Numbered from the stretch's first letter, positions 1 through 64,000 are shown. The stretch is 64,000 bases of DNA from Acidobacteriaceae bacterium (GCA_030038195.1 JASHPJ010000030.1:1-64000); one strand, 5' to 3'. A program made the numbers and translations. The notes: generated by a model from the sequence alone, not told the origin.

Positions 1-2500
1 CCACCTGCTTGGTTGTGATGGTAAGCTTGGCGCCGGTCAGCTCGGAGCCTTCCCATCCGTCCTTCTCGGCTTCGATATGAATTTCGCCCGGCCGCCGGGT
101 GGATTGCACGATCACCTGCGCCAGCCCGTTGAATAGCGACCGCTTTGGCTCCTTGTCGCTCTCCTGGCAGTTGGGGTTGCCGTTGCCTACGCCGATGAGC
201 ACGCCGTCGCCCGACACGTGGAAGGCGACGGCATTCTGCGCCGTCGGCACCGGGCGGCCATCCTTGTCCAGCGCTTCTACTCTCAAGACCGCAACGTCTT
301 CGCCGTCGGCGTTGATCTCCGTGCGGTCGGCGGTGAGGCGGATGGCGACCGCGGGGCCGGTGGTTTCGCGCTTTTCCGTGAGCACCACCTTGCCGTCCCT
401 GGTTCCACGCGCTTCAATCACGCCCGGCTCGTAGCGCACCTTCCACTCCACATGGCCCAGGTGCGGAACTTTTTTGCTGCCCTGGCTCTTGCCGTTCACG
501 ATCAACTCGACCGAGTCGAGATTCGAGTGCGCCCACACGGGAATCTCGTCGCCTTCCCGGCCCTCGAAGTTCCAGTGCGGGAACAGGTGCAGCACCGGCT
601 CCTTGCCCCACCAGGATTTGTAGTAAAAGAACGTGTCCTTGGGGAATCCGCAGGTGTCGATGATGCCGAACTGCGAGCTGATCGAGGGCCATCCATAGGG
701 CGTGGGCTCGCCGCGATAGTCGAAGCCGGTCCACGCAAAGCCGCCGCACTCCCACTCGCGCGTGCCGTAGAACGTCCACCACTCCTCGGCGGTCTCGCCC
801 CAGCCGGGCTGGTTCGTGTCATAGGCGCTGAGCGTGTTGCGGAGAGGATCGGTGGTGTACTCGCCGCGCGTGGAGATGGCGCTGGCCGTCTCCGATCCGT
901 AGATCACACGCGTGGGATGCGCCGTGCGAAATCCGTCAGGAAAGCGCAAGTTGTAATTGAAGCCGATCACGTCGAGCGCATCGGAAACACCTTTCGAGTT
1001 GTCGCCATTCACCGCAGCGGAAACCATGCGCGTGGGGTCGAGCTGGTGGCAGCGGCGCGCCATGGTTGCGCCAATCTTTGCGCCTTCTTCAGCCATGTCG
1101 TTCTGCAGATGGCCTTCCTCGTTGCCGATGGACCAGAGGATCACGCAGGGCGCGTTGCGATAGCGCTTGACCATGACTTCAAGCTGCGCCAGGCCCTCCG
1201 GGCTCGAGCTCATCTGCCGCGTCTCGCACATCATCATCAGGCCAAGACGGTTGCAGCCTTCCACCCACTCTGGCGTAGGCATGTTGTGCGAGGTGCGCAC
1301 GGCATTGCAGCCCATCTCCTTGAGCACACTCAGGCGAAAGTACTGCAGGCGGTCTGGCAGCGCCGCGCCTACGCCGGCGTGGTCCTGGTGATTGCAGGTA
1401 CCCTGGATTTTGAGCGGCTGGCCGTTGAGGAAGAAGCCGTGATCGGCATCCCAGCGCGTGGCGCGCACGCCGAAGGTCAACTGCTCGGCGTCGCGCGTGT
1501 TGCCGCCCGACTCGACCGTGACGACAGCAGTGTAAAGGTTCGGCGCATCCGGCGACCACAGCGCGGCATTGGCCACGCTCGCCGCCGCCGTAAAACGCGC
1601 GGAGCCATCGATGGCAACCGGCTGCTCCTGCGATTCGGCGGTCGCGACGGTGTTGCCTGCGGCATCGAGAATCTTCCACGCAACCTTGGCCGTTTCGGAC
1701 TGCCTGCCTTCATTCGCGACGACCGTCTCCAGCGTGAGCGCGGCCGAGCTGCCGTTCACCTCGGACCGCACTACGCTCTCCCACTTGCCCAGGTGCAGCG
1801 GATCGGTCTTCGTCAGCCACACGTGGCGATAGAGGCCCGCGCCCTCGTAGAACCATCCGTCGCCAAAGCTGGCATCCACGCGGACTACGATGCAGTTGCG
1901 CGCGCCGATGGCGAGAAAGTCGGAGATGTCGAAGCGGAAGGGCGCGTAGCCGTTGTCATTGCGGCCCACAAAGCAGCCGTTCACAAAGACAAGCACGCTG
2001 CGGAAAGCGCCGTCGAACTCGGCCGCGATGCGGCGGCCGGCGTCGCCGGCGGGAATCTCGAACTCGCGCCGGTACCAGCCGACACTGGTTTCAGGATAGC
2101 GGCGGCCGAGCGGCTTGTAGCCGTGCGATCGCTGCTCTTCGTCATGCACGAAAGGCAGCTCGACGGCCCAGTCGTGGGGCAGGTTCAGCCTGCGCCACTT
2201 CGAGTCGTCGTAGCCGACCTTGGCGAACCGGAAGTCACCGGTCTTGGCGAAGTCTCCCTGGCCGTAGCCGAAGTCCAGGTCCTTCAGCGGATCGGCGCCG
2301 TTGCCGAAGATGAACTTCCATCCGAAATCGAAGAGTAGCTGCTCGCGCGGGGCCACGGCAGCCAGCGCCTGCGTGGATGCGGCCTGCGCATCGCCGGCGA
2401 GTAGAGCCGCGGTACGTCCCCACGCAGACCGTGCAAGGGCAGAAGAAGCGGAGAGCGCAAGACCGGACTGAAGCAGAGCGCGGCGCGAGATTCCAGGCAT
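1..2500 (-). CDS. GH2 beta-galactosidase, secreted, 3' end cut by window edge
   Basis: This ORF has no stop inside the window, so the ORF track omits it; 833 codons are visible. The start ATG is followed by a Tat-like leader (SRRALLQSGLALSASSALA). A GH2 jelly-roll domain follows, with NLPHDWAVELP and GWYRREFEIP. The TIM barrel carries the acid/base motif WSIGNE (Glu about 461) and the nucleophile in YGSETAS (Glu about 537). The C-terminal part reads as the beta-sandwich domains of bacterial GH2 enzymes (VELIVNGKSQG, GDGVLIGVGNGNPN). Family knowledge: hydrolysis of terminal beta-D-galactosides, probably in the periplasm. Galactosidase is favoured over glucuronidase from overall similarity, but substrate is not proven. 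A promoter with a LacI-type operator on its -35 box lies upstream. The plus-strand 706-codon ORF across it is a shadow. Confidence 0.9.
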   Translation of the reverse strand, partial: MPGISRRALLQSGLALSASSALARSAWGRTAALLAGDAQAASTQALAAVAPREQLLFDFGWKFIFGNGADPLKDLDFGYGQGDFAKTGDFRFAKVGYDDSKWRRLNLPHDWAVELPFVHDEEQRSHGYKPLGRRYPETSVGWYRREFEIPAGDAGRRIAAEFDGAFRSVLVFVNGCFVGRNDNGYAPFRFDISDFLAIGARNCIVVRVDASFGDGWFYEGAGLYRHVWLTKTDPLHLGKWESVVRSEVNGSSAALTLETVVANEGRQSETAKVAWKILDAAGNTVATAESQEQPVAIDGSARFTAAASVANAALWSPDAPNLYTAVVTVESGGNTRDAEQLTFGVRATRWDADHGFFLNGQPLKIQGTCNHQDHAGVGAALPDRLQYFRLSVLKEMGCNAVRTSHNMPTPEWVEGCNRLGLMMMCETRQMSSSPEGLAQLEVMVKRYRNAPCVILWSIGNEEGHLQNDMAEEGAKIGATMARRCHQLDPTRMVSAAVNGDNSKGVSDALDVIGFNYNLRFPDGFRTAHPTRVIYGSETASAISTRGEYTTDPLRNTLSAYDTNQPGWGETAEEWWTFYGTREWECGGFAWTGFDYRGEPTPYGWPSISSQFGIIDTCGFPKDTFFYYKSWWGKEPVLHLFPHWNFEGREGDEIPVWAHSNLDSVELIVNGKSQGSKKVPHLGHVEWKVRYEPGVIEARGTRDGKVVLTEKRETTGPAVAIRLTADRTEINADGEDVAVLRVEALDKDGRPVPTAQNAVAFHVSGDGVLIGVGNGNPNCQESDKEPKRSLFNGLAQVIVQSTRRPGEIHIEAEKDGWEGSELTGAKLTITTKQV

Positions 2501-2568
2501 GGAAGAAGCCTCATGGGAAGAAAGTCCCGCTGGCGCACGTAAAAGAAGCGCATCTGCGGGCAAACGGC

Positions 2569-2606
2569 ACTATAAATCAGCCGGGGCATTGGAGTAAACG
2601 CTTTCA
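2569..2606 (-). promoter_or_regulatory. GH2 promoter with LacI-type operator over the -35 box
   Basis: Read on the minus strand, TGAAAGCGTTTACT (2593-2606) fits the LacI/CcpA-type consensus TGWAANCGNTNWCA closely. Its last six bases, TTTACT, serve as a -35 element, followed by an 18-base spacer and the -10 TATAGT (2569-2574). The start codon of the GH2 gene is about 70 bases downstream. A repressor bound here would block polymerase. The assignment is by pattern only. Confidence 0.6.
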
Positions 2607-2692
2607 ACCAAGAAAAACCGCGTCCGCCACGTTCGCGCCGCCGCTCGCCACGCGACGGATTTATGATAGATTCAAACAGTCGAGCCGGCTGC

Positions 2693-2782
2693 GGAGAGAT
2701 GGCCGAGTGGTTTAAGGCGCACGCTTGGAAAGCGTGTGTACTTTAACGAGTACCGTGAGTTCGAATCTCACTCTCTCCGCCA
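2693..2782 (+). tRNA. tRNA-Ser (GGA anticodon)
   Basis: The acceptor stem GGAGAGA pairs with TCTCTCC, followed by discriminator G and an encoded CCA. The anticodon loop CTTGGAAAG gives anticodon GGA (reads UCC/UCU). A long variable arm typical of class II tRNA-Ser precedes the TTCGAAT T-loop. The length of 90 bases fits tRNA-Ser. Confidence 0.95.
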
Positions 2783-3148
2783 TTGCATGAAACAGCCGCT
2801 CGCTCTTCGCCCGCAGACGGTGCTTGCGAGAAATGGGAAAGAGAGTTTTCGAGGAGTCTCATCCTCCACCTTCCTGTTCCCGGCGCATCGATTCTACCCT
2901 GCTTAAAATGCGCGGCAGCTCAGGCTGTTATCGGCATATAACTTCGGCGAAAGCGTTGGAATTGGGAGCTATAAGTAGTTATGCAGGCGAAAAACAACCG
3001 CAGGTTCCGCTACGGTTGGTCTTCGGCCTTCTACTCTCCGCTCAAGATGACAGTGCTTGCGTTGATCCGTCAACAAGTCCATATATTGGGGCGATTAAGG
3101 GCGTCCGCTGCGCTTCATTTTTGTCCTGCCCGTTCTCAAGTTTCCGAT
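2783..3148. other. Intergenic, contains a diverged copy of dispersed repeat A
   Basis: There is no convincing gene in this stretch; the ORFs listed here lack ribosome sites and family-like sequence. It contains a diverged copy of the hairpin repeat family also seen near 33.2 kb and 47.75 kb (see repeat entries). Confidence 0.6.
2986..3053 (+). repeat. Dispersed repeat A, copy 1 (diverged)
   Basis: It shares the order AACCGCAG, TTCCG, GGTCTTCG, CTTC, CTC and GATGACAG with the copies at 33218-33325 and 47746-47831. It is shorter and less well preserved than the other two. It lies between tRNA-Ser and the 3' end of glgA. Confidence 0.55.
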
Positions 3149-4606
3149 TCAACCTCGCCTCCGCACCACTTCTTTATACACTTCTGCGTACTCGCGCGCC
3201 GGGCCGGACCAGGCGTAGTTGCGCGCCATGCCGTTGCGCATGAGCTTCGTCCATCCATCCTGGTCTTTGAACGCGGCCAGCGCGCGGTCGATCGCGGCCA
3301 GCAGGTCGTGCGGCTCGTAGCCATGGAACTTGAACCCTGTGCCGGTTCCCTGCGCCGCGTCCCACTCTTCGATGGTGTCGTCGAGCCCGCCGGTGGCGCG
3401 CACTACCGGCACCGTGCCGTACTTGAGCGAGTAGATCTGGTTCAATCCGCAGGGCTCGTAGCGCGACGGCATCAGAAAGATGTCGGCGCCGGCCTCGATC
3501 TTGTGTGAGAGCGCATCATCGTAGCCCACGCGCACGGCCACGCTGGCCGGATGGCGGAAGGCCCAGTCGCGGAAGAAATTCTCGTAGATCGGCTCGCCCG
3601 AACCGAGGGCAGCCACCGCTACATCGCGCGCGGCCAGTTCCTCTGAGATGCGCGAGACCATGTCGAACCCTTTCTGCGTGACAAAGCGCGATACGATCCC
3701 GATCACCGACGCCGTCTCCGTCACGTGCTCCAGCCCGAAGGCATGCAGCAGATCGGCCCGGCAGGCGCGCTTGCCCTTGAGATCGTCCAGCGTGTAGTGC
3801 GCAGCGAGGTTCCGATCCACAGCCGGATCCCACTGCGCGTAGTCCACGCCATTCAGAATCCCACGCAGATCAGGCGCGCGATTGTGCAGCACGTCTTCGA
3901 GCTGCTCGCCAAACTCCGGCGTCTGTATCTCCTCGGCATAGCGCCGGCTCACCGTGGTGAGCATGTCTGAAAAGACCACACCCCCCTTGAGAAAGTTGAA
4001 GCGGTCGTATTGCTCCACCTTGTCCATGGTGAACAGGTCCCAGGGAAACAGCAGTTGCTCGGTGGTCACCGGCGGAAACTTTCCTTGGTACGCCGCATTG
4101 TGAAGCGTCAGCACCACGCCCGCGCGCCGGAACATCGGATCGGACGCGTACACCGTGCGCAGATAGACGGGAATCAGCGCCGCCTGCCAGTCGTGCACAT
4201 GAAAGATGTCGGGCACGCCCAGCAGCTTGGTCGCCTCCAGCACCGCGCGGCAGTAAAGGCCGAAGCGCGCGGCGTTGTCCAGGTACTCGCCGCCGTTCGG
4301 TCCGTAGAGGTCGGGCCGGTCGTAAAGCTCCGGGCAATCGATGAAGTAAAACTGCACGCCGTCGCGCGCGCCGCCGTCCACGATGCCCACAAACCGGTTG
4401 TAGTAGCGGAAAGGGATGGTGATCGACTCGACTGCCGTCCTTTGATTTTCGGCAATCATGGGCCGCACCCGCGCATAGAGCGGCAGGTACACGGTTACCT
4501 TGTGGCCCAGCTTTACCAGCTCGCGCGGCAGCGCGCCCACCACATCGGCCAGTCCGCCGGTCTTGGCAAACGGAACGCACTCGGAAGCGGCCATCACAAT
4601 CTGCAT
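3149..4606 (-). CDS. glgA: Glycogen synthase (ADP-glucose)
   Basis: A GT5 glycogen/starch synthase of 485 residues, transferring glucose from ADP-glucose to alpha-1,4-glucan in the cytoplasm. The N-terminal GT-B half has the ADP-glucose-binding loop KTGGLADVVGALP. HVHDWQAALIP and the C-terminal MPSRYEPCGLNQIYSLKYG nucleotide-binding region are also present. The length matches the family. I place the start at the internal ATG (MQIVMAASE) rather than the ORF-track start 21 codons earlier, because GGAGAGAAG sits five bases before it and GlgA proteins begin here. No other glycogen gene is adjacent. Confidence 0.93.
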   Translation of the reverse strand: MQIVMAASECVPFAKTGGLADVVGALPRELVKLGHKVTVYLPLYARVRPMIAENQRTAVESITIPFRYYNRFVGIVDGGARDGVQFYFIDCPELYDRPDLYGPNGGEYLDNAARFGLYCRAVLEATKLLGVPDIFHVHDWQAALIPVYLRTVYASDPMFRRAGVVLTLHNAAYQGKFPPVTTEQLLFPWDLFTMDKVEQYDRFNFLKGGVVFSDMLTTVSRRYAEEIQTPEFGEQLEDVLHNRAPDLRGILNGVDYAQWDPAVDRNLAAHYTLDDLKGKRACRADLLHAFGLEHVTETASVIGIVSRFVTQKGFDMVSRISEELAARDVAVAALGSGEPIYENFFRDWAFRHPASVAVRVGYDDALSHKIEAGADIFLMPSRYEPCGLNQIYSLKYGTVPVVRATGGLDDTIEEWDAAQGTGTGFKFHGYEPHDLLAAIDRALAAFKDQDGWTKLMRNGMARNYAWSGPAREYAEVYKEVVRRRG

Positions 4607-4820
4607 CGACTTCTCTCCATAAAAAACCGTGCCCGGCGGCAAACTTTTTTCATCCGCACCCAGGTCCAAAGGGCAAGTCTACTACGCGCCTCGTTTTAAG
4701 ATGCGTCAAAACGGCGATTGATGCTTTCCACTCCATGCTTGAGCCGCCCGACCCTCACCCATTAGCCTTGGTAGGTCACACGTCCTCACTCCAAAGGGCA
4801 ATGCCAAAGGGCAATCATTG

Positions 4821-6665
4821 ATGCGAATCTTCCTCGGACGGCTCTCCTTCTTCGCCATCTCAGCATGCGTCCTCTTTGCGTCCGCGTCGTACGCGCAGCC
4901 GTCCTCCACCACACACTCGTTCCGCGTGAAAGACGGCAAGTTTCTTCTCGACGGCAAGCCGTTCCAGATCATCTCCGGTGAGATGCACTATCCGCGCATT
5001 CCACGCGCTTACTGGCGCGCGCGGCTGCGCATGGCCAGGGCGATGGGTCTCAACACCATCACTACGTACGTCTTCTGGAACGAGCATGAACCCACGCCCG
5101 GCGTCTATGACTTCAGCGGCCAGCACGACGTGGCCGAGTTCATCCGCGAGGCGCAAAGCGAAGGGCTCCACGTCATCCTGCGCCCCGGGCCCTACTCCTG
5201 CGCCGAGTGGGAGTGGGGCGGCTATCCGGCGTGGCTGCTCAAGGACCACAACATCGTGGTGCGCAGCAGCGATCCAAAATTCATGGAGCCCGCGCGCCGC
5301 TGGCTGCTGCGGCTGGGCCAGGAACTTGCGCCGCTGCAGATCGGCAACGGCGGACCCATCATCGCCGTGCAGGTGGAAAACGAGTACGGCTCCTTTGGCA
5401 GCGACCACACCTACATGGAGCAGATTCACCACGCGCTGCTCGATGCCGGCTTCAACAAAGCTGTGCTCTACACCGCCGACGGCCCGGAGGAACTCCTCAA
5501 CGGCTCACTGCCCGAGCTGCCCGCGGTCATCAACTTCGGCGCCGGCGACGCCGAGCACGGCTTCGAGATCCTGCACAAGCTGCGCCCACAAGGTCCGTTC
5601 ATGACCGGCGAATACTGGGCTGGATGGTTCGATCACTGGGGCGAGCGCCACCACACCACCAGTGCGCGGCAGCAGGCCGACGAGCTGGCCTGGATTCTCT
5701 TCCAGGGCTACTCCGTCAGCATTTACATGTTTCACGGCGGCACCAGCTTCGGCTGGATGAACGGCGCCAACATCGACCACGGCAACTACGAGCCCGACGT
5801 CACCAGCTACGACTACGATGCCCCGCTCGACGAGAGCGGCCGGCCCACGCAGAAGTACGATCTCTTCCGCGACGTCATCGCCAAAGCTACCGGCATCACG
5901 CCGCCGCCCGTCCCGGTTGTCGATCCGCCGGTTGCGGTTCCCGCCGTCCAGCTTACCCGGTCCGCCTCGCTCTGGCAGAACCTGCCTGCGCCCATCGCAT
6001 CCGCGCAGCCGCTCACCATGGAAGACATCGGCCAGGCCTACGGCTACATCCTTTACCGCACCACCCTGCCCGCTCCCGTCTCCGGCGACCTGGCCGTGGA
6101 CGAGGTGCACGACTACGCGCTGGTCTACGCCAACGGCCGGCTCATCGGCACGCTCGACCGCCGGCTCAAGCAGAACCACCTCGCCGTCGACTTCAGCCAG
6201 CCCAACACGCGCCTCGATATCCTGGTTGAAAATACCGGCCGCGTGAACTTCTCTCTCGCCATCCGCGGCGAGCGCCAGGGCATTACACATCAAGTCACGC
6301 TGGCCGGCAGGCCGGTCACCGGCTGGCAAATCTACGGGCTGCCAATGAACGACCCGCAGCACCTTCCGTTCCGCACTGTGGACTGCGCCGGCGCCTGCTT
6401 CTATCGGGGAACGTTCCGGGTCGACCGCGTGGGCGACACGTTTCTTGATACCAGCGCCTTCACCAAGGGTTTCGTCTGGGTCAACGGCCACCCCCTCGGG
6501 CGCATCTGGAATATCGGCCCGCAAAAGACTCTTTACCTGCCCGGCCCCTGGCTGCGCAAGGGCAACAACGATGTAATCGTCTTCGATCTCGAAGGCGCGA
6601 CCGGCCGTACCATTTTGGGCCGCGCCAAGCCGATTCTCGATGGCAGCGTAAACTCCGGGCCATAA
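4821..6665 (+). CDS. GH35 beta-galactosidase, secreted
   Basis: A 614-residue protein with a signal peptide (FFAISACVLFASASYAQ). The GH35 TIM barrel shows ISGEMHYPRIPRAYW, the acid/base in AVQVENEYGS (Glu 188) and the nucleophile in TGEYWAGW (Glu 264). C-terminal jelly-roll domains end in GFVWVNGHPLGRIWNIGPQ. It removes terminal beta-1,3/1,4-galactose outside the cytoplasm. The ORF track starts one codon early at a TTG; ATG 4821 follows AAAGGG at good spacing. The DeoR-type regulator gene follows closely on the same strand, so the two are probably co-transcribed. Confidence 0.93.
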   Translation: MRIFLGRLSFFAISACVLFASASYAQPSSTTHSFRVKDGKFLLDGKPFQIISGEMHYPRIPRAYWRARLRMARAMGLNTITTYVFWNEHEPTPGVYDFSGQHDVAEFIREAQSEGLHVILRPGPYSCAEWEWGGYPAWLLKDHNIVVRSSDPKFMEPARRWLLRLGQELAPLQIGNGGPIIAVQVENEYGSFGSDHTYMEQIHHALLDAGFNKAVLYTADGPEELLNGSLPELPAVINFGAGDAEHGFEILHKLRPQGPFMTGEYWAGWFDHWGERHHTTSARQQADELAWILFQGYSVSIYMFHGGTSFGWMNGANIDHGNYEPDVTSYDYDAPLDESGRPTQKYDLFRDVIAKATGITPPPVPVVDPPVAVPAVQLTRSASLWQNLPAPIASAQPLTMEDIGQAYGYILYRTTLPAPVSGDLAVDEVHDYALVYANGRLIGTLDRRLKQNHLAVDFSQPNTRLDILVENTGRVNFSLAIRGERQGITHQVTLAGRPVTGWQIYGLPMNDPQHLPFRTVDCAGACFYRGTFRVDRVGDTFLDTSAFTKGFVWVNGHPLGRIWNIGPQKTLYLPGPWLRKGNNDVIVFDLEGATGRTILGRAKPILDGSVNSGP

Positions 6666-6748
6666 GCGCTCCAGCATCTGCTACCATAATGGGTCACCAG
6701 AAACTCATGACCGACACCACAGATGGGTCCACGAAGATCGGAAGCGAC

Positions 6749-7510
6749 ATGCTCATCGACGAGCGCCGCCAGCACATTCTCGCCAAAATTCAGCGTGAGG
6801 GGCGCGTGCTTATCTCCGAGCTGAGCGAGACACTTGGCATCTCGCGCATCACCATCCGCAAGGACCTCGACTACCTGGCCTCCAAGGGCCTTGCTCTACG
6901 CAGCCACGGCGGCGCGCTTTCCGCCAAAAGCGGCACGCTGCTCGATCCCTCGCTGGTTGAAAAAGAGCACAAGCAGTCCCAGGAAAAACAGCGCATCGCC
7001 CGCGCCGCTGCCGGGCTGGTTGCCGAAGGCATGTGCGTCCTGCTCGACTCGGGCACCACCACCACGGCCATCGCCCGCGAGCTGCGCCGCTTTTCTCACC
7101 TCACTGTCATCACCAACGCGGTCAACATCGCCACCGAGCTGGCCGGAACCGACTTCGAAGTCATCCTCACCGGTGGAAGCCTGCGCAAAAACTCCTTCTC
7201 GCTCGTGGGTCCGCTGGCGGAAGACGTGCTCCACTCCGTCCGCGTGGACATTCTCTTCCTGGGTGTAGACGGATTCGACACGAAAACCGGCGTTATGACG
7301 CCGAACCTGCTCGAATCGCGCGTGAATCGCGCCATGGTGGAGGCGGCCGCGCGCGTGGTGGCGGTGTGCGACTCCAGCAAGTTCAACCGCCGCAGCCTGG
7401 CGCTCATCGCTCCGCCTTCGGCCATTCACACCGTCATTACCGATGACAAGATCGCGGCCGAGGACGAGCAGACCCTGGCCTCCGCGGGCATTGAGGTCAT
7501 CCGCGCTTGA
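6749..7510 (+). CDS. DeoR/AgaR-family transcriptional repressor
   Basis: It has an N-terminal DeoR winged helix (ERRQHILAKIQ, LSETLGISRITIRKDLDYLA, LRSHGGAL). The DeoRC sugar-phosphate effector domain follows, with LLDSGTTTTAIARELR, VITNAVNIATELA, LTGGSLRKNSFSLVGP and GVDGFD. The family senses phosphorylated sugars and represses catabolic genes. I favour the ATG at 6749 because GGAAG precedes it and homologues start at this point; ATGs at 6689 and 6707 are also in frame. It lies between GH35 and a convergent GatZ/KbaZ-like gene, the arrangement expected of an AgaR/GatR-like regulator of galactose or GalNAc catabolism. That specificity is inferred. Confidence 0.88.
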   Translation: MLIDERRQHILAKIQREGRVLISELSETLGISRITIRKDLDYLASKGLALRSHGGALSAKSGTLLDPSLVEKEHKQSQEKQRIARAAAGLVAEGMCVLLDSGTTTTAIARELRRFSHLTVITNAVNIATELAGTDFEVILTGGSLRKNSFSLVGPLAEDVLHSVRVDILFLGVDGFDTKTGVMTPNLLESRVNRAMVEAAARVVAVCDSSKFNRRSLALIAPPSAIHTVITDDKIAAEDEQTLASAGIEVIRA

Positions 7511-8774
7511 TCGCGCAGGCCTCCGCGTAAGGCGCAATCGCGTTGCGGATGCGGTGCGTCACAATCACCCTGGCCTGGGGCTGCAAGGCGCCTGAACGCA
7601 CAGCCTTGTACTCATCCGGCAGGCAGGCGCTCAGCATGGTCTCCGGAATCTCCACCCCGCGCAGGTTCTCCATCAGCCGCTCAACGGCGTCCCGCACGTG
7701 GGGAATCGTCCAGTAGTAGCGCACGCGGTCGCTGTAGCTGTAGCGGCGCAGCAGCCGCTGCTGGCGCTCGCTGCCGTGGTAGTGATGCTCCCAGTGCCGC
7801 GGATCGTCGAGCATCGCCTGCTCCAGCACATCCATCAGATGCGAGCGCTTCGCCGCAGGAATAAGCTCGCTCTCGATCTGCTCCAGCGCTTCCAGCGCCT
7901 CGCGCATGGCAAAGGTCAGCGCCGGACCCACCTTTAAGATTGCGAACCCGTCGCGTACCAGCTCGCCATACGCCGCCGGCCGCTGATAATCGGTCGAGTG
8001 CGCCTCGTATACCAGCGTCTTCTGCTCGCGCAGCAGCCCGGTCAGGTGCGCGGCGCGCGAAGGCTCGTAATCGACGACGCTCAAATGGTTGAACTCGACG
8101 CCCGGCTGCACCACCAGCGCAATCACCCGCGGCCATACTGCGCCCAGGCCCGCCGCGGCAAACACGCGCTGGTGCACATCGAGTGTTTTGGCAGCCGCCT
8201 CACGCGTAGTGGGATGCAGATGGGACAGGCTCCCGGTCGCGCCGCCGGGCACCGGCACCTCGGTCCCGATCACGTACACCGGCTTTTCGCCGCGCGCCGC
8301 CTGCTCGGCCGCCGCGCACAACTGCGCCGCGCGCCGCGCAATCGTCTCGTCGTCCAGCGGACCGGGCTCGCCGCCACAGGCCATGCTGGTGTCGAGGTGA
8401 ATCTTTTGAAAGCCGGCGCGCGCGTAGCCCTCCACCATCCGCTCCGCCTCGCGCATGGCGTCGGCTGCCGCGCGCCGCTGCCATGGATTCGGCCCTAGGT
8501 GATCGCCGCCCAGGATCAGCCGCCCCGCATCGAATCCTTTGGCACCCGCAATTCCTTCCACCAACTGGCGAAAGTCCGCGGGCTGCATGCCTGTGTAACC
8601 GCCCTCGTGATTCACCTGGTTCGACGTGGCCTCGATGAGCAGATGCGATCCGTCCGCCATCGCCTGCTCCATGGCCGCCTCCAGCACCCACGGATGCGCC
8701 GAACACACCGAGTAAATCCCGCGCGGCTGCCCCTCATGCCACGACTGCGCCAACTGCTGCAGAAATCTCGACAA
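7497..8774 (-). CDS. GatZ/KbaZ-like tagatose-bisphosphate aldolase subunit family protein
   Basis: The protein matches the GatZ/KbaZ family along its length: GIYSVCSAHPWVLEAAM, ATSNQVNHEGGYTGM, LGGDHLGPNPWQ, HLDTSMACGG and VYEAHSTDYQ. In enterobacteria this subunit supports the GatY/KbaY aldolase of the tagatose pathway; other family members have been proposed to act on tagatose phosphates themselves. I start it at TTG 8774, because GGAGGA lies six bases upstream and homologues begin nearby. The ORF-track ATG at 8834 adds 20 unlikely residues. No GatY/KbaY partner is in the window. Its 3' end overlaps the convergent DeoR gene by 14 bases. Confidence 0.85.
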   Translation of the reverse strand: MSRFLQQLAQSWHEGQPRGIYSVCSAHPWVLEAAMEQAMADGSHLLIEATSNQVNHEGGYTGMQPADFRQLVEGIAGAKGFDAGRLILGGDHLGPNPWQRRAAADAMREAERMVEGYARAGFQKIHLDTSMACGGEPGPLDDETIARRAAQLCAAAEQAARGEKPVYVIGTEVPVPGGATGSLSHLHPTTREAAAKTLDVHQRVFAAAGLGAVWPRVIALVVQPGVEFNHLSVVDYEPSRAAHLTGLLREQKTLVYEAHSTDYQRPAAYGELVRDGFAILKVGPALTFAMREALEALEQIESELIPAAKRSHLMDVLEQAMLDDPRHWEHHYHGSERQQRLLRRYSYSDRVRYYWTIPHVRDAVERLMENLRGVEIPETMLSACLPDEYKAVRSGALQPQARVIVTHRIRNAIAPYAEACAIKRG

Positions 8775-8837
8775 CGAATCTCCTCCAACTATTGCCGGGG
8801 GAAGCGCGAACCCAGCCAGATGCAGAAACCGCAAACC

Positions 8838-10829
8838 CTACTTTACCGGCTCGGCATCCAGCGTGATCACTGCAAACGGCTGCAGCTCAATCTTTGTCAC
8901 CTCGCCCGCGCGCAGCCGCTTCGGCGCCTGCCCACGGTCGGCCGTCCACGGGCTGTGCGCCCGGTAACTCCGCGCCGCACCCTCCGGCAACTCGAAGGCT
9001 TTCGCCACGTCCAGCGCAAACTCCTGCGCGTGGTCTGCCGGATTCCGCAGCGTTACAATCCCCTTCTCCGGCGTCCACGCAGCCCAGCCATACACCTCGA
9101 GCTTGCCTGGATCGCCGCCGAGCCAGTGCGTGTCTTTGAGCACCGCCGCATTGGCGCGCGACCACTTCGCCGCCTCGGCCAGCGCATCCCAGTCTTCCTT
9201 GGTCAGCAGCGACGGCGTGATGTACATCTCCTGCAATTGCGTACCCGAGCCGAAGTAGTCGTGCACCTCGTCGATGAAGTCGTTGTCCGGGTCCGTGTCG
9301 AGATGCAGCGCCTCTTTTGCGAAGATCAGCCCGTGCAGCATGAGCGAGTTCAGCGGATAGAGCGGTCCGCCTTCGACGATATTGCGATAGGTCTGCTCAT
9401 CGCGATAGGTGATCCACTTCTGCCGCCAGCTTCCCACGCCGTCAAAGCTGTGATCGTCGCCGCCGCGCCAGATCGAGTCCGCGTAGCGCAGCCAGAAGGG
9501 GGAGGGCCGCGTACCGGTGGTCAGGTTGATGTAGATGTCCGGCTCCTGCTCGCGCAGCCGCCCGATGAGATGAATTGCCGCCGAAAAATCGCTGTCGAAC
9601 AGGCTGCCGGGAAACACCGTGCTCGCGTTGCCCGTGCCGTCGAACTTGAACTGGTTCACGCCGTACTTCGAGATCATCTGCAGGCAGGTCTTTTCGAAGA
9701 GGCCGTAGTATTTCGGCGCCGAGAGAGCGAATCCGCCCTTCACCGTCTCGTATCCGGCTGCCTCGCCGGCGGCGATGCGCTCTTTCTTGGCCTCGCTGTA
9801 ACCGCCCCACGGCGACAGCCACACGCCAATGCCAAATCCATACTGCGCCGCCGCCTCATGAATCCTGGTGAACCCGTTGGGCAATCCCGAGTCGAATCCC
9901 CACAGTGTATGCGTATCGTCCCAGCCGTCGTCGAAGAGGAACGAGTCCATGGTCACGCCGCGTTTGCGCACCAGCTCCTCGCCAAAGGCGCGCACGCGGT
10001 CCAGGGCCTCCGCCTCGTTGTAGCGCTCGCCGTAGCCGATGTCGTACCACGAGTTGTAGTGCAGGAAAGTGCGATACGGGTGCGCGCGCTCGAGCTCGAT
10101 GTAGCGCAGGAAATCCCGCCGCATCTGCCCCGGCGCAGCCACGCCGATCACCGACGAGTACGTGACTGGATTCCCCGGCTCCAGCGGCAGCGTTCGCTCG
10201 AGAAGCGACGTCGCCTGTCCGCTGTCCACTGCGCTGTGACACAGCGGAAACTCGAAACCGAAGAAGAAATTCCCATCCACGAGTGGAGAGCCCGGCACAC
10301 GGCCCACTACCTGCGCATCCGGCGCGGCAAAGTCGAACATGCGCACCTCGGCCAGGTTCACCGGCTGGCCTTCGGCCTTCAGCGTGATCTCCTGCCGGAT
10401 GTAATTTGTCCCCTCGCGCAGAATGGCGCACCAGCGCACGGCCAGCGCACCGTGGCTCAGATCTGCGCAGACTTCGTTGCCCGCAATCCGCTCCGCCGCA
10501 CGCGAGGCCGCCGGCCTGGCTGCAACTGCCGACCGCACCGGCGACGCACTCAGCGTCATCTGCGACGCGGCCACCACGCTGCCATCACCAAACTTCAGGC
10601 TGAAGGCCTCGCCCGGATCAAGCCGCGCTCCCGTCCGGCGATCCTCCACGCCCGCCACGCGCAGGCTCCCGTTGGCAACCTCGAATTTTGCCGTCAGCCG
10701 CTCGCTGCGCAGCGTATACCCGGTCATTCCCTGCGCCGACCCGCCCACAGCGGCACACCAACACCCCACTGCAAAGGCCAGGGCCTTCACCGTCCTCCAC
10801 CTGCAAACCCCTTCACGCATCCTGATCAC
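8838..10829 (-). CDS. Secreted clan GH-D (GH36-like) glycosidase
   Basis: A 663-residue protein with a signal peptide (ALAFAVGCWCAAVGGSAQG). After an N-terminal beta-sandwich, the TIM barrel shows FLHYNSWYDIGYGERYN, SFLFDDGWDD, GIGVWLSPWGGY and QFKFDGTGN. The Asp of KFDG occupies the clan GH-D nucleophile position. The protein is related to alpha-galactosidase/alpha-N-acetylgalactosaminidase barrels but is not a classical GH36, so substrate is open. The start is GTG 10829 in the track; ATG 10820 is equally possible. It is 63 bases upstream of the GatZ/KbaZ-like gene on the same strand, a likely operon linking release of a galactose-type sugar to the tagatose pathway. Confidence 0.8.
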   Translation of the reverse strand: MIRMREGVCRWRTVKALAFAVGCWCAAVGGSAQGMTGYTLRSERLTAKFEVANGSLRVAGVEDRRTGARLDPGEAFSLKFGDGSVVAASQMTLSASPVRSAVAARPAASRAAERIAGNEVCADLSHGALAVRWCAILREGTNYIRQEITLKAEGQPVNLAEVRMFDFAAPDAQVVGRVPGSPLVDGNFFFGFEFPLCHSAVDSGQATSLLERTLPLEPGNPVTYSSVIGVAAPGQMRRDFLRYIELERAHPYRTFLHYNSWYDIGYGERYNEAEALDRVRAFGEELVRKRGVTMDSFLFDDGWDDTHTLWGFDSGLPNGFTRIHEAAAQYGFGIGVWLSPWGGYSEAKKERIAAGEAAGYETVKGGFALSAPKYYGLFEKTCLQMISKYGVNQFKFDGTGNASTVFPGSLFDSDFSAAIHLIGRLREQEPDIYINLTTGTRPSPFWLRYADSIWRGGDDHSFDGVGSWRQKWITYRDEQTYRNIVEGGPLYPLNSLMLHGLIFAKEALHLDTDPDNDFIDEVHDYFGSGTQLQEMYITPSLLTKEDWDALAEAAKWSRANAAVLKDTHWLGGDPGKLEVYGWAAWTPEKGIVTLRNPADHAQEFALDVAKAFELPEGAARSYRAHSPWTADRGQAPKRLRAGEVTKIELQPFAVITLDAEPVK

Positions 10830-10850
10830 GCTCCCGCACCATTCGCCAAG

Positions 10851-10863
10851 TGTACACTATAGG
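10851..10863. promoter_or_regulatory. TGTACAC-TATAG motif shared with the GH36 gene
   Basis: TGTACACTATAGG lies just upstream of the GH-D gene start. A near copy, TGTACACGTATAG, precedes the alpha-galactosidase gene at 15473. On the coding strand this reads CTATA(C)GTGTACA. It may be a common operator, or a -10 element plus transcription start. The match is two examples only. Confidence 0.35.
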
Positions 10864-11000
10864 AAAATAAAAACAATAAAAAGGTTGAAATCGAAATATA
10901 CCTCGGATACACTCGGCTTCGATCGATCTGCATCCGCTGACTACCTGTCAACCGCCGGCCCTGTTCTCTCGCCGCCCAACCGTTACCATACTGGAGAACT

Positions 11001-13100
11001 ATGCCGGAGTCGAAGATGACCTCTCAACTATGCCGCGCTGCGCTTCTGCCTGCCCTTATCGCCTTGCTCTTTCCGGTCGCGCTCATCGCGCAGCCCGCGT
11101 CTGGCGCCGCGTTCGTCAACACGCTCATGCCGTTGCCCGCATCGCTGACGGCCAGGCCCGGCAGCCTGCCGATCAACGGCTCGTTCAGCTATGCCATCCA
11201 CGGCAACGCCGGCGCGCGGCTGAGCCAGGCCGCGGTCCGCTTCATCGGCCGGCTCGAAATGCGCACCGGCGTGCAGCTCGCGCGCACACCCGCTGCATCT
11301 GGCGCCACGCTCAGCATCGATGTGGCCACGCCCGCCTCCAGCCCTTACCCCACGCTCGGCGAAGACGAGAGCTATACCCTCGACATCGACGATCACAGCA
11401 TTGCGCTTCGCGCCAAAACCGACGTCGGCGCACTCCACGGCCTTGAAACCCTACTCCAGCTCGCGCAGCCCGCCGGCTCCTCGTTCCTCTTTCCCGCCGT
11501 GCACATTGAAGACGCGCCGCGCTTTCCCTGGCGCGGGCTCATGCTCGACTGCGGGCGGCACTTTCTTCCCGTCGACGTGATCGATCGCACCCTCGATGGC
11601 ATGGCTGCCGTGAAGCTCAACGTGCTCCACTGGCACCTGACGGAAGACCAGGGTTTCCGCGTGGAGAGCCGCGTCTTTCCCAAGCTGCAAGGGCTTGGCT
11701 CCAACGGACTCTACTACACGCAGCAGCAGATAAGCGAGGTCATCACCTACGCCGCGGCGCGCGGCATCCGCGTGGTGCCCGAATTCGACATGCCCGGCCA
11801 CTCCACCTCGTGGCTGGTGGGCTATCCGGAGCTGGGCAGCGCGCCCGGTCCCTACTCCGTGCAGACCGTCTTCGGCATCCACGACGCCGCGCTCGACCCC
11901 ACGCGCGAGTCCACCTACAAGTTTCTCGACGCGTTCCTAGGCGAGATGGCGCACCTGTTCCCCGATGATTACATGCACATCGGCGGCGACGAGAGCAACG
12001 GCAAGCAGTGGGCTGCAAACCCGCACATCCAGGCCTTCATGCGCGCACACGGACTCAAGACATCCGCCGAGCTGCAGGCTTACTTCAACACGCGCATCGA
12101 GAAGATCCTGGCCAGGTATCACAAGCGCATGGTGGGCTGGGACGAGATTCTCAGCCCCAATCTGCCGCGCGACGCGGTCATCCAGAACTGGCACGGAACC
12201 GAGTTCCTGATCAACGCGGCCAGGCAGGGACACAACGGCATCTACTCCCACGCCTACTATCTCGACCACATGTACTCGGCCGCCGACGTGTTCCTCGCCG
12301 ATCCCATCCCGCCCGGCTCCGATCTCACGCCTGAGCAGTCCAAGCTGATCCTGGGCGGCGAGGCCTGCATGTGGGGCGAGCACATCTCGCCGCTCACCAT
12401 CGACTCGCGCATCTGGCCGCGCGCGGCGGCAGTGGCCGAGCGTTTCTGGTCGCCGGCCTCCGACCGCGACGTGGACGACATGTATCGCCGACTTGCCATC
12501 GAATCCATCCGGCTCGATGCCGAGGGGCTCACGCACCTTTCTTACCCGGAGCGCGCGCTGCGCCAGCTTGCCGGCGCGGAAGACGACGGCGCACTCGCGC
12601 TCTTTGCCTCGACCCTCCAGCCGGTCGACTTCTCCGAGCGCTACCGTGAGCAGCACACAACACAGCTCACACCGCTCGATCAGCTCGTGGACGCCGTGCA
12701 CCCTGACCCGCCGCTGCGCCACCAGCTTGAACTGCTCGTCAACGCCGCGCTCAACAGTGACAAGGACCCGGGCGACAAGGACGCACTGGATCAGTTGCAA
12801 ACCATCTTTCGCTACTGGGTCTACGCCGCACCCGCGCTGGAGAGCATGGCGGTGCGCAATCCGCTGCTTCAACTAGAGACGAACCGCATCAGTCAGTGGC
12901 CCAAGCTCGGCCAGATCGGCCTGGATGCAATCACATATCTGCGCTCGGGCAACGCCCCACCGGCCGGATGGCAGGCCGAGCAGACCGCATTCATCCAGGA
13001 AGCCGCCAAGCCGCAGGAGCTGGTCGACTTCGTCGTGCTTACGCAACTCCAAAAGCTCGTCGACGCCGCAGCCTCCACAAAACCACATCCGGGACAATAG
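11001..13100 (+). CDS. GH20 beta-N-acetylhexosaminidase, secreted
   Basis: A 699-residue enzyme with a signal peptide (LLPALIALLFPVALIAQPASG) and the GH20b N-terminal domain. The catalytic barrel shows FPWRGLMLDCGRHFLP, NVLHWHLTEDQGFRVE, VVPEFDMPGHS and the catalytic Asp-Glu pair in HIGGDESNGKQW (Asp 330, Glu 331). Substrate-assisted cleavage of terminal beta-GlcNAc/GalNAc is the family reaction. GGAGAACT precedes ATG 11001; ATG 11016 also has a site (GGAG). A C-terminal helical extension of roughly 150 residues lies beyond the barrel. It is transcribed divergently from the GH-D gene across a 171-base gap. Confidence 0.93.
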   Translation: MPESKMTSQLCRAALLPALIALLFPVALIAQPASGAAFVNTLMPLPASLTARPGSLPINGSFSYAIHGNAGARLSQAAVRFIGRLEMRTGVQLARTPAASGATLSIDVATPASSPYPTLGEDESYTLDIDDHSIALRAKTDVGALHGLETLLQLAQPAGSSFLFPAVHIEDAPRFPWRGLMLDCGRHFLPVDVIDRTLDGMAAVKLNVLHWHLTEDQGFRVESRVFPKLQGLGSNGLYYTQQQISEVITYAAARGIRVVPEFDMPGHSTSWLVGYPELGSAPGPYSVQTVFGIHDAALDPTRESTYKFLDAFLGEMAHLFPDDYMHIGGDESNGKQWAANPHIQAFMRAHGLKTSAELQAYFNTRIEKILARYHKRMVGWDEILSPNLPRDAVIQNWHGTEFLINAARQGHNGIYSHAYYLDHMYSAADVFLADPIPPGSDLTPEQSKLILGGEACMWGEHISPLTIDSRIWPRAAAVAERFWSPASDRDVDDMYRRLAIESIRLDAEGLTHLSYPERALRQLAGAEDDGALALFASTLQPVDFSERYREQHTTQLTPLDQLVDAVHPDPPLRHQLELLVNAALNSDKDPGDKDALDQLQTIFRYWVYAAPALESMAVRNPLLQLETNRISQWPKLGQIGLDAITYLRSGNAPPAGWQAEQTAFIQEAAKPQELVDFVVLTQLQKLVDAAASTKPHPGQ

Positions 13101-13236
13101 CAGCTTCAATCGGCAGAAACACGGGTACTCCACTTTCACCGCAGTTTTATCGCGGTTAAGGTGGGATACAAATATTCCAGTTTTTTATCGTCCTTTCTGA
13201 CCATCCACGAACCTGGGTGGAAAAGCACAAACACCA

Positions 13237-15459
13237 CTACTTCCGGTCCAGCCGAAACGCGGCAGCCTGAAAGTCCCCTTTGAAGCTCGCGTCCATCGCC
13301 AGCCCGTGATGCATCCACCACGCGCCGCTGGCGGTTGCGGGCGTGTCCGGGCCGGCTTTGCCTTCAATTGCGCTCAGCGTGTACTCGGCCTTGGGGTTCA
13401 GTCCTTCGAGCTTCAGCAGCGGGAACCCGCGTCCTTCCTGTGTCGAATGAATGAACGCAAACACCACCGCCTGGCCCTGGTCGCGGCGCACTGTCTCCGT
13501 GGCGGAAAACTCGCTGCCGTTCAGCGGCGAGATCAGCCGGTAGAGCTCGCCCTGCACAATCGTCGGCTGCACCTGTTTGTAGGCCGCGATCAGCCGCTTG
13601 GCGGTCGCGGTCTCCTCGGGCGTCCACTTGGTAATGTCGGCGCCGATGCCCAGCGAGCCCTGCATCGAGCTGAGCAGCCGGTACTGGAGCGACGTGGCAC
13701 GATTGTTCATCCAGTGCGGCGAGTCGGTCACCCAGTCCATCATCACCTGCGGCGTGTAGGCGTAGGTGAATCCGTTCTGGATGGTCAGCCGGTCAAAGGG
13801 ATCGGTATTGTCCGAGGGCCACACCTCGTCCACGTAGCGCAAAATACCCAGGTCGACGCGCCCGCCGCCGCCTGAGCAGGACTCGATCTCTACCTTGGGA
13901 TGCTTTTGCCGCAGCTCGGCCAGAATCGAGTACAGGTTGCGCGTGAAGGCTACGTACACATCCTTTTGCTCGCTGGCGGGAAGCTGGTCCCATCCCGGCT
14001 CGCTCCAGTTGCGGTTGTAATCCCACTTGAGGAAAGCGATATCGTTCTCAGTGAGCAGCTTGTCGAGAAAGCCGAAGACGTAGGCGCGCACATCGGGCCG
14101 GGCCAGGTTGAGCACAAGCTGGTTGCGCTGCTCGGTCTCCGGACGCCCCGGAAAGCGCAGCACCCAGTCCGGATGCTTGCGATACAGATCGGAGTCCGGA
14201 TTCACCATCTCCGGCTCGACCCACAGCCCGAAGTCCATGCCCAGCGCATGCACCTTATCGATGAGCGGCTTGAGCCCATGCGGGAACTTCTGCGGATTCA
14301 CATACCAGTCGCCCAGGCCGGCATGATCGTTCTTGCGCTGGCCGAACCAGCCGTCGTCCATCACGAAGCGGTCCACGCCGAGCGCCGCGGCTTTCTCGGC
14401 CAGCGCCATCTGCCCGGCCTCGCTCACGTTGAACTCGGTCGCTTCCCACGAGTTGTAAAGCACCGGCCTTGGCCGCGGCATCTCCGCGCCCCTGGTTGCC
14501 TCGGTGCGCGGCAGAATGTGCTTCAGCTCGTAGAGGTGCAGCACACGCGACGCTCCGCCCAGCCCATGCGCCGAGTAGCCGCCATAGAACACCGGCGTCT
14601 CCAGCGACTGCCCGGGATGGAGCACGTAACCAAAGTCGAAGGGATTGAAACCGCCGGTTACGCGGATCGCGTCGAGCTGGTCGCGTTCCACGGTGATGCG
14701 CCACGAGCCGCTCCAGCCCAGCGCGCCAAACCATACTTCGCCGTGCTCTTCATCGGCCGCGCCGGCCTGAATGGCAAACCACGGATTCGCCTGGTGGCCG
14801 GTCGAGCCGCGCCGGCTCTCCATCACCCGCTCGCCGTGCTCGAACGGCACCTGATTCAGCGTCCACTCGCCGGCCCAGCGGCCGGTCAGGTAGTTCAGCG
14901 TGTACTTGCCGGCCGGCAGCGCCCACGAGGCCGCCGCGGCCTGCTCGATAGTCACCGGCTCCGCATCACGGTTCTCGATGGTCGCCGACCGGGCCAGCAC
15001 GCCCGTCTCCGGGTCCATCGCGTAGTGCAGCGTCACGTAGATGGGCCGCTCGATGTCCTTCAGCTCCACGTCGAAGCCGTGCTCGGTGGCCTTGTGGCTC
15101 GCGTAGTGGAGCACCAGGTCGCGGTTGCCGTCAGCAAAGGTGATCTTCAGCGCCGGCTCCACGTAAAGCCCCGCACCCCATCCGGGGTACTCCTGTGGCG
15201 TATTCGTGTAAGAGTCGTCGAAAGAGGCCCATTCCGGCATCGGTTTCGCCGCGGGAAAACTGTCTGTCGCGCCCAGCCGTCCGCCCCAGTAGAGCTGCTG
15301 CAGCTCGCCACGCGGGTTCACCCCAAAGACATACGAAACGTTGCCGCCATCGAGGCGAAACACCTGCGTCGCCGAGTCGAAGCTCACCGTCGACGGCTGC
15401 GCTTCCGCCGACCAGGCCGCAAGCGTTAAAGCCGCGGCCATTGTAAAGGCTTTCAGCAT
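13237..15459 (-). CDS. GH36 alpha-galactosidase, secreted
   Basis: A 740-residue classical GH36 enzyme with a signal peptide (AFTMAAALTLAAWSAEAQ) and an N-terminal beta-supersandwich. The barrel shows RFVMDDGWFG, NPQKFPHGLKPLIDKVHALGM, GLWVEPEMVNPDSDLYR, the nucleophile in FLKWDYNR (Asp about 480) and the acid/base in WPSDNTD (Asp about 550). ESCSGGGGR is the family signature. It hydrolyses alpha-1,6-galactosides. I trim the ORF-track start by 45 codons to the ATG preceded by GGAGAAC and followed by the signal peptide. It converges with GH20. Confidence 0.94.
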   Translation of the reverse strand: MLKAFTMAAALTLAAWSAEAQPSTVSFDSATQVFRLDGGNVSYVFGVNPRGELQQLYWGGRLGATDSFPAAKPMPEWASFDDSYTNTPQEYPGWGAGLYVEPALKITFADGNRDLVLHYASHKATEHGFDVELKDIERPIYVTLHYAMDPETGVLARSATIENRDAEPVTIEQAAAASWALPAGKYTLNYLTGRWAGEWTLNQVPFEHGERVMESRRGSTGHQANPWFAIQAGAADEEHGEVWFGALGWSGSWRITVERDQLDAIRVTGGFNPFDFGYVLHPGQSLETPVFYGGYSAHGLGGASRVLHLYELKHILPRTEATRGAEMPRPRPVLYNSWEATEFNVSEAGQMALAEKAAALGVDRFVMDDGWFGQRKNDHAGLGDWYVNPQKFPHGLKPLIDKVHALGMDFGLWVEPEMVNPDSDLYRKHPDWVLRFPGRPETEQRNQLVLNLARPDVRAYVFGFLDKLLTENDIAFLKWDYNRNWSEPGWDQLPASEQKDVYVAFTRNLYSILAELRQKHPKVEIESCSGGGGRVDLGILRYVDEVWPSDNTDPFDRLTIQNGFTYAYTPQVMMDWVTDSPHWMNNRATSLQYRLLSSMQGSLGIGADITKWTPEETATAKRLIAAYKQVQPTIVQGELYRLISPLNGSEFSATETVRRDQGQAVVFAFIHSTQEGRGFPLLKLEGLNPKAEYTLSAIEGKAGPDTPATASGAWWMHHGLAMDASFKGDFQAAAFRLDRK

Positions 15460-15786
15460 GGACCGTTCTCCTTGTACACGTATAGAAGCCGCACCATCAT
15501 ACCATCCATAAGCGCCGTGGCTTCTGATCGGACGGGGCAATCGCAGGGAAGGAATCATGAGGATTTTTACCCGGCTCCTACAGGGCTGATTCAATCTTTC
15601 CTTTTCGCTTCCCAGGGTTGCGTCCGCCTCGGCGGACTTCCCCCTGGGCTATTTTCCGCTTGTCCCTCCAGGACGAAGAAATGGCGCTGCTCGAGCGGTT
15701 GTAGCGGCGGCTCTCTCTCTGTGCTTCGTGGAAATCTGCACCCGTGCGATCCACTATTCTGAAGATGTGCTTCACGGAGGTCCCGG
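15460..15786. other. Intergenic between alpha-galactosidase and sensor kinase
   Basis: It holds the TGTACACGTATAG motif at 15473-15485 near the GH36 gene. A GC-rich hairpin-prone stretch around 15605-15690 (GCGTCCGCCTCGGCGGAC inside) looks like an extragenic repeat, though no second copy was found in this window. No gene was seen. Confidence 0.4.
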
Positions 15787-17235
15787 ATGCTTTCCCTCGC
15801 CGTAACCGCACCCGCAACTCCTACACCACCGGAAGAGATTGCCGCCGCGCTCGAACACATCGGTCCGCTCCACGGGCTGCCGCTCGAAGAGCGCCTGTGG
15901 CTGGCCCGCAATGGTCGCGAGGTGGTGGCCGGCGCGGGCGAAGTGCTGTTTGAAGAAGGGGCGGTCGCCGAGCACATGGTGCTCATCCTCAAGGGCGAGA
16001 TTCACGTCCGCCGCCTGCACGGCGGGCCCATGGCCTTGTTCATCGGCCGCACCGGCCAGATGACCGGCCTGCTGCCCTACTCGCGCATGAAGGGCTATGG
16101 CGGCCAGGGACTGGCCATCTCGCCGGTCTGGGCGCTGCTCATTCATCGCGACGATTTTCCTGCCATGCTGGCGGCCATTCCCTCCATGGCCCAGCGCTCG
16201 GTGAGTACGCTGCTTGACCGCGTGCGCGAGGTCACGCGCATCGAGCAGCAGGCGGAAAAGCTCACGGCGCTCGGCAAGCTGGCCGGCAACCTGGCCCACG
16301 AGCTCAACAATCCAGCCTCAGCCGCGCAGCGCGCCGCCGCCACGCTGGTTGAAGCACTGCAGGCCAACCGCAACAACCGCTTCAAGCTGGTCAAGCTGGC
16401 GCTCAAGGAAGAGCAGATTCGCGGCATTGTTGCGTGGGAGGAAAAAGTGCTCACCCGCACACTGCCCGTGCCCGCACCTGCGCCGGAGCCGGGCGCGCTG
16501 GCCTTTATCTCGCGCGAGGAAGCCCTCCGCGCATGGCTGGCCGGCATCGGCTGCGAAGACGTGTGGGAGATCGCGCCGCAGCTTGCCGAGCAGTGCGTCA
16601 CCGCCGCCGATCTCGACGAGCTTCGCGCTATCTTGAGCCCGGCCGAGCTGTGCATCTCGCTCCAGTTCTTTGCGCGCTACCTGCGCTCCACGCGGGCCGC
16701 AGAAACGCTGGTCAACTCCACCGCGCGCATCTTCGACCTCATCGGCGCCGTCAAGGACTACTCCAACATGGACCGCGCGCCTATCCTCGAAGTGGACGTG
16801 CCGGCCGGCCTGGACGCCACGCTGCAGATGATGCGCTCGCGCATGGACCATGTGCAGATCGAGCGCGACTACGCGCCCGATCTGCCGCGCATCAGCGCCT
16901 ACGGCGGCGAGCTGAACCAGGTGTGGACCGCGCTCATCGAAAACGCGCTCGACGCGCTCGGCAATCACGGCCTGCTGCGCATCACCTGCCGGCTCGAAGG
17001 CGAAATGCTGCTGGTGGAAATCTGGGACACCGGCCCCGGCATCCCGCCCGAGCTGCAGGAGCGCATCTTCGAGCCGTTCTTTACAACCAAGGCGCCGGGC
17101 CGCGGCCTGGGTCTCGGCCTCGACTACGCCATGCGCATCGTCCGCAAGCACCGCGGCCACCTGAGCGTGAAATCCGAGCCGGGCTCCACATGCTTCCGCG
17201 TCCGTCTGCCGCTGGACCAGTTGCAGGCGTACTGA
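15787..17235 (+). CDS. Soluble histidine kinase with cyclic-nucleotide-binding-type domain
   Basis: The first 150 or so residues form a cNMP-binding beta-barrel (VLFEEGAVAEHMVLILKGEIHV, HRDDFPAMLAAIP). A coiled region and a HisKA domain follow, with the phospho-acceptor in LAHELNNP (His 171). The C-terminal HATPase_c shows NALDALGNHG, WDTGPGIP, FFTTKAPGRGLGLGLDY. There is no membrane segment, so it is cytoplasmic. GGAGG lies six bases before the start. No response regulator is adjacent, so the partner is unknown. Homologous proteins are often found near thioredoxin-reductase-like genes, which are not seen here. Confidence 0.87.
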   Translation: MLSLAVTAPATPTPPEEIAAALEHIGPLHGLPLEERLWLARNGREVVAGAGEVLFEEGAVAEHMVLILKGEIHVRRLHGGPMALFIGRTGQMTGLLPYSRMKGYGGQGLAISPVWALLIHRDDFPAMLAAIPSMAQRSVSTLLDRVREVTRIEQQAEKLTALGKLAGNLAHELNNPASAAQRAAATLVEALQANRNNRFKLVKLALKEEQIRGIVAWEEKVLTRTLPVPAPAPEPGALAFISREEALRAWLAGIGCEDVWEIAPQLAEQCVTAADLDELRAILSPAELCISLQFFARYLRSTRAAETLVNSTARIFDLIGAVKDYSNMDRAPILEVDVPAGLDATLQMMRSRMDHVQIERDYAPDLPRISAYGGELNQVWTALIENALDALGNHGLLRITCRLEGEMLLVEIWDTGPGIPPELQERIFEPFFTTKAPGRGLGLGLDYAMRIVRKHRGHLSVKSEPGSTCFRVRLPLDQLQAY

Positions 17236-17267
17236 GCCGGCTCCGGGCAACAGGGCGGACCGTGCGC

Positions 17268-18344
17268 TCAGGCGGCCAGGGCTTTCGCGGGGCGGCGGCG
17301 GGAGATGAAAAATTCGTACATGCAGGCGGCAACGCCAAAGGAGACAACTGCGGTCGCCACGCCGAAGAGCAACTGCAAGGCGGGCGAGGTGGCGTAGGGC
17401 AGAAACTGATCGCGCACGATCGCGTTCAGCAGGAAGACGAGCAGAGAGTAGTCGCCCAGACGCACGAGGAACGGAATCTTCCGGAGAGCGCCGCGCACCT
17501 GCATGTACATCCAGAGAGCCACGATCAGGGCGCCAATGAAGCTCAGCGGCCAGAGCACCCCGTACCGGCTGCCAAGCAGCAGGACTGCCAGTCCGGCGAG
17601 CGCGAGAGGGGCGTTGATGCGGATAGGGTAGCGCGCAGCGGCGACGCCGAAGCAGATCACCGACATGCGCCCGATGGGAGTAAACATAAGATTGGTTGAC
17701 CAGCGGGTCATCAGCGGATCGACGGCGTGGCCGACGGCAAGGCACAGCACCGCAAGCACCAGGAGACCGTACCAGCCAAACCGATTGGTGATGGTGCGAA
17801 GCAGCGGCCAGACGGCGTAGAGCTCGACGATGAAAGGGATAAACCACCAGGGTCCAACCGGCGGAATACCGTAGCCGAGGACGCTGGGCAAGCCAAAAAA
17901 CAGGAATGCCAGATCGAGTCCGAACCACCCGCTCACCGCCAGGGACATGGAGTGAATGGCCGACACGACAAACCAGGGAACCACCACCAGCGCGAACTGC
18001 GGATAGAGCTTCCTGATCCTGCCCCCCATAAATCCGATCCAGGAGGTGGGGTCGTCCCAGTGGCTTCGCGAGAGGCCGTACGCGGAAAGAAAAATGAAGA
18101 CCTGGACACCGAGATGTCCAAAGAACGAAAAGAATGCCTGGATGGCCAGCGAGGGGTGCTTCACCGTGTCAAGGAAGACCATGAACCTGGCCGGATCGAA
18201 GGTGAACTCGTTCTGGCGGGCCGGACTGACAAAGTGAAAGAAGTTATGGAAGACGATGGCTGTGATCGCCAGCCCTTTCAGGATGGCCGTGTCTTGGGTA
18301 TCCAGATTTCTTTCCACGAGCAGTTTCTCCGGGACGACCAACAT
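17268..18344 (-). CDS. Acyltransferase 3 family membrane protein
   Basis: A 358-residue polytopic protein with about ten hydrophobic segments. It opens with ILKGLAITAIVFHNFFHF, the usual acyltransferase 3 start with the catalytic-type His. HLGVQVFIFLSAYGLSRS and GPWWFIPFIVELYAVWP are also typical. The family transfers acetyl or other acyl groups to membrane-exposed carbohydrate or lipid. It is convergent with the kinase gene upstream; target unknown. Confidence 0.82.
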   Translation of the reverse strand: MLVVPEKLLVERNLDTQDTAILKGLAITAIVFHNFFHFVSPARQNEFTFDPARFMVFLDTVKHPSLAIQAFFSFFGHLGVQVFIFLSAYGLSRSHWDDPTSWIGFMGGRIRKLYPQFALVVVPWFVVSAIHSMSLAVSGWFGLDLAFLFFGLPSVLGYGIPPVGPWWFIPFIVELYAVWPLLRTITNRFGWYGLLVLAVLCLAVGHAVDPLMTRWSTNLMFTPIGRMSVICFGVAAARYPIRINAPLALAGLAVLLLGSRYGVLWPLSFIGALIVALWMYMQVRGALRKIPFLVRLGDYSLLVFLLNAIVRDQFLPYATSPALQLLFGVATAVVSFGVAACMYEFFISRRRPAKALAA

Positions 18345-18545
18345 GTTTCTGTTGCGGGGAAAGCATCCTGAGAGCCGGCGGCCTGGGCAGTTTACAGGAC
18401 TTCATCGGCAAAACCACGCGTTCTTGATTTAAATCAGGTAATAAAAAGAAAAATCAGGCTTGCGCTTTCTGGAATTCTCGCGCTCGGGTCTCTGCTGGAG
18501 ACCACTGGTTTTTAAAGCCACGCACAGCGAGCTCGCATTTCTATC

Positions 18546-19052
18546 TTAAAACGATACATCGGCCGGCGCGGTCACCATCAGCACGGACTGGTCGCCGGTC
18601 TTCTGCTTCCACGCCGCACGGATGGCGTCGATCTTGGTGCGGTTGTCGGCGTTATCAGGATAGTCGATGATGAGCAGCTTGGAGCGCAGCCGCTCCGGCG
18701 TGGCCGCACCCTTGCCCAGCCACTGGCCGTAGACGTCCACCACGCTCAGTCCGTTGGGAAAGCGCGGAGTCACTTCCTGGTCAAGGAACGCACGCCACGC
18801 CACTTCGCTGACGCCTTTCTCCGGCTCGTCTGCGGGTCCAAGCCCAAAGTAGAGCCTTGTATCCACCCAGCCCTGCGCGTGGCCGGGATGCGCAGCATCG
18901 CCCGCCAGCGTGGGCGCAGCGGGCGCCGGAGCGGCGGTTTTATGCGCGCAGCCTGCGGACGCAATCAAGCCCAGCGCAGCCAGTAAAACCACGCTCAGCC
19001 GGACTTGTTTTCCTGATCCCTGACTCCTGATCCCTGTTCCCTGCTTCGTCAC
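18546..19052 (-). CDS. DUF3574 lipoprotein
   Basis: A 168-residue ORF with a lipoprotein signal ending in LIASAGC. The remainder fits DUF3574: WVDTRLYFGLG, VSEVAWRAFLDQEVTPRFPNG, LSVVDVYGQW and a C-terminal KQKTGDQSVLMV. Function unknown. The GTG start overlaps the stop of the DUF427 gene by four bases, so translation is probably coupled. The first 14 codons before the signal peptide are encoded by a heptamer repeat, so the true start may be a later GTG within the leader. Confidence 0.8.
   Translation of the reverse strand: MTKQGTGIRSQGSGKQVRLSVVLLAALGLIASAGCAHKTAAPAPAAPTLAGDAAHPGHAQGWVDTRLYFGLGPADEPEKGVSEVAWRAFLDQEVTPRFPNGLSVVDVYGQWLGKGAATPERLRSKLLIIDYPDNADNRTKIDAIRAAWKQKTGDQSVLMVTAPADVSF
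19014..19048. repeat. Heptanucleotide tandem repeat
   Basis: Five consecutive seven-base units are seen: TGATCCC, TGACTCC, TGATCCC, TGTTCCC, TGCTTCG. The array sits immediately inside the 5' end of the DUF3574 reading frame. It resembles short heptamer repeat arrays known in other bacteria. Confidence 0.6.
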
Positions 19053-19333
19053 TTTTCCACTTCCACGCCGCGCCAGAAGGCCACATAGCCTTTGATCTTG
19101 CGCGCCGCAGGCTTCGGGTCAGGGTAGTACCAGGCTGCATCCTGATTGTCCTGCCCGTCGATGACCAGGGTCAGGTAGCGAGCCTGGCCCTTCCAGGGAC
19201 AGGTGGAAGTGGTGGTGCTGGGCCGAAAGTACTCCCGCTTCAGGCTGGACTCGGGAAAGTACACATTCCCTTCCACTTCCTCAGTCTGATCGCTTTCGGC
19301 AACGACTTTGCCGTTCCAGATTGCTCGCGCCAT
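19049..19333 (-). CDS. DUF427 domain protein
   Basis: A 94-residue protein matching DUF427: MARAIWNGKVVAESD, VEGNVYFPESSLKREYF, TTTSTCPWKGQARYLTLVIDG, AWYYPDPKPAA and IKGYVAFW. The family folds as a small beta-barrel of unknown role. The ORF track begins 24 codons earlier, but the family starts at MARAIWNG. It is the first gene of a two-gene unit with the DUF3574 lipoprotein. Confidence 0.9.
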   Translation of the reverse strand: MARAIWNGKVVAESDQTEEVEGNVYFPESSLKREYFRPSTTTSTCPWKGQARYLTLVIDGQDNQDAAWYYPDPKPAARKIKGYVAFWRGVEVEK

Positions 19334-19463
19334 GCTCTTTCCGGTCGATTGCGGCCGGCTCCGTCTCAAATCCGCCATTGCGGAGCGGATTTGCCCCGCC
19401 CGCAATGGGTAACGGATACGACACTACCAGAGATCGCGCTGCCGTGGCGAGTCCATCCGCCGG

Positions 19464-19787
19464 CTACTTGGCGGCTTCGATTGCGTCGACATGCACGCTC
19501 TTGTTTGACTCATCGGCGGTGGCCGTGATCGTTACATGATCTCCGTAGAAATCCTTCACGGCATCGGGATTGTCGATCTTCCAGACTTCTTTCTTCTCTT
19601 CATCCACAAAGACCGGCGCCTTGCCGCTCTTGATGCACGCCTTTACGCACTCGGCACCGCTGCCGGCGTGCTTGGCGCCGCAGCCCGCGTCGGAAATCCA
19701 GCCGTTGATCCGGGATGAATCCGCTGCCTGGGCTGCCAGAACTGCCATGGCAAAACCTGCCGCCGCCACTGCGAGAATACGCTTCAT
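19464..19787 (-). CDS. Small secreted protein, DUF5818-like
   Basis: A 107-residue protein with a signal peptide (ILAVAAAGFAMAVLAAQA). The mature part reads NGWISDAGCGAKHAG, ECVKACIKSGKAPVFVDEEKKEVWKI and a short beta tail; it has three conserved Cys. Similar small cysteine-containing proteins are common in Acidobacteriota, with no assigned function. The start is fixed by GGAGG five bases before ATG 19787; the track start is 42 codons too long. Confidence 0.8.
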   Translation of the reverse strand: MKRILAVAAAGFAMAVLAAQAADSSRINGWISDAGCGAKHAGSGAECVKACIKSGKAPVFVDEEKKEVWKIDNPDAVKDFYGDHVTITATADESNKSVHVDAIEAAK

Positions 19788-19877
19788 GGGAACCTCCGGG
19801 GATATGGATTTTCTCAAACAGCTACCATCATGCGCCGTGGCAGCCGGTTTACACAAGGGCGCACTTGTCAGAGCCAT

Positions 19878-19985
19878 GTAAGAATCTGCCCAAAAATTCA
19901 TCCACCAAGGCAAGAGCTTTGAAAGGGTACGGCTTCAGCTTTAAAGCCTGCTCTGGGCCTGCCGAAGGGTATCGTTGAAGAGAAA
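19878..19985 (+). mobile_element. MITE-like repeat B, decayed copy
   Basis: The left part (CTGCCCAAAAATTCATCC, GGCAAGAGCTTTGAAAGGG) matches the left end of the element at 38145-38258. The right part (GAAGGGT preceded by a CCTGC module) matches, inverted, the inside of the element at 47865-48022. No clear right end remains. Confidence 0.5.
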
Positions 19986-20065
19986 AGAGGATGGCCTTGG
20001 CCACCGAGGAAATACAAGCTGCTGAAAAGACTATAAAGAACCACCCTAAAATACGCGCCCTGTGC

Positions 20066-20509
20066 TTACTGCTTCGCTGCGCGCGGCCGCGTCGCTTCCA
20101 CCCGCTTCTGGATTGCCTCATACCGCTGCGCCGCGCCCGAAAACCGGCGCACCAGCTCGCTGGTCTTGGCCAGAAAGCCCGGATAGCTCTGCCGCACTGC
20201 GTCGAGAATCGGCGCAAACTTGGCCAGCAGAAAAAAGCCCTCTCCGTTGCAGTCCACAAACAGCTCGGCTGAAACCGCGCCGTGCAGCACCATGGCCGCG
20301 GCCATCTCCCAGTAGCTCAGGACCTGCCGCAGATGTGGATTATGCGGATCGGCCGGATTCTCCGACACCGCAAAATACTCTTCCGCCGTGGCCGGCCAGA
20401 ACTCGCCTGAGACCCACGCGCGCGCCTCGCGCATCACTGCTTCCGTGCGCAGCTCATACAGTTTCAGAATGATCTCGGCGTCGTGCGGCGTAGCCAGCAT
20501 GCGTTCCAT
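20066..20509 (-). CDS. Conserved hypothetical protein
   Basis: A 147-residue predicted cytoplasmic, mostly helical protein. It opens with MERMLATPHDAEIILKLYELR and includes RQVLSYWEMAAAMVLHGAV and CNGEGFFLLAKFAPIL. I recognise no named domain. GGAGAGAGG precedes ATG 20509, so I prefer this start to the GTG eight codons earlier. It lies 54 bases downstream of the methyltransferase gene on the same strand and may be co-transcribed. Confidence 0.7.
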   Translation of the reverse strand: MERMLATPHDAEIILKLYELRTEAVMREARAWVSGEFWPATAEEYFAVSENPADPHNPHLRQVLSYWEMAAAMVLHGAVSAELFVDCNGEGFFLLAKFAPILDAVRQSYPGFLAKTSELVRRFSGAAQRYEAIQKRVEATRPRAAKQ

Positions 20510-20563
20510 CGTGGCCTCTCTCCGTTGGGTCACATGTTACAGGATTCCGCCGTTTTCAAACGG

Positions 20564-22051
20564 TCAGGACTCCAGCATTCCGGCCGCCTGGAAAAATCCG
20601 AGCCCGCGCTCGATTCCCTCGGCAAGCTCCGCCGGCGGCTCATCGGGAAATTCCCTACTCATTGCTGTAATCAGGTCACTGCGATCCCGTGTCCCGTCCA
20701 GCAGTCCCAGCAGGTGCCGGGCCTTCGCATCCTCGAAGACTGCCGTTGTATGCAGCAGCGTGGTGGCGCGGCCGCGCATGGCGCCCTCCTGCCGGCTGCA
20801 CGCGCTTGCCCGAGGCCGTTCCGTAATCCCATGCGCCAGCGGCGGGCTCCACGCGCGCAGCTCGATCATCTTGGCAATCGCCAGCCGGATCAGCCACGCC
20901 GCGCCGTCCTGCTCCAGCCCGAGCCCCGCTTCAGCCAGCCGCGGCTCCAGCTTGCTCACGGCAATTGCGTGCGGCCACGCATCGGCCAGCTCGCGCAACA
21001 GTGCCGTTACGCCAGGGTGGTTTGACTCCATCCGAATTCCGCCCGGCAGCACAAACGCCGTCGCGCCCGGCGCTTTTCCCGGCTCAGCCGCCGCGGGCGA
21101 GGCAATCGACAACCGCCGCAGTTGCTCCACCGGAAAATCGCGCCGCACTGCGCGCTCCGCGCGGCAAAGCAGCGTCTCGCGATAGCCCCGCATGCGCAGG
21201 CAGTCGAGAAGCTGCTCCAGCTTGAGGAGATCGCCTTCGGCCATCTCCTCGAGGGCCTTCTGCACCGGCTCACGATAGCAGGGATCGTTCGGCCCCGGCA
21301 GCCCTGACTCGCACAGATACTGCAATCCATGCCGGCGCGCGTGATGGACAAAATCGAGGAAGCGCGCCGGATGATAACACTCGCTCATCTCGTCGTGACG
21401 CGTGGCGGCAAGCGAGCGGTTTTCGATCCGCTGGAGCTGGTTTTCCATCATGGCGCGCAAGGGGTCGTCCGCGGGCCGCGCCTCGCACACGAAGTGGAGA
21501 AACTGCAGCCCCGCGCGCACCTGCTCTTCCAGGCTGTCCACGCCCTCGGCGCCGAGCTGCATCATCTCGCGCAGCATGGTGCGCACATGCCCGCCCGGCA
21601 TCGTGTTGTAACTGATGAAGGCAACACCGTGCCCGGCAAGCAGCTCGCTGCACAGCGCCAGCAGCCGGTCGCGCACCGGCTCTGGAGCCCACGCGTACAG
21701 CCCGTGCGCAATGATGAAGTCAAACTGGCCGAGCTCACGATCCGCGGCCAGCAGGTCCGCCTGAAACAGCCGGATGTTCCTCAAACCCAGCTCGCCGATG
21801 CGCTGCTGGCCGCGCTCCACCGGCGCGTGGGCCAGATCGAAGCCCACAAACTCGGCCGACGGCACGGCATACGCCATGGGAACCAGGTTGGCGCCGTCTC
21901 CGCAGGCCACTTCGAGCACACGGCTGCTCTCTACCGCGGCCGGCGAAAGCCCATGCAGAATCGCCATGGCCGCCAGCCGTCCGGGATGCGTATCGGGATA
22001 AGCCTGGCCGGGATAAGCAACGGCGTCGTAGGGATTTTGCGCGGTTCTCAG
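20564..22051 (-). CDS. Class I SAM methyltransferase with methyltransferase regulatory domain; probable CTG start
   Basis: The N-terminal Rossmann domain has the SAM loop VLEVACGDGANLVPMA and FDFIIAHGLYAW. The middle and C-terminal parts fit the methyltransferase regulatory domain (PF10119-type: ISYNTMPGGHVRTMLREMM, FVHHARRHGLQYLCESGLPG). The ORF-track ATG at 21967 cuts off a stretch that reads as the family start (NPYDAVAYPGQAYP, THPGRL). No ATG, GTG or TTG exists between this stretch and the upstream in-frame TAG. A CTG at 22051 lies five bases after GGGAGGA, so I place the start there. Target of methylation unknown. Confidence 0.8.
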   Translation of the reverse strand: MRTAQNPYDAVAYPGQAYPDTHPGRLAAMAILHGLSPAAVESSRVLEVACGDGANLVPMAYAVPSAEFVGFDLAHAPVERGQQRIGELGLRNIRLFQADLLAADRELGQFDFIIAHGLYAWAPEPVRDRLLALCSELLAGHGVAFISYNTMPGGHVRTMLREMMQLGAEGVDSLEEQVRAGLQFLHFVCEARPADDPLRAMMENQLQRIENRSLAATRHDEMSECYHPARFLDFVHHARRHGLQYLCESGLPGPNDPCYREPVQKALEEMAEGDLLKLEQLLDCLRMRGYRETLLCRAERAVRRDFPVEQLRRLSIASPAAAEPGKAPGATAFVLPGGIRMESNHPGVTALLRELADAWPHAIAVSKLEPRLAEAGLGLEQDGAAWLIRLAIAKMIELRAWSPPLAHGITERPRASACSRQEGAMRGRATTLLHTTAVFEDAKARHLLGLLDGTRDRSDLITAMSREFPDEPPAELAEGIERGLGFFQAAGMLES

Positions 22052-22160
22052 TGTCTTCCTCCCGAAACCACCGGACCCTCGCTATCCTACCGCACGCTAC
22101 GCCGCCTCAGAATTATTCTTCCTGGGAAGCAGGCCTGTCGCCGCGCCGGCAGCCAGCTCC

Positions 22161-22253
22161 TCATCGGTAAAGAAGCGGCCCGAGCTTGCGGGAGACTTCG
22201 GCGAGACCGTTGTCGACGGCATCCAAGATTTCCTGTATCGTCATGGCTCGCAT
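22161..22253 (-). CDS. Possible 30-residue small protein
   Basis: An ORF of 30 codons beginning MRAMTIQEILDAV and ending RKLGPLLYR, preceded by a strong GGAGGAG site. It lies between topA and the methyltransferase gene, same strand. It is predicted to be an amphipathic helix. No family is recognised; it may be a real small protein or a remnant. Confidence 0.4.
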   Translation of the reverse strand: MRAMTIQEILDAVDNGLAEVSRKLGPLLYR

Positions 22254-22403
22254 TGGGTCTCCTCCTCGATTCTTTGCCAGCGCAGGCAGTTTCCAACACA
22301 AAGCTGGTGCCATTACGGACCTGCCGGCGCATTCATTCCAAAAATACTCGGCTAACCGTGATTCTTCGCGCAACGGCCCGCTCCGGTCCACTCCGATCGC
22401 TCC

Positions 22404-25088
22404 TTACACTGGCTGCAGCTCGCGCTTTTCTTCCTTCTTTTCGAGTACCGGCCCGTGTGTCTCAGCCGTCGGCGGAGGCGGCGCATCGCCGATGCGCTTG
22501 GAATAGCTGCACATCACTGCGTTCTTCTCCTCTTCCGCAGGAGCTGCCTTCTTGCCGCGCTTCTTGGGCGCGGCCTCTTCCTCGGCGGTCTTCTTCTTGT
22601 TTGGGCACTCGAGATACACGCCTGATTTTAGCGTCTTCTCGACGAGGTACGGGCTGCCGCACGCGGGGCACTTCTTGGGAACCGGCTTCAGGTTGGAAGT
22701 GAAGTCGCACTTGGGGTAATTCGTGCAGCCCCAGAAGACGTTGCCGCGCCGCGCCTTGCGCTCGGCGATGTCCCCGTCGCCGCACTTGGGGCACTTCATG
22801 CCTTCAACCAGGTTCTGCTTGATGTACTTGCACTTCGGATATCCCGAGCAGGAGACGAACTCGCCATACGCGCCCTGGCGCAGCACCAGCGGCTTGCCGC
22901 ACGCCGGGCAGTCTTCGCCGGTGGGCTCGGGCGGCTTCTGCTGCTGCTTCTGGCTCAGCTTGCGGAAGGTCTTGCAGGGCGGGTCGGCGTTGTAATCCGG
23001 GCACGACATGAACGGCCCGAACAGTCCGCGCCGCAGCACCATCACCTTGCCGCAGTTCTCGCAGTACTCCTCGGTCTCGCCCACGTCCTGCGCCTCGGGC
23101 GTGTTCAGATCCGGCTTGGCGGCGATGTTTTCCTTGGTAAACGTGCAGCTTGCCGGGTCCTTCTTGTTGTAGGCCGAACACGCGTAGAACGTGCCGAATT
23201 TGCCCCACTTCAACACCAGCGGCGATCCGCAGACCTCGCACTTCTCGCCGGTCATCTTTTCCATCCGCTTGATGTTTTCCATCTTCTTGCCGGCCACCTT
23301 CAGCTCGTCCTCAAAGTGGTCGTAGAAGCCGTTGAGCAGATCGGTCCACTTCTCCTTGCCCTCTTCGATGTCGTCCAGCTCTTCCTCGAGCCGGGCCGTG
23401 TACTGGGTGTCGAAGATGTAGGGGAAATTCTTCACCATCAGGTCGCACACCACCACGCCGATCTCGGTGGGATAGAACCGTCCGCGCGAGCCGCCGTGCT
23501 TGACCACGTACTCGCGGTCCTGGATGGTGTTGATGATCGATGCGTAGGTGGACGGCCGTCCGATGCCGCGCTCTTCGAGCTCTTTCACCAGCGAGGCCTC
23601 GTTATAGCGCGGCGGAGGCTGCGTGGTGTGCTCTTCGGGCAGCAATTCGTCCATGCCCAGCGTCTTTACGCCGTCCAGGCTGGGCAGCCGGTTTGCAGAC
23701 TCGTCGTCCTCGTCCTTCTTATCTTCAGAGACCTCATAGAGCTTCAGAAAGCCGTCAAAGCGCAGCACCGAGCCGCTCACGCGGAAGTCGTATGTCTTGC
23801 CGGTCTTCGACGAAACCGCGGCGATGGTCGCCGTGGTCACGTCATAGACAGCCGGAACCATCTGCGAGGCTACGAACCGCTTCCAGATGAGGGTGTAGAG
23901 CTTCAACTGCTCGTCGGTCAGGTAGCGGGCGATCGACTCCGGTGTGCGCGCGGCGTCGGTGGGCCGGATGGCCTCGTGCGCGTCCTGCGCATCCTTCTTG
24001 CCCTTGTATGCGTTGGGCGCCGCCGGCAGATACTGCGGGCCTAATTCCTTGCCGATCCACGCACGCGCCGCGGTCACCGCCTCCGGGGCCACGCGCGGCG
24101 AGTCGGTACGCATGTAGGTGATCAGGCCGGTGGTGCCTTCGCTGCCCAGGTCCACGCCTTCATAGAGCCGCTGCGCCACGCCCATGGTGCGGCGCACGTT
24201 GAAGCCCAGCTTGTTGGCCGCGTCGCGCTGCAACTGGCTGGTGATGAACGGAGCCACCGGCCGCCGCTGCTGCTCGCGGGCCTGCACGCCGGTAACGGAC
24301 CACCTGGCGTCCTGGAGCGCGGCCAGAACCGCGTCCATCGCCTTCTTGCCGGGCAGCGCGTTGGAAAGGAACTGGTCTTTCCCGTCCTTATCATCCTTGC
24401 CGTTCGCCACGCGTGCCGGCTCGCCATCGATGCCCACAAACCGCGCCTTGAACTTTTCGCGGTTACGGCGCTCGGGATGGAGCAGCGCGTCGAGGGTCCA
24501 GTATTCCACCGGCTGAAATGCGCCGATCTCCCGCTCGCGCTCCACGATCAGGCGCAGAGCCACGGTCTGCACACGGCCGGCTGACAATCCGCGCCGCACC
24601 TTGTCCCACAAGAGCGGTGAAATCTGGTAGCCCACCAGGCGATCGAGCACGCGTCGCGTCTGCTGCGCGTCCACGAGATTCTGATCGATGTCCCGCGCAT
24701 GCTTGAACGCATCCTGCACGGCCTTTTTCGTGATCTCGTTGAAGGTGACGCGGCGAATTTTTTTCCTCTCCTTGGAGTTGGTCCCGAGCTGCAACGCCAA
24801 GTGGTACGCAATCGCCTCGCCCTCGCGGTCCGGGTCGGGCGCCAGATACACTTCGTCGGCCCTGGAGGCCAGTTTCTTGAGCTGGTCGACAACCTTTTCC
24901 TTGCCCGGAGACACCACCAGCTCCGGCTCGAACGTCCGCTTCTTCAGCTCCACGCCAATGTCGTTCTTGGGCAGGTCCATGATGTGGCCTACCGAAGCGC
25001 GCACATCGAACCCCTTGCCCAGATATTTCTCGATCGTCTTTGCCTTGGCGGGAGACTCGACGATCACCAATGCTCTGCTCGCTGCCAT
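22404..25088 (-). CDS. topA: DNA topoisomerase I (type IA)
   Basis: An 894-residue enzyme that relaxes negative supercoils. The Toprim domain shows LVIVESPAKAKTIEKYLG and APDPDREGEAIAYHLA. The catalytic Tyr is in GLITYMRTDS (about Tyr 325), followed by DAHEAIRPTD and EERGIGRPSTYA. Five C-terminal zinc ribbons of the CxxC type follow, from CEVCGSPLVLKWG to CPACGSPYLVEK; the last lacks an obvious second Cys pair. A Lys-rich tail ends the protein. The order topA then dprA on one strand with dprA upstream is the common bacterial dprA-topA pairing. Confidence 0.96.
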   Translation of the reverse strand: MAASRALVIVESPAKAKTIEKYLGKGFDVRASVGHIMDLPKNDIGVELKKRTFEPELVVSPGKEKVVDQLKKLASRADEVYLAPDPDREGEAIAYHLALQLGTNSKERKKIRRVTFNEITKKAVQDAFKHARDIDQNLVDAQQTRRVLDRLVGYQISPLLWDKVRRGLSAGRVQTVALRLIVEREREIGAFQPVEYWTLDALLHPERRNREKFKARFVGIDGEPARVANGKDDKDGKDQFLSNALPGKKAMDAVLAALQDARWSVTGVQAREQQRRPVAPFITSQLQRDAANKLGFNVRRTMGVAQRLYEGVDLGSEGTTGLITYMRTDSPRVAPEAVTAARAWIGKELGPQYLPAAPNAYKGKKDAQDAHEAIRPTDAARTPESIARYLTDEQLKLYTLIWKRFVASQMVPAVYDVTTATIAAVSSKTGKTYDFRVSGSVLRFDGFLKLYEVSEDKKDEDDESANRLPSLDGVKTLGMDELLPEEHTTQPPPRYNEASLVKELEERGIGRPSTYASIINTIQDREYVVKHGGSRGRFYPTEIGVVVCDLMVKNFPYIFDTQYTARLEEELDDIEEGKEKWTDLLNGFYDHFEDELKVAGKKMENIKRMEKMTGEKCEVCGSPLVLKWGKFGTFYACSAYNKKDPASCTFTKENIAAKPDLNTPEAQDVGETEEYCENCGKVMVLRRGLFGPFMSCPDYNADPPCKTFRKLSQKQQQKPPEPTGEDCPACGKPLVLRQGAYGEFVSCSGYPKCKYIKQNLVEGMKCPKCGDGDIAERKARRGNVFWGCTNYPKCDFTSNLKPVPKKCPACGSPYLVEKTLKSGVYLECPNKKKTAEEEAAPKKRGKKAAPAEEEKNAVMCSYSKRIGDAPPPPTAETHGPVLEKKEEKRELQPV

Positions 25089-25523
25089 CCTGACTTCAGT
25101 TTCCTCTCTTACCCTTTACTTGTTTCCGGTGGCGGGTTTTCCATCCATATTGGACTCAACCCGTGCGCCGCCTGTCTTGCCTTGTCGGCGCGGACTCATT
25201 TTGGTTGAACCCGCGCCGCGAGCCGGTGTCTCCCGAATCAGGAGGAAAAATCAGCCCGCAAGTGTTGCACCGTACCACGGAACACCGCACCTTTTCCACT
25301 CTCCGCCTGGATTTCCGGCCTCCGGAATCCTCTTTCCAGGCGTAAACAATACCTCATCCCAGAGATGAATTTCTCCCCGCAAATGCCTGCTGAACCATCT
25401 CTTGCCGGCCGAGCAGCCAAGTAAATCCGGCTCCGGATTGATTAGACGGAAAAATTTCCAAACCCTTCACCCGGACGTGCATGCCAGCCATCCGTCCTTG
25501 CGGCGCCTGCCGCGCGGTTGTCT
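25089..25523. other. Intergenic between dprA and topA
   Basis: There is a 435-base gap within the dprA-topA pair. I see no coding sequence with family-like features and no clear hairpin or operator. The gap suggests topA has its own promoter. Confidence 0.5.
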
Positions 25524-26690
25524 TTACAGCGTCCTGACGTAATTTTTGCCTGGCAGGCAGCGCACGCGGCCCGCCATCTCCAGCTCAAAGAGTGCTGTAA
25601 ATACTTCTGAAGACGTCAGTTGCGTCTCAAGTAGCTCGAGAATCCCATCCATCTGCAGGCTCTCGTCTGTGCGCAGCACTTCGAGCACCATGGCTTCTTC
25701 CGGCCGCAGCGCCGGATCAAGCAATAAGGATGCGGCCGTTTCCAGTTTGGATTCAGCCGGGGCTTCGGCCTCCAGTTCCAGCCGTACCTGCGAGGGCATC
25801 TCTTCCCACACGTCCTCCCAGGTGGCCACCAGCTTTGCGCCCTGCTTGATCAACGTGTTCGGCGTCCACGAGCCTTTGCTGGTGACGTTGCCGGGCACGG
25901 CGAACAGGTCGCGGTTCTGCTCGGCCGCGCAGCGCGCCGTTACCCGCGTCCCTGAGTTCTCGCTGGCCTCCACCACCAGCACGCCCACGCTCAGGCCGCT
26001 CAAAATCCGGTTGCGGCGGGGAAAGTTCTGCGGCGCGGGAAACGTCCCCATCGGCAACTCGCTCACCAGCGTGCCGCCGGTGGCCACAATCTCGGCGGCC
26101 AGCTTTCTGTTCTCCCTGGGATACACCACGTCGATTCCCGTGCCCCACACGGCCAGCGTGGGCCTGTGCGCCGCCAGCGCTCCCTTGTGCGCGCAGGAGT
26201 CGATGCCGCGCGCCATGCCGCTAATGACGAGCAGCCGCCGCGCCGCCAGGTCGCGAGCCAGCATCTCGGCCACTCCGCTTCCATACGGCGAGGGATGCCG
26301 CGTGCCCACTATCGCAATTGCCGGCCTGCGCAGCAGCGAAACATCACCCATCACCCACAAGACAGGCGGAGGATCGTAAATTTCTCTGAGCCGCTCCGGA
26401 TACGCTTCGCTGCTGAAGCACACTATCGAAACGCCATGCTCTCGCGCCCTTCCCCATTCGGCCGCAGCTGCCGCGCGCGCCTTGCCATCAAAGACGAACT
26501 GGGCGGCCTCGGCCGGAAAGCGCAGTCCTTCGAGCGCGGTCAGCGGCAGCTCGAAGATGCGGCACGGCGACTCGATCTCCTGCACCGCATCCAGAATCCG
26601 TTTCGGTCCCAATCCCGGCGTCAGCGCCAGCGCCAGCCACGCGAGCTGTTCCTGGTCAGGCTCCGCAGGCATTTGCCCCTCAACACTCAT
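25524..26690 (-). CDS. dprA: DNA-processing protein DprA
   Basis: A Rossmann-fold single-strand DNA-binding protein that loads RecA during natural transformation. It shows IAIVGTRHPSPYG, VISGMARGIDSCAHKGAL, GTGIDVVYPRENRKLA, FPRRNRILSGLS and GVLVVEASENSGTRVTA. A C-terminal winged-helix-like domain (DGILELLETQLTSSEVFTALFELEMAGRV) is present. Several in-frame starts (GTG 26720, ATG 26702, 26690, 26672) are possible; none has a decisive ribosome site. Confidence 0.93.
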   Translation of the reverse strand: MSVEGQMPAEPDQEQLAWLALALTPGLGPKRILDAVQEIESPCRIFELPLTALEGLRFPAEAAQFVFDGKARAAAAAEWGRAREHGVSIVCFSSEAYPERLREIYDPPPVLWVMGDVSLLRRPAIAIVGTRHPSPYGSGVAEMLARDLAARRLLVISGMARGIDSCAHKGALAAHRPTLAVWGTGIDVVYPRENRKLAAEIVATGGTLVSELPMGTFPAPQNFPRRNRILSGLSVGVLVVEASENSGTRVTARCAAEQNRDLFAVPGNVTSKGSWTPNTLIKQGAKLVATWEDVWEEMPSQVRLELEAEAPAESKLETAASLLLDPALRPEEAMVLEVLRTDESLQMDGILELLETQLTSSEVFTALFELEMAGRVRCLPGKNYVRTL

Positions 26691-27021
26691 GGTTGCGAAC
26701 ATCCCCTTTCCGCTTTCCACACACGCATCCTTGCTCCACGAAGACCTACCGCCGCTTCACTGGGATATGCCGAAAACCTATTTTGCCGCGTCCACTCAAG
26801 TCAAGTTCCATTACTGAAGACCGGCAAGGACGGTTACTTACCGAAGGTTGCAGAACTGATTACTGGAAGTCGAGTCTTTCCCGCTTTTTACAGCACAAAA
26901 GTTCTCCCCTTCAGCGACAATCAGGGAGTCAACCTTTCCAACTTTGTTTTCCGATTCACCGCTCCGAGCTGCAGTGCCATTAGAAAGACCGGGACCGGGA
27001 TATAGAGCCCCCTTACCGCGA

Positions 27022-30000
27022 ATGGATTCGCCTGTGACGATTAAAAACCTATACCGGACGGCAGTTGCCTTCTGCTTCTTCTACATATCGCTTGGGGGCA
27101 ACTCGCAAGCTGTCCGCCAGATGCTTCACGGCCATGTTCGTCCCGCTGTCGCGCGCGGGTTGGCCGCTCCACAGGGCCTCATGCCGCAGTCACAGCGCAT
27201 GAATCTCTCCATCGTGCTGCCGGTCCGGAACCAGGCCGGACTCGCCAGCCTGATCACACGGCTCTACGATCCCTCCGCTCCCGACTTTCACAGGTTTTTG
27301 TCCGCCGCCCAGTTCGCTGAGCAGTTCTCACCCACCCCTGCGGACTACCAGGCTGTCGTGGCCTACGCACAGGCTAACGGCTTTACCGTGGGCCCCGCAC
27401 CGGCCAACCGGATGGTGGTGCCGATCAGCGGCACCGTGGCGCAGGTGGAAAAGGCTTTCAACGTCCGCATGGGTCTCTACAGCCATCCTACCGAGAAGCG
27501 GCTTTTCTTCTCGCCCGACCGCGAGCCCTCGCTGGACCTGAGCGTGCCCATCGCGCACATCGCCGGCCTGGACAACTACTCGATTCCGCAGCCCATGTTC
27601 CACCGCAATCCTGCGCCGGAGAGCACCACCCACTACGTGACCGCTGGCTCGGGGCCCGGTGGATCGTTCCTGGCCAGCGACATGCGCTGGGCCTATTACG
27701 GCGGAACGGCGCTCACCGGAGCCGGCCAGACGGTCGCGCTGCTCGAGTTTGACGGCTACAACCAGAGCGACGTGGACCTGACCTTCAGCAGCGTGGGGCA
27801 GACCTATAGTGTGCCCATTCAAAATGTGCTGCTCGACGGCGCTACCGGCGCGCCGATCTCCGGCAGCGACAGCGAAGATGTTCTTGATATTGTTCAGGTC
27901 ATCGGCATGGCTCCGGGCCTGAGCCAGGTGCGCGTCTACATCGGCGGCAACGACGTGGATATCCTCAACGCCATCGCCTCGGAAGATCTCGCGCAGGAGG
28001 TTTCCATCTCCTGGTCCTGGAGTCCGGACGATCCCGCCACCGACGACACCTTCTTCGAGGAGATGGCCGCGCAGGGCCAGAGCGTCTTCGCCGCCTCCGG
28101 CGACTGGGGCGAGTTCGATCCTTATTTCGATAACTTCTACCCGGCCGAAGACGCCTACGTAACCTCGGTCGGGGGCACCGACCTTTCGACTGCCGGCGGC
28201 GGCGGCCCGTGGGCCAGCGAGACTGCCTGGAGCCGCAGCGGCGGCGGCGTGAGCCCTGACGGCATCCCGATCCCCTCCTGGCAGGCAGGCGTGGCCACCT
28301 CAAGCAACGGCGGATCAAACACCCTCCGCAACGTGCCCGACGTGGCCATGCAAGCCGACTTCGTCAACTACAGTTGCGCCATGGGTTCTTGCGCCGGCGA
28401 CTACGGCGGCACCAGCTTCTCAGCCCCGCGCTGGGCGGCCTTCACGGCCCTGGTCAATCAGCAGGCCGTGGCTGCGGGCGATTCCACCGTCGGATTCATC
28501 AATCCGGCCATCTACGCCATCGGCGAAGGCACCGATTACGCCAACGACTTCCACGACATCACCTACGGCAACAACGACGCGCGCAACAACTGCTGCGGCT
28601 GGCCCTATTACAATGCCGTTCCCGGCTACGACCTGGTTACCGGATGGGGAAGCCCCAACGGGCAAAGTCTGATTGACCAGCTTGCCCCGCCCACCACAGA
28701 AAGCTTCGCGCTCTCGCCGTCGTCTACCGTGCTCACCGTGACGCACGGTGGCTCGGGCAAAGTCACCATCTCCATCGATGACAAAAACGGCTTTGCGAGT
28801 CCGGTCACGCTGGACGCCGCGCTGCCCGAGGGTGTAACCGCGAGCTGGAGCCAGAATCCCGCTGCCGGCTCAGCCGCGCTCACTCTCAGCGTCGCGTCTT
28901 CGGTGGCCCGCGGCTCTTACCTGATCACAGTCAACGGCTCGGCCGGCGCGCTGACCGCGTCCACCAGCTTCGTGCTGCAGGTAATGGCACCGGGGTTCAG
29001 CATCGCGCCTTCGCCTTCCAGCCTGAACATCTATCCTGGCAATTCGAGCTCCTCCACGATTCTGGTCACGGACTACTCCGGCTTCTCGGGCAAAGTGAAT
29101 CTCGCCGTCACCGCCGGCCTGCCCAGCGGAGTCACCACCTCGTGGGCCTCGAATCCCACGACCGGCGCCGCCGTTCTCACGCTCACCGTCAGTGACACCG
29201 CCACGCCCAACACCGACGCGGTGATCACCATCACCGGCACATCCGGTAGCCTCACCGCCTCCACCACGCTTGCGCTGGTCATCAATCCGCCCACGTTTTA
29301 CGTGAACATGTCGCCCTATCCTTCCACCCTTGCGCAGGGCGCTTCGATCACCACCACGGTCACCGTCACCGGAGTGCCCGCTGACAGCTCCACGGAAACC
29401 ATCCGCCTCTCCGCGCCCGAACTGCCCACAGGCGTGACCGCAACCTTCAATCCCGCCACCATTCCGCTCGGCCAGTCCAGCGCGCTCACGCTTACCGCGG
29501 CCAGCACTGCTCCTACAGGCACGAGCCTGGCCGGCGTTGAAGCCGACGGCTCCACCACGGGAACGTTGAGCCAGTTCCCGCTGACTGTCACAGCCAAGGC
29601 AACGCCATCCTTTACGCTGGCCGCCGCCCAGACCGCAATCACCGCCGTTCAGGGCGGCACGGCCAGTGACCCGGTCACCGTAACCCCGCAGAACGGCTTC
29701 AACGCGAGCGTGAGTCTGGCCATCAGCCCGTCTACGCCGCTGCCCGCCGGAGTCACCGCGTCGTTCTCTCCGGGATCCACGACCAGCTCCAGCCTGCTCA
29801 CCTTCACCGCAGCCGTCAACGCCACCGCCGGTTTTTATCCGCTGCAGATTACCGGCACATCGGGCACGCTCACCTCGGTGGCCAACATCTATCTCACCGT
29901 GAATCCGCCGCCGCTCTTCAGCTTGAGCGCATCGCCGGCCGCGGTGAGCGTGGCGCAGTACAACTCGGCTACCGACACGATCACCATTCATCCGCAGCCC

Positions 30001-31953
30001 GGATTCACCGGCGACGTCAAGCTCTCGGTTGTTTCCGTGCTGCCCGCCGGACTCACCGCAGCGTTTTCGCCAGCCACGTCCACCACCAGCAGTGTGCTGA
30101 CTCTCTCAGCCAGCGGCGCAGCCGTTCCCGGCAATTACGTCCTCGGCATCGCCGGCTCGGCCGCAGAACACACCGTCACCACCACGCTGCCGGTCACGGT
30201 CACAGCCACGACCACGGTACCCACTACGACCACGCTGACCATCGCTCCCTCCGGGTCGCTCATTGTCGGTTCGGCTTACACGCTCACCGCGCGCGTGGTT
30301 CCCACCGGCGGAACCGCCACGCCTAGTGGCAACGTGGTCTTCAACATCGGCGGCGCGACGCAGTCCGTTGCGCTAAGCGCCGCGGGCGCCGCCACCTGGT
30401 CAGGCACGGCGCCTGCCGCGGCGGGCACGCTTACCATCTCCGCCGCCTACCAGGGCACGACAGACTTCGCCGCCAGCACGTCGAACACGCTCAACGTGAA
30501 CGTCGTGGGCATCGCCACCACTACTGCGCTCTCCATCAGCCCCAGCGGAAGCTCGCTCACCGCCGGCACGCAGTTCACACTCACTGCCACGGTCCTTGCG
30601 CAGAGCGGCACGGCTACGCCCAGCGGCAGCGTGGTCTTCAACATTGGCGGCGCGACACACTCGGTTGCGCTCGATACCTCCGGCGTAGCCACCTACACCG
30701 GCACAACTCCCGCAACCGCCGGCACGCTGGCCATCTACGCGACCTACCAGGACACATCAGGCTTTGCGCCCAGCACTTCAGTCACGCTCAACGAGACTGT
30801 CGCCAGCATCGCCACCAGCACTGCGCTCTCTATCAGCCCCTCCGGAGGCTCGCTCACCGCAGGCGCGGCCTTCACGCTCACCGCAAAGGTCACTCCGGCC
30901 AGTGGCACAGCTGTGCCCACGGGCAACGTGATCTTCACCATCGGCTCCAGCACGCAGGCGGCCTCGCTTAACGTGTCCGGCATTGCTACCTTGTCAGCAA
31001 CGGCCCCGCTCACTGCGGGCAATCTCGCCGTCTCCGCTGTCTACCAGGGGTCCGGCCAGTACGCCGGCAGCGCGTCCGTCACGCTCAATGAGCAGGTGGT
31101 CTTCACCGGCACGGATACGACTCTCACCATCGCGCCCAACAGCAGCTCGCTGGCCATCGGCGCATCCTACACGCTCACCGCTACCGTAACCGCGCAGACC
31201 GGCACGGCCACACCCGCCGGCAGCGTGGTCTTCACGATCGGCAGCGCGACACACTCGGTTGCGCTCGACACCTCCGGCGTAGCCACCTACACCGGCACAG
31301 CTCCCGCAACCGCAGGCACGCTGGCCGTCTCTGCCACCTACCAGGGCCAGGGCGGCTTCTCACCAAGCACCTCGAACACGCTAGACGAAACCATCTTCCA
31401 GACCGCGTCGCCCGCTTTCGCGCTCGCCGGAACCTCGGTGACGCTTACCGCGGGCGCAACCGCCGGCAATACCTCCACCATCACCATCACGCCCAGCGGC
31501 GGATTCACGGGCGGCGTCACCCTGTCGGCCTCCATCGCCGACAGCCCGCTCGGTGCGCAGAATCTTCCCTCGCTCAGCTTTGCCGCCGGCTCGGTGAGCG
31601 TCACCGGTTTCATGCCGGCTACCGCGACCCTCACCATTTCCACCACGTCAGCAACCACGGCCTCCACCGCGCCCGAGCGCAATGGCTTCCACTGGTACGC
31701 TTCGGGCGGAGCGGCGCTGGCCTGCCTGCTGCTCTTCGGCATCCCGTCCCGCCGTCGCGCCTGGCAGCGTCTTCTCGGCATGTTCGTTCTGCTGGCCGCG
31801 CTGGTGAGTGGAGCGGCCGGCTGCAGCGGCAGCTTTGTGATGAACCACAACCCCGCCTCTGCCGGCACTACGCCCGGCCTGTACCTGATCACGGTCAAGG
31901 GAGCTTCCGGCAGCACTACCGCATCCACTACGGTCTCACTCACGGTTCAATAG
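27022..31953 (+). CDS. Sedolisin (S53) protease with pro-domain and Ig-like repeats
   Basis: A 1643-residue exported protease. After a signal segment (AVAFCFFYISLGGNS), a pro-kumamolisin activation domain (PDFHRFLSAAQFAEQFSP) precedes the catalytic domain. The sedolisin triad is visible: Glu 285 and Asp 289 in SEDVLDI, oxyanion Asp 361 in SGDWG and Ser 465 in GGTSFSAP. NDFHDITYG is the calcium-site region. Then follow five repeats of about 95 residues of one type, four Big_3_5-like repeats of about 98 residues, and a split last repeat. Two hydrophobic helices with SRRR between them interrupt the end. Acid-active extracellular or surface proteolysis is the family role. The start is uncertain; the track begins 26 codons earlier. 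Confidence 0.88.
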   Translation: MDSPVTIKNLYRTAVAFCFFYISLGGNSQAVRQMLHGHVRPAVARGLAAPQGLMPQSQRMNLSIVLPVRNQAGLASLITRLYDPSAPDFHRFLSAAQFAEQFSPTPADYQAVVAYAQANGFTVGPAPANRMVVPISGTVAQVEKAFNVRMGLYSHPTEKRLFFSPDREPSLDLSVPIAHIAGLDNYSIPQPMFHRNPAPESTTHYVTAGSGPGGSFLASDMRWAYYGGTALTGAGQTVALLEFDGYNQSDVDLTFSSVGQTYSVPIQNVLLDGATGAPISGSDSEDVLDIVQVIGMAPGLSQVRVYIGGNDVDILNAIASEDLAQEVSISWSWSPDDPATDDTFFEEMAAQGQSVFAASGDWGEFDPYFDNFYPAEDAYVTSVGGTDLSTAGGGGPWASETAWSRSGGGVSPDGIPIPSWQAGVATSSNGGSNTLRNVPDVAMQADFVNYSCAMGSCAGDYGGTSFSAPRWAAFTALVNQQAVAAGDSTVGFINPAIYAIGEGTDYANDFHDITYGNNDARNNCCGWPYYNAVPGYDLVTGWGSPNGQSLIDQLAPPTTESFALSPSSTVLTVTHGGSGKVTISIDDKNGFASPVTLDAALPEGVTASWSQNPAAGSAALTLSVASSVARGSYLITVNGSAGALTASTSFVLQVMAPGFSIAPSPSSLNIYPGNSSSSTILVTDYSGFSGKVNLAVTAGLPSGVTTSWASNPTTGAAVLTLTVSDTATPNTDAVITITGTSGSLTASTTLALVINPPTFYVNMSPYPSTLAQGASITTTVTVTGVPADSSTETIRLSAPELPTGVTATFNPATIPLGQSSALTLTAASTAPTGTSLAGVEADGSTTGTLSQFPLTVTAKATPSFTLAAAQTAITAVQGGTASDPVTVTPQNGFNASVSLAISPSTPLPAGVTASFSPGSTTSSSLLTFTAAVNATAGFYPLQITGTSGTLTSVANIYLTVNPPPLFSLSASPAAVSVAQYNSATDTITIHPQPGFTGDVKLSVVSVLPAGLTAAFSPATSTTSSVLTLSASGAAVPGNYVLGIAGSAAEHTVTTTLPVTVTATTTVPTTTTLTIAPSGSLIVGSAYTLTARVVPTGGTATPSGNVVFNIGGATQSVALSAAGAATWSGTAPAAAGTLTISAAYQGTTDFAASTSNTLNVNVVGIATTTALSISPSGSSLTAGTQFTLTATVLAQSGTATPSGSVVFNIGGATHSVALDTSGVATYTGTTPATAGTLAIYATYQDTSGFAPSTSVTLNETVASIATSTALSISPSGGSLTAGAAFTLTAKVTPASGTAVPTGNVIFTIGSSTQAASLNVSGIATLSATAPLTAGNLAVSAVYQGSGQYAGSASVTLNEQVVFTGTDTTLTIAPNSSSLAIGASYTLTATVTAQTGTATPAGSVVFTIGSATHSVALDTSGVATYTGTAPATAGTLAVSATYQGQGGFSPSTSNTLDETIFQTASPAFALAGTSVTLTAGATAGNTSTITITPSGGFTGGVTLSASIADSPLGAQNLPSLSFAAGSVSVTGFMPATATLTISTTSATTASTAPERNGFHWYASGGAALACLLLFGIPSRRRAWQRLLGMFVLLAALVSGAAGCSGSFVMNHNPASAGTTPGLYLITVKGASGSTTASTTVSLTVQ
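30655..31326 (+). repeat. Near-identical Ig-repeat coding segments (intragenic)
   Basis: About 78 bases at 30655-30732 recur almost unchanged at 31249-31326, 594 bases apart, which is two repeat units. Both encode HSVALDTSGVATYTGT. Neighbouring repeats differ much more, so this pair was duplicated or homogenised recently. Confidence 0.75.
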
Positions 31954-31986
31954 AGCGGTTTCGCTTCTCATCTCCTTGCTGTCGCG

Positions 31987-32002
31987 TGTGACGCATATCA
32001 CG
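31987..32002 (+). promoter_or_regulatory. CRP-type binding site before the stress-protein gene
   Basis: TGTGA-CGCATA-TCACG matches TGTGA-N6-TCACA at nine of ten positions. It lies 52 bases upstream of the start codon of the universal stress protein gene. Confidence 0.55.
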
Positions 32003-32012
32003 GCTCGCGCGC

Positions 32013-32047
32013 CTGATCTGCGTTTCCATGGAAACAAGATCAGGAGG
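32013..32047 (+). promoter_or_regulatory. Leader hairpin touching the ribosome site of the stress-protein gene
   Basis: CTGATCT (32013-32019) pairs with AGATCAG (32037-32043), enclosing the perfect palindrome GTTTCCATGGAAAC (32022-32035). The 3' arm covers the first two bases of the ribosome site AGGAGG (32042-32047). Such a structure could tune translation. Confidence 0.5.
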
Positions 32048-32053
32048 TAGCTG

Positions 32054-32947
32054 ATGAACCCCGGAACCAGCCTTCCCTTGCGTACCATTCTTGTCGCCGC
32101 CGACCTGACCCACGAGGGTTCGCGCGCACTCCAATACGCGCAGCAGATCGCGCAGCTCCATCGAGCCACGCTGGTGGTCGTGCACACGATCGATCCGGCC
32201 GGCTATGCCTTTCCCGAAGGCGTGCCGTCCACCGCGCCGATGGATGAGGCCGGCCGCGCAGGGCTCGAAGGCATCGAAGCCGAGACGCGCGCCCAGGGCA
32301 TCCCGGTGCATTCGGTGATGGAAACCACGGTGGTTTACGACCGGCTGCTGCAGGCCGCCGTGGACAACCATGCGGACCTGCTGGTGCTGGGCACGCGCGC
32401 CGATACCCGGCTGGGCCGCGCAGTGCTGGGCATGGCCACCAGAAGGCTGCTGGCCAGGGCTCCCTGCCCGGTGCTGACCGTGCCGCCGGATGCAGATGCA
32501 GCGCTGGAGACGCCGGGGCTCTGGCGCCGCGTGCTGGTAGCCACGGATTTTTCCGCCACGTCGCTGTCCGCGCTCGACCGCGCGCAGTGCATAGTGGATA
32601 GCCACCTGGCCGTGGTGCACGCGGCTGGCGATGCCTCAGAGGAAGACCGCGCGCGCTACCTGGAACGCCTGCGCTTCCTGGCGCCTGCGGACACGCCGCG
32701 CGCCGTGCCGGTCGAGTACATTGTGACTTCGGGCGAGGCCGGCAAAGTGATCGTGGATTATGCGCGCGCCTTTCAGGCCGGACTGATTGTGCTGGGTTCA
32801 CCGCTGGACGAGCCGAGGGAAGAAGATTTCGAGCACAGCACCATTCTGCAGGTGATCGCGCATGTGAGCTGCCCGGTGCTTGCTGTGCCACCTGCGCAGG
32901 CTGCCAGCGCGGCAGAGGTGGCAAAAGAGTTCGCTTTCTCCCACTGA
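32054..32947 (+). CDS. Tandem universal stress protein
   Basis: A 297-residue cytoplasmic protein with two UspA domains. Domain 1 starts RTILVAADLTHEGSRALQYA and ends with ADLLVLGTRADTRLGRAVLGMATRRLLARAPCPVLTV, matching the ATP-binding G-2x-G-9x-G(S/T) region loosely. Domain 2 starts RRVLVATDFSATSLSALDRA and ends with HVSCPVLAVP. The role is stress or nucleotide sensing in general. The ribosome site AGGAGG is strong. A CRP-like site and a hairpin sit in the leader. Confidence 0.9.
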   Translation: MNPGTSLPLRTILVAADLTHEGSRALQYAQQIAQLHRATLVVVHTIDPAGYAFPEGVPSTAPMDEAGRAGLEGIEAETRAQGIPVHSVMETTVVYDRLLQAAVDNHADLLVLGTRADTRLGRAVLGMATRRLLARAPCPVLTVPPDADAALETPGLWRRVLVATDFSATSLSALDRAQCIVDSHLAVVHAAGDASEEDRARYLERLRFLAPADTPRAVPVEYIVTSGEAGKVIVDYARAFQAGLIVLGSPLDEPREEDFEHSTILQVIAHVSCPVLAVPPAQAASAAEVAKEFAFSH

Positions 32948-32997
32948 AGAACCGCAGCCGGCCGCACTCTGCAAACCTGCAAGGCTGGCTACGCGAA

Positions 32998-33028
32998 CAT
33001 GGGACCCGTTTGCGAGACGGGTCCCATG
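32998..33028 (+). terminator. Strong hairpin, possible terminator
   Basis: CATGGGACCCGT and ACGGGTCCCATG form a perfect 12-base-pair stem with a seven-base loop, 50 bases after the stress-protein stop. There is no T-tract, so intrinsic termination is uncertain. Confidence 0.45.
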
Positions 33029-33217
33029 CGTAGATGCAAAGTTCCAAGAAAAAGCTGCAGTGAAAGCAAGGGGGCTGTATCGCGGAACCACTGCCTTGCA
33101 ACGGACGCGACCATCCGGGAGCGGCAGCCTTGCATGTTTTCCTACAAAAGCATACTCATTCTGGTTTTGCTCTGCTCTTGCGTCCTGAGTCTGAGGTTCC
33201 TGGCACCATTTACGAAA

Positions 33218-33325
33218 AGCAACCGCAGATTCCGCCACAGCCGATCTTCGGTCCGCCACGGCGGATCTTCGACCTTCGACTCCGCAAGCCACAAAAAACG
33301 CAGCTTGCTACGCTCAGGATGACAG
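33218..33325 (+). repeat. Dispersed repeat A, copy 2
   Basis: It contains CCGCCACGGCGG, GACCTTCGACTCCG and CGCTCAGGATGACAG. Between the last two blocks is a hairpin with arms GCAAGC (33284-33289) and GCTTGC (33303-33308). In copy 3 the same position has different arms that still pair. Confidence 0.75.
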
Positions 33326-33358
33326 CTTATTTGCGATGTGAACTTCTGACTCAGGACG

Positions 33359-33628
33359 CTAGGGCGTGTTCACACTACGCGGGCGGTGGCGCTGGGAGCC
33401 AATTTTTTCGAGATCAAGGAGCGACGAGCGACGGATACCGGGCGTCTCCGAGCGAGGAGCGACGCAGAGATCGGGAAATTGGCCCCAGCCCTTCGGGTGG
33501 CGGCAAAAATCGGGCCATACTTTGTTGTCGTCCTCGCCTTGGAATCGCCAAAGTCTTCGTCCTCCGCCGCGTCTGGCCCGATTTTTACTCGCAACGCCAG
33601 CCGCTCGGGTAGTGTGAACAGGCCCTAG
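33359..33628. mobile_element. MITE-like element with CTAG ends, 270 bp
   Basis: The left end CTAGGGCGTGTTCACACTAC (33359-33378) is the reverse complement of the right end (33609-33628) except for one base. No transposase is inside. CTAG at both ends fits a 4-base target duplication of the YTAR type known for IS5-family elements. The right CTAG supplies the TAG stop of the Crp/Fnr gene. The ORFs inside look spurious. Confidence 0.7.
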
Positions 33629-34314
33629 CAGGCCGAAAGCTGCTCAAGGGCCTTGGGCTGCAGAACGGTGAGCACGACACCGCGCGTAGCAATGAGCTTT
33701 TCCTTGCGGAAGCGGCCCAGCGTGCGGGTGACGGTCTCGCGCGTGGTAGCGGTCATGGAGGCAAGCTCCTCGTGGGTCAGTGGCATGGTGACGCATGCGC
33801 TCGGTCCCTTGCGCCGCGCGTCGGCGGCAAAGTCCAGAATGAGCCGGGCAAGCCGTCCGGCCGGCGAGCCGGGCAGGGTGATGAGCCGCACTTCGTCAAA
33901 GGCGGCGCGGTAATCCTGGGCCAGAACCTTTGCCGCGCCCATGCTGACCTCAGGGAAGTCGCACAGCATCTGGGTCAGGTGCTGAACATGCAGCAGGCGC
34001 ACGCGGCAGGGCTCCATGGCCTCGGCCGTCACCTCGTACTCATCCTTGGCGAGCGCTGCGCTCATGCCCAGCACGTCGCCCGCGCCGGCGATGCGCATAA
34101 TCAGCGTGCGACCTTCGCGCGAGGTGGCCGAGATTTTGACGCGTCCCGAGCAAAGCACAAAGACAGCGCTGCACTGATCGCCCTCGCGGAACAGCACGTT
34201 GCCGCGCTGATACTCCATGGCGATCGAGTTGGATTCGAGGAAAGCGCGCGCGTCTTTATCGAGATTGCAGAATGCGTGTTTTCCGGCGTGTGCGCAGTTG
34301 ACGCAGTTCAGCAT
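33625..34314 (-). CDS. Crp/Fnr-family transcription regulator
   Basis: A 229-residue regulator with a cyclic-nucleotide-binding-type barrel (GNVLFREGDQCSAVFVLCSGRVKI, IMRIAGAGDVLGMSAAL), a dimer helix and a C-terminal winged helix. The recognition helix TTRETVTRTLGRF carries the Arg-Glu-Thr-x-x-Arg pattern of CRP, which reads TGTGA. The N-terminus has three Cys in LNCVNCAHAGKHAFC, reminiscent of FNR-type iron-sulfur ligands. The start at 34314 is set by GGAGG eight bases upstream; the track ORF is 22 codons longer. It is divergent from the NtrC-type regulator. The stop codon lies within the right end of a MITE-like element. Confidence 0.9.
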   Translation of the reverse strand: MLNCVNCAHAGKHAFCNLDKDARAFLESNSIAMEYQRGNVLFREGDQCSAVFVLCSGRVKISATSREGRTLIMRIAGAGDVLGMSAALAKDEYEVTAEAMEPCRVRLLHVQHLTQMLCDFPEVSMGAAKVLAQDYRAAFDEVRLITLPGSPAGRLARLILDFAADARRKGPSACVTMPLTHEELASMTATTRETVTRTLGRFRKEKLIATRGVVLTVLQPKALEQLSAC

Positions 34315-34437
34315 ATGGGTAACCTCCGGGTCTTGCTTGCATCCTCTTAAGGGCAATCCAGATGCCAAACCACGCACCATGTGATTTCAGCCACTTAGCA
34401 CTGGTCCTGGACACACAGCCCGCCTGGAATGGGTGAA

Positions 34438-34466
34438 ATGGCGCAGCGGCTGCGCCATATGGCGCA
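34438..34466 (+). promoter_or_regulatory. Overlapping TGGCGCA dyads, candidate sigma-54 promoter
   Basis: Three alternating half sites are seen: ATGGCGCAG (34438-34446), CTGCGCCAT (34450-34458) and ATGGCGCA (34459-34466). The last two form the perfect palindrome TGCGCCATATGGCGCA. TGGCGC-N5-CTGC at 34439-34453 also approximates the sigma-54 consensus TGGCAC-N5-TTGC. It lies in the divergent promoter region upstream of the NtrC-type gene. Confidence 0.45.
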
Positions 34467-34527
34467 ACGCGCCGGGTGCATTGCCCGCTTTCCGCTGATA
34501 CCATTGAAGTTGGCAACAAGAGGGGCA

Positions 34528-35880
34528 ATGAACGAAGCGGTACGCATTGTCGTCATTGACGACAACCCCGGCAGCCTGGAGCTGCTTTCCACTGCGCTGG
34601 CGCGGCCTGACGTGGCGGTGCACACAGCCTCCAACCCGGTGGAAGGAGTGCAGTTGGTGCGTCGGCTTCGTCCGCACCTGGTGCTGACCGACTTGGTGAT
34701 GCCCGAGATGAGCGGGCTCGAGGTGCTGCAGCAGATCGTCGAGTTCGATCCGCTGATCGACGTTCTGCTCATGACCGCGCACTACACTACGGAGACGGCC
34801 GTCGAAGCCATCCGCCACGGCGCAGCCGATTATCTGCAGAAGCCCGTCAAGCTTGGCCTGCTGCGCGAGCGCGTGGCCGGGCTGCTGGCGGCCGCGGCAC
34901 AGCGGCGCAAGGCCGGCTCAGACCAGGACGACCTGCCGGAGTCAAAATTCGAGGGCATGATCGCGCGCAGCAGCCCGATGTGGGACCTGTTCGCGATGAT
35001 CCAGCGGATTGCGCCGCACTATCGCTCGGTACTGGTTCATGGGCCCACGGGAACGGGCAAAGACCTAGTGGCCAGCGCGCTGCACCGGCGCAGCGGCGTG
35101 CCGGGCAAGCTGGTGGTGCTCAACTGCTCGGCGGTGGTGGAAACGCTGTTTGAAAGCGAGCTCTTCGGCCATGTGAAAGGCGCATTCACCGGCGCCGACC
35201 GCGATAAGATCGGGCTGCTCGAACTGGCCAACGGCGGCACGCTGTTTCTGGACGAGATCGGCGACATGCCGCTTTCTACGCAGGCCAAGCTGCTGCGTGT
35301 TCTGCAGAACCGCGAGGTGCAGCCGGTCGGATCGCTTTCCGTGCGTAAGGTAGACGTGCGCGTGGTGGCCGCTACGCACCGCGACCTGCGCGCAGCCATC
35401 GCCGCCGGCGCATTCCGCGAAGACCTTTACTACCGGCTCTCCATGGTGGAGCTCACCTTGCCGCCGCTCCGTGAGCGCACTGAAGACATTCCGCTGCTGG
35501 CGCGCCATTTCGTGCAGAAGTTCAGCCGCGAGTTTGGCAAGCCGGTGAGTGGGCTCACGCCGCGCGCAGCCATGATGCTGCAGCGCTATGCCTGGCCGGG
35601 CAACGTGCGCGAGCTGGAGCACGTGATCGGCCGCGCCTGCATGCTGACGGAGCATACCATGCTCGATGTTGCCGACCTGCCTGAAGAGCTGGCCCAGCAG
35701 ATTTCCATTGCACCCGAGGAGTCGGCGGCCAACGCATCGCTGCTTGCCGACCAGGAACGGCGGCTGGTGGAAGAAGCCCTGCGCGAGTGCGCCGGCAACC
35801 AGTCCCAAGCCGCGCGCAAGCTGGGAATCGGCCGCGACGCCCTGCGCTACAAGATGAAGCGCTATAACCTCACAGCCTGA
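34528..35880 (+). CDS. NtrC-type sigma-54-dependent response regulator
   Basis: A 450-residue protein with a receiver domain (phospho-acceptor Asp 55 in LTDLVMPEMSG). The AAA+ domain has Walker A GPTGTGKD, the sigma-54 contact loop KGAFTGADRDKIG and Walker B GGTLFLDEIGDMP. A Fis-type helix-turn-helix (NQSQAARKLGIGRDALRYKMKRY) ends it. The start at 34528 follows AGGGG and opens MNEAVRIVVIDDN; the track ORF is 33 codons longer. Its 3' end abuts the convergent single-domain regulator. The cognate kinase may be the PAS kinase next door, but this is inference. Confidence 0.94.
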   Translation: MNEAVRIVVIDDNPGSLELLSTALARPDVAVHTASNPVEGVQLVRRLRPHLVLTDLVMPEMSGLEVLQQIVEFDPLIDVLLMTAHYTTETAVEAIRHGAADYLQKPVKLGLLRERVAGLLAAAAQRRKAGSDQDDLPESKFEGMIARSSPMWDLFAMIQRIAPHYRSVLVHGPTGTGKDLVASALHRRSGVPGKLVVLNCSAVVETLFESELFGHVKGAFTGADRDKIGLLELANGGTLFLDEIGDMPLSTQAKLLRVLQNREVQPVGSLSVRKVDVRVVAATHRDLRAAIAAGAFREDLYYRLSMVELTLPPLRERTEDIPLLARHFVQKFSREFGKPVSGLTPRAAMMLQRYAWPGNVRELEHVIGRACMLTEHTMLDVADLPEELAQQISIAPEESAANASLLADQERRLVEEALRECAGNQSQAARKLGIGRDALRYKMKRYNLTA

Positions 35881-35881
35881 C

Positions 35882-36277
35882 TCAGGCCGACTTCAGCACC
35901 TTTTCTACGCACTGGCGCAGCCGTGCCGGCCCGATGGGCTTGACCAGGTAAGCGGCAAAGCCGGCACGCGAGAGCTGCTCGGGCGCGGTCTGCGTAATGG
36001 CGGGTGTGAGTGCGATGATCGGTGTCCGCTGCAGCGAGGGCATGCGCTTGAGCGCGGCTGCGGTCGCGTAACCGTCGAGCTGCGGCGTCTGCAGGTCGAG
36101 GATCACCACGTTGGGCGCAAACTCGCCGGCCATGGCCAGCACCTGCTCGCCATCGCGCGCTTCGCCCACGACGTAACCGCCCGACTCCAGGATGGAGCGC
36201 AGCAGATCGCGGCTGCTGGCTCCGTCGTCCGCAATCAAAACGCGCCTGGGCGCGGCCGTGATTTCCGTTCCGGTCAA
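35882..36277 (-). CDS. Single-domain response regulator
   Basis: A 131-residue receiver-only protein: VLIADDGASSRDLLRSIL, phospho-acceptor Asp 61 in VVILDLQTPQLDG, and KPIGPARL with the conserved Lys. There is no output domain. It lies 36 bases downstream of the PAS kinase gene on the same strand, so the two likely form a phosphorelay pair. Confidence 0.92.
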   Translation of the reverse strand: MTGTEITAAPRRVLIADDGASSRDLLRSILESGGYVVGEARDGEQVLAMAGEFAPNVVILDLQTPQLDGYATAAALKRMPSLQRTPIIALTPAITQTAPEQLSRAGFAAYLVKPIGPARLRQCVEKVLKSA

Positions 36278-36313
36278 CCTCTCACCCTCTGGCTCTCACC
36301 CTCTGGGCGAAGG

Positions 36314-37936
36314 TTAACGGGCTGGCGCGAGCGGCTCCGTGATTGGTGTCACAGTCGGTTGTGTAGGCAACGTGAAATGAAAGCGGCTGCCCTTGCCCGG
36401 CTCGCTTTCCACCCAGATCCGGCCGCCTTGCATCTCAACAAGCTGCCGGCAGATGGTGAGGCCCAGGCCGGTTCCCTGCCGCACGCCTACGGTCGTCTTG
36501 CCCACCTGGTAGAACTTGTCAAAGATTCGCTCGAACTCTTCTTGGGCGATGCCCACGCCGGTGTCAGAGACGGTGATGCGCACCAGCTCTCCGTCTATGG
36601 CCGCGGTTACGGCCACCTCTCCGCCGGCAGCCGTAAACTTTACGCCGTTGCTGAGCAGGTTATACAGAATCTGGCGCAGGCGCAGCGGGTCAGCCAGCAC
36701 GTCCACGCCTGGAATCTCGCCTTCGCGCACCGTGACGGCGCGAGCGGTGGCAAAGGGACGGATGGCGTTGACCGCCTCAGAGATAGCCGTGCGCAGGCGC
36801 AGGCTCTCGGTGCGCAGCGTAAGCCCCGAGGCCTCGATCATGCTCAGGTCGAGCACGTCGTTGATCAGGCCGAGCAGGTGTTCCGAGTCGGTTTGAATAT
36901 GGCGCAGAAAACGCCGCTGTTTTTCATTGAGCGGCCCTTCGCCCTCCTCGCCCAGCAGCTCGGCAAAACCGATGATGGTATGGAGCGGCGTGCGCAGCTC
37001 GTGGCTCACGCTGGCGATGAACTCGCTCTTGAGCATGTTCAACCGCTCGGCTTCCTTGTGCCGGTTTTCAAGCTCGGCCATGTAGCTTTGCTGCAAGGAC
37101 TGGATCTGCTGCTCGGCGCGCCTTCTCTCCGTTACGTCGCGGATGACGGCCGTAATCGTCACGCCGCTGGCGGATTGGGTCGGGCTCAGGCTGATCTCGA
37201 CGGGAAGCTCCGAGCCGTCTTTGCGTCGCGCGTACAGCTCGAGGCCGAGCCCCATGGGCCGGCTCACGCCAGAGGAGGCAAACTTTTCGCGATCAACCGC
37301 GTGCTGAGAACGCACGGACCCGGGGACCAGTGTATCGACACCGGCGCCGATCAGCTCTTCGCGGGTGTAACCGAACAGCCGCTCCGCGGTGCGGTTGGCA
37401 ATGAGGATCTTCCCGTTGCGGCCCACCTGCAGAATGGCGTCGGGCGCATTCTCGATCATCTCGTGAAATCCGCGCTCGGCTACTGCTTCAGCCTGTGCCA
37501 GCGCTTCGCGCGCAAGCAGCTTTTTCAGCTCGCTCACGTCGCGCGCAATCTTGGAGATGCCGGTAATCTTTCCGTCTGCATCGCGGATAGGCGAGATGCT
37601 CAGCGCGACCGTCACACGGCTGCCATCCTTGCGGATGCGCGTGGTTTCAACGTGGCTCAGCCGCTCGCCGCGGCGCAGCCGGTCGAGGATCTCCGCTTCA
37701 TCCGGCAACAGCTCCGGCGGAATGATGATCGTGATGGGCTCGCCAATCGCTTCTGCCGCGCTATAGCCGAAGATGCGCTCCGCGGCGGCGTTCCAACTGG
37801 TGATGATGCCGTCGAGGGTTTTGCTGATGATGGCATCATCAGAAGACTCGACGATAGCGGCCAGCCAGCGCTCCGCGTCGAGCCGCTGCGCCGCGTCGTC
37901 TGCGCCGGGCGAAATCTGCGTTGGAGTTTTCGTCAT
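36314..37936 (-). CDS. PAS-PAS histidine kinase
   Basis: A 540-residue cytoplasmic kinase without membrane segments. Two PAS domains (DDAIISKTLDGIITSWN; PDAILQVGRNGKILIANR) with PAC-type ends (RDVSELKK, RDVTERRR) precede a coiled coil. HisKA has the phospho-acceptor in SVSHELRTPLH (His 312). HATPase_c shows NLLSNGVKFT, VSDTGVGI and GTGLGLTI. The signal is unknown; PAS domains suggest redox, oxygen or a small ligand. It is in an operon with the receiver-only regulator. Confidence 0.93.
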   Translation of the reverse strand: MTKTPTQISPGADDAAQRLDAERWLAAIVESSDDAIISKTLDGIITSWNAAAERIFGYSAAEAIGEPITIIIPPELLPDEAEILDRLRRGERLSHVETTRIRKDGSRVTVALSISPIRDADGKITGISKIARDVSELKKLLAREALAQAEAVAERGFHEMIENAPDAILQVGRNGKILIANRTAERLFGYTREELIGAGVDTLVPGSVRSQHAVDREKFASSGVSRPMGLGLELYARRKDGSELPVEISLSPTQSASGVTITAVIRDVTERRRAEQQIQSLQQSYMAELENRHKEAERLNMLKSEFIASVSHELRTPLHTIIGFAELLGEEGEGPLNEKQRRFLRHIQTDSEHLLGLINDVLDLSMIEASGLTLRTESLRLRTAISEAVNAIRPFATARAVTVREGEIPGVDVLADPLRLRQILYNLLSNGVKFTAAGGEVAVTAAIDGELVRITVSDTGVGIAQEEFERIFDKFYQVGKTTVGVRQGTGLGLTICRQLVEMQGGRIWVESEPGKGSRFHFTLPTQPTVTPITEPLAPAR

Positions 37937-38144
37937 CGAATTCCGGCTGGAGTGGAAACTACTGCATCGTCTTCATTGTAGCCCTGCGCGGGCACAGGAC
38001 TCGAAACGAGCGGATGGCGCTTTCGAAAGAGCCGATATCCGCACCCTGTTACATCGACATATAAGTTGGCCGGCTTGAAGCCGTGCCCGGTTACAAAACC
38101 CCTCTCAAAAATGCTTTTCAGCAGGCTCTTCATCAGAGTTTTCC

Positions 38145-38258
38145 TAAAACCTGTCTAAAAACTCATCCGAGCAAGGCAAGAGCTTCAAGAGCTTTGAAAG
38201 GGCACGGCTTCAGCCGTGCCCTTTCAAAACATCAAGTTTTTAGACGGATTCTTAAAAA
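38145..38258 (+). mobile_element. MITE-like repeat B with nested inverted repeats
   Basis: The outer arms GTCTAAAAACT (38153-38163) and AGTTTTTAGAC (38235-38245) are perfect inverted repeats. Inside is a palindrome with 17-base arms TTTGAAAGGGCACGGCT and AGCCGTGCCCTTTCAAA (38193-38228). Related modules occur at 19878-19985 and 47865-48022. It lies in the 330-base gap between the PAS kinase gene and the DUF5107 gene; the hairpin could also stop transcription from the latter. Confidence 0.7.
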
Positions 38259-38266
38259 CAGGACTT

Positions 38267-41200
38267 CTACGCTCTTCGCAAAATGCCGTCGAGCAGCGGC
38301 GCGCATGCGAGCAGGTTGGCCGCTCCATAGTGATTGCGGTCCAGGGCGAGCACCTTGCGCAGCGCCGTTTCCGCTTCCGCGCGCTGGCCCAGGCCGAACA
38401 ACGCCTGGCCGCGCAGGAAACCGGCCTCGACCTGCCGGCGCGCCTGCAGATCGTCTTCAAACAGCAGCATGGCCGGCAGCGACGTGGCGAAGTAGTCGAT
38501 CTTTGCCGGCTCGCGTTCGAGCGCCTGCGCGTATTCGAGCACGGACTGGTGCAACGCAGCGGCTTCCGCCGCGCAGTCAAGGCACTGCTGCGCGAGCGCG
38601 CTCCAGAAGGTCATGTCGGAGACGGCGCGGACAGACATCTGCTGGAAGTCGCCAACCTGTCGCGCGGCCTGGCGCCAGGCAGCTCCGGCTTCGCTGGCGA
38701 GTCCGGCGGCTGCGCAGCTTGCGCCGATCCAGAAGTGGATGTCGCTCTGGTTGGCGAGCAGATGCTTCGCTTCGCCCAAGCCCTGCGGAGGCGCAAGAGC
38801 GGCCTGAAAGCATCGCAGTGCCTGCGCCGCATCGCCCGCGCTGAGCACGCGCTGGCCCAGCAGCAGATTTGCGCGCGTGTACTGCGCCAGCGCCAGGCCT
38901 TCCCCGCCCTCCCACGGCTGAAAGATGCGCCCCAGCAGCAATGACAGCGCGCGCTCCGGCTCTCCAGCCTGATTGAGCAGCGTGGCCACTTCAATGGAGA
39001 GATCGTCGCGCAGCGCACAGAGCCCAGGATGCCGCTGCAGCTCCGCCAGCCGCACAGCGGGCGCTTCACCGGTGCGCTTCCAGAGCTGGTCGCGCTCGTA
39101 GAACACGCGCGCGCCGGTTGGATCGGCCGCAAAGGCGCGCTCGAAGGCATCGCGCGCCCGCGCCGCGTCACCGCGCACGTTGAAATAAGCGATACCAAGA
39201 TTGCGCCACACGGTGGGAAAGGCCGGCTCAAGCCGAGCGGCGCGCTCCCATTGCGCGATGGCATCCTCATGCCGCCGGCGGTCGTAGAGCAGATTGCCCA
39301 GGTAGTAGGGCGCACGCGCATCGCCAGGCCGCGCGCGGATTGCCTCTTCCAGAATGAACAGCTCTTCAAGCCGGCTGGGAAAGCAGTACGCCGGATCGGC
39401 CGCCGCAGCGCGCTCATAGGCCGCGGCGCTTGCCTCCACCTCGCCCAGTTGCGCATAAAGATGCGCGAGCGTGTACAAGACAATCGGCGCGGAGCCATCC
39501 CGGTAGGACAGGTCTGCGGCGCGCAGAAGATCGACGGCTTCGCTGAGCAGGCCGGCGCGGCTGAAGTCCAGCGCAAGATCAAGAAGCTGCTGGTTGCTGG
39601 CCGGAAACGCACCGTCGAGGAGAAAACGCGACCACTGGTCCAGCGGGTCCATGGCGCGCGACTCGCGCAGCGCCGTCATGGCGTCAATTTCCTGCCCGAG
39701 CTTGCGCAGAAGCATCGCCTTCAGGTTGCGCGCGTTGAGGTTTTGCGGCGAGGCGGCCAGCGACTGCGTGACGTGCGCCAGCGCCTGCTCCCAGTCGCCG
39801 CTGTGCAGGTCACACTCGGCCAGCGCCAGAAAAGCCGGCGCCTGCCATGCCGCATTCCAGGTTGCCTTGTAAAAAGCAGCATAGGCATCGTCGTGCCGGC
39901 TCTGAAAACGCAGCACGAGCCCCAGGTTGTAAAACGGCTCGCCGTCGCGCGGGTTTGCATTACGCTCGGTGAGCCGCGCAATCGCCGCGCGAAAATGCCG
40001 TTCCGAGTCAGCAAACTCGCCGCGGCGCAGATGCCACAGTCCGAGTGCATGGTTCGAACGGCTGTCGCTCGGGTCGCGGCGCAGCGCCTCGCGCCAGTAA
40101 GCCTCTGGCGCGCGCGTGGCATGGCGATACTGCTCCAGGTGCAGCCCGGCGAGGTAAAGCTCTTCGCTGGTGGCAATGTTTTCGGGCAGCTCCGGCTCCG
40201 TGGCCACGCGCGGCTCATCCACGTTGCCGTTCGGTTCCGGCTTGTAACGCAGAATCTCGAGGCCGTCCGCTTCCACAGTCACGGCAATCTCCGACCACTT
40301 TACGCCTGCGGGCAGCGCAGCAGAAACCAGGAGCGGCCTGTCGATGGCTAGATCGCGCGTCCATTCGGCCAGGGGCGCGCCACCAGCCGTCGCGACGATG
40401 CGCGCGCCCGGCAGCGCGGATGGGACGCAGACACCGATGCGAAGCTCCGATTCATTCCCATCCACACGCAGCGCCGCGCGCAGGTTTGCGGCCTGCGGCG
40501 GACCGATGCGCCGGATCGGATACCAGAATTGCCGGAAGGTGCGCGTTTCCCACGGCGCGAGAAACGAGAAGTCAGGCTGATTGTCAGTGAATACGCCGGC
40601 CATCAGCTCGATGTACGGGCCGTCGGAGTCCGTAAGACAGCGGTCCCACGCGTAGCCAAAGTCGTGATTGCCCCATGTCCACTGTTTTTTGCCGGGTGCA
40701 ATGTGATGATTGGCCACGTGCACCACGCCTGTGCCTGCCGCGTGATCGTAACCGCCGAAGAAATCGTGCCGCGTGCCGACGATCATGTAGCTGGTGGGCA
40801 CCGGAATGTTGGCATACCAGCTCAGGTCGTTGGCGGGATACGAGCCGTCGGGCACGAACTGCGACGGCCGCTCGTCTGCCGGAACGCCCTGCTCCGCGCG
40901 CCGCGCATAGTCCACGCCGTAGTAGGGCCGGTCGCTCAGCGGAAAGCGAGTGATGGCGCGCCGCGCGTGATCGGCCACAAAGCGCACATCGGGCGGAAAG
41001 AAAGACTGATATTTTTCATGCACGCGGGCAGCAACATTGGCCCACCAGAGGAATGTCTGCACATAAGGAGTGCGATTAAAAAGCCTCACCTTGAGCTCGA
41101 CGTAGGCCTTGCCGGGATGAAGGCAGACGCCGTGCATGCCCTTCATGCGCGTCAGCGGATCGTGATCGCTGCACCATACAGTTACCGAGCCGTCTGCGTC

Positions 41201-41731
41201 GCGCTCCAGCCCCACTTCCACGGGCATGAACGTGGCCGGGCGATGATGCTGCGGCCAGTTGAACTCGACACCGCCGGAGATCCACGGGCCGGCAAGACCC
41301 ACCAGCGCCGGCTTGATCACGTTCTGCCGGTAGAAGAAGTCGTAGCCGTTCGTCTTGTCGAATCCAACGTGAATTCTGCCGCCGATCTCGGGCAGAATCA
41401 TCAGCCGGATGAACTCATTCTCGATGTGCACCGCATCCCAGGCGCGTTCTTCCGGATCGGTGGCGATGCGGTCGATGAATGGAAGCGGGTAGACCTTGCC
41501 ACTGCTGCCCTGGTAGACGCGCTTTTCCAGAAACATGGGATTGCAGTCGGGCGCGTGCGGTGGATAGGTCCGTATCGACACCGGCTGGCGCCAGGCCTTG
41601 ACGGCGCCTGTCTCCGCAGGCGGTGGATCGGGAAGCGCCAGGCACGATGGCCTGCAGGTGTTGCTCTCAGGATGGCGGGGACTTTGGCAGTTCATTTGCG
41701 AATCTGCAGTATCTTTCATCTCTGTATTCAT
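38267..41731 (-). CDS. DUF5107 and tetratricopeptide repeat protein
   Basis: A 1154-residue protein. The N-terminal 400 or so residues fit DUF5107, a beta-sandwich fold resembling aldose-epimerase-like and glycosidase accessory domains (AVHIENEFIRLMILPEIGGRIHVGFDKTNGYDFFYRQ, GPWISGGVEFNWPQHHRP). About 15 TPR-like helical pairs follow (ALGLWHLRRGEFADSERHFRAAI, NLGIAYFNVRGDAARARDAFERAF). No signal peptide is seen. It is the last gene of the GH31-MFS-DUF5107 unit, 48 bases after the MFS gene. A role in handling the imported sugar or in protein assembly is possible but unproven. Confidence 0.85.
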   Translation of the reverse strand: MNTEMKDTADSQMNCQSPRHPESNTCRPSCLALPDPPPAETGAVKAWRQPVSIRTYPPHAPDCNPMFLEKRVYQGSSGKVYPLPFIDRIATDPEERAWDAVHIENEFIRLMILPEIGGRIHVGFDKTNGYDFFYRQNVIKPALVGLAGPWISGGVEFNWPQHHRPATFMPVEVGLERDADGSVTVWCSDHDPLTRMKGMHGVCLHPGKAYVELKVRLFNRTPYVQTFLWWANVAARVHEKYQSFFPPDVRFVADHARRAITRFPLSDRPYYGVDYARRAEQGVPADERPSQFVPDGSYPANDLSWYANIPVPTSYMIVGTRHDFFGGYDHAAGTGVVHVANHHIAPGKKQWTWGNHDFGYAWDRCLTDSDGPYIELMAGVFTDNQPDFSFLAPWETRTFRQFWYPIRRIGPPQAANLRAALRVDGNESELRIGVCVPSALPGARIVATAGGAPLAEWTRDLAIDRPLLVSAALPAGVKWSEIAVTVEADGLEILRYKPEPNGNVDEPRVATEPELPENIATSEELYLAGLHLEQYRHATRAPEAYWREALRRDPSDSRSNHALGLWHLRRGEFADSERHFRAAIARLTERNANPRDGEPFYNLGLVLRFQSRHDDAYAAFYKATWNAAWQAPAFLALAECDLHSGDWEQALAHVTQSLAASPQNLNARNLKAMLLRKLGQEIDAMTALRESRAMDPLDQWSRFLLDGAFPASNQQLLDLALDFSRAGLLSEAVDLLRAADLSYRDGSAPIVLYTLAHLYAQLGEVEASAAAYERAAAADPAYCFPSRLEELFILEEAIRARPGDARAPYYLGNLLYDRRRHEDAIAQWERAARLEPAFPTVWRNLGIAYFNVRGDAARARDAFERAFAADPTGARVFYERDQLWKRTGEAPAVRLAELQRHPGLCALRDDLSIEVATLLNQAGEPERALSLLLGRIFQPWEGGEGLALAQYTRANLLLGQRVLSAGDAAQALRCFQAALAPPQGLGEAKHLLANQSDIHFWIGASCAAAGLASEAGAAWRQAARQVGDFQQMSVRAVSDMTFWSALAQQCLDCAAEAAALHQSVLEYAQALEREPAKIDYFATSLPAMLLFEDDLQARRQVEAGFLRGQALFGLGQRAEAETALRKVLALDRNHYGAANLLACAPLLDGILRRA

Positions 41732-41779
41732 TTTGCGCCGATGATCGGGTTGTGCGCGCCGCTGGGTCCGTGCGCACCG

Positions 41780-43213
41780 TTATGCATGTCTCACCAGTGT
41801 ATCGGCCTCGATCTCTTCCAGGCTCTTTCCCCTGGTCTCAAAAAGCCGCAGTGAAAGGTAGATTACGCCGGCCAGGCAGATGCCTGCATACGTCCAGAAG
41901 GTTCCCGCGGCTCCAAGCGCGGCGTTGAGCAACGGAAACGTGTAAGTGAGCAGAAAGCACGCTGACCAAAGCGCGGTTACGGCAATCGCCATGGAGCCGC
42001 TGCGCAAGCGGTTGGGAAAGATTTCCGCGATGACCACCCACGTAGCCGGCGCCAGTGACATGGCATAACAGGCGATGGCTGCGAGCACCAGCACGAGCAT
42101 GGGCATGCCGTGGACATGCAGGCGATAGAGTAATCCGAGCACCGCGTAGATGGATATGAGCCCATACAGGCCGGCCAGCAGCAGAAAGCGCCTGCCCACC
42201 CGGTCGATGGCGAAGAACGCCACAAAGGTGAAGGCCACATTCACCGCGCCTGTGACGACGATGTTGAACAGGATATCGGAGACCTGGTAGCCGGCGGCGG
42301 CAAAGATCTCCTGCGCATAATTGAAGATTACGTTGATGCCGCACCACTGTTGCAGAACGGCAAGCACGATGCCGAGCAGAAGCAGCTTTCGAAAGCTGCG
42401 CAGGCGAAGCTCACGCCAGATGCTCTGCGCGGGCTGCGCTGCGCCCACGGCTGCGAACTCGTTGAGCACCTGCTCGGCATAGCTGCGGCCGCCCAGCCGC
42501 TCGAGCACGCGCTGAGCCTGACCGACGCGGCCCTTGGTGGCCAGCCATCGGGGGCTCTCCGGCACGGCGAGCGAGGCCAGCAAAAACAGCGCGGAGGGAA
42601 TGGCAGTGACCGCAAACATCCAGCGCCAGCCGTACTGGCCATTCCACGAGAGCAGAATCTGCTGGGTTGAAGCGCCGACCGGCACCGGCCGTGCGATGAG
42701 CCAGTTGACCGCCTGCGCCAGCAGGATTCCAAAGACAATGGCGACCTGATTGAGCGAGACCAGCCGCCCACGCAGCCGCGGCGGCGCAATCTCCGCAATG
42801 TACATGGGCGAGATGCCCGAGGCGAGCCCGATGGCGATGCCTCCCAGAATTCTCCACGCCACAAATGCAGCAAACTGCGGCGCCAATCCGGTCCCCAGCG
42901 AGGAGACGGCAAAGGTGAACGCGGCCAGAGTCAGCAGTTTTTTTCTGCCAAAGCGGCTGCTCAGGCCTCCCGCGGAAGCGGCGCCGGCCAGGCAGCCGAT
43001 GAGCGCGCAGCTCATGGCCCAGCCCTGCAAAGAGGGCGAGCCGAGATGAAAGTAAACCTCGTAGAAAGGCTTTGCGCCGCCAATGACCACCCAGTCGTAT
43101 CCAAAGAGCAGGCCGCCCAGCGCGCCGGCCAGCGCCGCAGACCAGAGGTAGACGCCGCCTGCCTCGTCGCCACGGGCCAGCGTGCGTTCAGCAGCAGGCA
43201 TGGGCATCACCAT
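41780..43213 (-). CDS. Sugar porter family MFS transporter
   Basis: A 477-residue inner-membrane protein with 12 predicted helices. Sugar porter signatures are visible: GGLLFGYDWVVIGG, SRFGRKKL, GISPMYIAEIAPPRLRGRLVSLNQ, PESPRWLATKGR, QQWCGINVIFNYA and AEIFPNRLRSGSMAI. It imports a monosaccharide by proton symport, most likely the product of the adjacent GH31 enzyme. The start codon is four bases after the GH31 stop and has AGGTGA upstream, so translation is probably coupled. Confidence 0.94.
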   Translation of the reverse strand: MVMPMPAAERTLARGDEAGGVYLWSAALAGALGGLLFGYDWVVIGGAKPFYEVYFHLGSPSLQGWAMSCALIGCLAGAASAGGLSSRFGRKKLLTLAAFTFAVSSLGTGLAPQFAAFVAWRILGGIAIGLASGISPMYIAEIAPPRLRGRLVSLNQVAIVFGILLAQAVNWLIARPVPVGASTQQILLSWNGQYGWRWMFAVTAIPSALFLLASLAVPESPRWLATKGRVGQAQRVLERLGGRSYAEQVLNEFAAVGAAQPAQSIWRELRLRSFRKLLLLGIVLAVLQQWCGINVIFNYAQEIFAAAGYQVSDILFNIVVTGAVNVAFTFVAFFAIDRVGRRFLLLAGLYGLISIYAVLGLLYRLHVHGMPMLVLVLAAIACYAMSLAPATWVVIAEIFPNRLRSGSMAIAVTALWSACFLLTYTFPLLNAALGAAGTFWTYAGICLAGVIYLSLRLFETRGKSLEEIEADTLVRHA

Positions 43214-43217
43214 CCGG

Positions 43218-45614
43218 TCACCTCGGCTTTGATCCGATCACTTCCAATGCATACGGTCCGTTCGTGCTGCGAAACGGCGAGCCGGACTCCGTGAGCTTGC
43301 CAGCGCGGTTATCCCAGTGCAGATGAGTGAGCTGGTAGGCGCCGTGCTCGTAGGCATACGTGTTGCCGTCGTCGCGGTAGAGATCGAATTCCCCGTCGGC
43401 TCCAGAATAAATGCGCACACGCGCCACGGTCTGCTTTTCATTGGTGCTTTCTATCGCGGAGCCGAGCGGCAGAATCGATCCGGCGCGCACAAAGATGGGC
43501 AGGATATCGATGGGCGCGTCAACGGTGATCGTCTGACCGCCATGGAAGCGCTCGTTCGTCCAGAAGTTATACCAGTCCGTGCCCGCGGGCAGATAGACCG
43601 GTCGCGAGGTTCTTCCCTGCTCCACCACCGGCGCAATCAGCAGCGCCGGGCCGAACATGTACTCGTCGCCCAGATTGGCGACTTTCGGATCGTCTCCGAA
43701 GTCCATGAAGAGGCCGCGCATGAAGGGAGCGCCGGTCTGATGCGTGCCCCACGCGAGTGAATAGATATAGGGCATCAGTTGGTAACGAAGCCACAGATAT
43801 TTTTCCAGGATGGGCTCAGCCTGCTTGCCATAAGACCACACCTCGTTTTCAGGCCGGCTGCCATGGCTGCGGAATGTGGGCTGAAACGCGCCATACTCGA
43901 ACCAGCGCGTGTAGAGCTCGGGATAGTCATCGTAATGTCCAATGTTCGCGCGCGCGTCTGTCGGGTCAAGCAGCGGCGGACGCTCCGGCACGTGCACCTC
44001 GGGCAGGTACTGCCATCCGCCAATGTCCGTGCTCCAGTACGGCATGCCCGAGGCGGTAAAGTTGATGCCCGTGGACACCTGCCGCTTGAGCGTATCCCAG
44101 TTGCCGCTGATGTCGGACGACCAGAAGGTCGTGCCGTTGCGCTGCGCGCCAAGGTAGGAGTCGCGCGCCAGGATCAGCGCGCGCGTCTTCAGGTCGCGCC
44201 GGAAGCCGTCGTAAAGCGCCGCGGTGTGAAACAGCGGATAGACGTTGAAGAACTCAGTGCCCGGCCCGATGTAAAAGTAGCTGCCGTTCGGCGGCAGATC
44301 GGGCTCGGTTTCGTCGGCCCAGAATGCGTCAAAGCCCTTGCTCACCAGATTCTCTTTGATGACCTTCCAGTACCAGCGCGCCGCATCGGGATTCGTCGTA
44401 TCGATATCGGAGCCGGCGCGATCGTAGGGTAATCCGTTGGTTGGCGTTCCATCGGCCAGCTTCTCGAACCACCCATGCTCCAGGATGGTTGCGTAGTAGC
44501 GGTCTTCCGGAATGAACCGCGGCCACACGCTGATCATCACGTGGAAGTTCATCTTGTGGAGCTGCTCGTTCATGGCGACGGGATCGGGCCAGAACTTCGG
44601 GTCCATATCCATCTGGCCCATCCTGGTGTAGTAGAACCAGTCGATGACCAGGTCGTCGATGGGCAGATGACGCTCACGATAGCCCTTGGCCACATCCAAT
44701 ACCTGCTGCTGGCTGGTGTAGCGCTGTTTGCACTGAATGTAGCCATAGGCCGACTTGGGCAGCATGGGAACAGCACCGGTGAGAAGCCGGTATCCACTGT
44801 AGATTTCGTCATAGCTGCTTCCGGCAATCACGAAGAAAGAAACCCGCTGGCCAACGTCGGAGGTCCACTTCACCGAGTCGTTAAAGCCAAAAGCCACAGT
44901 GGTTGCCGAAGGATTGTCCCATACCAGCCCGTAGCCTTTGCTGGTGACGACAAACGGCACGCAGACGGTCTGTCCCCCGGGCGCGTTGTAGTCGTGCGCG
45001 CAGCGCAGTGCATGCCCGCGGCGGTCAAGAAAGCCCTGCTGGTTCTGCCCCAGCCCGTAGTAGTGTTCGTCTGGCGCCGAAGAAAACGTCGCGCCCACCT
45101 GATAGAAAGGTGGATCGCCGGGCCTGCGGTCATACAGGATGTCGGCGTTACCGTCTTTGTGGTTGGGCACAGACATCTGCCAGTCCTCGAGCGAGAGAAG
45201 CTGCCTGCCGTCGGCCGTCTTGATGCTGATACCCACCCAGGGAGTGGAGCCATTGAAGAACTTCGCAATGTCAGCCTGCGTGCCCGTGGGCGGCCGCGAC
45301 GGCGGCTGCGGAGCTACGGTCACCACCAGCCGCGAAGAGCGGAGCACGTCGCCGCTTGGCGAGCCTTCCACGCTCCAGCCGGCGGACTGGGGCGCGGCGA
45401 TGATGCCGTATCCGGGCGCGGCGAGCGCATCCTGTTTGAGCAGGCTCAGGCTCACACGTATGATGTTGGGCGCGTAGGGCTCAACGACAACCGTGGCGGA
45501 GCCGCGCTTGAGCTGCAGCTCCTGCGCTGCGCAAAGTCCCCCGAGAAGCCCGGCCACGGCCAGCCACCTTCCCATACGTGCAACCAGCATTGCCTGATGA
45601 CCGCTTATCGACAA
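43218..45614 (-). CDS. GH31 alpha-xylosidase/alpha-glucosidase-like enzyme, secreted
   Basis: A 798-residue enzyme with a signal peptide (MGRWLAVAGLLGGLCAAQE). N-terminal GH31 sandwich (YYGLGQNQQGFLDRRG). The barrel has LPIDDLVIDWFYY, the nucleophile in FDAFWADETEPD (Asp about 434) and the acid/base in FWSSDISGNW (Asp about 501). GMPYWSTDIGGW follows. The C-terminal sandwich carries PVYLPAGTDWYNFWTNERF. The barrel resembles DUF5110-type alpha-xylosidases, so xyloglucan-type substrates are plausible. The start is TTG 45614, six bases after GGAGG; the next in-frame ATG is eight codons on. A LacI-type operator lies upstream. Confidence 0.9.
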   Translation of the reverse strand: MSISGHQAMLVARMGRWLAVAGLLGGLCAAQELQLKRGSATVVVEPYAPNIIRVSLSLLKQDALAAPGYGIIAAPQSAGWSVEGSPSGDVLRSSRLVVTVAPQPPSRPPTGTQADIAKFFNGSTPWVGISIKTADGRQLLSLEDWQMSVPNHKDGNADILYDRRPGDPPFYQVGATFSSAPDEHYYGLGQNQQGFLDRRGHALRCAHDYNAPGGQTVCVPFVVTSKGYGLVWDNPSATTVAFGFNDSVKWTSDVGQRVSFFVIAGSSYDEIYSGYRLLTGAVPMLPKSAYGYIQCKQRYTSQQQVLDVAKGYRERHLPIDDLVIDWFYYTRMGQMDMDPKFWPDPVAMNEQLHKMNFHVMISVWPRFIPEDRYYATILEHGWFEKLADGTPTNGLPYDRAGSDIDTTNPDAARWYWKVIKENLVSKGFDAFWADETEPDLPPNGSYFYIGPGTEFFNVYPLFHTAALYDGFRRDLKTRALILARDSYLGAQRNGTTFWSSDISGNWDTLKRQVSTGINFTASGMPYWSTDIGGWQYLPEVHVPERPPLLDPTDARANIGHYDDYPELYTRWFEYGAFQPTFRSHGSRPENEVWSYGKQAEPILEKYLWLRYQLMPYIYSLAWGTHQTGAPFMRGLFMDFGDDPKVANLGDEYMFGPALLIAPVVEQGRTSRPVYLPAGTDWYNFWTNERFHGGQTITVDAPIDILPIFVRAGSILPLGSAIESTNEKQTVARVRIYSGADGEFDLYRDDGNTYAYEHGAYQLTHLHWDNRAGKLTESGSPFRSTNGPYALEVIGSKPR

Positions 45615-45975
45615 GGCAGCCTCCTGATCCTGATGACGCCCGGCGCGACCAGGCGAGAGAGGGCAGAAGACAATTCTCGCTGTTTTTGAAAACGTTCTCT
45701 TGCCGACGCCATTTTATTTGAATACACCAATGCCCCGGTTCTTCGCACGGAGCGCAGTCCTGCCTGCAAAGTTTCTTTTCAGTAGAAAAGCCGGCGTGGT
45801 AAATCACCTTATTGGGTGCTGCTGAGAATTGTCAACGCAGTGGAACGATGCGTGGAATGCACATTCCGGCGCACCGGTTCCGAGCCGCTTTCGTCGGGAT
45901 TGTTTCCTGCCTCGCTGTTGCGGGTTTTGGTAAAATGGTTTATCCCGTCAAAGAGAGAAGGGGAGGTCCGATCCG
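45615..45975. other. Divergent promoter region of GH31 and SDR genes
   Basis: The 361-base gap has no gene. It holds a LacI-type operator at 45688-45701 and the ribosome site GGGGAGG of the SDR gene. The rest is unassigned. Confidence 0.5.
45688..45701. promoter_or_regulatory. LacI-type operator upstream of GH31 operon
   Basis: TGAAAACGTTCTCT is centred on CG and fits the LacI-family pattern. It lies about 75-90 bases before the GH31 start codon. Confidence 0.5.
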
Positions 45976-46695
45976 TTGCAAATCAGTTTTTCGGGCAAGG
46001 CTGTTCTCGTTGCCGGTGGAACCGGAGGCCTGGGCCGCGCCATTGCGCTGCTCTTGCTCGAGCAGGGCGCGCAGGTAGCCGTTACTTTCCGTCGCCAGGA
46101 GGAGTTCGCCGCTCTTCAGCAGGCGGCGGGCGATTCACGCGGCAGACTGGCCGGCTTCAACGCAGACGTAACGGACCCGCAGGCTGCGGCTAGCCTTGTC
46201 CAGAGCGCTCTCAGCCGATGCGGCCGTCTTGACGCCCTTGTAAACACGGTGGGAGCCTACGCCGGCGGCCTCACGCTGTGGGAGACTACCCCGGAAACCT
46301 TTGATCGCATGATCGACCTCAATCTTCGCTCGGGATATGCGCTGGCGCGCGCAGTGGCGCCCGTGCTCGTCTCCCAGAAGCATGGCGCCATCGTCAACGT
46401 CTCTGCCAAAGCCGCCTGGGATCACGCGGCCGGAGCTTCGGCCTATGCAGCTTCGAAGGCCGCGGCCATTGCTCTCATGGATTCGCTGGCCGCCGATCTC
46501 CGCGGCACGGGCGTGCGGATCAACTCCATCCTTCCCAGCATCATCGATACGGCAGCCAACCGCCAGGCCATGCCCCAGGCAGATTTCACCGCATGGCCCA
46601 AGCCCGAAGACATTGCGCGTGTCGTGCTGTTTCTCCTGAGCGACGAGGCGCGAGTGATCCACGGCGCGTCGATTCCCGTCTTCGGAAATGCATAG
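45976..46695 (+). CDS. SDR family oxidoreductase
   Basis: A 239-residue short-chain dehydrogenase/reductase. The NAD(P) loop VAGGTGGLGRAIA, NTVGAYAGG (NAG-type), the Ser of VNVSAKAAW and the Tyr-x3-Lys of AYAASKAAA are present, giving an intact catalytic set. The start is TTG 45976 behind GGGGAGG. The substrate is not predictable from sequence. It is divergent from the GH31 operon and stands alone. Confidence 0.9.
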   Translation: MQISFSGKAVLVAGGTGGLGRAIALLLLEQGAQVAVTFRRQEEFAALQQAAGDSRGRLAGFNADVTDPQAAASLVQSALSRCGRLDALVNTVGAYAGGLTLWETTPETFDRMIDLNLRSGYALARAVAPVLVSQKHGAIVNVSAKAAWDHAAGASAYAASKAAAIALMDSLAADLRGTGVRINSILPSIIDTAANRQAMPQADFTAWPKPEDIARVVLFLLSDEARVIHGASIPVFGNA

Positions 46696-46885
46696 CGGCA
46701 TTCAATAACCCCATCGCACCATCGCAGTGAGAGCCTCTTTCCTCGCAACCCTCTGCGGCTCTGGTTTTGCATCTGCTCCAAGCCGCTTTGCCTTCCGTGT
46801 TGAAGGCACTGTGCTGCCTTGCTGGCCCATATGTACCAAAAACAGAGCCAGCGAGCATAGCACACTACAGTATTGAACCCTTGGT

Positions 46886-47459
46886 AATTCAAATCGACTA
46901 GTACGAAACTCGCCACAGGAGCCGGCGCCGAGGGGACATAGCGCCATAAATTGTGGCTAAAGACGTAAGAGGAGCCGAAGGGGAGCTCGCCGCCGAAGAG
47001 CCAAAATTGCCACTGTTGTCAACCCAACTCGACGCTCCATACACACTTCCCGTCCCGTTGCCGGCAGCGGGCGTCCCTAACGTACCATCGACAGCGGGAC
47101 CGCTACAACCGCCGATGTAGGCGCTGGCGCAGGAGAAAAGCGCGTTGTTTCCTCCCATCCATGCCTATTGTTTCGTGGATGGATTGAACTCCAAAGAACC
47201 TGCGTGTCGCCCAAGTTGCCATTGGCGTCGAAACGACTACCGCTGAAGAGCCACAGGTCGCCCTTTTGATCGGTTCGGGTGACTCCCTGATTTCTGCCGC
47301 CGGAAAGATTTCCAGGAGACGCTTGGCTCAATACTCCATAGACTCCTGGTTGCGCGCCTGTGTCGCCGAGTGTACTGCTGCCTGCAATCCGGCCCAAGCA
47401 TCGCTCTGTGCTCTCGCTGCCAGGCACATAAACGCAATTGCACAGAAGGCAAGACACAT
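46886..47459 (-). pseudogene. Broken kelch-repeat secreted protein
   Basis: Reading the minus strand with frame changes gives a signal peptide (MCLAFCAIAFMCLAARAQS) and kelch-like repeats as in acidobacterial surface proteins: GAQPGVYGVLSQASPGN, DQKGDLWLFSG, LGTPAAGN, SSWVDNSGNF. Lesions: a lost base near 47390 (expected TGG), a lost G between 47190 and 47191, TGG changed to TAG at 47165-47167, and a lost T near 47003-47006. The remainder after about 46890 is unrecognisable. The two track ORFs at 46898-47158 and 47077-47538 are its fragments. Confidence 0.75.
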
Positions 47460-47745
47460 TATCGCCGAGCGAGGCGCTCGGCGTGCCGTGCAAGCCGCCC
47501 TTTGTTGAGGTTTTCAAAAACATCCAATCCGTGTGCAAGATAGCGGAAATTTATTCATGGAAACACATTTTATTAATCTTATTTTCCCGTGTAATCTGCG
47601 GATCTTGCGGCATGAGACATATATGCCTCAGCGTCTCCCATGTTTCATGTGGCCATGTCGCATTTATTTAGAATGAGTTAAGCACGGCAAATTCCCACAG
47701 ATTGCCAGTGTGGTGTCACAGAAGTTCATAGCATAAGTTGAAGTC

Positions 47746-47831
47746 CCGAACCGCAGGTCCCGCCACGGCGGATCTTTGACCTTCGACTCCGTTTGGCCGA
47801 AAAATCGGCCAAACCTCGCTCAGGATGACAG
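47746..47831 (+). repeat. Dispersed repeat A, copy 3
   Basis: It has CCGCCACGGCGG, GACCTTCGACTCCG and CGCTCAGGATGACAG as in copy 2. The variable hairpin is TTTGGCCGA (47792-47800), loop AAAA, TCGGCCAAA (47805-47813), a perfect nine-base-pair stem. Confidence 0.75.
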
Positions 47832-47864
47832 CGGTATTTATGTCATGAACTTCAGAGACATGAT

Positions 47865-48022
47865 CTAGAAGGTGTTTCAAAATCTCCTTCTGTGTCCCCG
47901 AACCGTTCCCTCAAGGGCTAAAGCCCGTAGTTCTATTGCTTTCGTTACGGCACCCTTCGACAAGCTCAGGGCAGGCTCAAAGCCGTGCCCTTTCAAAACC
48001 GGGTTTTTGAAACAGCTTCTAG
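47865..48022 (+). mobile_element. MITE-like repeat B with CTAG ends, 158 bp
   Basis: The left end CTAGAAGGTGTTTCAAAA and right end TTTTTGAAACAGCTTCTAG are inverted repeats with one mismatch. CTAG occurs at both extremities as in the element at 33359-33628. The inside shares GCCGTGCCCTTTCAAAA with the 38.2 kb copy. Confidence 0.7.
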
Positions 48023-48087
48023 GGCAAGCAGACTCCAAGAGCATCTGCGTGCGGCTCACACGGCGGATTCAGGTATTCTGTGAACAA

Positions 48088-49779
48088 ATGCAATCCCTTA
48101 CCCGCAGACAGATCATTGAAGGTTTGGCCTGCTCCGGTTTTGCAGTATCCCCCGGAGCAAATTTTTTCCATCCCTCTCAAACAGCAGGATCGGGGAGCAA
48201 AACGGTAACCTTCCTCGATATCCTGCGCGCTCCGGATTTCGTCATCGCATTCTGCGGCCTTGATCAGCCAAAGCGGCTCAGCCGCTCGGGTACGCAATGG
48301 ACCGGAACAGGGTTGCTGGTCACCATCATTCCACAGCCTGATCGTCTGCCGATCGCTGTAGCGACGACAACTGCTCGTCCTACCCATATCCAGTTGCGGT
48401 GGAGCGTCTCTGTTGAACCCGGGCTCCTCGTTTTGGGCGACGCATGGGAGCGCAGCTATGGAGATCTGCGCTGGGAATCGCTGGTTCCGGAACGCGTCCT
48501 GCCCTGGTACTTCCTCACTGCCGACCGCGAGTCCCTGCATGGATACGGTGTAAAGACCGGGGCTGGGGCTCTCTGCTTCTGGCAGATCGATCCGCAGGGC
48601 ATCTCACTCTGGCTCAATCTGAGCAACGGAGGCTCCGGTGTTGCGCTGGGTGAAAGAGAATTGCTCGCCGCCACCGTAGTTACACGGCAGGGCGACCGCG
48701 GTGCAAATGCCCTCGATGCTGCGCGTGCCTTCTGCCGCAGGATGTGTGACACTCCTCGCCCCGCAACGACGATCTACGGCAGCAACGACTGGTATTACTC
48801 CTATGGCCGAAACACGGCCGCTCAGATCATTCGAGATACGGAGTTGATGGCGTCTCTCGCGCCAACCCGCGGGCCACGGCCCTTTACCGTCATCGATGAC
48901 GGCTGGAAAAACAAGGAAGCCTATCCCGATATGGCAGCGTTGTCCGCCACAATCCGCAGCCACAATGTGCGGGCTGGCCTGTGGATTCGTCCGTTGCAAG
49001 CGGATGCCGACACGCCAGCCGACCTGCTTCTGCCCAATGCGCGATTCGGGAACAACACGAGCCACGAAACCAACCTCGCTTTCGACCCAACCGTTCCGGA
49101 AGCGCTGGAACGTGTGCTGGCCAAAGTGACCCAAGCCATCGGCTGGGGCTATGAACTGATTAAACATGATTTTTCCACTTACGACCTCCTCGGGCAGTGG
49201 GGGTTTGAAATGCATGCCCAGCCTACGCTTTCAGGCTGGAGTTTCCATGATCGCAGCAAAACCAACGCCGAGATCCTCCGCGGCTTGTACGAGGCGATTC
49301 GCCAAGCTGCCGGGAAGCGCACGCTCCTGATCGGCTGCAACACCGTCGGCCACCTCGGTGCCGGCATCTTCGATGCACAGCGGATAGGCGATGACGTGAG
49401 CGGTAAGATCTGGGAACGCACGCGGCGCATGGGGGTGAACACACTGGCTTTCAGGTTGCCCCAGCATCGAGCATTCTTTGCACTCGATGCCGACTGCGTA
49501 CCGATCACGACAGAGACGCCGTGGTCCTGCAATCGACAATGGCTCGATCTGGTGGCCAGGAGCGGGACCGTGCTCCTGGTCTCACCCCAGCCCGCAGCCA
49601 TGGGGCTGGAGCAGCGCGATGCCGTACGTGCGGCATTCGAGATTGCCACGAGCGGGACAGAGACAGCTGCGATTGATTGGCAGAGTAACACCACGCCGGG
49701 CCACTGGCAATTCCGGCCCGGGACGGAGAAAAACTACGACTGGTATCAAAACAGCGGGGCATGGCCATTCGGGATTTGA
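48088..49779 (+). CDS. Clan GH-D (alpha-galactosidase-like) glycosidase
   Basis: A 563-residue protein beginning MQSLTRRQIIEGLACSGF, a Tat-like leader. The barrel shows YGSNDWYYSYGRNT, FTVIDDGWKN, RAGLWIRPLQ, the likely nucleophile in YELIKHDFSTYD and the likely acid/base in RIGDDVSGKIWER. It is distantly GH36/GH27-like; substrate unknown. The track ORF adds 72 codons from an upstream MITE; ATG 48088 is the plausible start, though its ribosome site is weak. It converges with the MGH1-like gene and probably works on the same glycan. Confidence 0.8.
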   Translation: MQSLTRRQIIEGLACSGFAVSPGANFFHPSQTAGSGSKTVTFLDILRAPDFVIAFCGLDQPKRLSRSGTQWTGTGLLVTIIPQPDRLPIAVATTTARPTHIQLRWSVSVEPGLLVLGDAWERSYGDLRWESLVPERVLPWYFLTADRESLHGYGVKTGAGALCFWQIDPQGISLWLNLSNGGSGVALGERELLAATVVTRQGDRGANALDAARAFCRRMCDTPRPATTIYGSNDWYYSYGRNTAAQIIRDTELMASLAPTRGPRPFTVIDDGWKNKEAYPDMAALSATIRSHNVRAGLWIRPLQADADTPADLLLPNARFGNNTSHETNLAFDPTVPEALERVLAKVTQAIGWGYELIKHDFSTYDLLGQWGFEMHAQPTLSGWSFHDRSKTNAEILRGLYEAIRQAAGKRTLLIGCNTVGHLGAGIFDAQRIGDDVSGKIWERTRRMGVNTLAFRLPQHRAFFALDADCVPITTETPWSCNRQWLDLVARSGTVLLVSPQPAAMGLEQRDAVRAAFEIATSGTETAAIDWQSNTTPGHWQFRPGTEKNYDWYQNSGAWPFGI

Positions 49780-49989
49780 TCCGCCGTGACCGTTCTTTGT
49801 CACAACCTACCAGGGATCGCCGCATCGCCGTCGGTGCGAACTTCATAGCCACCCGGCGGTTCACGTCTGTAGGGATGAATTCAGGACAAGTCTCTGCTGG
49901 TTCAGGTTTTTCTGTCCATGAGGACTGAGCCGCGGCTACAATTGCCGCTGAACAGATCAACGAAGCGACAACGAATTTGTCGGCCTTCA

Positions 49990-51615
49990 TCACTGGGCAT
50001 TTCGCAGCGCAGTGTTCATTTGCGGTTTACCGGAGATTGAAAATTGTAGCGTAGTCAATTCTTTGGCGCGCGCGACAACGGTCCCATCGCAGAGGACTTC
50101 GAGCCCACTACCGCTGTGGTACCGGGTACCATCGCGGTCATAGAGAATCGTCAGCAAGTGCCCATGGTACGGAACACCGTCCAAGGCAAAGTAATTCCAT
50201 TTCCCAGGTGGAATCAACGGGCGCAGCGTCAACTCATTCCCAGGCGCTGGCCGCAGCCCGATGAGGCCTGTAATAATAAGGTCCGCAAATCCGGAATGAT
50301 TGTAGTATCGGCCGCGGTTTGGAGGCGGCTGGCGGAGGGAAATCAGAATGTTTCGGGCGATCCATTGGCCGGTATCCGGATCGAGATCTTCATCGATCCA
50401 TGGAATCACTTTGCCATTCGGCAACCGGATGTGTTGGGAATAAGCATAAGTTTGCAGGAGACGAAAGTAATTTTCCCTGGTCATTACGCTTTGCCTTGGG
50501 CCGTCCAGGAGATTTGCAAGTGCTACTAATGTCTGCGTTGTGGCATACGGCCACGACGGCCCGTTCCAAAGGCATTCATGCCTCACTTTATAGTCAAACC
50601 TGGGATTACGCCGCTCGGCAGTCGTTGGTCCGTATCTGCCCCAAAAGCCCTCCGGATCAAAGAGGAGTTGCCAAGCCGAATCGTGCTGCACGGACGGTAA
50701 ATTAAAATACCAGGGGATATACCCTATCAGCTCCCGATCTCCAGTCCAGCCGTCGTCATCATGGCGCGCGACTGTCTCATAGAAGCCGTCGTGCGGATTC
50801 CAGAGTCGCTTCTCGACGAGTACGCGGAGATGAGCGGCTTTCACGCGATAGGCTTGCGCCACCTCTTCTTGGCCCGCCATTTCGGCGATCCGTGAGATGG
50901 CGATGGCATCGCCGTACATATAGCTGTTGATAGTCGGCCGGTAGCCATTCCCGCTGATGCTGTCTTCCATTCCATCGCGGTCATCGATCTGCCAAAACAG
51001 CCCATTGGAGTCCTGGTGTGTCCGCTCCCAAGCTTCGTAATTCTTTCCCAAGGCCGGCAGCAGGCTTATGGTAAAAGTCCGGTTCCCTGTTGCAAGAAAC
51101 AACTGGTACACAGAATCAGCGGCCCAGAAGCTATACCGCCGAGGTTCACCATCCGGCCCAAACCAGAAGCTTGTGTAGTCGTCAACGTACTCTGGATCGC
51201 GTAGCCAACGCGCTTCTCGTATGTGATGGCCTGCCGCCGCATCGATCATGTTGCGCTTTCCTGACCAGGGCACATCATCAAGAAATTCACTGATCAAATA
51301 TCCGTCGGGAGTTGGCATGATGTGTTTTTGGAAGGCATACCAGCGGAAGTAATAAATCCGCTCCATCTCCTTGTCGGGAATATCGAGCCAAGGAATATTA
51401 GCAACGAACCAGTCCCACGGCATAGGCGGCGCGGTTCCGAGCATCTGCCGCTCGTCATTGGCGAACTCCACAAAGTAATGCTGATAGTTGGCTGGTTGAA
51501 GCACAAGATGGTTAGCGGCCCGTTGCTGTCCGGCGCAGACCCTCCAGCTTGCTAGCAGAAGCACCAGAGCTACCACGCAATTCCAGCGAACAATAGAGCG
51601 CCCCCAAGTCATCAT
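49990..51615 (-). CDS. MGH1/GH63-like (alpha/alpha)6 glycoside hydrolase, secreted
   Basis: A 541-residue protein with a signal peptide (CVVALVLLLASWRVCAGQ). The toroid domain shows WLDIPDKEMERIYYFRWYAFQKHI, ISEFLDDVPWSGKRNMIDAAAGHHI, DRDGMEDSISGNGYRPTINSYMYGDA, HECLWNGPSWPYATTQT and a C-terminal small sandwich. These fit the mannosyl-oligosaccharide-glucosidase-like (GH63/MGH1) group. The start ATG overlaps the stop of the propeller gene (ATGA), so translation is coupled. The track ORF is 28 codons too long. Probable role: exo-acting removal of sugar from the glycan imported by the TonB receptor. Confidence 0.82.
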   Translation of the reverse strand: MMTWGRSIVRWNCVVALVLLLASWRVCAGQQRAANHLVLQPANYQHYFVEFANDERQMLGTAPPMPWDWFVANIPWLDIPDKEMERIYYFRWYAFQKHIMPTPDGYLISEFLDDVPWSGKRNMIDAAAGHHIREARWLRDPEYVDDYTSFWFGPDGEPRRYSFWAADSVYQLFLATGNRTFTISLLPALGKNYEAWERTHQDSNGLFWQIDDRDGMEDSISGNGYRPTINSYMYGDAIAISRIAEMAGQEEVAQAYRVKAAHLRVLVEKRLWNPHDGFYETVARHDDDGWTGDRELIGYIPWYFNLPSVQHDSAWQLLFDPEGFWGRYGPTTAERRNPRFDYKVRHECLWNGPSWPYATTQTLVALANLLDGPRQSVMTRENYFRLLQTYAYSQHIRLPNGKVIPWIDEDLDPDTGQWIARNILISLRQPPPNRGRYYNHSGFADLIITGLIGLRPAPGNELTLRPLIPPGKWNYFALDGVPYHGHLLTILYDRDGTRYHSGSGLEVLCDGTVVARAKELTTLQFSISGKPQMNTALRNAQ

Positions 51616-52592
51616 GATTCCGCCACGAATCCCAAGCTCTCCTCTGAGCGCGTCACCAGCCCAATCTGTTCCAGATGGTTGTTTCGGCCGTTGTACCAAA
51701 GCTTCCAGCCACCATTGGAGTAGACCGCGAAGGGCTTATAACACGCGTCGGCATCCCAACCACCGGGGGTGGGCCGTACGATTGGGTTTTCCGCATGACG
51801 AACCCAGCCTGTGATCCCATCCTTTGACCGCGCCAGCCCGATCTGCGCGTGATCGATGTCGCGGAAACCGATATAAAAGGCGTAATACCAACCTTTCCAG
51901 AGCAATACCTGGGCGGCAGCAACGCGGTTCTTTTCCCACTCAAATCGAGGATCGGGCGTGAGAACTGGATTGGCCGCGTACTTATCCCATCTCAGGCCGT
52001 CCTTGCTTGTCGCGTAGCCAATGGCGTTCGGTTCGTATTGCTGGCCACCGGAATACCACATCTTCCATAAGCGATCCGCCGCATCCCACATCACGTGCGG
52101 GCACATTACTGCAACATCTTCCCATGGTGCTTCGGAGACAAGAACCGGCTTCTCTGATTGGCGCACCCAGGCGATTCCGTCGGCGCTCGTCGCATAACCG
52201 ATTGCGGACCTCCCCTTCGCCTGGCCTGTATACCACATGTGATATCCATCCTTGCGGTGTACTACGATGGGGCGATTGATATCGTCTTCCCACCCGGTCT
52301 CGGTGCGAGGTCCGAGGACGATCTCCGGTGGCTTCCAATGAATTCCGTTAATACTTTCCGTAATGGCAACACTCTGCTTGGGGCGCCAGGAAACCCACAT
52401 CCTGAATTTTCCTAATTCCCGCAGTACGCAGATGTCGAAACACGTTCCATATTGCCCACCAAGAACCGGGTTCCCTTCATACTTTACCCACCCGGCATAC
52501 TTTCCTGGATTCGTTGCACTGAACGCGTAGGTCAAGTAAGACTCCGTAGTCAGGTATCCCAGAGCCAGCATCAAATCTCTTCTTGTCAACAT
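51612..52592 (-). CDS. Five-bladed beta-propeller glycoside hydrolase-like protein, exported
   Basis: A 326-residue protein with a Tat-like leader (MLTRRDLMLALGYL). Repeating blade motifs resemble GH43/GH117/GH130-type propellers: KYEGNPVLG, IGYATSADGIAWVRQ, WKMWYSGG, IGYATSKDGLRWDKY, IGLARSKDGITGWVR and WKLWYNGRNNHLEQIG. Acidic residues are present in the expected places (DDINRPIV, WEDVAVMCPHV), but I cannot assign the catalytic set. The gene is followed by an overlapping MGH1-like gene. It lies downstream of the TonB receptor. Confidence 0.8.
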   Translation of the reverse strand: MLTRRDLMLALGYLTTESYLTYAFSATNPGKYAGWVKYEGNPVLGGQYGTCFDICVLRELGKFRMWVSWRPKQSVAITESINGIHWKPPEIVLGPRTETGWEDDINRPIVVHRKDGYHMWYTGQAKGRSAIGYATSADGIAWVRQSEKPVLVSEAPWEDVAVMCPHVMWDAADRLWKMWYSGGQQYEPNAIGYATSKDGLRWDKYAANPVLTPDPRFEWEKNRVAAAQVLLWKGWYYAFYIGFRDIDHAQIGLARSKDGITGWVRHAENPIVRPTPGGWDADACYKPFAVYSNGGWKLWYNGRNNHLEQIGLVTRSEESLGFVAES

Positions 52593-52758
52593 TGCTTCCT
52601 CGACAGTGTCTTATTCGTTCCACCGGCCAAAACCGGAATCTAACTTGTGTAACTAACCTTCTGAGCAAATCGTACAAACGTGATGGGTGGTTCCCGTGAG
52701 CCCACCTTTTCTTGCGATGGGCCCACGGAAGTAACTCTAGCCGATTGCGCACAGCAGC

Positions 52759-55700
52759 TCAGAAAATCGCGTGGAACGACAATTGAATACTTCTTGGAGC
52801 ATTGGCGGTGCTGATAATGCCAAAGCCCTGTGTGTTCGGTCCTACTGTATTGTTGTAGCCTGGGCTGTTCAGCACAGTGTGATTCAACGCGTTAAATGCC
52901 TCGGCATGGAAATTAAGCTTTACCGACTCCCAAATTCCGAAATCCTTGTCGAGACTTGCATTGAAGTCTTCAATACCCGAAGCAGGCCCCTTCCAGACAC
53001 CAGCCGTAGCATTGCCAAGGAACATCCGCTGTCCCACCCCAGGTAATGTGGTCGGTACACCACTCACAAGCGCCTGATCCGCTCTAACGAATTTGCTCGG
53101 ATCAAGCCAGCTCACACCGATCATCGATCCGCCCGACATGACGACCTGTTTACGATTAGAAAGCAGCGCGCCGCCTCCGGTATAGTTCGCATAACATCCG
53201 GCCGAACTGAAGTTGAACTCGTTGCAGTTGTAATCTGCCACACTCCCGTAGCCGCCGGTGCTTGCCGTTCCGGTCCCACCGATCGCCCAACCATCAAAAA
53301 TTTTGTCGGCTAACGTGTGCTGGCGCAGGAATAAGGGAAGCCTGTAACGGAACGCCGCGGTCATCTGGTGCACCGTACCTGGGCTGTAGTAATCCAGTGC
53401 GCAGTCTGCCAGATATCGGCAGCCCTGTTGAGCCGAGGTACTGCTGTACGTATAAGTTCCCAGCAGTGTTAGACCATACGAGTACCTCTTGTTAACCTCC
53501 ACCTGCAGGGAGTTATACCAGGAGTTGTAATCGGAGTAAAAGGTGGTGATTCCGTTGAACCCGGCCGGATAGTATGGCTCGCGTGACAGAATGTTCGCGG
53601 CGTCATTCGTGCTCCCTCCAGGGACAAAGATGGGCCAGTTCTGGTTGTGCGTCTCGAATAAATGAGTTCCGTGGGTTGCAACCCACGCCGCGGAAAAGAC
53701 GTATGTATTGATCGGCTCGATTTCAAATTCCAGATTGAACTTGTCATACAAGCCGTTATTGAAATTCTTCGCGATTGCCTGAGTGGAAAGGGGATTCGGA
53801 AAGACCAACGTAGCGGCTGCCGAAGATCCTGCTGTTGGTGCCGAAAACGGGAATGGAACGCTGCCGTATTGTGCGTAAGGCTGAGAGAGATCAAGTCCCG
53901 GTCCTTGAGTGGGGTAATAGTCGACGCCGAAAGGCGCTGCTGTCGTATAGTTGTTGAAATTCAACAGATACTCATAATCCGTGTAGAGTCCGTAACCGCC
54001 TTTGAGTGCAGCCTTGTGATTTCCCAGAAGGTCCCACGCGAACGAAAACCGGGGTCCCACGTTGTAGGCGTTGCCGGATAAGTTCGCCGGGATTCCACGA
54101 TCTCCAACTGTAACCAGCCCGACCGGCGCTGTTGGAAACACCGTCGATGCCTGACCTGGACGGAAAGTTACAAAACGGTTCTTCTCTTCTGTGATTCCAA
54201 AGTATGGTTGGAGGCGCGCGCCGATCATGACTGTCAATCGCGACTTCAGCTTCACCGTATCCTGAATGTACGCTTCCCGCGCCGGATAGTTCACGATAAG
54301 ATTCTGCGTGCTGTTTTGAGAAAAACTGGCGCCGAATTGGCCAAGAGGCCCACCATTCAGCAGCATATCCGCAATGCCATTGCCTGTACCGCCATAGACA
54401 CTGTCGGAGTCCTGAAACGAGACGTTGCCTCCCGCGCCCCAGGTCTGATTAAAGACCTCATGGTAGTTGCGGAATTCCAGGCCGGCTTTGATGGTGTGGC
54501 GCCCCTTAGTCCAGGTGAAATTGTCCGTGATATCCCAGGTGTGTTGCGTCATCGGATTTACGTACCCGTTGTAAATGCCCATGCCCATACTGCGTGGAGT
54601 AGAGATTTGCTGAACATTCGGTGCCAGATGATCACCTACCGAGTTAATTCCCGTGTTTGATGGATTCACTATCCCTGTACAAGGCGCGCATGTGTTCGTA
54701 ACTGAAATCTCGGTCTGGGTAATGCCCAAAACGAAGTTGTTCAGCATCGAAGGCGTGATGGTGTAGGTATCATTCACGGCCCAGACCTTCGTCTGGTCGG
54801 GTTCGCCCCAGGTTGCCTGGGGATTGGGATACTGAGTTGCCCACGATGCTTCCCCGAATTCGTCGTACATATCCTGGAAAGTCGGGTTGTCGTTGTACCA
54901 CCAGAGGCTGCCGAAGACCCGGTTCTTGCTGCCGAGATTCTCGTCGATGCGCACCATCCAAGTCTGAATGAGCGTTTCGTAATTCGGATTCCATGTAAAC
55001 GTGTCGTTTCCGCTGGTTGGCTCGGGCATGATTGCTGTGCCGCCGGAAGAGTTGAGGGCTTGCCCCATGGGGCCGAAGTCCGATGCAGGAATGATCGGCA
55101 TCGGCGCGCCATTGACAATTGGAACCCCGTCTGGCGAATTGGTGAAATCGCCGCTGCGTTCGGCGTCAGTAATGGTCTGTCCGCTCGTTGTCGAATTCTT
55201 CGACGTATTGGTGCGCTCATATGAGACGAAGAAGAATGTCCGGTTCTTGCCGTTGTAGAGTTTAGGCAGCCATACTGGACCGCCTACATTGCCGCCGTAC
55301 CACTCCTGGTGAAATGGCTGGCGCGGAATGCCCTGGAAGTTGTTTGACCAGGAGTTCGCGTTCCATGCGCCATTTTGCAAATAGGTCCAGAACTGCCCGT
55401 GAAAGTCGTTGGTGCCGTTTTTCAGCGTGGCCTCAATCTGTCCGCCGGCGCCACGGGCCACCGAGGCGTCAGGAAGCGCCGAAGACACGCTAAATTCGGC
55501 GGTGTTCTCTGACTGTGGGAAGTTGGCTGCTGCAGAGCCATGCATGTAATCATTCATGGCTGCGCCGTCGATTTCGTAATTGTTGGTCAGTTGCGAAACG
55601 CCGTTGAAGCTGGTCACTGGGATGTAGTAACTGGCGCCGGTTCCAGCCGCTGTTGCACCCGGCATCAACACTTCCATTGATTCGCGTGGGTCGCGCCCTT

Positions 55701-56211
55701 CAACCGGAATTGCTTCCATGAGATCGGGTTCAATTGTGGTCAGATTGTTTGCCGTTTCTGTATCCACCATGGCGGACGACCCCGAGACTGTGATGGTCTG
55801 AGTCTCCGTCCCCACTTGCAGTGTCACAGGAAGTGTGGCGAACCCTCCCGCATGAAGGATGACCTCGTTCGCCACAAAAGTCTTAAAACCAGAGGCTGTG
55901 CAAGTGACCGTGTACGTCCCGGCGGCAATTGAAACAAATTGGTAGAACCCGGCGCCATCGCTCGTTACTTTTGCCTCAATACCGGTGTTCACGTTGTGCG
56001 CGACGATCGCTGCATTCGGTATCACCGCGCCACTCGGGTCCGTGACCGTGCCCGCGAGCGATGCCGAAATGTCAACTTGGGCCCATACCGGCCTTCCGCA
56101 GAGCGCGATGCTGACGACAGAGAAGATGACCGCCAGCATGTATGCAAAGCGGTAAAGGTGGTGCCGCTTTCCCGACTTGCTCAAATCTGTGCGTTTTTCC
56201 TGAAAATGCAT
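52759..56211 (-). CDS. TonB-dependent receptor, Oar-like
   Basis: A 1150-residue outer-membrane protein. A signal peptide (MLAVIFSVVSIALCGRPVWAQ) is followed by a carboxypeptidase-regulatory-like domain (LAGTVTDPSGAVIPNAAIVAHN, GFYQFVSIAAGTYTVTCTASGF). A plug (NNYEIDGAAMNDYMHGSA) and a long beta-barrel rich in aromatic strands end with the usual C-terminal aromatic residue (SFHAIF). Acidobacteria carry many such receptors for glycan or peptide uptake. It precedes the two hydrolase genes and follows the sensor module. LacI-type half sites lie upstream at 56332-56371. Confidence 0.92.
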   Translation of the reverse strand: MHFQEKRTDLSKSGKRHHLYRFAYMLAVIFSVVSIALCGRPVWAQVDISASLAGTVTDPSGAVIPNAAIVAHNVNTGIEAKVTSDGAGFYQFVSIAAGTYTVTCTASGFKTFVANEVILHAGGFATLPVTLQVGTETQTITVSGSSAMVDTETANNLTTIEPDLMEAIPVEGRDPRESMEVLMPGATAAGTGASYYIPVTSFNGVSQLTNNYEIDGAAMNDYMHGSAAANFPQSENTAEFSVSSALPDASVARGAGGQIEATLKNGTNDFHGQFWTYLQNGAWNANSWSNNFQGIPRQPFHQEWYGGNVGGPVWLPKLYNGKNRTFFFVSYERTNTSKNSTTSGQTITDAERSGDFTNSPDGVPIVNGAPMPIIPASDFGPMGQALNSSGGTAIMPEPTSGNDTFTWNPNYETLIQTWMVRIDENLGSKNRVFGSLWWYNDNPTFQDMYDEFGEASWATQYPNPQATWGEPDQTKVWAVNDTYTITPSMLNNFVLGITQTEISVTNTCAPCTGIVNPSNTGINSVGDHLAPNVQQISTPRSMGMGIYNGYVNPMTQHTWDITDNFTWTKGRHTIKAGLEFRNYHEVFNQTWGAGGNVSFQDSDSVYGGTGNGIADMLLNGGPLGQFGASFSQNSTQNLIVNYPAREAYIQDTVKLKSRLTVMIGARLQPYFGITEEKNRFVTFRPGQASTVFPTAPVGLVTVGDRGIPANLSGNAYNVGPRFSFAWDLLGNHKAALKGGYGLYTDYEYLLNFNNYTTAAPFGVDYYPTQGPGLDLSQPYAQYGSVPFPFSAPTAGSSAAATLVFPNPLSTQAIAKNFNNGLYDKFNLEFEIEPINTYVFSAAWVATHGTHLFETHNQNWPIFVPGGSTNDAANILSREPYYPAGFNGITTFYSDYNSWYNSLQVEVNKRYSYGLTLLGTYTYSSTSAQQGCRYLADCALDYYSPGTVHQMTAAFRYRLPLFLRQHTLADKIFDGWAIGGTGTASTGGYGSVADYNCNEFNFSSAGCYANYTGGGALLSNRKQVVMSGGSMIGVSWLDPSKFVRADQALVSGVPTTLPGVGQRMFLGNATAGVWKGPASGIEDFNASLDKDFGIWESVKLNFHAEAFNALNHTVLNSPGYNNTVGPNTQGFGIISTANAPRSIQLSFHAIF

Positions 56212-56331
56212 TTTTGCCCCCTCTTGAACTCTGGACTGTTACACATCTCGATGCCGCCGCGTTGCGCTTCTGGCGCTTTTACACTCCACGGTCTCTCGCA
56301 GGCCCGGCCGACTACCGCAACCCCTTCACGG

Positions 56332-56371
56332 CACTGAAACGAATGCCACTGAAACCGTGAAAACGTTAGAC
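56332..56371. promoter_or_regulatory. LacI-type operator cluster upstream of the TonB receptor
   Basis: CACTGAAACG (56332) and CACTGAAACCG (56348) are direct repeats spaced 16 bases apart. TGAAAACGTTAGAC (56358-56371) fits a LacI-type site. They lie 120-160 bases before the receptor start. Confidence 0.45.
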
Positions 56372-56492
56372 TTTCATCTATTCACTTGTCATGATGGCAA
56401 TGGACCAATTTGCAATGATGCATTTGCACTATGCCAGGAGAGTCGGGGATGGTGCAGGCCGCCAGACGGGTGCGAACGGCGAATGTCTGCAG

Positions 56493-57959
56493 CTATTGGG
56501 CGCTTGACCTGGGGTGATGAACGAGGTCCTGAAGGCGTTCCCAATAAACCGATATGCCTGTCCTGAGTGCCGTGATGAGCCGTCGTCCCGGATTCCCGTG
56601 CAGATAGACCAGCGCATGAATGCGCGTGCCTCGACCGGTCTCGCTTACGACGCTGAATTCTCCGCGCAGGGCTCGGATTTTCTCACTCATACCAGCCAGA
56701 CCGTAGCCTTTGACCTGTGTGGTTTTGGGATCAAATCCGCTACCATCGTCGGTTACTGTCAGGCAAACACTGGAAGGTCTATATTCCAGTTCAACATCGA
56801 GGGCAGAAGGATTGCCATGGCGTAACGCATTGGCAATAGCTTCCTGTGCTATACGGTACAAGGCATCGGTGGTGGAGAGGGAAAGACTGCTGGCCGGCCC
56901 ACTGGTTACGAAATGTACTTGAAGCTTCGATCCAGCCGTACTCCTTTCCAGCGCGTCACGAATCGCCGAAGGCAGATCTGCGCCTTCAACCAATTGCTGA
57001 GGACGCAGCATCATGATGCTGCGGTGCGCCTCAGAGTGGCTGTGGCGCACCATGTCCAGGGCCATATCAAGATGGCGTGCCAGCAGAGTGTTCGTATTGG
57101 GGACGACTTTGCGCGCCGCCTGAATCTGAAATGAGAGACCGGCAAAGCTCTGCGCCAGCGTGTCGTGCAATTCGCCTCCCAGTCTCGCCCGCTCGGCCAT
57201 GATTGCCTTATACTTGGACTTCAACATCTGGATCAGGATCAGGTGTCCTGCGATTACCAGGAGCGCAAGTAGAAATCCGATTTCCAGAAGATGCTTTGGA
57301 CTCCACCAGGGCGGGCCAGAAATTACTGTCACATCCTGTGCGGATCGCAGCAAGATGGCGAACCCGCCGCGGTAGAGCGTATCCCGCGGCTGGAGAGAAC
57401 ACACACCGCGAAGGCGGAGAATCGATCCGCTTTGAATTTCGGGAAGAGAGGAGCCGCCGGGTCCTGAATTAAGTTTGGCCAGGAAGACCTGCTGGCCGCT
57501 TTTCAGCTTCAGCCAGGTTTCCCGACCACTGCTCTCTCTGTCCACGAACCGCCCGGTTACCTCGATCAGGAGACCGGCGAATTTACCTAGCGCCGCCTCG
57601 TCCGGAGTCACCGAAAGGGGCGGTATCGGCGAGCCGTGCCAAAGAAGATCAACTTTGCTATCACGAAGGACCAGCCCATCTTCCGTATCGTCGGCGTGTC
57701 CCGTAACGAGCAGTTGGTCTCCGATTCTCAGACCCTGCGTGGAGAGTCCATCGACTTCCGCTCCACCCGTTGAATCCTGAATGTACGATGGATTTCCGTT
57801 TAGCGTAAGAGTCGCTTGTACCATAACTAGGGAGGCGGGCAATTGCGGTTGCGAATGGATGGCAGCAATCGATGCGTAGGTCGCGGGGGCCTGCGCGCTT
57901 GCGGCGGCTGTAGCGAGCCCCATAAGAATCACAGCGCCATATCGTATCGCTGGCTTCAT
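56493..57959 (-). CDS. Membrane histidine kinase, HisKA_3 (NarX/LiaS type)
   Basis: A 488-residue kinase. After a signal peptide (YGAVILMGLATAAASAQ) a periplasmic region contains an OB-fold-like stretch (GGAEVDGLSTQGLRIGDQLLVTG). One membrane helix follows (LLEIGFLLALLVIAGHLILI). The HisKA_3 domain has the phospho-acceptor in LGGELHDTLAQSF (His 265). HATPase_c shows EAIANALRHGNP, DDGSGFDP and GYGLAGMSEKI. GGGAAG precedes the chosen ATG 57959; ATG 57983 is possible. It is the last gene of the regulator, binding-protein, lectin-like and kinase series. Confidence 0.9.
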   Translation of the reverse strand: MKPAIRYGAVILMGLATAAASAQAPATYASIAAIHSQPQLPASLVMVQATLTLNGNPSYIQDSTGGAEVDGLSTQGLRIGDQLLVTGHADDTEDGLVLRDSKVDLLWHGSPIPPLSVTPDEAALGKFAGLLIEVTGRFVDRESSGRETWLKLKSGQQVFLAKLNSGPGGSSLPEIQSGSILRLRGVCSLQPRDTLYRGGFAILLRSAQDVTVISGPPWWSPKHLLEIGFLLALLVIAGHLILIQMLKSKYKAIMAERARLGGELHDTLAQSFAGLSFQIQAARKVVPNTNTLLARHLDMALDMVRHSHSEAHRSIMMLRPQQLVEGADLPSAIRDALERSTAGSKLQVHFVTSGPASSLSLSTTDALYRIAQEAIANALRHGNPSALDVELEYRPSSVCLTVTDDGSGFDPKTTQVKGYGLAGMSEKIRALRGEFSVVSETGRGTRIHALVYLHGNPGRRLITALRTGISVYWERLQDLVHHPRSSAQ

Positions 57960-57991
57960 GTCGCTTCCCGGCAAACTCCTCATCCCCCGGC

Positions 57992-58639
57992 TCACTTCAA
58001 CATGGTCACCCGGACATTCTTCCATTGCCCGCCCGAATCGTAAGACCGCAGCCCGATCTTCCCCTTTACAGGGCATTGCGGCACAAAGAGGTTGAGGCTT
58101 ACTTTCTCACTCTGTCCCTGTTGTTGAGCGAGAAGGCCGATGTGGCAGCCTCTCAACTCCATCCGAATGTGATACCAACAGTTGGGCAGGATAGGATTGG
58201 GCATAGGTTTTGCCGCCATCTCGCTCCATCCATGATCCGCTACTCCCAACACCAAAGCCCCATCGCGCACTCGGAGTCCGCCGTATATCCCGCTGTACGC
58301 ATCGACTCCAGGCTCCGCGTCCGACACTCTGGCAATCACTCCGGCATCACCGGTGCTGTTAAGCGAGATATCCGCATCAAGCGCGTAATCGGTCCAGTAT
58401 GGCGAACCTGTGATCAATTTCGCCCCGCGCTCATTGGATTCATTGACCATTACCCCGTCACGAACGTTCCAGTTCCCATCGTAGGCCACCCATTGCGAAT
58501 CGTCGCCAACTGCAAAGCTGTCGTGAAACGGCAGTCCACGCAAGGGCGAGCGCAGAACGTAAAGTACGCCCGCTGTTGCCGAAGACCCTACCAAGGCCGC
58601 AGCAAGGAAGAGAACCAGGTCTCGAATGATCGGCCGCAT
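57992..58639 (-). CDS. Membrane-anchored concanavalin-like (DUF1080/LamG-type) protein
   Basis: A 215-residue protein with one N-terminal membrane helix (LVLFLAAALVGSSATAGVLYVL) and a jelly-roll-like periplasmic domain: FHDSFAVGDDSQWVAYDGNWNVRDGVMVNES, YWTDYALDADI, GDAGVIARVSDAEPG, YHIRMELRG and KGKIGLRSYDSGGQWKNVRV. These are typical of DUF1080/concanavalin folds that bind carbohydrate. No catalytic residues are evident, so a binding or sensing role is more likely than hydrolysis. It lies between the sugar-binding protein and the kinase. Confidence 0.82.
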   Translation of the reverse strand: MRPIIRDLVLFLAAALVGSSATAGVLYVLRSPLRGLPFHDSFAVGDDSQWVAYDGNWNVRDGVMVNESNERGAKLITGSPYWTDYALDADISLNSTGDAGVIARVSDAEPGVDAYSGIYGGLRVRDGALVLGVADHGWSEMAAKPMPNPILPNCWYHIRMELRGCHIGLLAQQQGQSEKVSLNLFVPQCPVKGKIGLRSYDSGGQWKNVRVTMLK

Positions 58640-58711
58640 AAGCGCTCAATCCTCCATTCCAATCCAGACCATCAGTTGGCACCACGGCACGAAGCAGTCG
58701 GCTTGAAAATC

Positions 58712-59671
58712 TTAACGGCCGAACGCCCACACCACATTCTCGCGCGTAAGAAGCACGGCCTCCACGTGCTCCGGTGGCGGAAGAGGATGTTTTCGAATTC
58801 CGGCCAGCGCCGCTTCTACGGCGAGGTATCCAACCTGGTATCCATCCGTGGCCACTAGCGAATCCAGCTTGCCTTGCTGGAGGTTAAGAGCGAGAAAGAG
58901 ATCGCGGTCGGAACCTACCAGAGCGACTGAGTGCGGCGCATTCGAGGCCTCTAGTGCTAGCATCGCGCCCTGTGTGGCATCTGCAGTGAGCGCAAAGATA
59001 GCCTTCAAACCCGGAAACGTGTTCACGAGCTCCCGTGTGCTCTGCTCCGCTTCAGGTATCTGCACAGAGCCCGGAGATTGGGCGACAATTTCGATCCCCG
59101 GATAGGCGGCGATGGCCCGCATGAAGCTCCGTGCACGTAGCAAGCTTTCCGGCGTACCGCGGCCCAAGCCCACTATCGCTACTTCTCCCTTACCTCCCGT
59201 CAGTTGGGCGATTCTTTCGGCGGCAAGTCTGCCGAACTGCGCCTGATCAGGCGTGACCGAAGTCAGATAAGGACCGGTCGGCATTGGAGCCTCGGTCTGA
59301 ACCACGACAATGGGAATCTTGCGATTGGTCAGGTCGTCGATCATCGTGACTATACCCCACGGATTTGAAGGCCCCAGAATGAGCGCCTTTGCCCCTCTGT
59401 GTACTGCTGCCTCGGCGATCTCGATCTGACGGTCCAGATCGTCTTCCCTGGTCGGAGCGTTCCAGTAGATTCGATATCCCACGCTCCGCGCCGCAGCTTG
59501 AGCGCCGCGACGCATGTCTTCTGTGAAATTGGTGCCGCTGGTGCGCGGAATGAATGCAATCACCGGCGGGGATGCGGGTTGTCTCCAGGAAAGGAACAGC
59601 ATGGCCAGGCATCCGAAAGCAGCGCCCAATAAAGCGGCGCAGAGCGGCCGCACAATTTGTTGGATCCTCAT
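58712..59671 (-). CDS. Orphan sugar-type periplasmic binding protein, membrane anchored
   Basis: A 319-residue Peripla_BP_4-type protein with an N-terminal hydrophobic anchor (PLCAALLGAAFGCLAMLFLSW). The fold shows VIAFIPRTSGTNFTEDMRRGAQAAA, GAKALILGPSNPWGI, KIPIVVVQTEAP, FGRLAAERIAQ, KAIFALTADATQGAMLAL and ATDGYQVGYLAVEAAL, as in ribose/galactose/xylose binders. No permease or ATPase gene is nearby. The genes around it encode a response regulator and a kinase, so I infer a sensory subunit that presents the bound sugar to the kinase. Confidence 0.87.
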   Translation of the reverse strand: MRIQQIVRPLCAALLGAAFGCLAMLFLSWRQPASPPVIAFIPRTSGTNFTEDMRRGAQAAARSVGYRIYWNAPTREDDLDRQIEIAEAAVHRGAKALILGPSNPWGIVTMIDDLTNRKIPIVVVQTEAPMPTGPYLTSVTPDQAQFGRLAAERIAQLTGGKGEVAIVGLGRGTPESLLRARSFMRAIAAYPGIEIVAQSPGSVQIPEAEQSTRELVNTFPGLKAIFALTADATQGAMLALEASNAPHSVALVGSDRDLFLALNLQQGKLDSLVATDGYQVGYLAVEAALAGIRKHPLPPPEHVEAVLLTRENVVWAFGR

Positions 59672-59719
59672 TATTATGCGAAATGCTCCATCTGATCTCT
59701 AGTCCTGTTACCGGTCGCC

Positions 59720-60355
59720 TCATTCATTTAGTTTGACCAATCCGCGGCGGATGCCAATCGCTACCGCCTCGGTACGATCCTTCGCGCCCAATTTCGAAAG
59801 CAGGCTGATAACATGATTCCTGGCGGTGATATCGCTGATGAAGAGCCTCTTGGCAATCTCTTTGTTGGTAAGACCCTGCACTAGTAATTCGAGAACCTCC
59901 ACCTCGCGCGTGCTCAGCGAGGAGCGTCCAATCCGTTCAGCCAGTCGCATTGCCACGGCATTGGGAATTCTGCGAATTCCCTGGCTCACAGCGTGAATCG
60001 CCTCGATGACCTCATCCTGAGAAGCAGTCTTGAGCAAATATCCAAGAGCACCCGCCTCGATGGCATTGAAAATGTCTTCATCGAGCTGATAGTTCGTCAA
60101 TACGAGTATTTTGCTTGCTGGCTGTGAAGCGCGTAGCGCGGAAATTACTTCTACGCCGCCAATATCCGGCATCCTTAAATCCAGAAGCACCACGTCGGGA
60201 TTCAACTTTTCCGTCAGGAGAATCCCCTCTTTCCCGCAGGAGGCCATCCCAACAATGGTGATTCCTGATTCACTGTCAAGCATGCTGTGCAAGCCCCGGC
60301 GCACCACTGGATGATCATCAACAACAAGCACTCGAATGCATTCCGGCTCTGCCAT
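59720..60355 (-). CDS. NarL/FixJ-family response regulator
   Basis: A 211-residue regulator: receiver domain with phospho-acceptor Asp 59 in VVLLDLRMPD, Lys in YLLKTASQD, then a LuxR-type helix-turn-helix (LSTREVEVLELLVQGLTNKEIAKRLFISDITARNHVISLLSKL). It is the first gene of the four-gene sensory series and the natural partner of the HisKA_3 kinase. The likely targets are the TonB receptor and hydrolase genes downstream. Confidence 0.94.
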   Translation of the reverse strand: MAEPECIRVLVVDDHPVVRRGLHSMLDSESGITIVGMASCGKEGILLTEKLNPDVVLLDLRMPDIGGVEVISALRASQPASKILVLTNYQLDEDIFNAIEAGALGYLLKTASQDEVIEAIHAVSQGIRRIPNAVAMRLAERIGRSSLSTREVEVLELLVQGLTNKEIAKRLFISDITARNHVISLLSKLGAKDRTEAVAIGIRRGLVKLNE

Positions 60356-60632
60356 TCCATCCTCTTCAGCTCAGGCTCAATTCTTCCAGAAACTTCAAAC
60401 AACTGGTAAGTTGGCGCGCGTCCTCTTCCATCTATGGCATTTCCAGCACATGCCGCATTCTTTCTTCTGAAGGCATGCGCACGTCTGGCGTTCGTCCAGC
60501 AATGACAATGATGACGATTCTCTGTGCCGTCATCGGGGTTGTCAACGGCTCGCTGTTATCTTGACTGGACCGGACAATCAGCGCAACCGCGGGCGCGGCT
60601 CAAAACGTTGCCGCAGATAAAATGTGGTGCGA

Positions 60633-60656
60633 ATGCACCATTCAGCGATGGTGCAT
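60633..60656. promoter_or_regulatory. Inverted repeat, candidate operator
   Basis: ATGCACCAT and ATGGTGCAT are perfect nine-base arms around TCAGCG. The site lies between the divergent response regulator and TPR genes and just upstream of the TPR promoter. Confidence 0.45.
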
Positions 60657-60701
60657 CAGAACCAAAAGCTTCGCTGATACCAAGCCTTTCATATTCGAGG
60701 T

Positions 60702-60729
60702 TTGAGTTATTTTTCGAATCTGCTATTCT
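60702..60729 (+). promoter_or_regulatory. Candidate sigma-70 promoter of the TPR gene
   Basis: TTGAGT and TATTCT are spaced by 16 bases. They lie 25 bases before the first start codon of the TPR gene. Confidence 0.4.
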
Positions 60730-60753
60730 CGCGGATGCATTCTGGAGTCTGCT

Positions 60754-61992
60754 ATGTGTGCGTGGGCAGGTCCTGCTGATTCAGGCGGATCGACGAAGAC
60801 CGTGACGGCAAGGCGTGCTGGCTTGTTTCTCGCTGTCATTCTCGCTGGAACAGCATTCGGGGCGCAGCCTGCTTATGCACAGTCACCTTCCGCTGGTCCC
60901 CCTGATATCACCCAGCTATCACATCAGGCGGAAACCGATCTTCACGAGCAGAGGCCGGCACAGGCAGTCGAAAAGTATCAAAAGATCCTCGCAGCCGAAC
61001 CGGATAACATCGGTGCTCTCTCCAATTTGGGACTCGCGTACTACATGCAGAAGAATTTTCCGTCGGCGGCAAAGGAGTTCGACCTAGCTCTTCGCCACAA
61101 CCCAAATCTCTGGAACATTGTTGCCCTTTGCGGTCTGTCCGAGGCTCAATCTGGACAGGATAAGAGTGCGCGCGCACATCTTGAGGCTGCATTTCAGCAT
61201 GTAGCAGAACCGTCGCTGCGCTTGGCAGTGGGTAAGCAACTGTTCAGCAGTGAATTCGAGACGGGCGATTTGAACCAAGCAGCCGAAATCGTTGTGCAAT
61301 TGCAGCAACTCGATCCGAAGAATATTGATATTATGTACGCCGCGCATCAGGTGTACTCTCTGTTGGCGGATAGAGCCTTCCTTTCTGTCGCACGCCTGCA
61401 GCCGGATTCTGCGCGAATGTTCCAACTGTGGGGCGACCGCATGACGGAATTGGGAGATACGGAGGGAGCCATTGTGGCCTATCGCATGGCCATTCAGCGC
61501 GATCCCAATCTCTCCAGCGTTCACGTTGCGCTTGCCGATGCACTCAACAACTCTCGCTCCGCGACCGAGAGAGCGCAGGCCGAAAGCGAATACCAAAAGG
61601 CGCTGGCCATCGATCCCCAGGACGAGAGAGCCGAATGCAAGCTCGGAGATATTGAGTTTCAGCGCTCCAATCACGAAGGCGCCACGCATCACTATAGGCG
61701 CGCCCTTCAGCTTCGGCCGGACGACCCTGACGCCAACGAAGGCTTGGGTATGGTTCTTTTCTCTTCGCGTTCGTACGCAGAGGCCAGGGTGTATCTGGCT
61801 CGCGCAGTACAACTGGACCCGACCAATGCAACGGACTATTACCACTTGAGCCAGGCAAGCAGAGAAACAGGAGATTTGGATGAGGCAAAGCGTGAAATGA
61901 GTGAATTCCTGAAGTTGAAAGCTGAAAGTGAGAATCTCAAGCGCAGCTTCGGCGAGTTGCCGCTTGAACGCGCTCGACAGAACACTCCATAG
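60754..61992 (+). CDS. Secreted tetratricopeptide repeat protein
   Basis: A 412-residue protein with a signal peptide (RRAGLFLAVILAGTAFGAQPAYAQ). About eight TPR units follow (AEPDNIGALSNLGLAYYMQKNFPSAAKEFDLAL, LRPDDPDANEGLGMVLFSSRSYAEARVYLARAV). TPR arrays mediate protein contacts; no enzyme domain is present. The start may be ATG 60754 or GTG 60802, the latter closer to the signal peptide. It is divergent from the sensory module and may belong functionally to it, but this is not shown. Confidence 0.85.
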   Translation: MCAWAGPADSGGSTKTVTARRAGLFLAVILAGTAFGAQPAYAQSPSAGPPDITQLSHQAETDLHEQRPAQAVEKYQKILAAEPDNIGALSNLGLAYYMQKNFPSAAKEFDLALRHNPNLWNIVALCGLSEAQSGQDKSARAHLEAAFQHVAEPSLRLAVGKQLFSSEFETGDLNQAAEIVVQLQQLDPKNIDIMYAAHQVYSLLADRAFLSVARLQPDSARMFQLWGDRMTELGDTEGAIVAYRMAIQRDPNLSSVHVALADALNNSRSATERAQAESEYQKALAIDPQDERAECKLGDIEFQRSNHEGATHHYRRALQLRPDDPDANEGLGMVLFSSRSYAEARVYLARAVQLDPTNATDYYHLSQASRETGDLDEAKREMSEFLKLKAESENLKRSFGELPLERARQNTP

Positions 61993-62043
61993 CGCTCCTG
62001 ACGCAGCACGGCACACAGACCCAGTCTAGTAAAGGAGTCATCC

Positions 62044-62270
62044 ATACAGGACAACGTAGTGTGAACCTCTACGCTCGACGGCAGGTACGAGGTGACCGCG
62101 ATACGCACCGACGATTACCATGGAGAACTCACCCTCTCGGAAGGCAATCAGGTACTCCATCGCGAATCCGTTGGGCTGTCGTACGGCGCCATCTTTGGAC
62201 CTGATGTAGCGGATGTCGTAGCCGGCCAGCGCCCACGATCCAGCAGCCCTTCCAAGCCCTCTTATACAAC
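62044..62270 (+). pseudogene. Decayed small gene
   Basis: Behind the ribosome site AAAGGAG the frame reads ATA CAG GAC AAC GTA GTG TGA and continues as LDGRYEVTAIRTDDYHGEL, LHRESVGLSYGAIFGPDVADV. The start would be ATG changed to ATA, and TGG changed to TGA at 62062-62064. After about 62220 the frame loses sense. The protein-like texture suggests a former protein of 70-80 residues. An alternative is that the frame is chance. No other gene is in the 331-base gap. Confidence 0.4.
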
Positions 62271-62323
62271 TTGTCAGGTCCACGCCTGCTGGACGGTGTT
62301 CTCGGAGTTCGTGAGCTTGCCTG

Positions 62324-63676
62324 CTACCATTCCTTCAATGCGAGTTGTCGATTAACTTCCAGACGGAAATGCCCTCGGCCCATGTGGGCGAGACGGACAA
62401 AGTCGCAGCGGTCCTGCAAGCGGCGGCGCAGCAGTATCAAGCGGGCTTCCAGGTTGTCTTTGAAGTCAGGCAATTGCAATGTTGCGTCCAACCGGATTTC
62501 CTTATTTGAAAAGTCCACTCGTCCGCTCTGGGCGTAGCTTTGGACGAGCTTCCAGAAGATACGCCCGGCGATTCCTTTGATGAGATAGGCGTCATCGATA
62601 AAGATGCTGTCGTCGGCCTTGTAGTGCTTGACCGTCGAGACTGCCGTTGGCACCACCGTGCTCGGCTGGCGCGGGATCTCCTGCAATTTGATACTTTCTA
62701 AGCGCTCTTGCAAGGCCATGGCGGCAGCCATTTGGCGCGCGGCAATGCGCACCACGCGCTCATCGTCGGAGAGAAATCGGCCAGTGGTCGCACTCTGTAG
62801 ACACAGAATCGCAAGCAGCCGGTCCTGCGCCACCAAGGGTACAACAAGCTGGCTTTGCACCTGCGGCAGGCCCGGCAAAGCGATCTGCCGTTCAAGCAGG
62901 CTGTCATCACCGCCCCGCTCCACTGCGGATCGCACGGTATTCGAGTACAGGACGTCGCGGCTGAAGTTCGTAGTTCGCACCACTTCACGGCGCTGGGCTG
63001 CAATACCGAGGATTCCTTCACCGATCCACACCTCCGACCCGATTCCGGACTCGCCAAAGCCGTGGCTTCCGAGCGTGAACAGCCGCTTACCATCCTCGTC
63101 CGGGATCATCAAAAACGAGTGGTCGTAGCCAAAGAGTGCGGATAAGCTGTCGAGCGAGACGTTGATTACGGATTCGAGCCCAGCGCAGGCGCTGAGCCGG
63201 TCAGTGAACTCTTCGATCTGGGGAAGGAAATCGACCTTCGGTAGCGCTTCTCCGCCAGCTTCCGCGTTGATCGGCCGGCAGTCGAGGACTTCAAAGACGT
63301 CTACGCCACGCAATTTGAATATGTGGCTCATTCCAGTCTGTGACGCCACGGCGTCGAGCCGCGTTTTCATCTTCTCGAAGACCGGTCCTTCGGTTTCGGT
63401 CCGTTCGTACCGCAGGTCCAGGCGGTATTGATGCAAGTTGGCCGGCGAAACCACGACTACCTGGACAAACGGGTTCTGTCCGATGTTCTGGCGCGTCTTG
63501 TTGAAGAACTGGTAAGACAGGCCGACGTGGCGGCTATCGATACAGTGGACAACGGAGAGATTTGTGATGTTCGGCGTCCCGTCAGCCGAACACGTGCTGA
63601 TGGACGAAGGAATGATTCCCTCAAAGCACACGGCAATGCTCTCGAGCGTAACCGCGAGGAGCGAGGCCGTGGTCAT
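62324..63676 (-). CDS. PNPOx-like and GAF domain protein
   Basis: A 450-residue cytoplasmic protein. The first 140 or so residues resemble the pyridoxamine-5-phosphate-oxidase-like split barrel (GIIPSSISTCSADGTPNITNLSVVHCID, NKTRQNIGQNPFVQVVVV). A GAF domain follows (INVSLDSLSALFGYDHSFLMIPDED, GIGSEVWIGEGILGIAAQRREVVRTTNFSRD, LVVPLVAQDRLLAILCLQS). The C-terminal 110 residues include KADDSIFIDDAYLIKGIAGRIFWKLV, which is helical and unassigned. A redox or flavin-linked sensor is possible. The start overlaps the stop of the upstream gene by four bases. Confidence 0.83.
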   Translation of the reverse strand: MTTASLLAVTLESIAVCFEGIIPSSISTCSADGTPNITNLSVVHCIDSRHVGLSYQFFNKTRQNIGQNPFVQVVVVSPANLHQYRLDLRYERTETEGPVFEKMKTRLDAVASQTGMSHIFKLRGVDVFEVLDCRPINAEAGGEALPKVDFLPQIEEFTDRLSACAGLESVINVSLDSLSALFGYDHSFLMIPDEDGKRLFTLGSHGFGESGIGSEVWIGEGILGIAAQRREVVRTTNFSRDVLYSNTVRSAVERGGDDSLLERQIALPGLPQVQSQLVVPLVAQDRLLAILCLQSATTGRFLSDDERVVRIAARQMAAAMALQERLESIKLQEIPRQPSTVVPTAVSTVKHYKADDSIFIDDAYLIKGIAGRIFWKLVQSYAQSGRVDFSNKEIRLDATLQLPDFKDNLEARLILLRRRLQDRCDFVRLAHMGRGHFRLEVNRQLALKEW

Positions 63677-64000
63677 AGGCTTCGGCCCGCTCCGGGCCCG
63701 GGAGTCTGATCGAAGACCTGTCGGGGTACAAATAGGATTCTGACCAGCACCGGCGACGTTTCAATTTCGGCTTGCCAAAAAGCGTCGATCTGCTCGCGAG
63801 GTTGTCCAAGCGGCTCGTTGACCTTCGCGAACGCATCGCGATGACGCTCGACTGCGGCCAGGTCCATGCTGTCCGGTTCGCCGGTTGCGACGAGCCGTCC
63901 TTTCAACTGAATCGTCCGGTAATTCGTGGGGAGCGAAAAGGCCACAGCAATCTCGCCATTGGCTTCGAGATTGTCGAGCGTCTTATAGCTGGTGGCGAGA
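63673..64000 (-). CDS. Pyridoxamine-5-phosphate-oxidase-like protein, 5' part cut by window edge
   Basis: The frame is open to the right edge (ATSYKTLDNLEANGEIAVAFS precedes the track ORF start), so the true start lies outside. The visible 108 residues (FSLPTNYRTIQLKGRLVATGEP, PVLVRILFVPRQVFDQTPGPGAG) fit the C-terminal half of a small split-barrel flavin-binding protein. The stop overlaps the start of the PNPOx-GAF gene (ATGA), so the pair is translated together. Confidence 0.75.
   Translation of the reverse strand, partial: LATSYKTLDNLEANGEIAVAFSLPTNYRTIQLKGRLVATGEPDSMDLAAVERHRDAFAKVNEPLGQPREQIDAFWQAEIETSPVLVRILFVPRQVFDQTPGPGAGRSL

Follow-up and report, generated by a model that had tools for sequence, protein, structure and literature searches.

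A cluster of four genes in a 64-kb stretch of Acidobacteriaceae DNA (64,000 nucleotides, hereafter the window) probably encodes an SBP-dependent three-component sugar sensor of this family (SBP, solute-binding protein), whose sensing part consists of three separate polypeptides and which drives the operon of a TonB-dependent receptor (TBDR). The evidence lies in the gene content of the locus, its conservation, the fusion of two of its genes in relatives, the lack of a matching ABC permease and the enrichment of a palindrome. The source genome has a size of 4.17 Mb and a completeness of 97.5%. In order on the minus strand, and in one direction, the genes encode a response regulator (RR), a binding protein (BP), a concanavalin-like protein (CON) and a histidine kinase (HK), and the TBDR operon, the presumed target of the sensor, lies behind them.

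59720..60355, minus strand: RR, a NarL/LuxR-type response regulator of 211 aa, encoded by the module's first gene (Response_reg 1e-27, GerE 1.4e-18)
58712..59671, minus strand: BP, an orphan membrane-anchored protein of 319 aa, predicted to bind sugar (Peripla_BP_4 PF13407 1.7e-43)
57992..58639, minus strand: CON, membrane-anchored, with a CBM66-like concanavalin fold (3keto-disac_hyd PF06439 3e-8)
56493..57959, minus strand: HK, a sensor histidine kinase of the HisKA_3 type, made up of a signal/anchor, an OB-like region in the periplasm, a membrane helix and the catalytic core (HisKA_3 5.1e-12, HATPase_c 2.6e-12)
57294..57875, minus strand: OB-like periplasmic region of HK, residues 29-222 (A5 profile match 6.8e-61)
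52759..56211, minus strand: TBDR, with CarboxypepD_reg and OMP_b-brl_4 (PF25183 1.3e-135)
51612..52592, minus strand: GH130-like protein behind TBDR (PF04041 5e-9)
49990..51699, minus strand, longest ORF: MGH1-like glycoside hydrolase with a GH65-type C-terminal domain (PF22422 9e-79)
60754-61992: TPR protein, divergent from RR

All four reading frames of the module were confirmed at these coordinates, with Pfam in agreement on each, and the preliminary description of co-directional genes separated by 30-75 bases was borne out, the gaps being 48 (RR/BP), 72 (BP/CON) and 32 bases (CON/HK). The last figure takes 57959 as the start of HK: the longest ORF begins at 58076 and overlaps CON, and the start is more plausibly placed at 57959, after CON, with a signal-like sequence. 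The actual start of the MGH1-like gene is probably nearer 51610. The N-terminal anchors proposed for the two middle proteins are present, BP and CON each having a hydrophobic N-terminus, and the kinase does have a periplasmic region of its own (residues 29-222). No Pfam match was found for these residues, and their OB-like assignment comes from the strand pattern and from weak PDB matches (YgiW 0.024, RPA14 0.5). HK retains its H box (ELHDTLAQ) and its N box. A gap of 281 bases separates HK from TBDR, which is followed by the GH130-like and then the MGH1-like gene. A second, paralogous copy of the module is present in the same genome, on contig C114.

In BP, the N-terminal anchor includes a cysteine (C21) that is invariant across aligned relatives; a lipobox is evident in most of these, and that of the window BP is imperfect (AFGC). 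Such membrane or lipoprotein anchoring of the SBP is a feature of SBP-dependent three-component systems. The structural model of BP (pLDDT 90) matches the fold of AraP (6sw4) at 1.8 A, with GanP (6gq0) also among its best fold matches. Against solved structures, the BP profile retrieves XylFII (5e-40) and the HTCS sensor 2x7x (2e-23), and the XylFII structures 5xsj, 5xss and 5xsd are among its nearest solved relatives. BP would presumably bind a small sugar.

Peripla_BP_4 proteins are usually subunits of ABC transporters, and the best PDB matches of BP are annotated as such, as would be expected if BP were a transport protein borrowed by a distant ABC permease and its position beside the kinase were incidental. 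This possibility is very remote and has been largely refuted. The partner class of Peripla_BP_4 proteins is that of the BPD_transp_2 permeases (PF02653, ribose/xylose-type ABC), and a search for PF02653 found none in the genome, which is 97.5% complete, whereas the same search recovered the family in 12 of 14 control genomes. BP is therefore an orphan, and the reading of it as an ABC transport subunit was rejected. In addition, adjacency of BP and CON is universal among the relatives found by CON (see below), and a sugar transporter gene in the vicinity is of the MFS type instead (41783-43213). Together with a GH31 enzyme it spans 41783-45614, some 7-14 kb beyond TBDR, so that inner-membrane import is possible without an ABC system. 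The remaining Peripla_BP_4 matches inspected in the genome are DNA-binding regulators, except for one BP in the C114 module. The proposal that an orphan BP serves the kinase is thus supported by the absence of a permease, i.e. of an ABC transporter for BP, by the universal adjacency, and by the presence of a co-sensor, XylFII, among the close relatives. Separately, BP matches of 650-700 aa (L078-L082) were rejected as BP-kinase fusions; by eye, they are membrane-permease/BP fusions that form a separate transport group.

The carbohydrate-binding type of fold first suspected for CON also received support. Searched against the PDB, its profile matches CBM66 only (8e-6), and its top fold match is the CBM66 module of a levanase (4b1m, TM 0.81 on target), so that sequence and fold both place it with CBM66. 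The Pfam match of CON to PF06439 (3e-8) raises the idea that it is an enzyme, a 3-keto-disaccharide hydrolase making or removing the signal sugar beside the kinase. We regard this as quite improbable, since CBM66, its nearest neighbour by both sequence and fold, is a binding module, and since CON is a covalent part of the kinase sensor in most relatives. Because 33 loci of the same family encode a fused CON-OB-HK protein beside BP, CON is most readily understood as belonging to the sensor of the kinase, where it may help to recognize glycans or provide a surface for docking. The ligands of CBM66 members are fructan ends and, in one case, xanthan; specificity varies within the family, and the terminal sugars bound include fructoside and pyruvylated mannose (PMC11002231).

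We found about 100 related gene sets of the same build. When 150 genomes of the family were searched for BP, 50 of them had matches, and in 33 of the loci fetched the kinase adjoining BP has an N-terminal CON domain, nearly all of these loci also having an RR; the 34 CON loci of the fetched set are these 33 fused ones and the sister locus G033, where CON is a gene of its own. A scan with the CON alignment alone yielded 67 named loci (overlapping the fetched set, so that the counts are not additive), nearly all from Acidobacteriaceae or Acidobacteriota bins. BP adjoins CON in 67/67 of them, a neighbourhood far from chance given that the loci were found by CON alone. An RR lies within 2.5 kb in 57 of the 67, contig ends cutting most of the remaining loci, and a TBDR within 5 kb in 56; short contigs are among the 11 loci without one. 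A conserved SBP gene with a histidine kinase and a response regulator is the composition of a three-component system. Several genomes have more than one copy of the module. Across the phylum, CON was found in 13 of 396 genomes, all in the window's family, a count that may be low as few candidates were scored per genome.

The four-part set put forward in the preliminary description is thus present in the window and its neighbourhood is conserved in relatives, but it is not the usual form of the system. Neither of the two findings named there as refuting the reading, a complete ABC transporter for BP or a neighbourhood not conserved in relatives, was obtained. In most of the 67 loci CON is fused to the kinase, the usual system having three genes, and the window falls in a smaller branch where CON and the kinase are separate genes. 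Read from the N-terminus, the usual fused kinase comprises CON, a linker, the OB-like region, a membrane helix, HisKA_3 and HATPase_c, and the periplasmic part of this form is predicted as two confident domains with a low-confidence linker between them (mean pLDDT 89). A separate CON gene accompanies 10 kinases: it has the same direction in the window and G033, and is inverted between BP and HK in the other eight. An eleventh split case, L147, was overlooked by the distance rule.

The far higher frequency of the fused form could suggest that the four-gene arrangement arose recently, by break-up or decay of a fused kinase, and that its CON is no longer functional. Several observations make this unlikely. 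CON of the window is 64% identical to its G033 counterpart, and the columns invariant in the family are kept in both. In the kinase tree, the split kinases form one supported side (98/87); rooting with a weak outgroup (three alignable kinases, one of which falls inside the fused group) makes them the earlier branch, ahead of the fused forms. A truly broken copy, L148, looks different: it has an in-frame stop inside a fused gene, and was rejected as another split. On this rooting, the window's arrangement would be older than the fused form, a point on which we do not rely, the outgroup being weak.

The OB-like region is also found in many kinases with neither BP nor CON, so it is not a dedicated dock for BP; as a general marker of BP it was rejected, and it is valid as such only within CON kinases. 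Six CON kinases (L150-L155) without the OB-like region are also without BP, and nest among fused forms that have both. As these six constitute a single clade, their shared lack of the OB-like region and BP possibly reflects one event. These kinases also bear on the role of CON, which might serve structure or docking alone, anchoring BP or acting as its adaptor and relaying its state, with BP as the sole ligand input. Sensors can reuse lectin-like folds without a ligand, and CON always accompanies BP where the OB-like region is present. Against this, the existence of BP-less CON kinases implies that CON can serve as a sensor alone, and CON, besides resembling CBM66, is appended to an enzyme in L153, where it is present twice behind the catalytic domain of a GH54 arabinofuranosidase. 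Overall, a purely docking role for CON seems to us a serious but doubtful option.

Two observations reach beyond the preliminary description: the linked TonB receptor, and a palindrome shared among the loci. Dyads were counted in the gaps preceding TBDR or BP with no expected motif set, and repeats of the GTNCA-N2-TGNAC type were far above shuffles. Of 40 such gaps before TBDR or BP, 32 contain the corresponding 16-base palindrome, TAGTNCANNTGNACTA, when up to 2 mismatches are allowed (shuffles: 0.9%). Perfect copies number 15 across 1.08 Mb, and 14 of these fall within those gaps, which amount to 13.5 kb. In held-out loci, 23 in number and with a BP absent from the training set, the palindrome was found before BP or TBDR in about 16 of 23, versus about 2% per region in shuffles. 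The window's own genome has a single perfect copy, located in the paralogous module between its BP and TBDR genes; 12 other genomes together contain three perfect matches to the general pattern, of which two adjoin a module. No clear copy was found in the inverted-CON clade (L142-L147). The window itself has two operator-like sites:

56416..56431, strand not assigned: operator-like palindrome before TBDR, reading TAGTGCAAATGCATCA on the minus strand; matches the clade pattern TRRTGCNNNNGCAYYA and, at 2 mismatches, the general one
60625..60640, strand not assigned: operator-like palindrome, reading TGGTGCGAATGCACCA, between RR and the TPR gene that diverges from it; matches the clade pattern

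These are the only matches to the variant clade pattern TRRTGCNNNNGCAYYA in the 64-kb window (2, for 0.09 expected). In the window and in G033, there are exactly two sites per locus, one before TBDR and one before RR (0.09 expected in the window, 0.01 in G033), for a pattern that was written after inspecting these two loci; the TBDR copy of the window also matches the general pattern, which was found independently. Genome-wide, TRRTGCNNNNGCAYYA is not commoner than a control pattern, so only its placement counts.

Taken together, a mechanism can be proposed. The anchored BP would capture a small sugar in the periplasm and dock on the periplasmic part of the kinase, at the OB-like region, at CON or at both, while the CBM66-like CON would help to recognize the glycan or offer a surface for docking. 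HK would then phosphorylate the NarL-type RR, the putative factor binding the 16-base palindrome before the TonB-receptor operon and before its own operon, and RR would switch on uptake and breakdown of the sensed glycan. Contact between BP and the kinase is presumed, as is control by activation rather than repression. In a more specific version, which we put forward tentatively and with somewhat less than even confidence, the module would be an undescribed family-wide glycan sensor, in which the CBM66-like domain, reading glycan ends, and the orphan SBP, reading released sugar, jointly gate the kinase and, via the palindrome, the TonB-receptor operon, the separate-gene form of the window being ancestral to the fused three-gene form. 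As to the sugar, GH127 and GH51 arabinosidases abound among the neighbours of the fused modules; arabinose is not claimed as the sugar of the window, which encodes GH130-like and MGH1-like proteins.

Several known systems share parts of this design. XylFII-LytS-YesN (D-xylose, Clostridium beijerinckii) has, like the module with BP, a membrane-anchored Peripla_BP_4-type co-sensor of a histidine kinase. The window differs by its HisKA_3/HATPase_c kinase, its Response_reg-GerE (NarL-type) regulator and its TonB receptor, and has neither a LytS-class kinase nor a YesN (AraC-type) regulator; the clostridial system reportedly has a kinase of another class and no CON or OB-like region, and controls an ABC transporter. 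AraP and GanP of the AraPST and GanPST systems (Geobacillus stearothermophilus), which resemble BP in fold, are sugar-binding parts of sensor-kinase-regulator systems. The targets there are ABC transporters, no CON domain is known in them, and their kinase and regulator are of another class. The Bacteroides HTCS (BT1754) also use a periplasmic-binding-protein fold as a sensor for outer-membrane glycan import (SusC/D), but unite sensor, kinase, receiver and DNA-binding domain in a single chain, whereas in the module BP, CON/HK and RR are separate and a CBM66-like part is added. CBM66 itself, with which CON shares its fold and a weak sequence likeness, is known from modules of enzymes (levanase, xanthanase; PMC11002231), while CON is a sensor domain of a kinase or its partner protein. 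In CuaDSR (cellobiose, Ruminiclostridium cellulolyticum), the gene of a lipoprotein SBP lies beside those of kinase and regulator, as in the module, and the SBP binds the extracellular domain of the kinase, glycan uptake genes being controlled; this system differs in being Gram-positive, with a family-1 SBP of 410 aa, an AraC-type regulator, an ABC target and no CBM-like component (PMC10384115). SBP genes adjoining their three-component kinases are common (PMC11113362). We found no description in the open-access literature of the acidobacterial form, or of acidobacterial glycan sensing that leads to the switching of a TonB receptor.

The module therefore looks like an undescribed, testable way of turning on sugar uptake. 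SBP-dependent three-component systems with ABC targets were already known; here the presumed, linked target is a TonB receptor instead, and a CBM-type fold serves as the sensor domain of a kinase. Acidobacteria are abundant in soil, where they degrade plant polymers, and the module offers a concrete, repeated circuit made of sensor, regulator, target and DNA site. Given its multiple copies in several genomes, it may help to assign sugars to acidobacterial uptake loci.

The genome to which the window belongs carries a second copy of the module on another contig, C114 (L041:3371-10990). This copy is of the fused form, with a response regulator, a kinase combining the concanavalin domain (CON), the OB-like periplasmic region and the HisKA_3 part in one protein, the Peripla_BP_4 binding protein and a divergent TonB-dependent receptor (TBDR). 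The sole perfect copy of the 16-base palindrome in this genome lies between its binding protein and TBDR genes. Among the neighbours of fused modules (loci L083-L109), three kinds of protein were common: GH127 (10 proteins), those with GH51-type C-terminal domains (5) and TPR proteins (about 16).

A separate CON gene, inverted and placed between the binding protein and kinase genes, was observed in loci L142-L147 and L157-L160; the palindrome was sought in L142-L147, and no clear copy was found there. Locus L146 belongs to a bin labelled Rhodanobacteraceae, and its module was probably either misbinned or horizontally moved.

Loci L078-L082 encode single chains of 650-700 aa that, read by eye, resemble permease and Peripla_BP_4 fusions, and a regulator in L002 (1264-2400) joins an N-terminal helix-turn-helix, IclR-like by eye, to such a domain.

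Other genes of the window are as follows.
26944-31950: protein of 1669 aa that has Big_3_5 Ig-like repeats in addition to a pro-kumamolisin activation domain
38270-41731: DUF5107-TPR protein, adjoining a sugar MFS transporter and a GH31 enzyme
62324-63676: protein in which a GAF domain comes after a pyridoxamine-phosphate-oxidase-like domain

Outside the standard module, kinases of loci L150-L155 have CON without the OB-like region and without a binding protein, usually with a TBDR and a convergent response regulator. In L153, the gene adjoining the CON kinase gene (6822-9188) encodes a protein with two CON domains behind the catalytic domain of a GH54 arabinofuranosidase. The L150-L155 arrangement is a CON-only version of the sensor.
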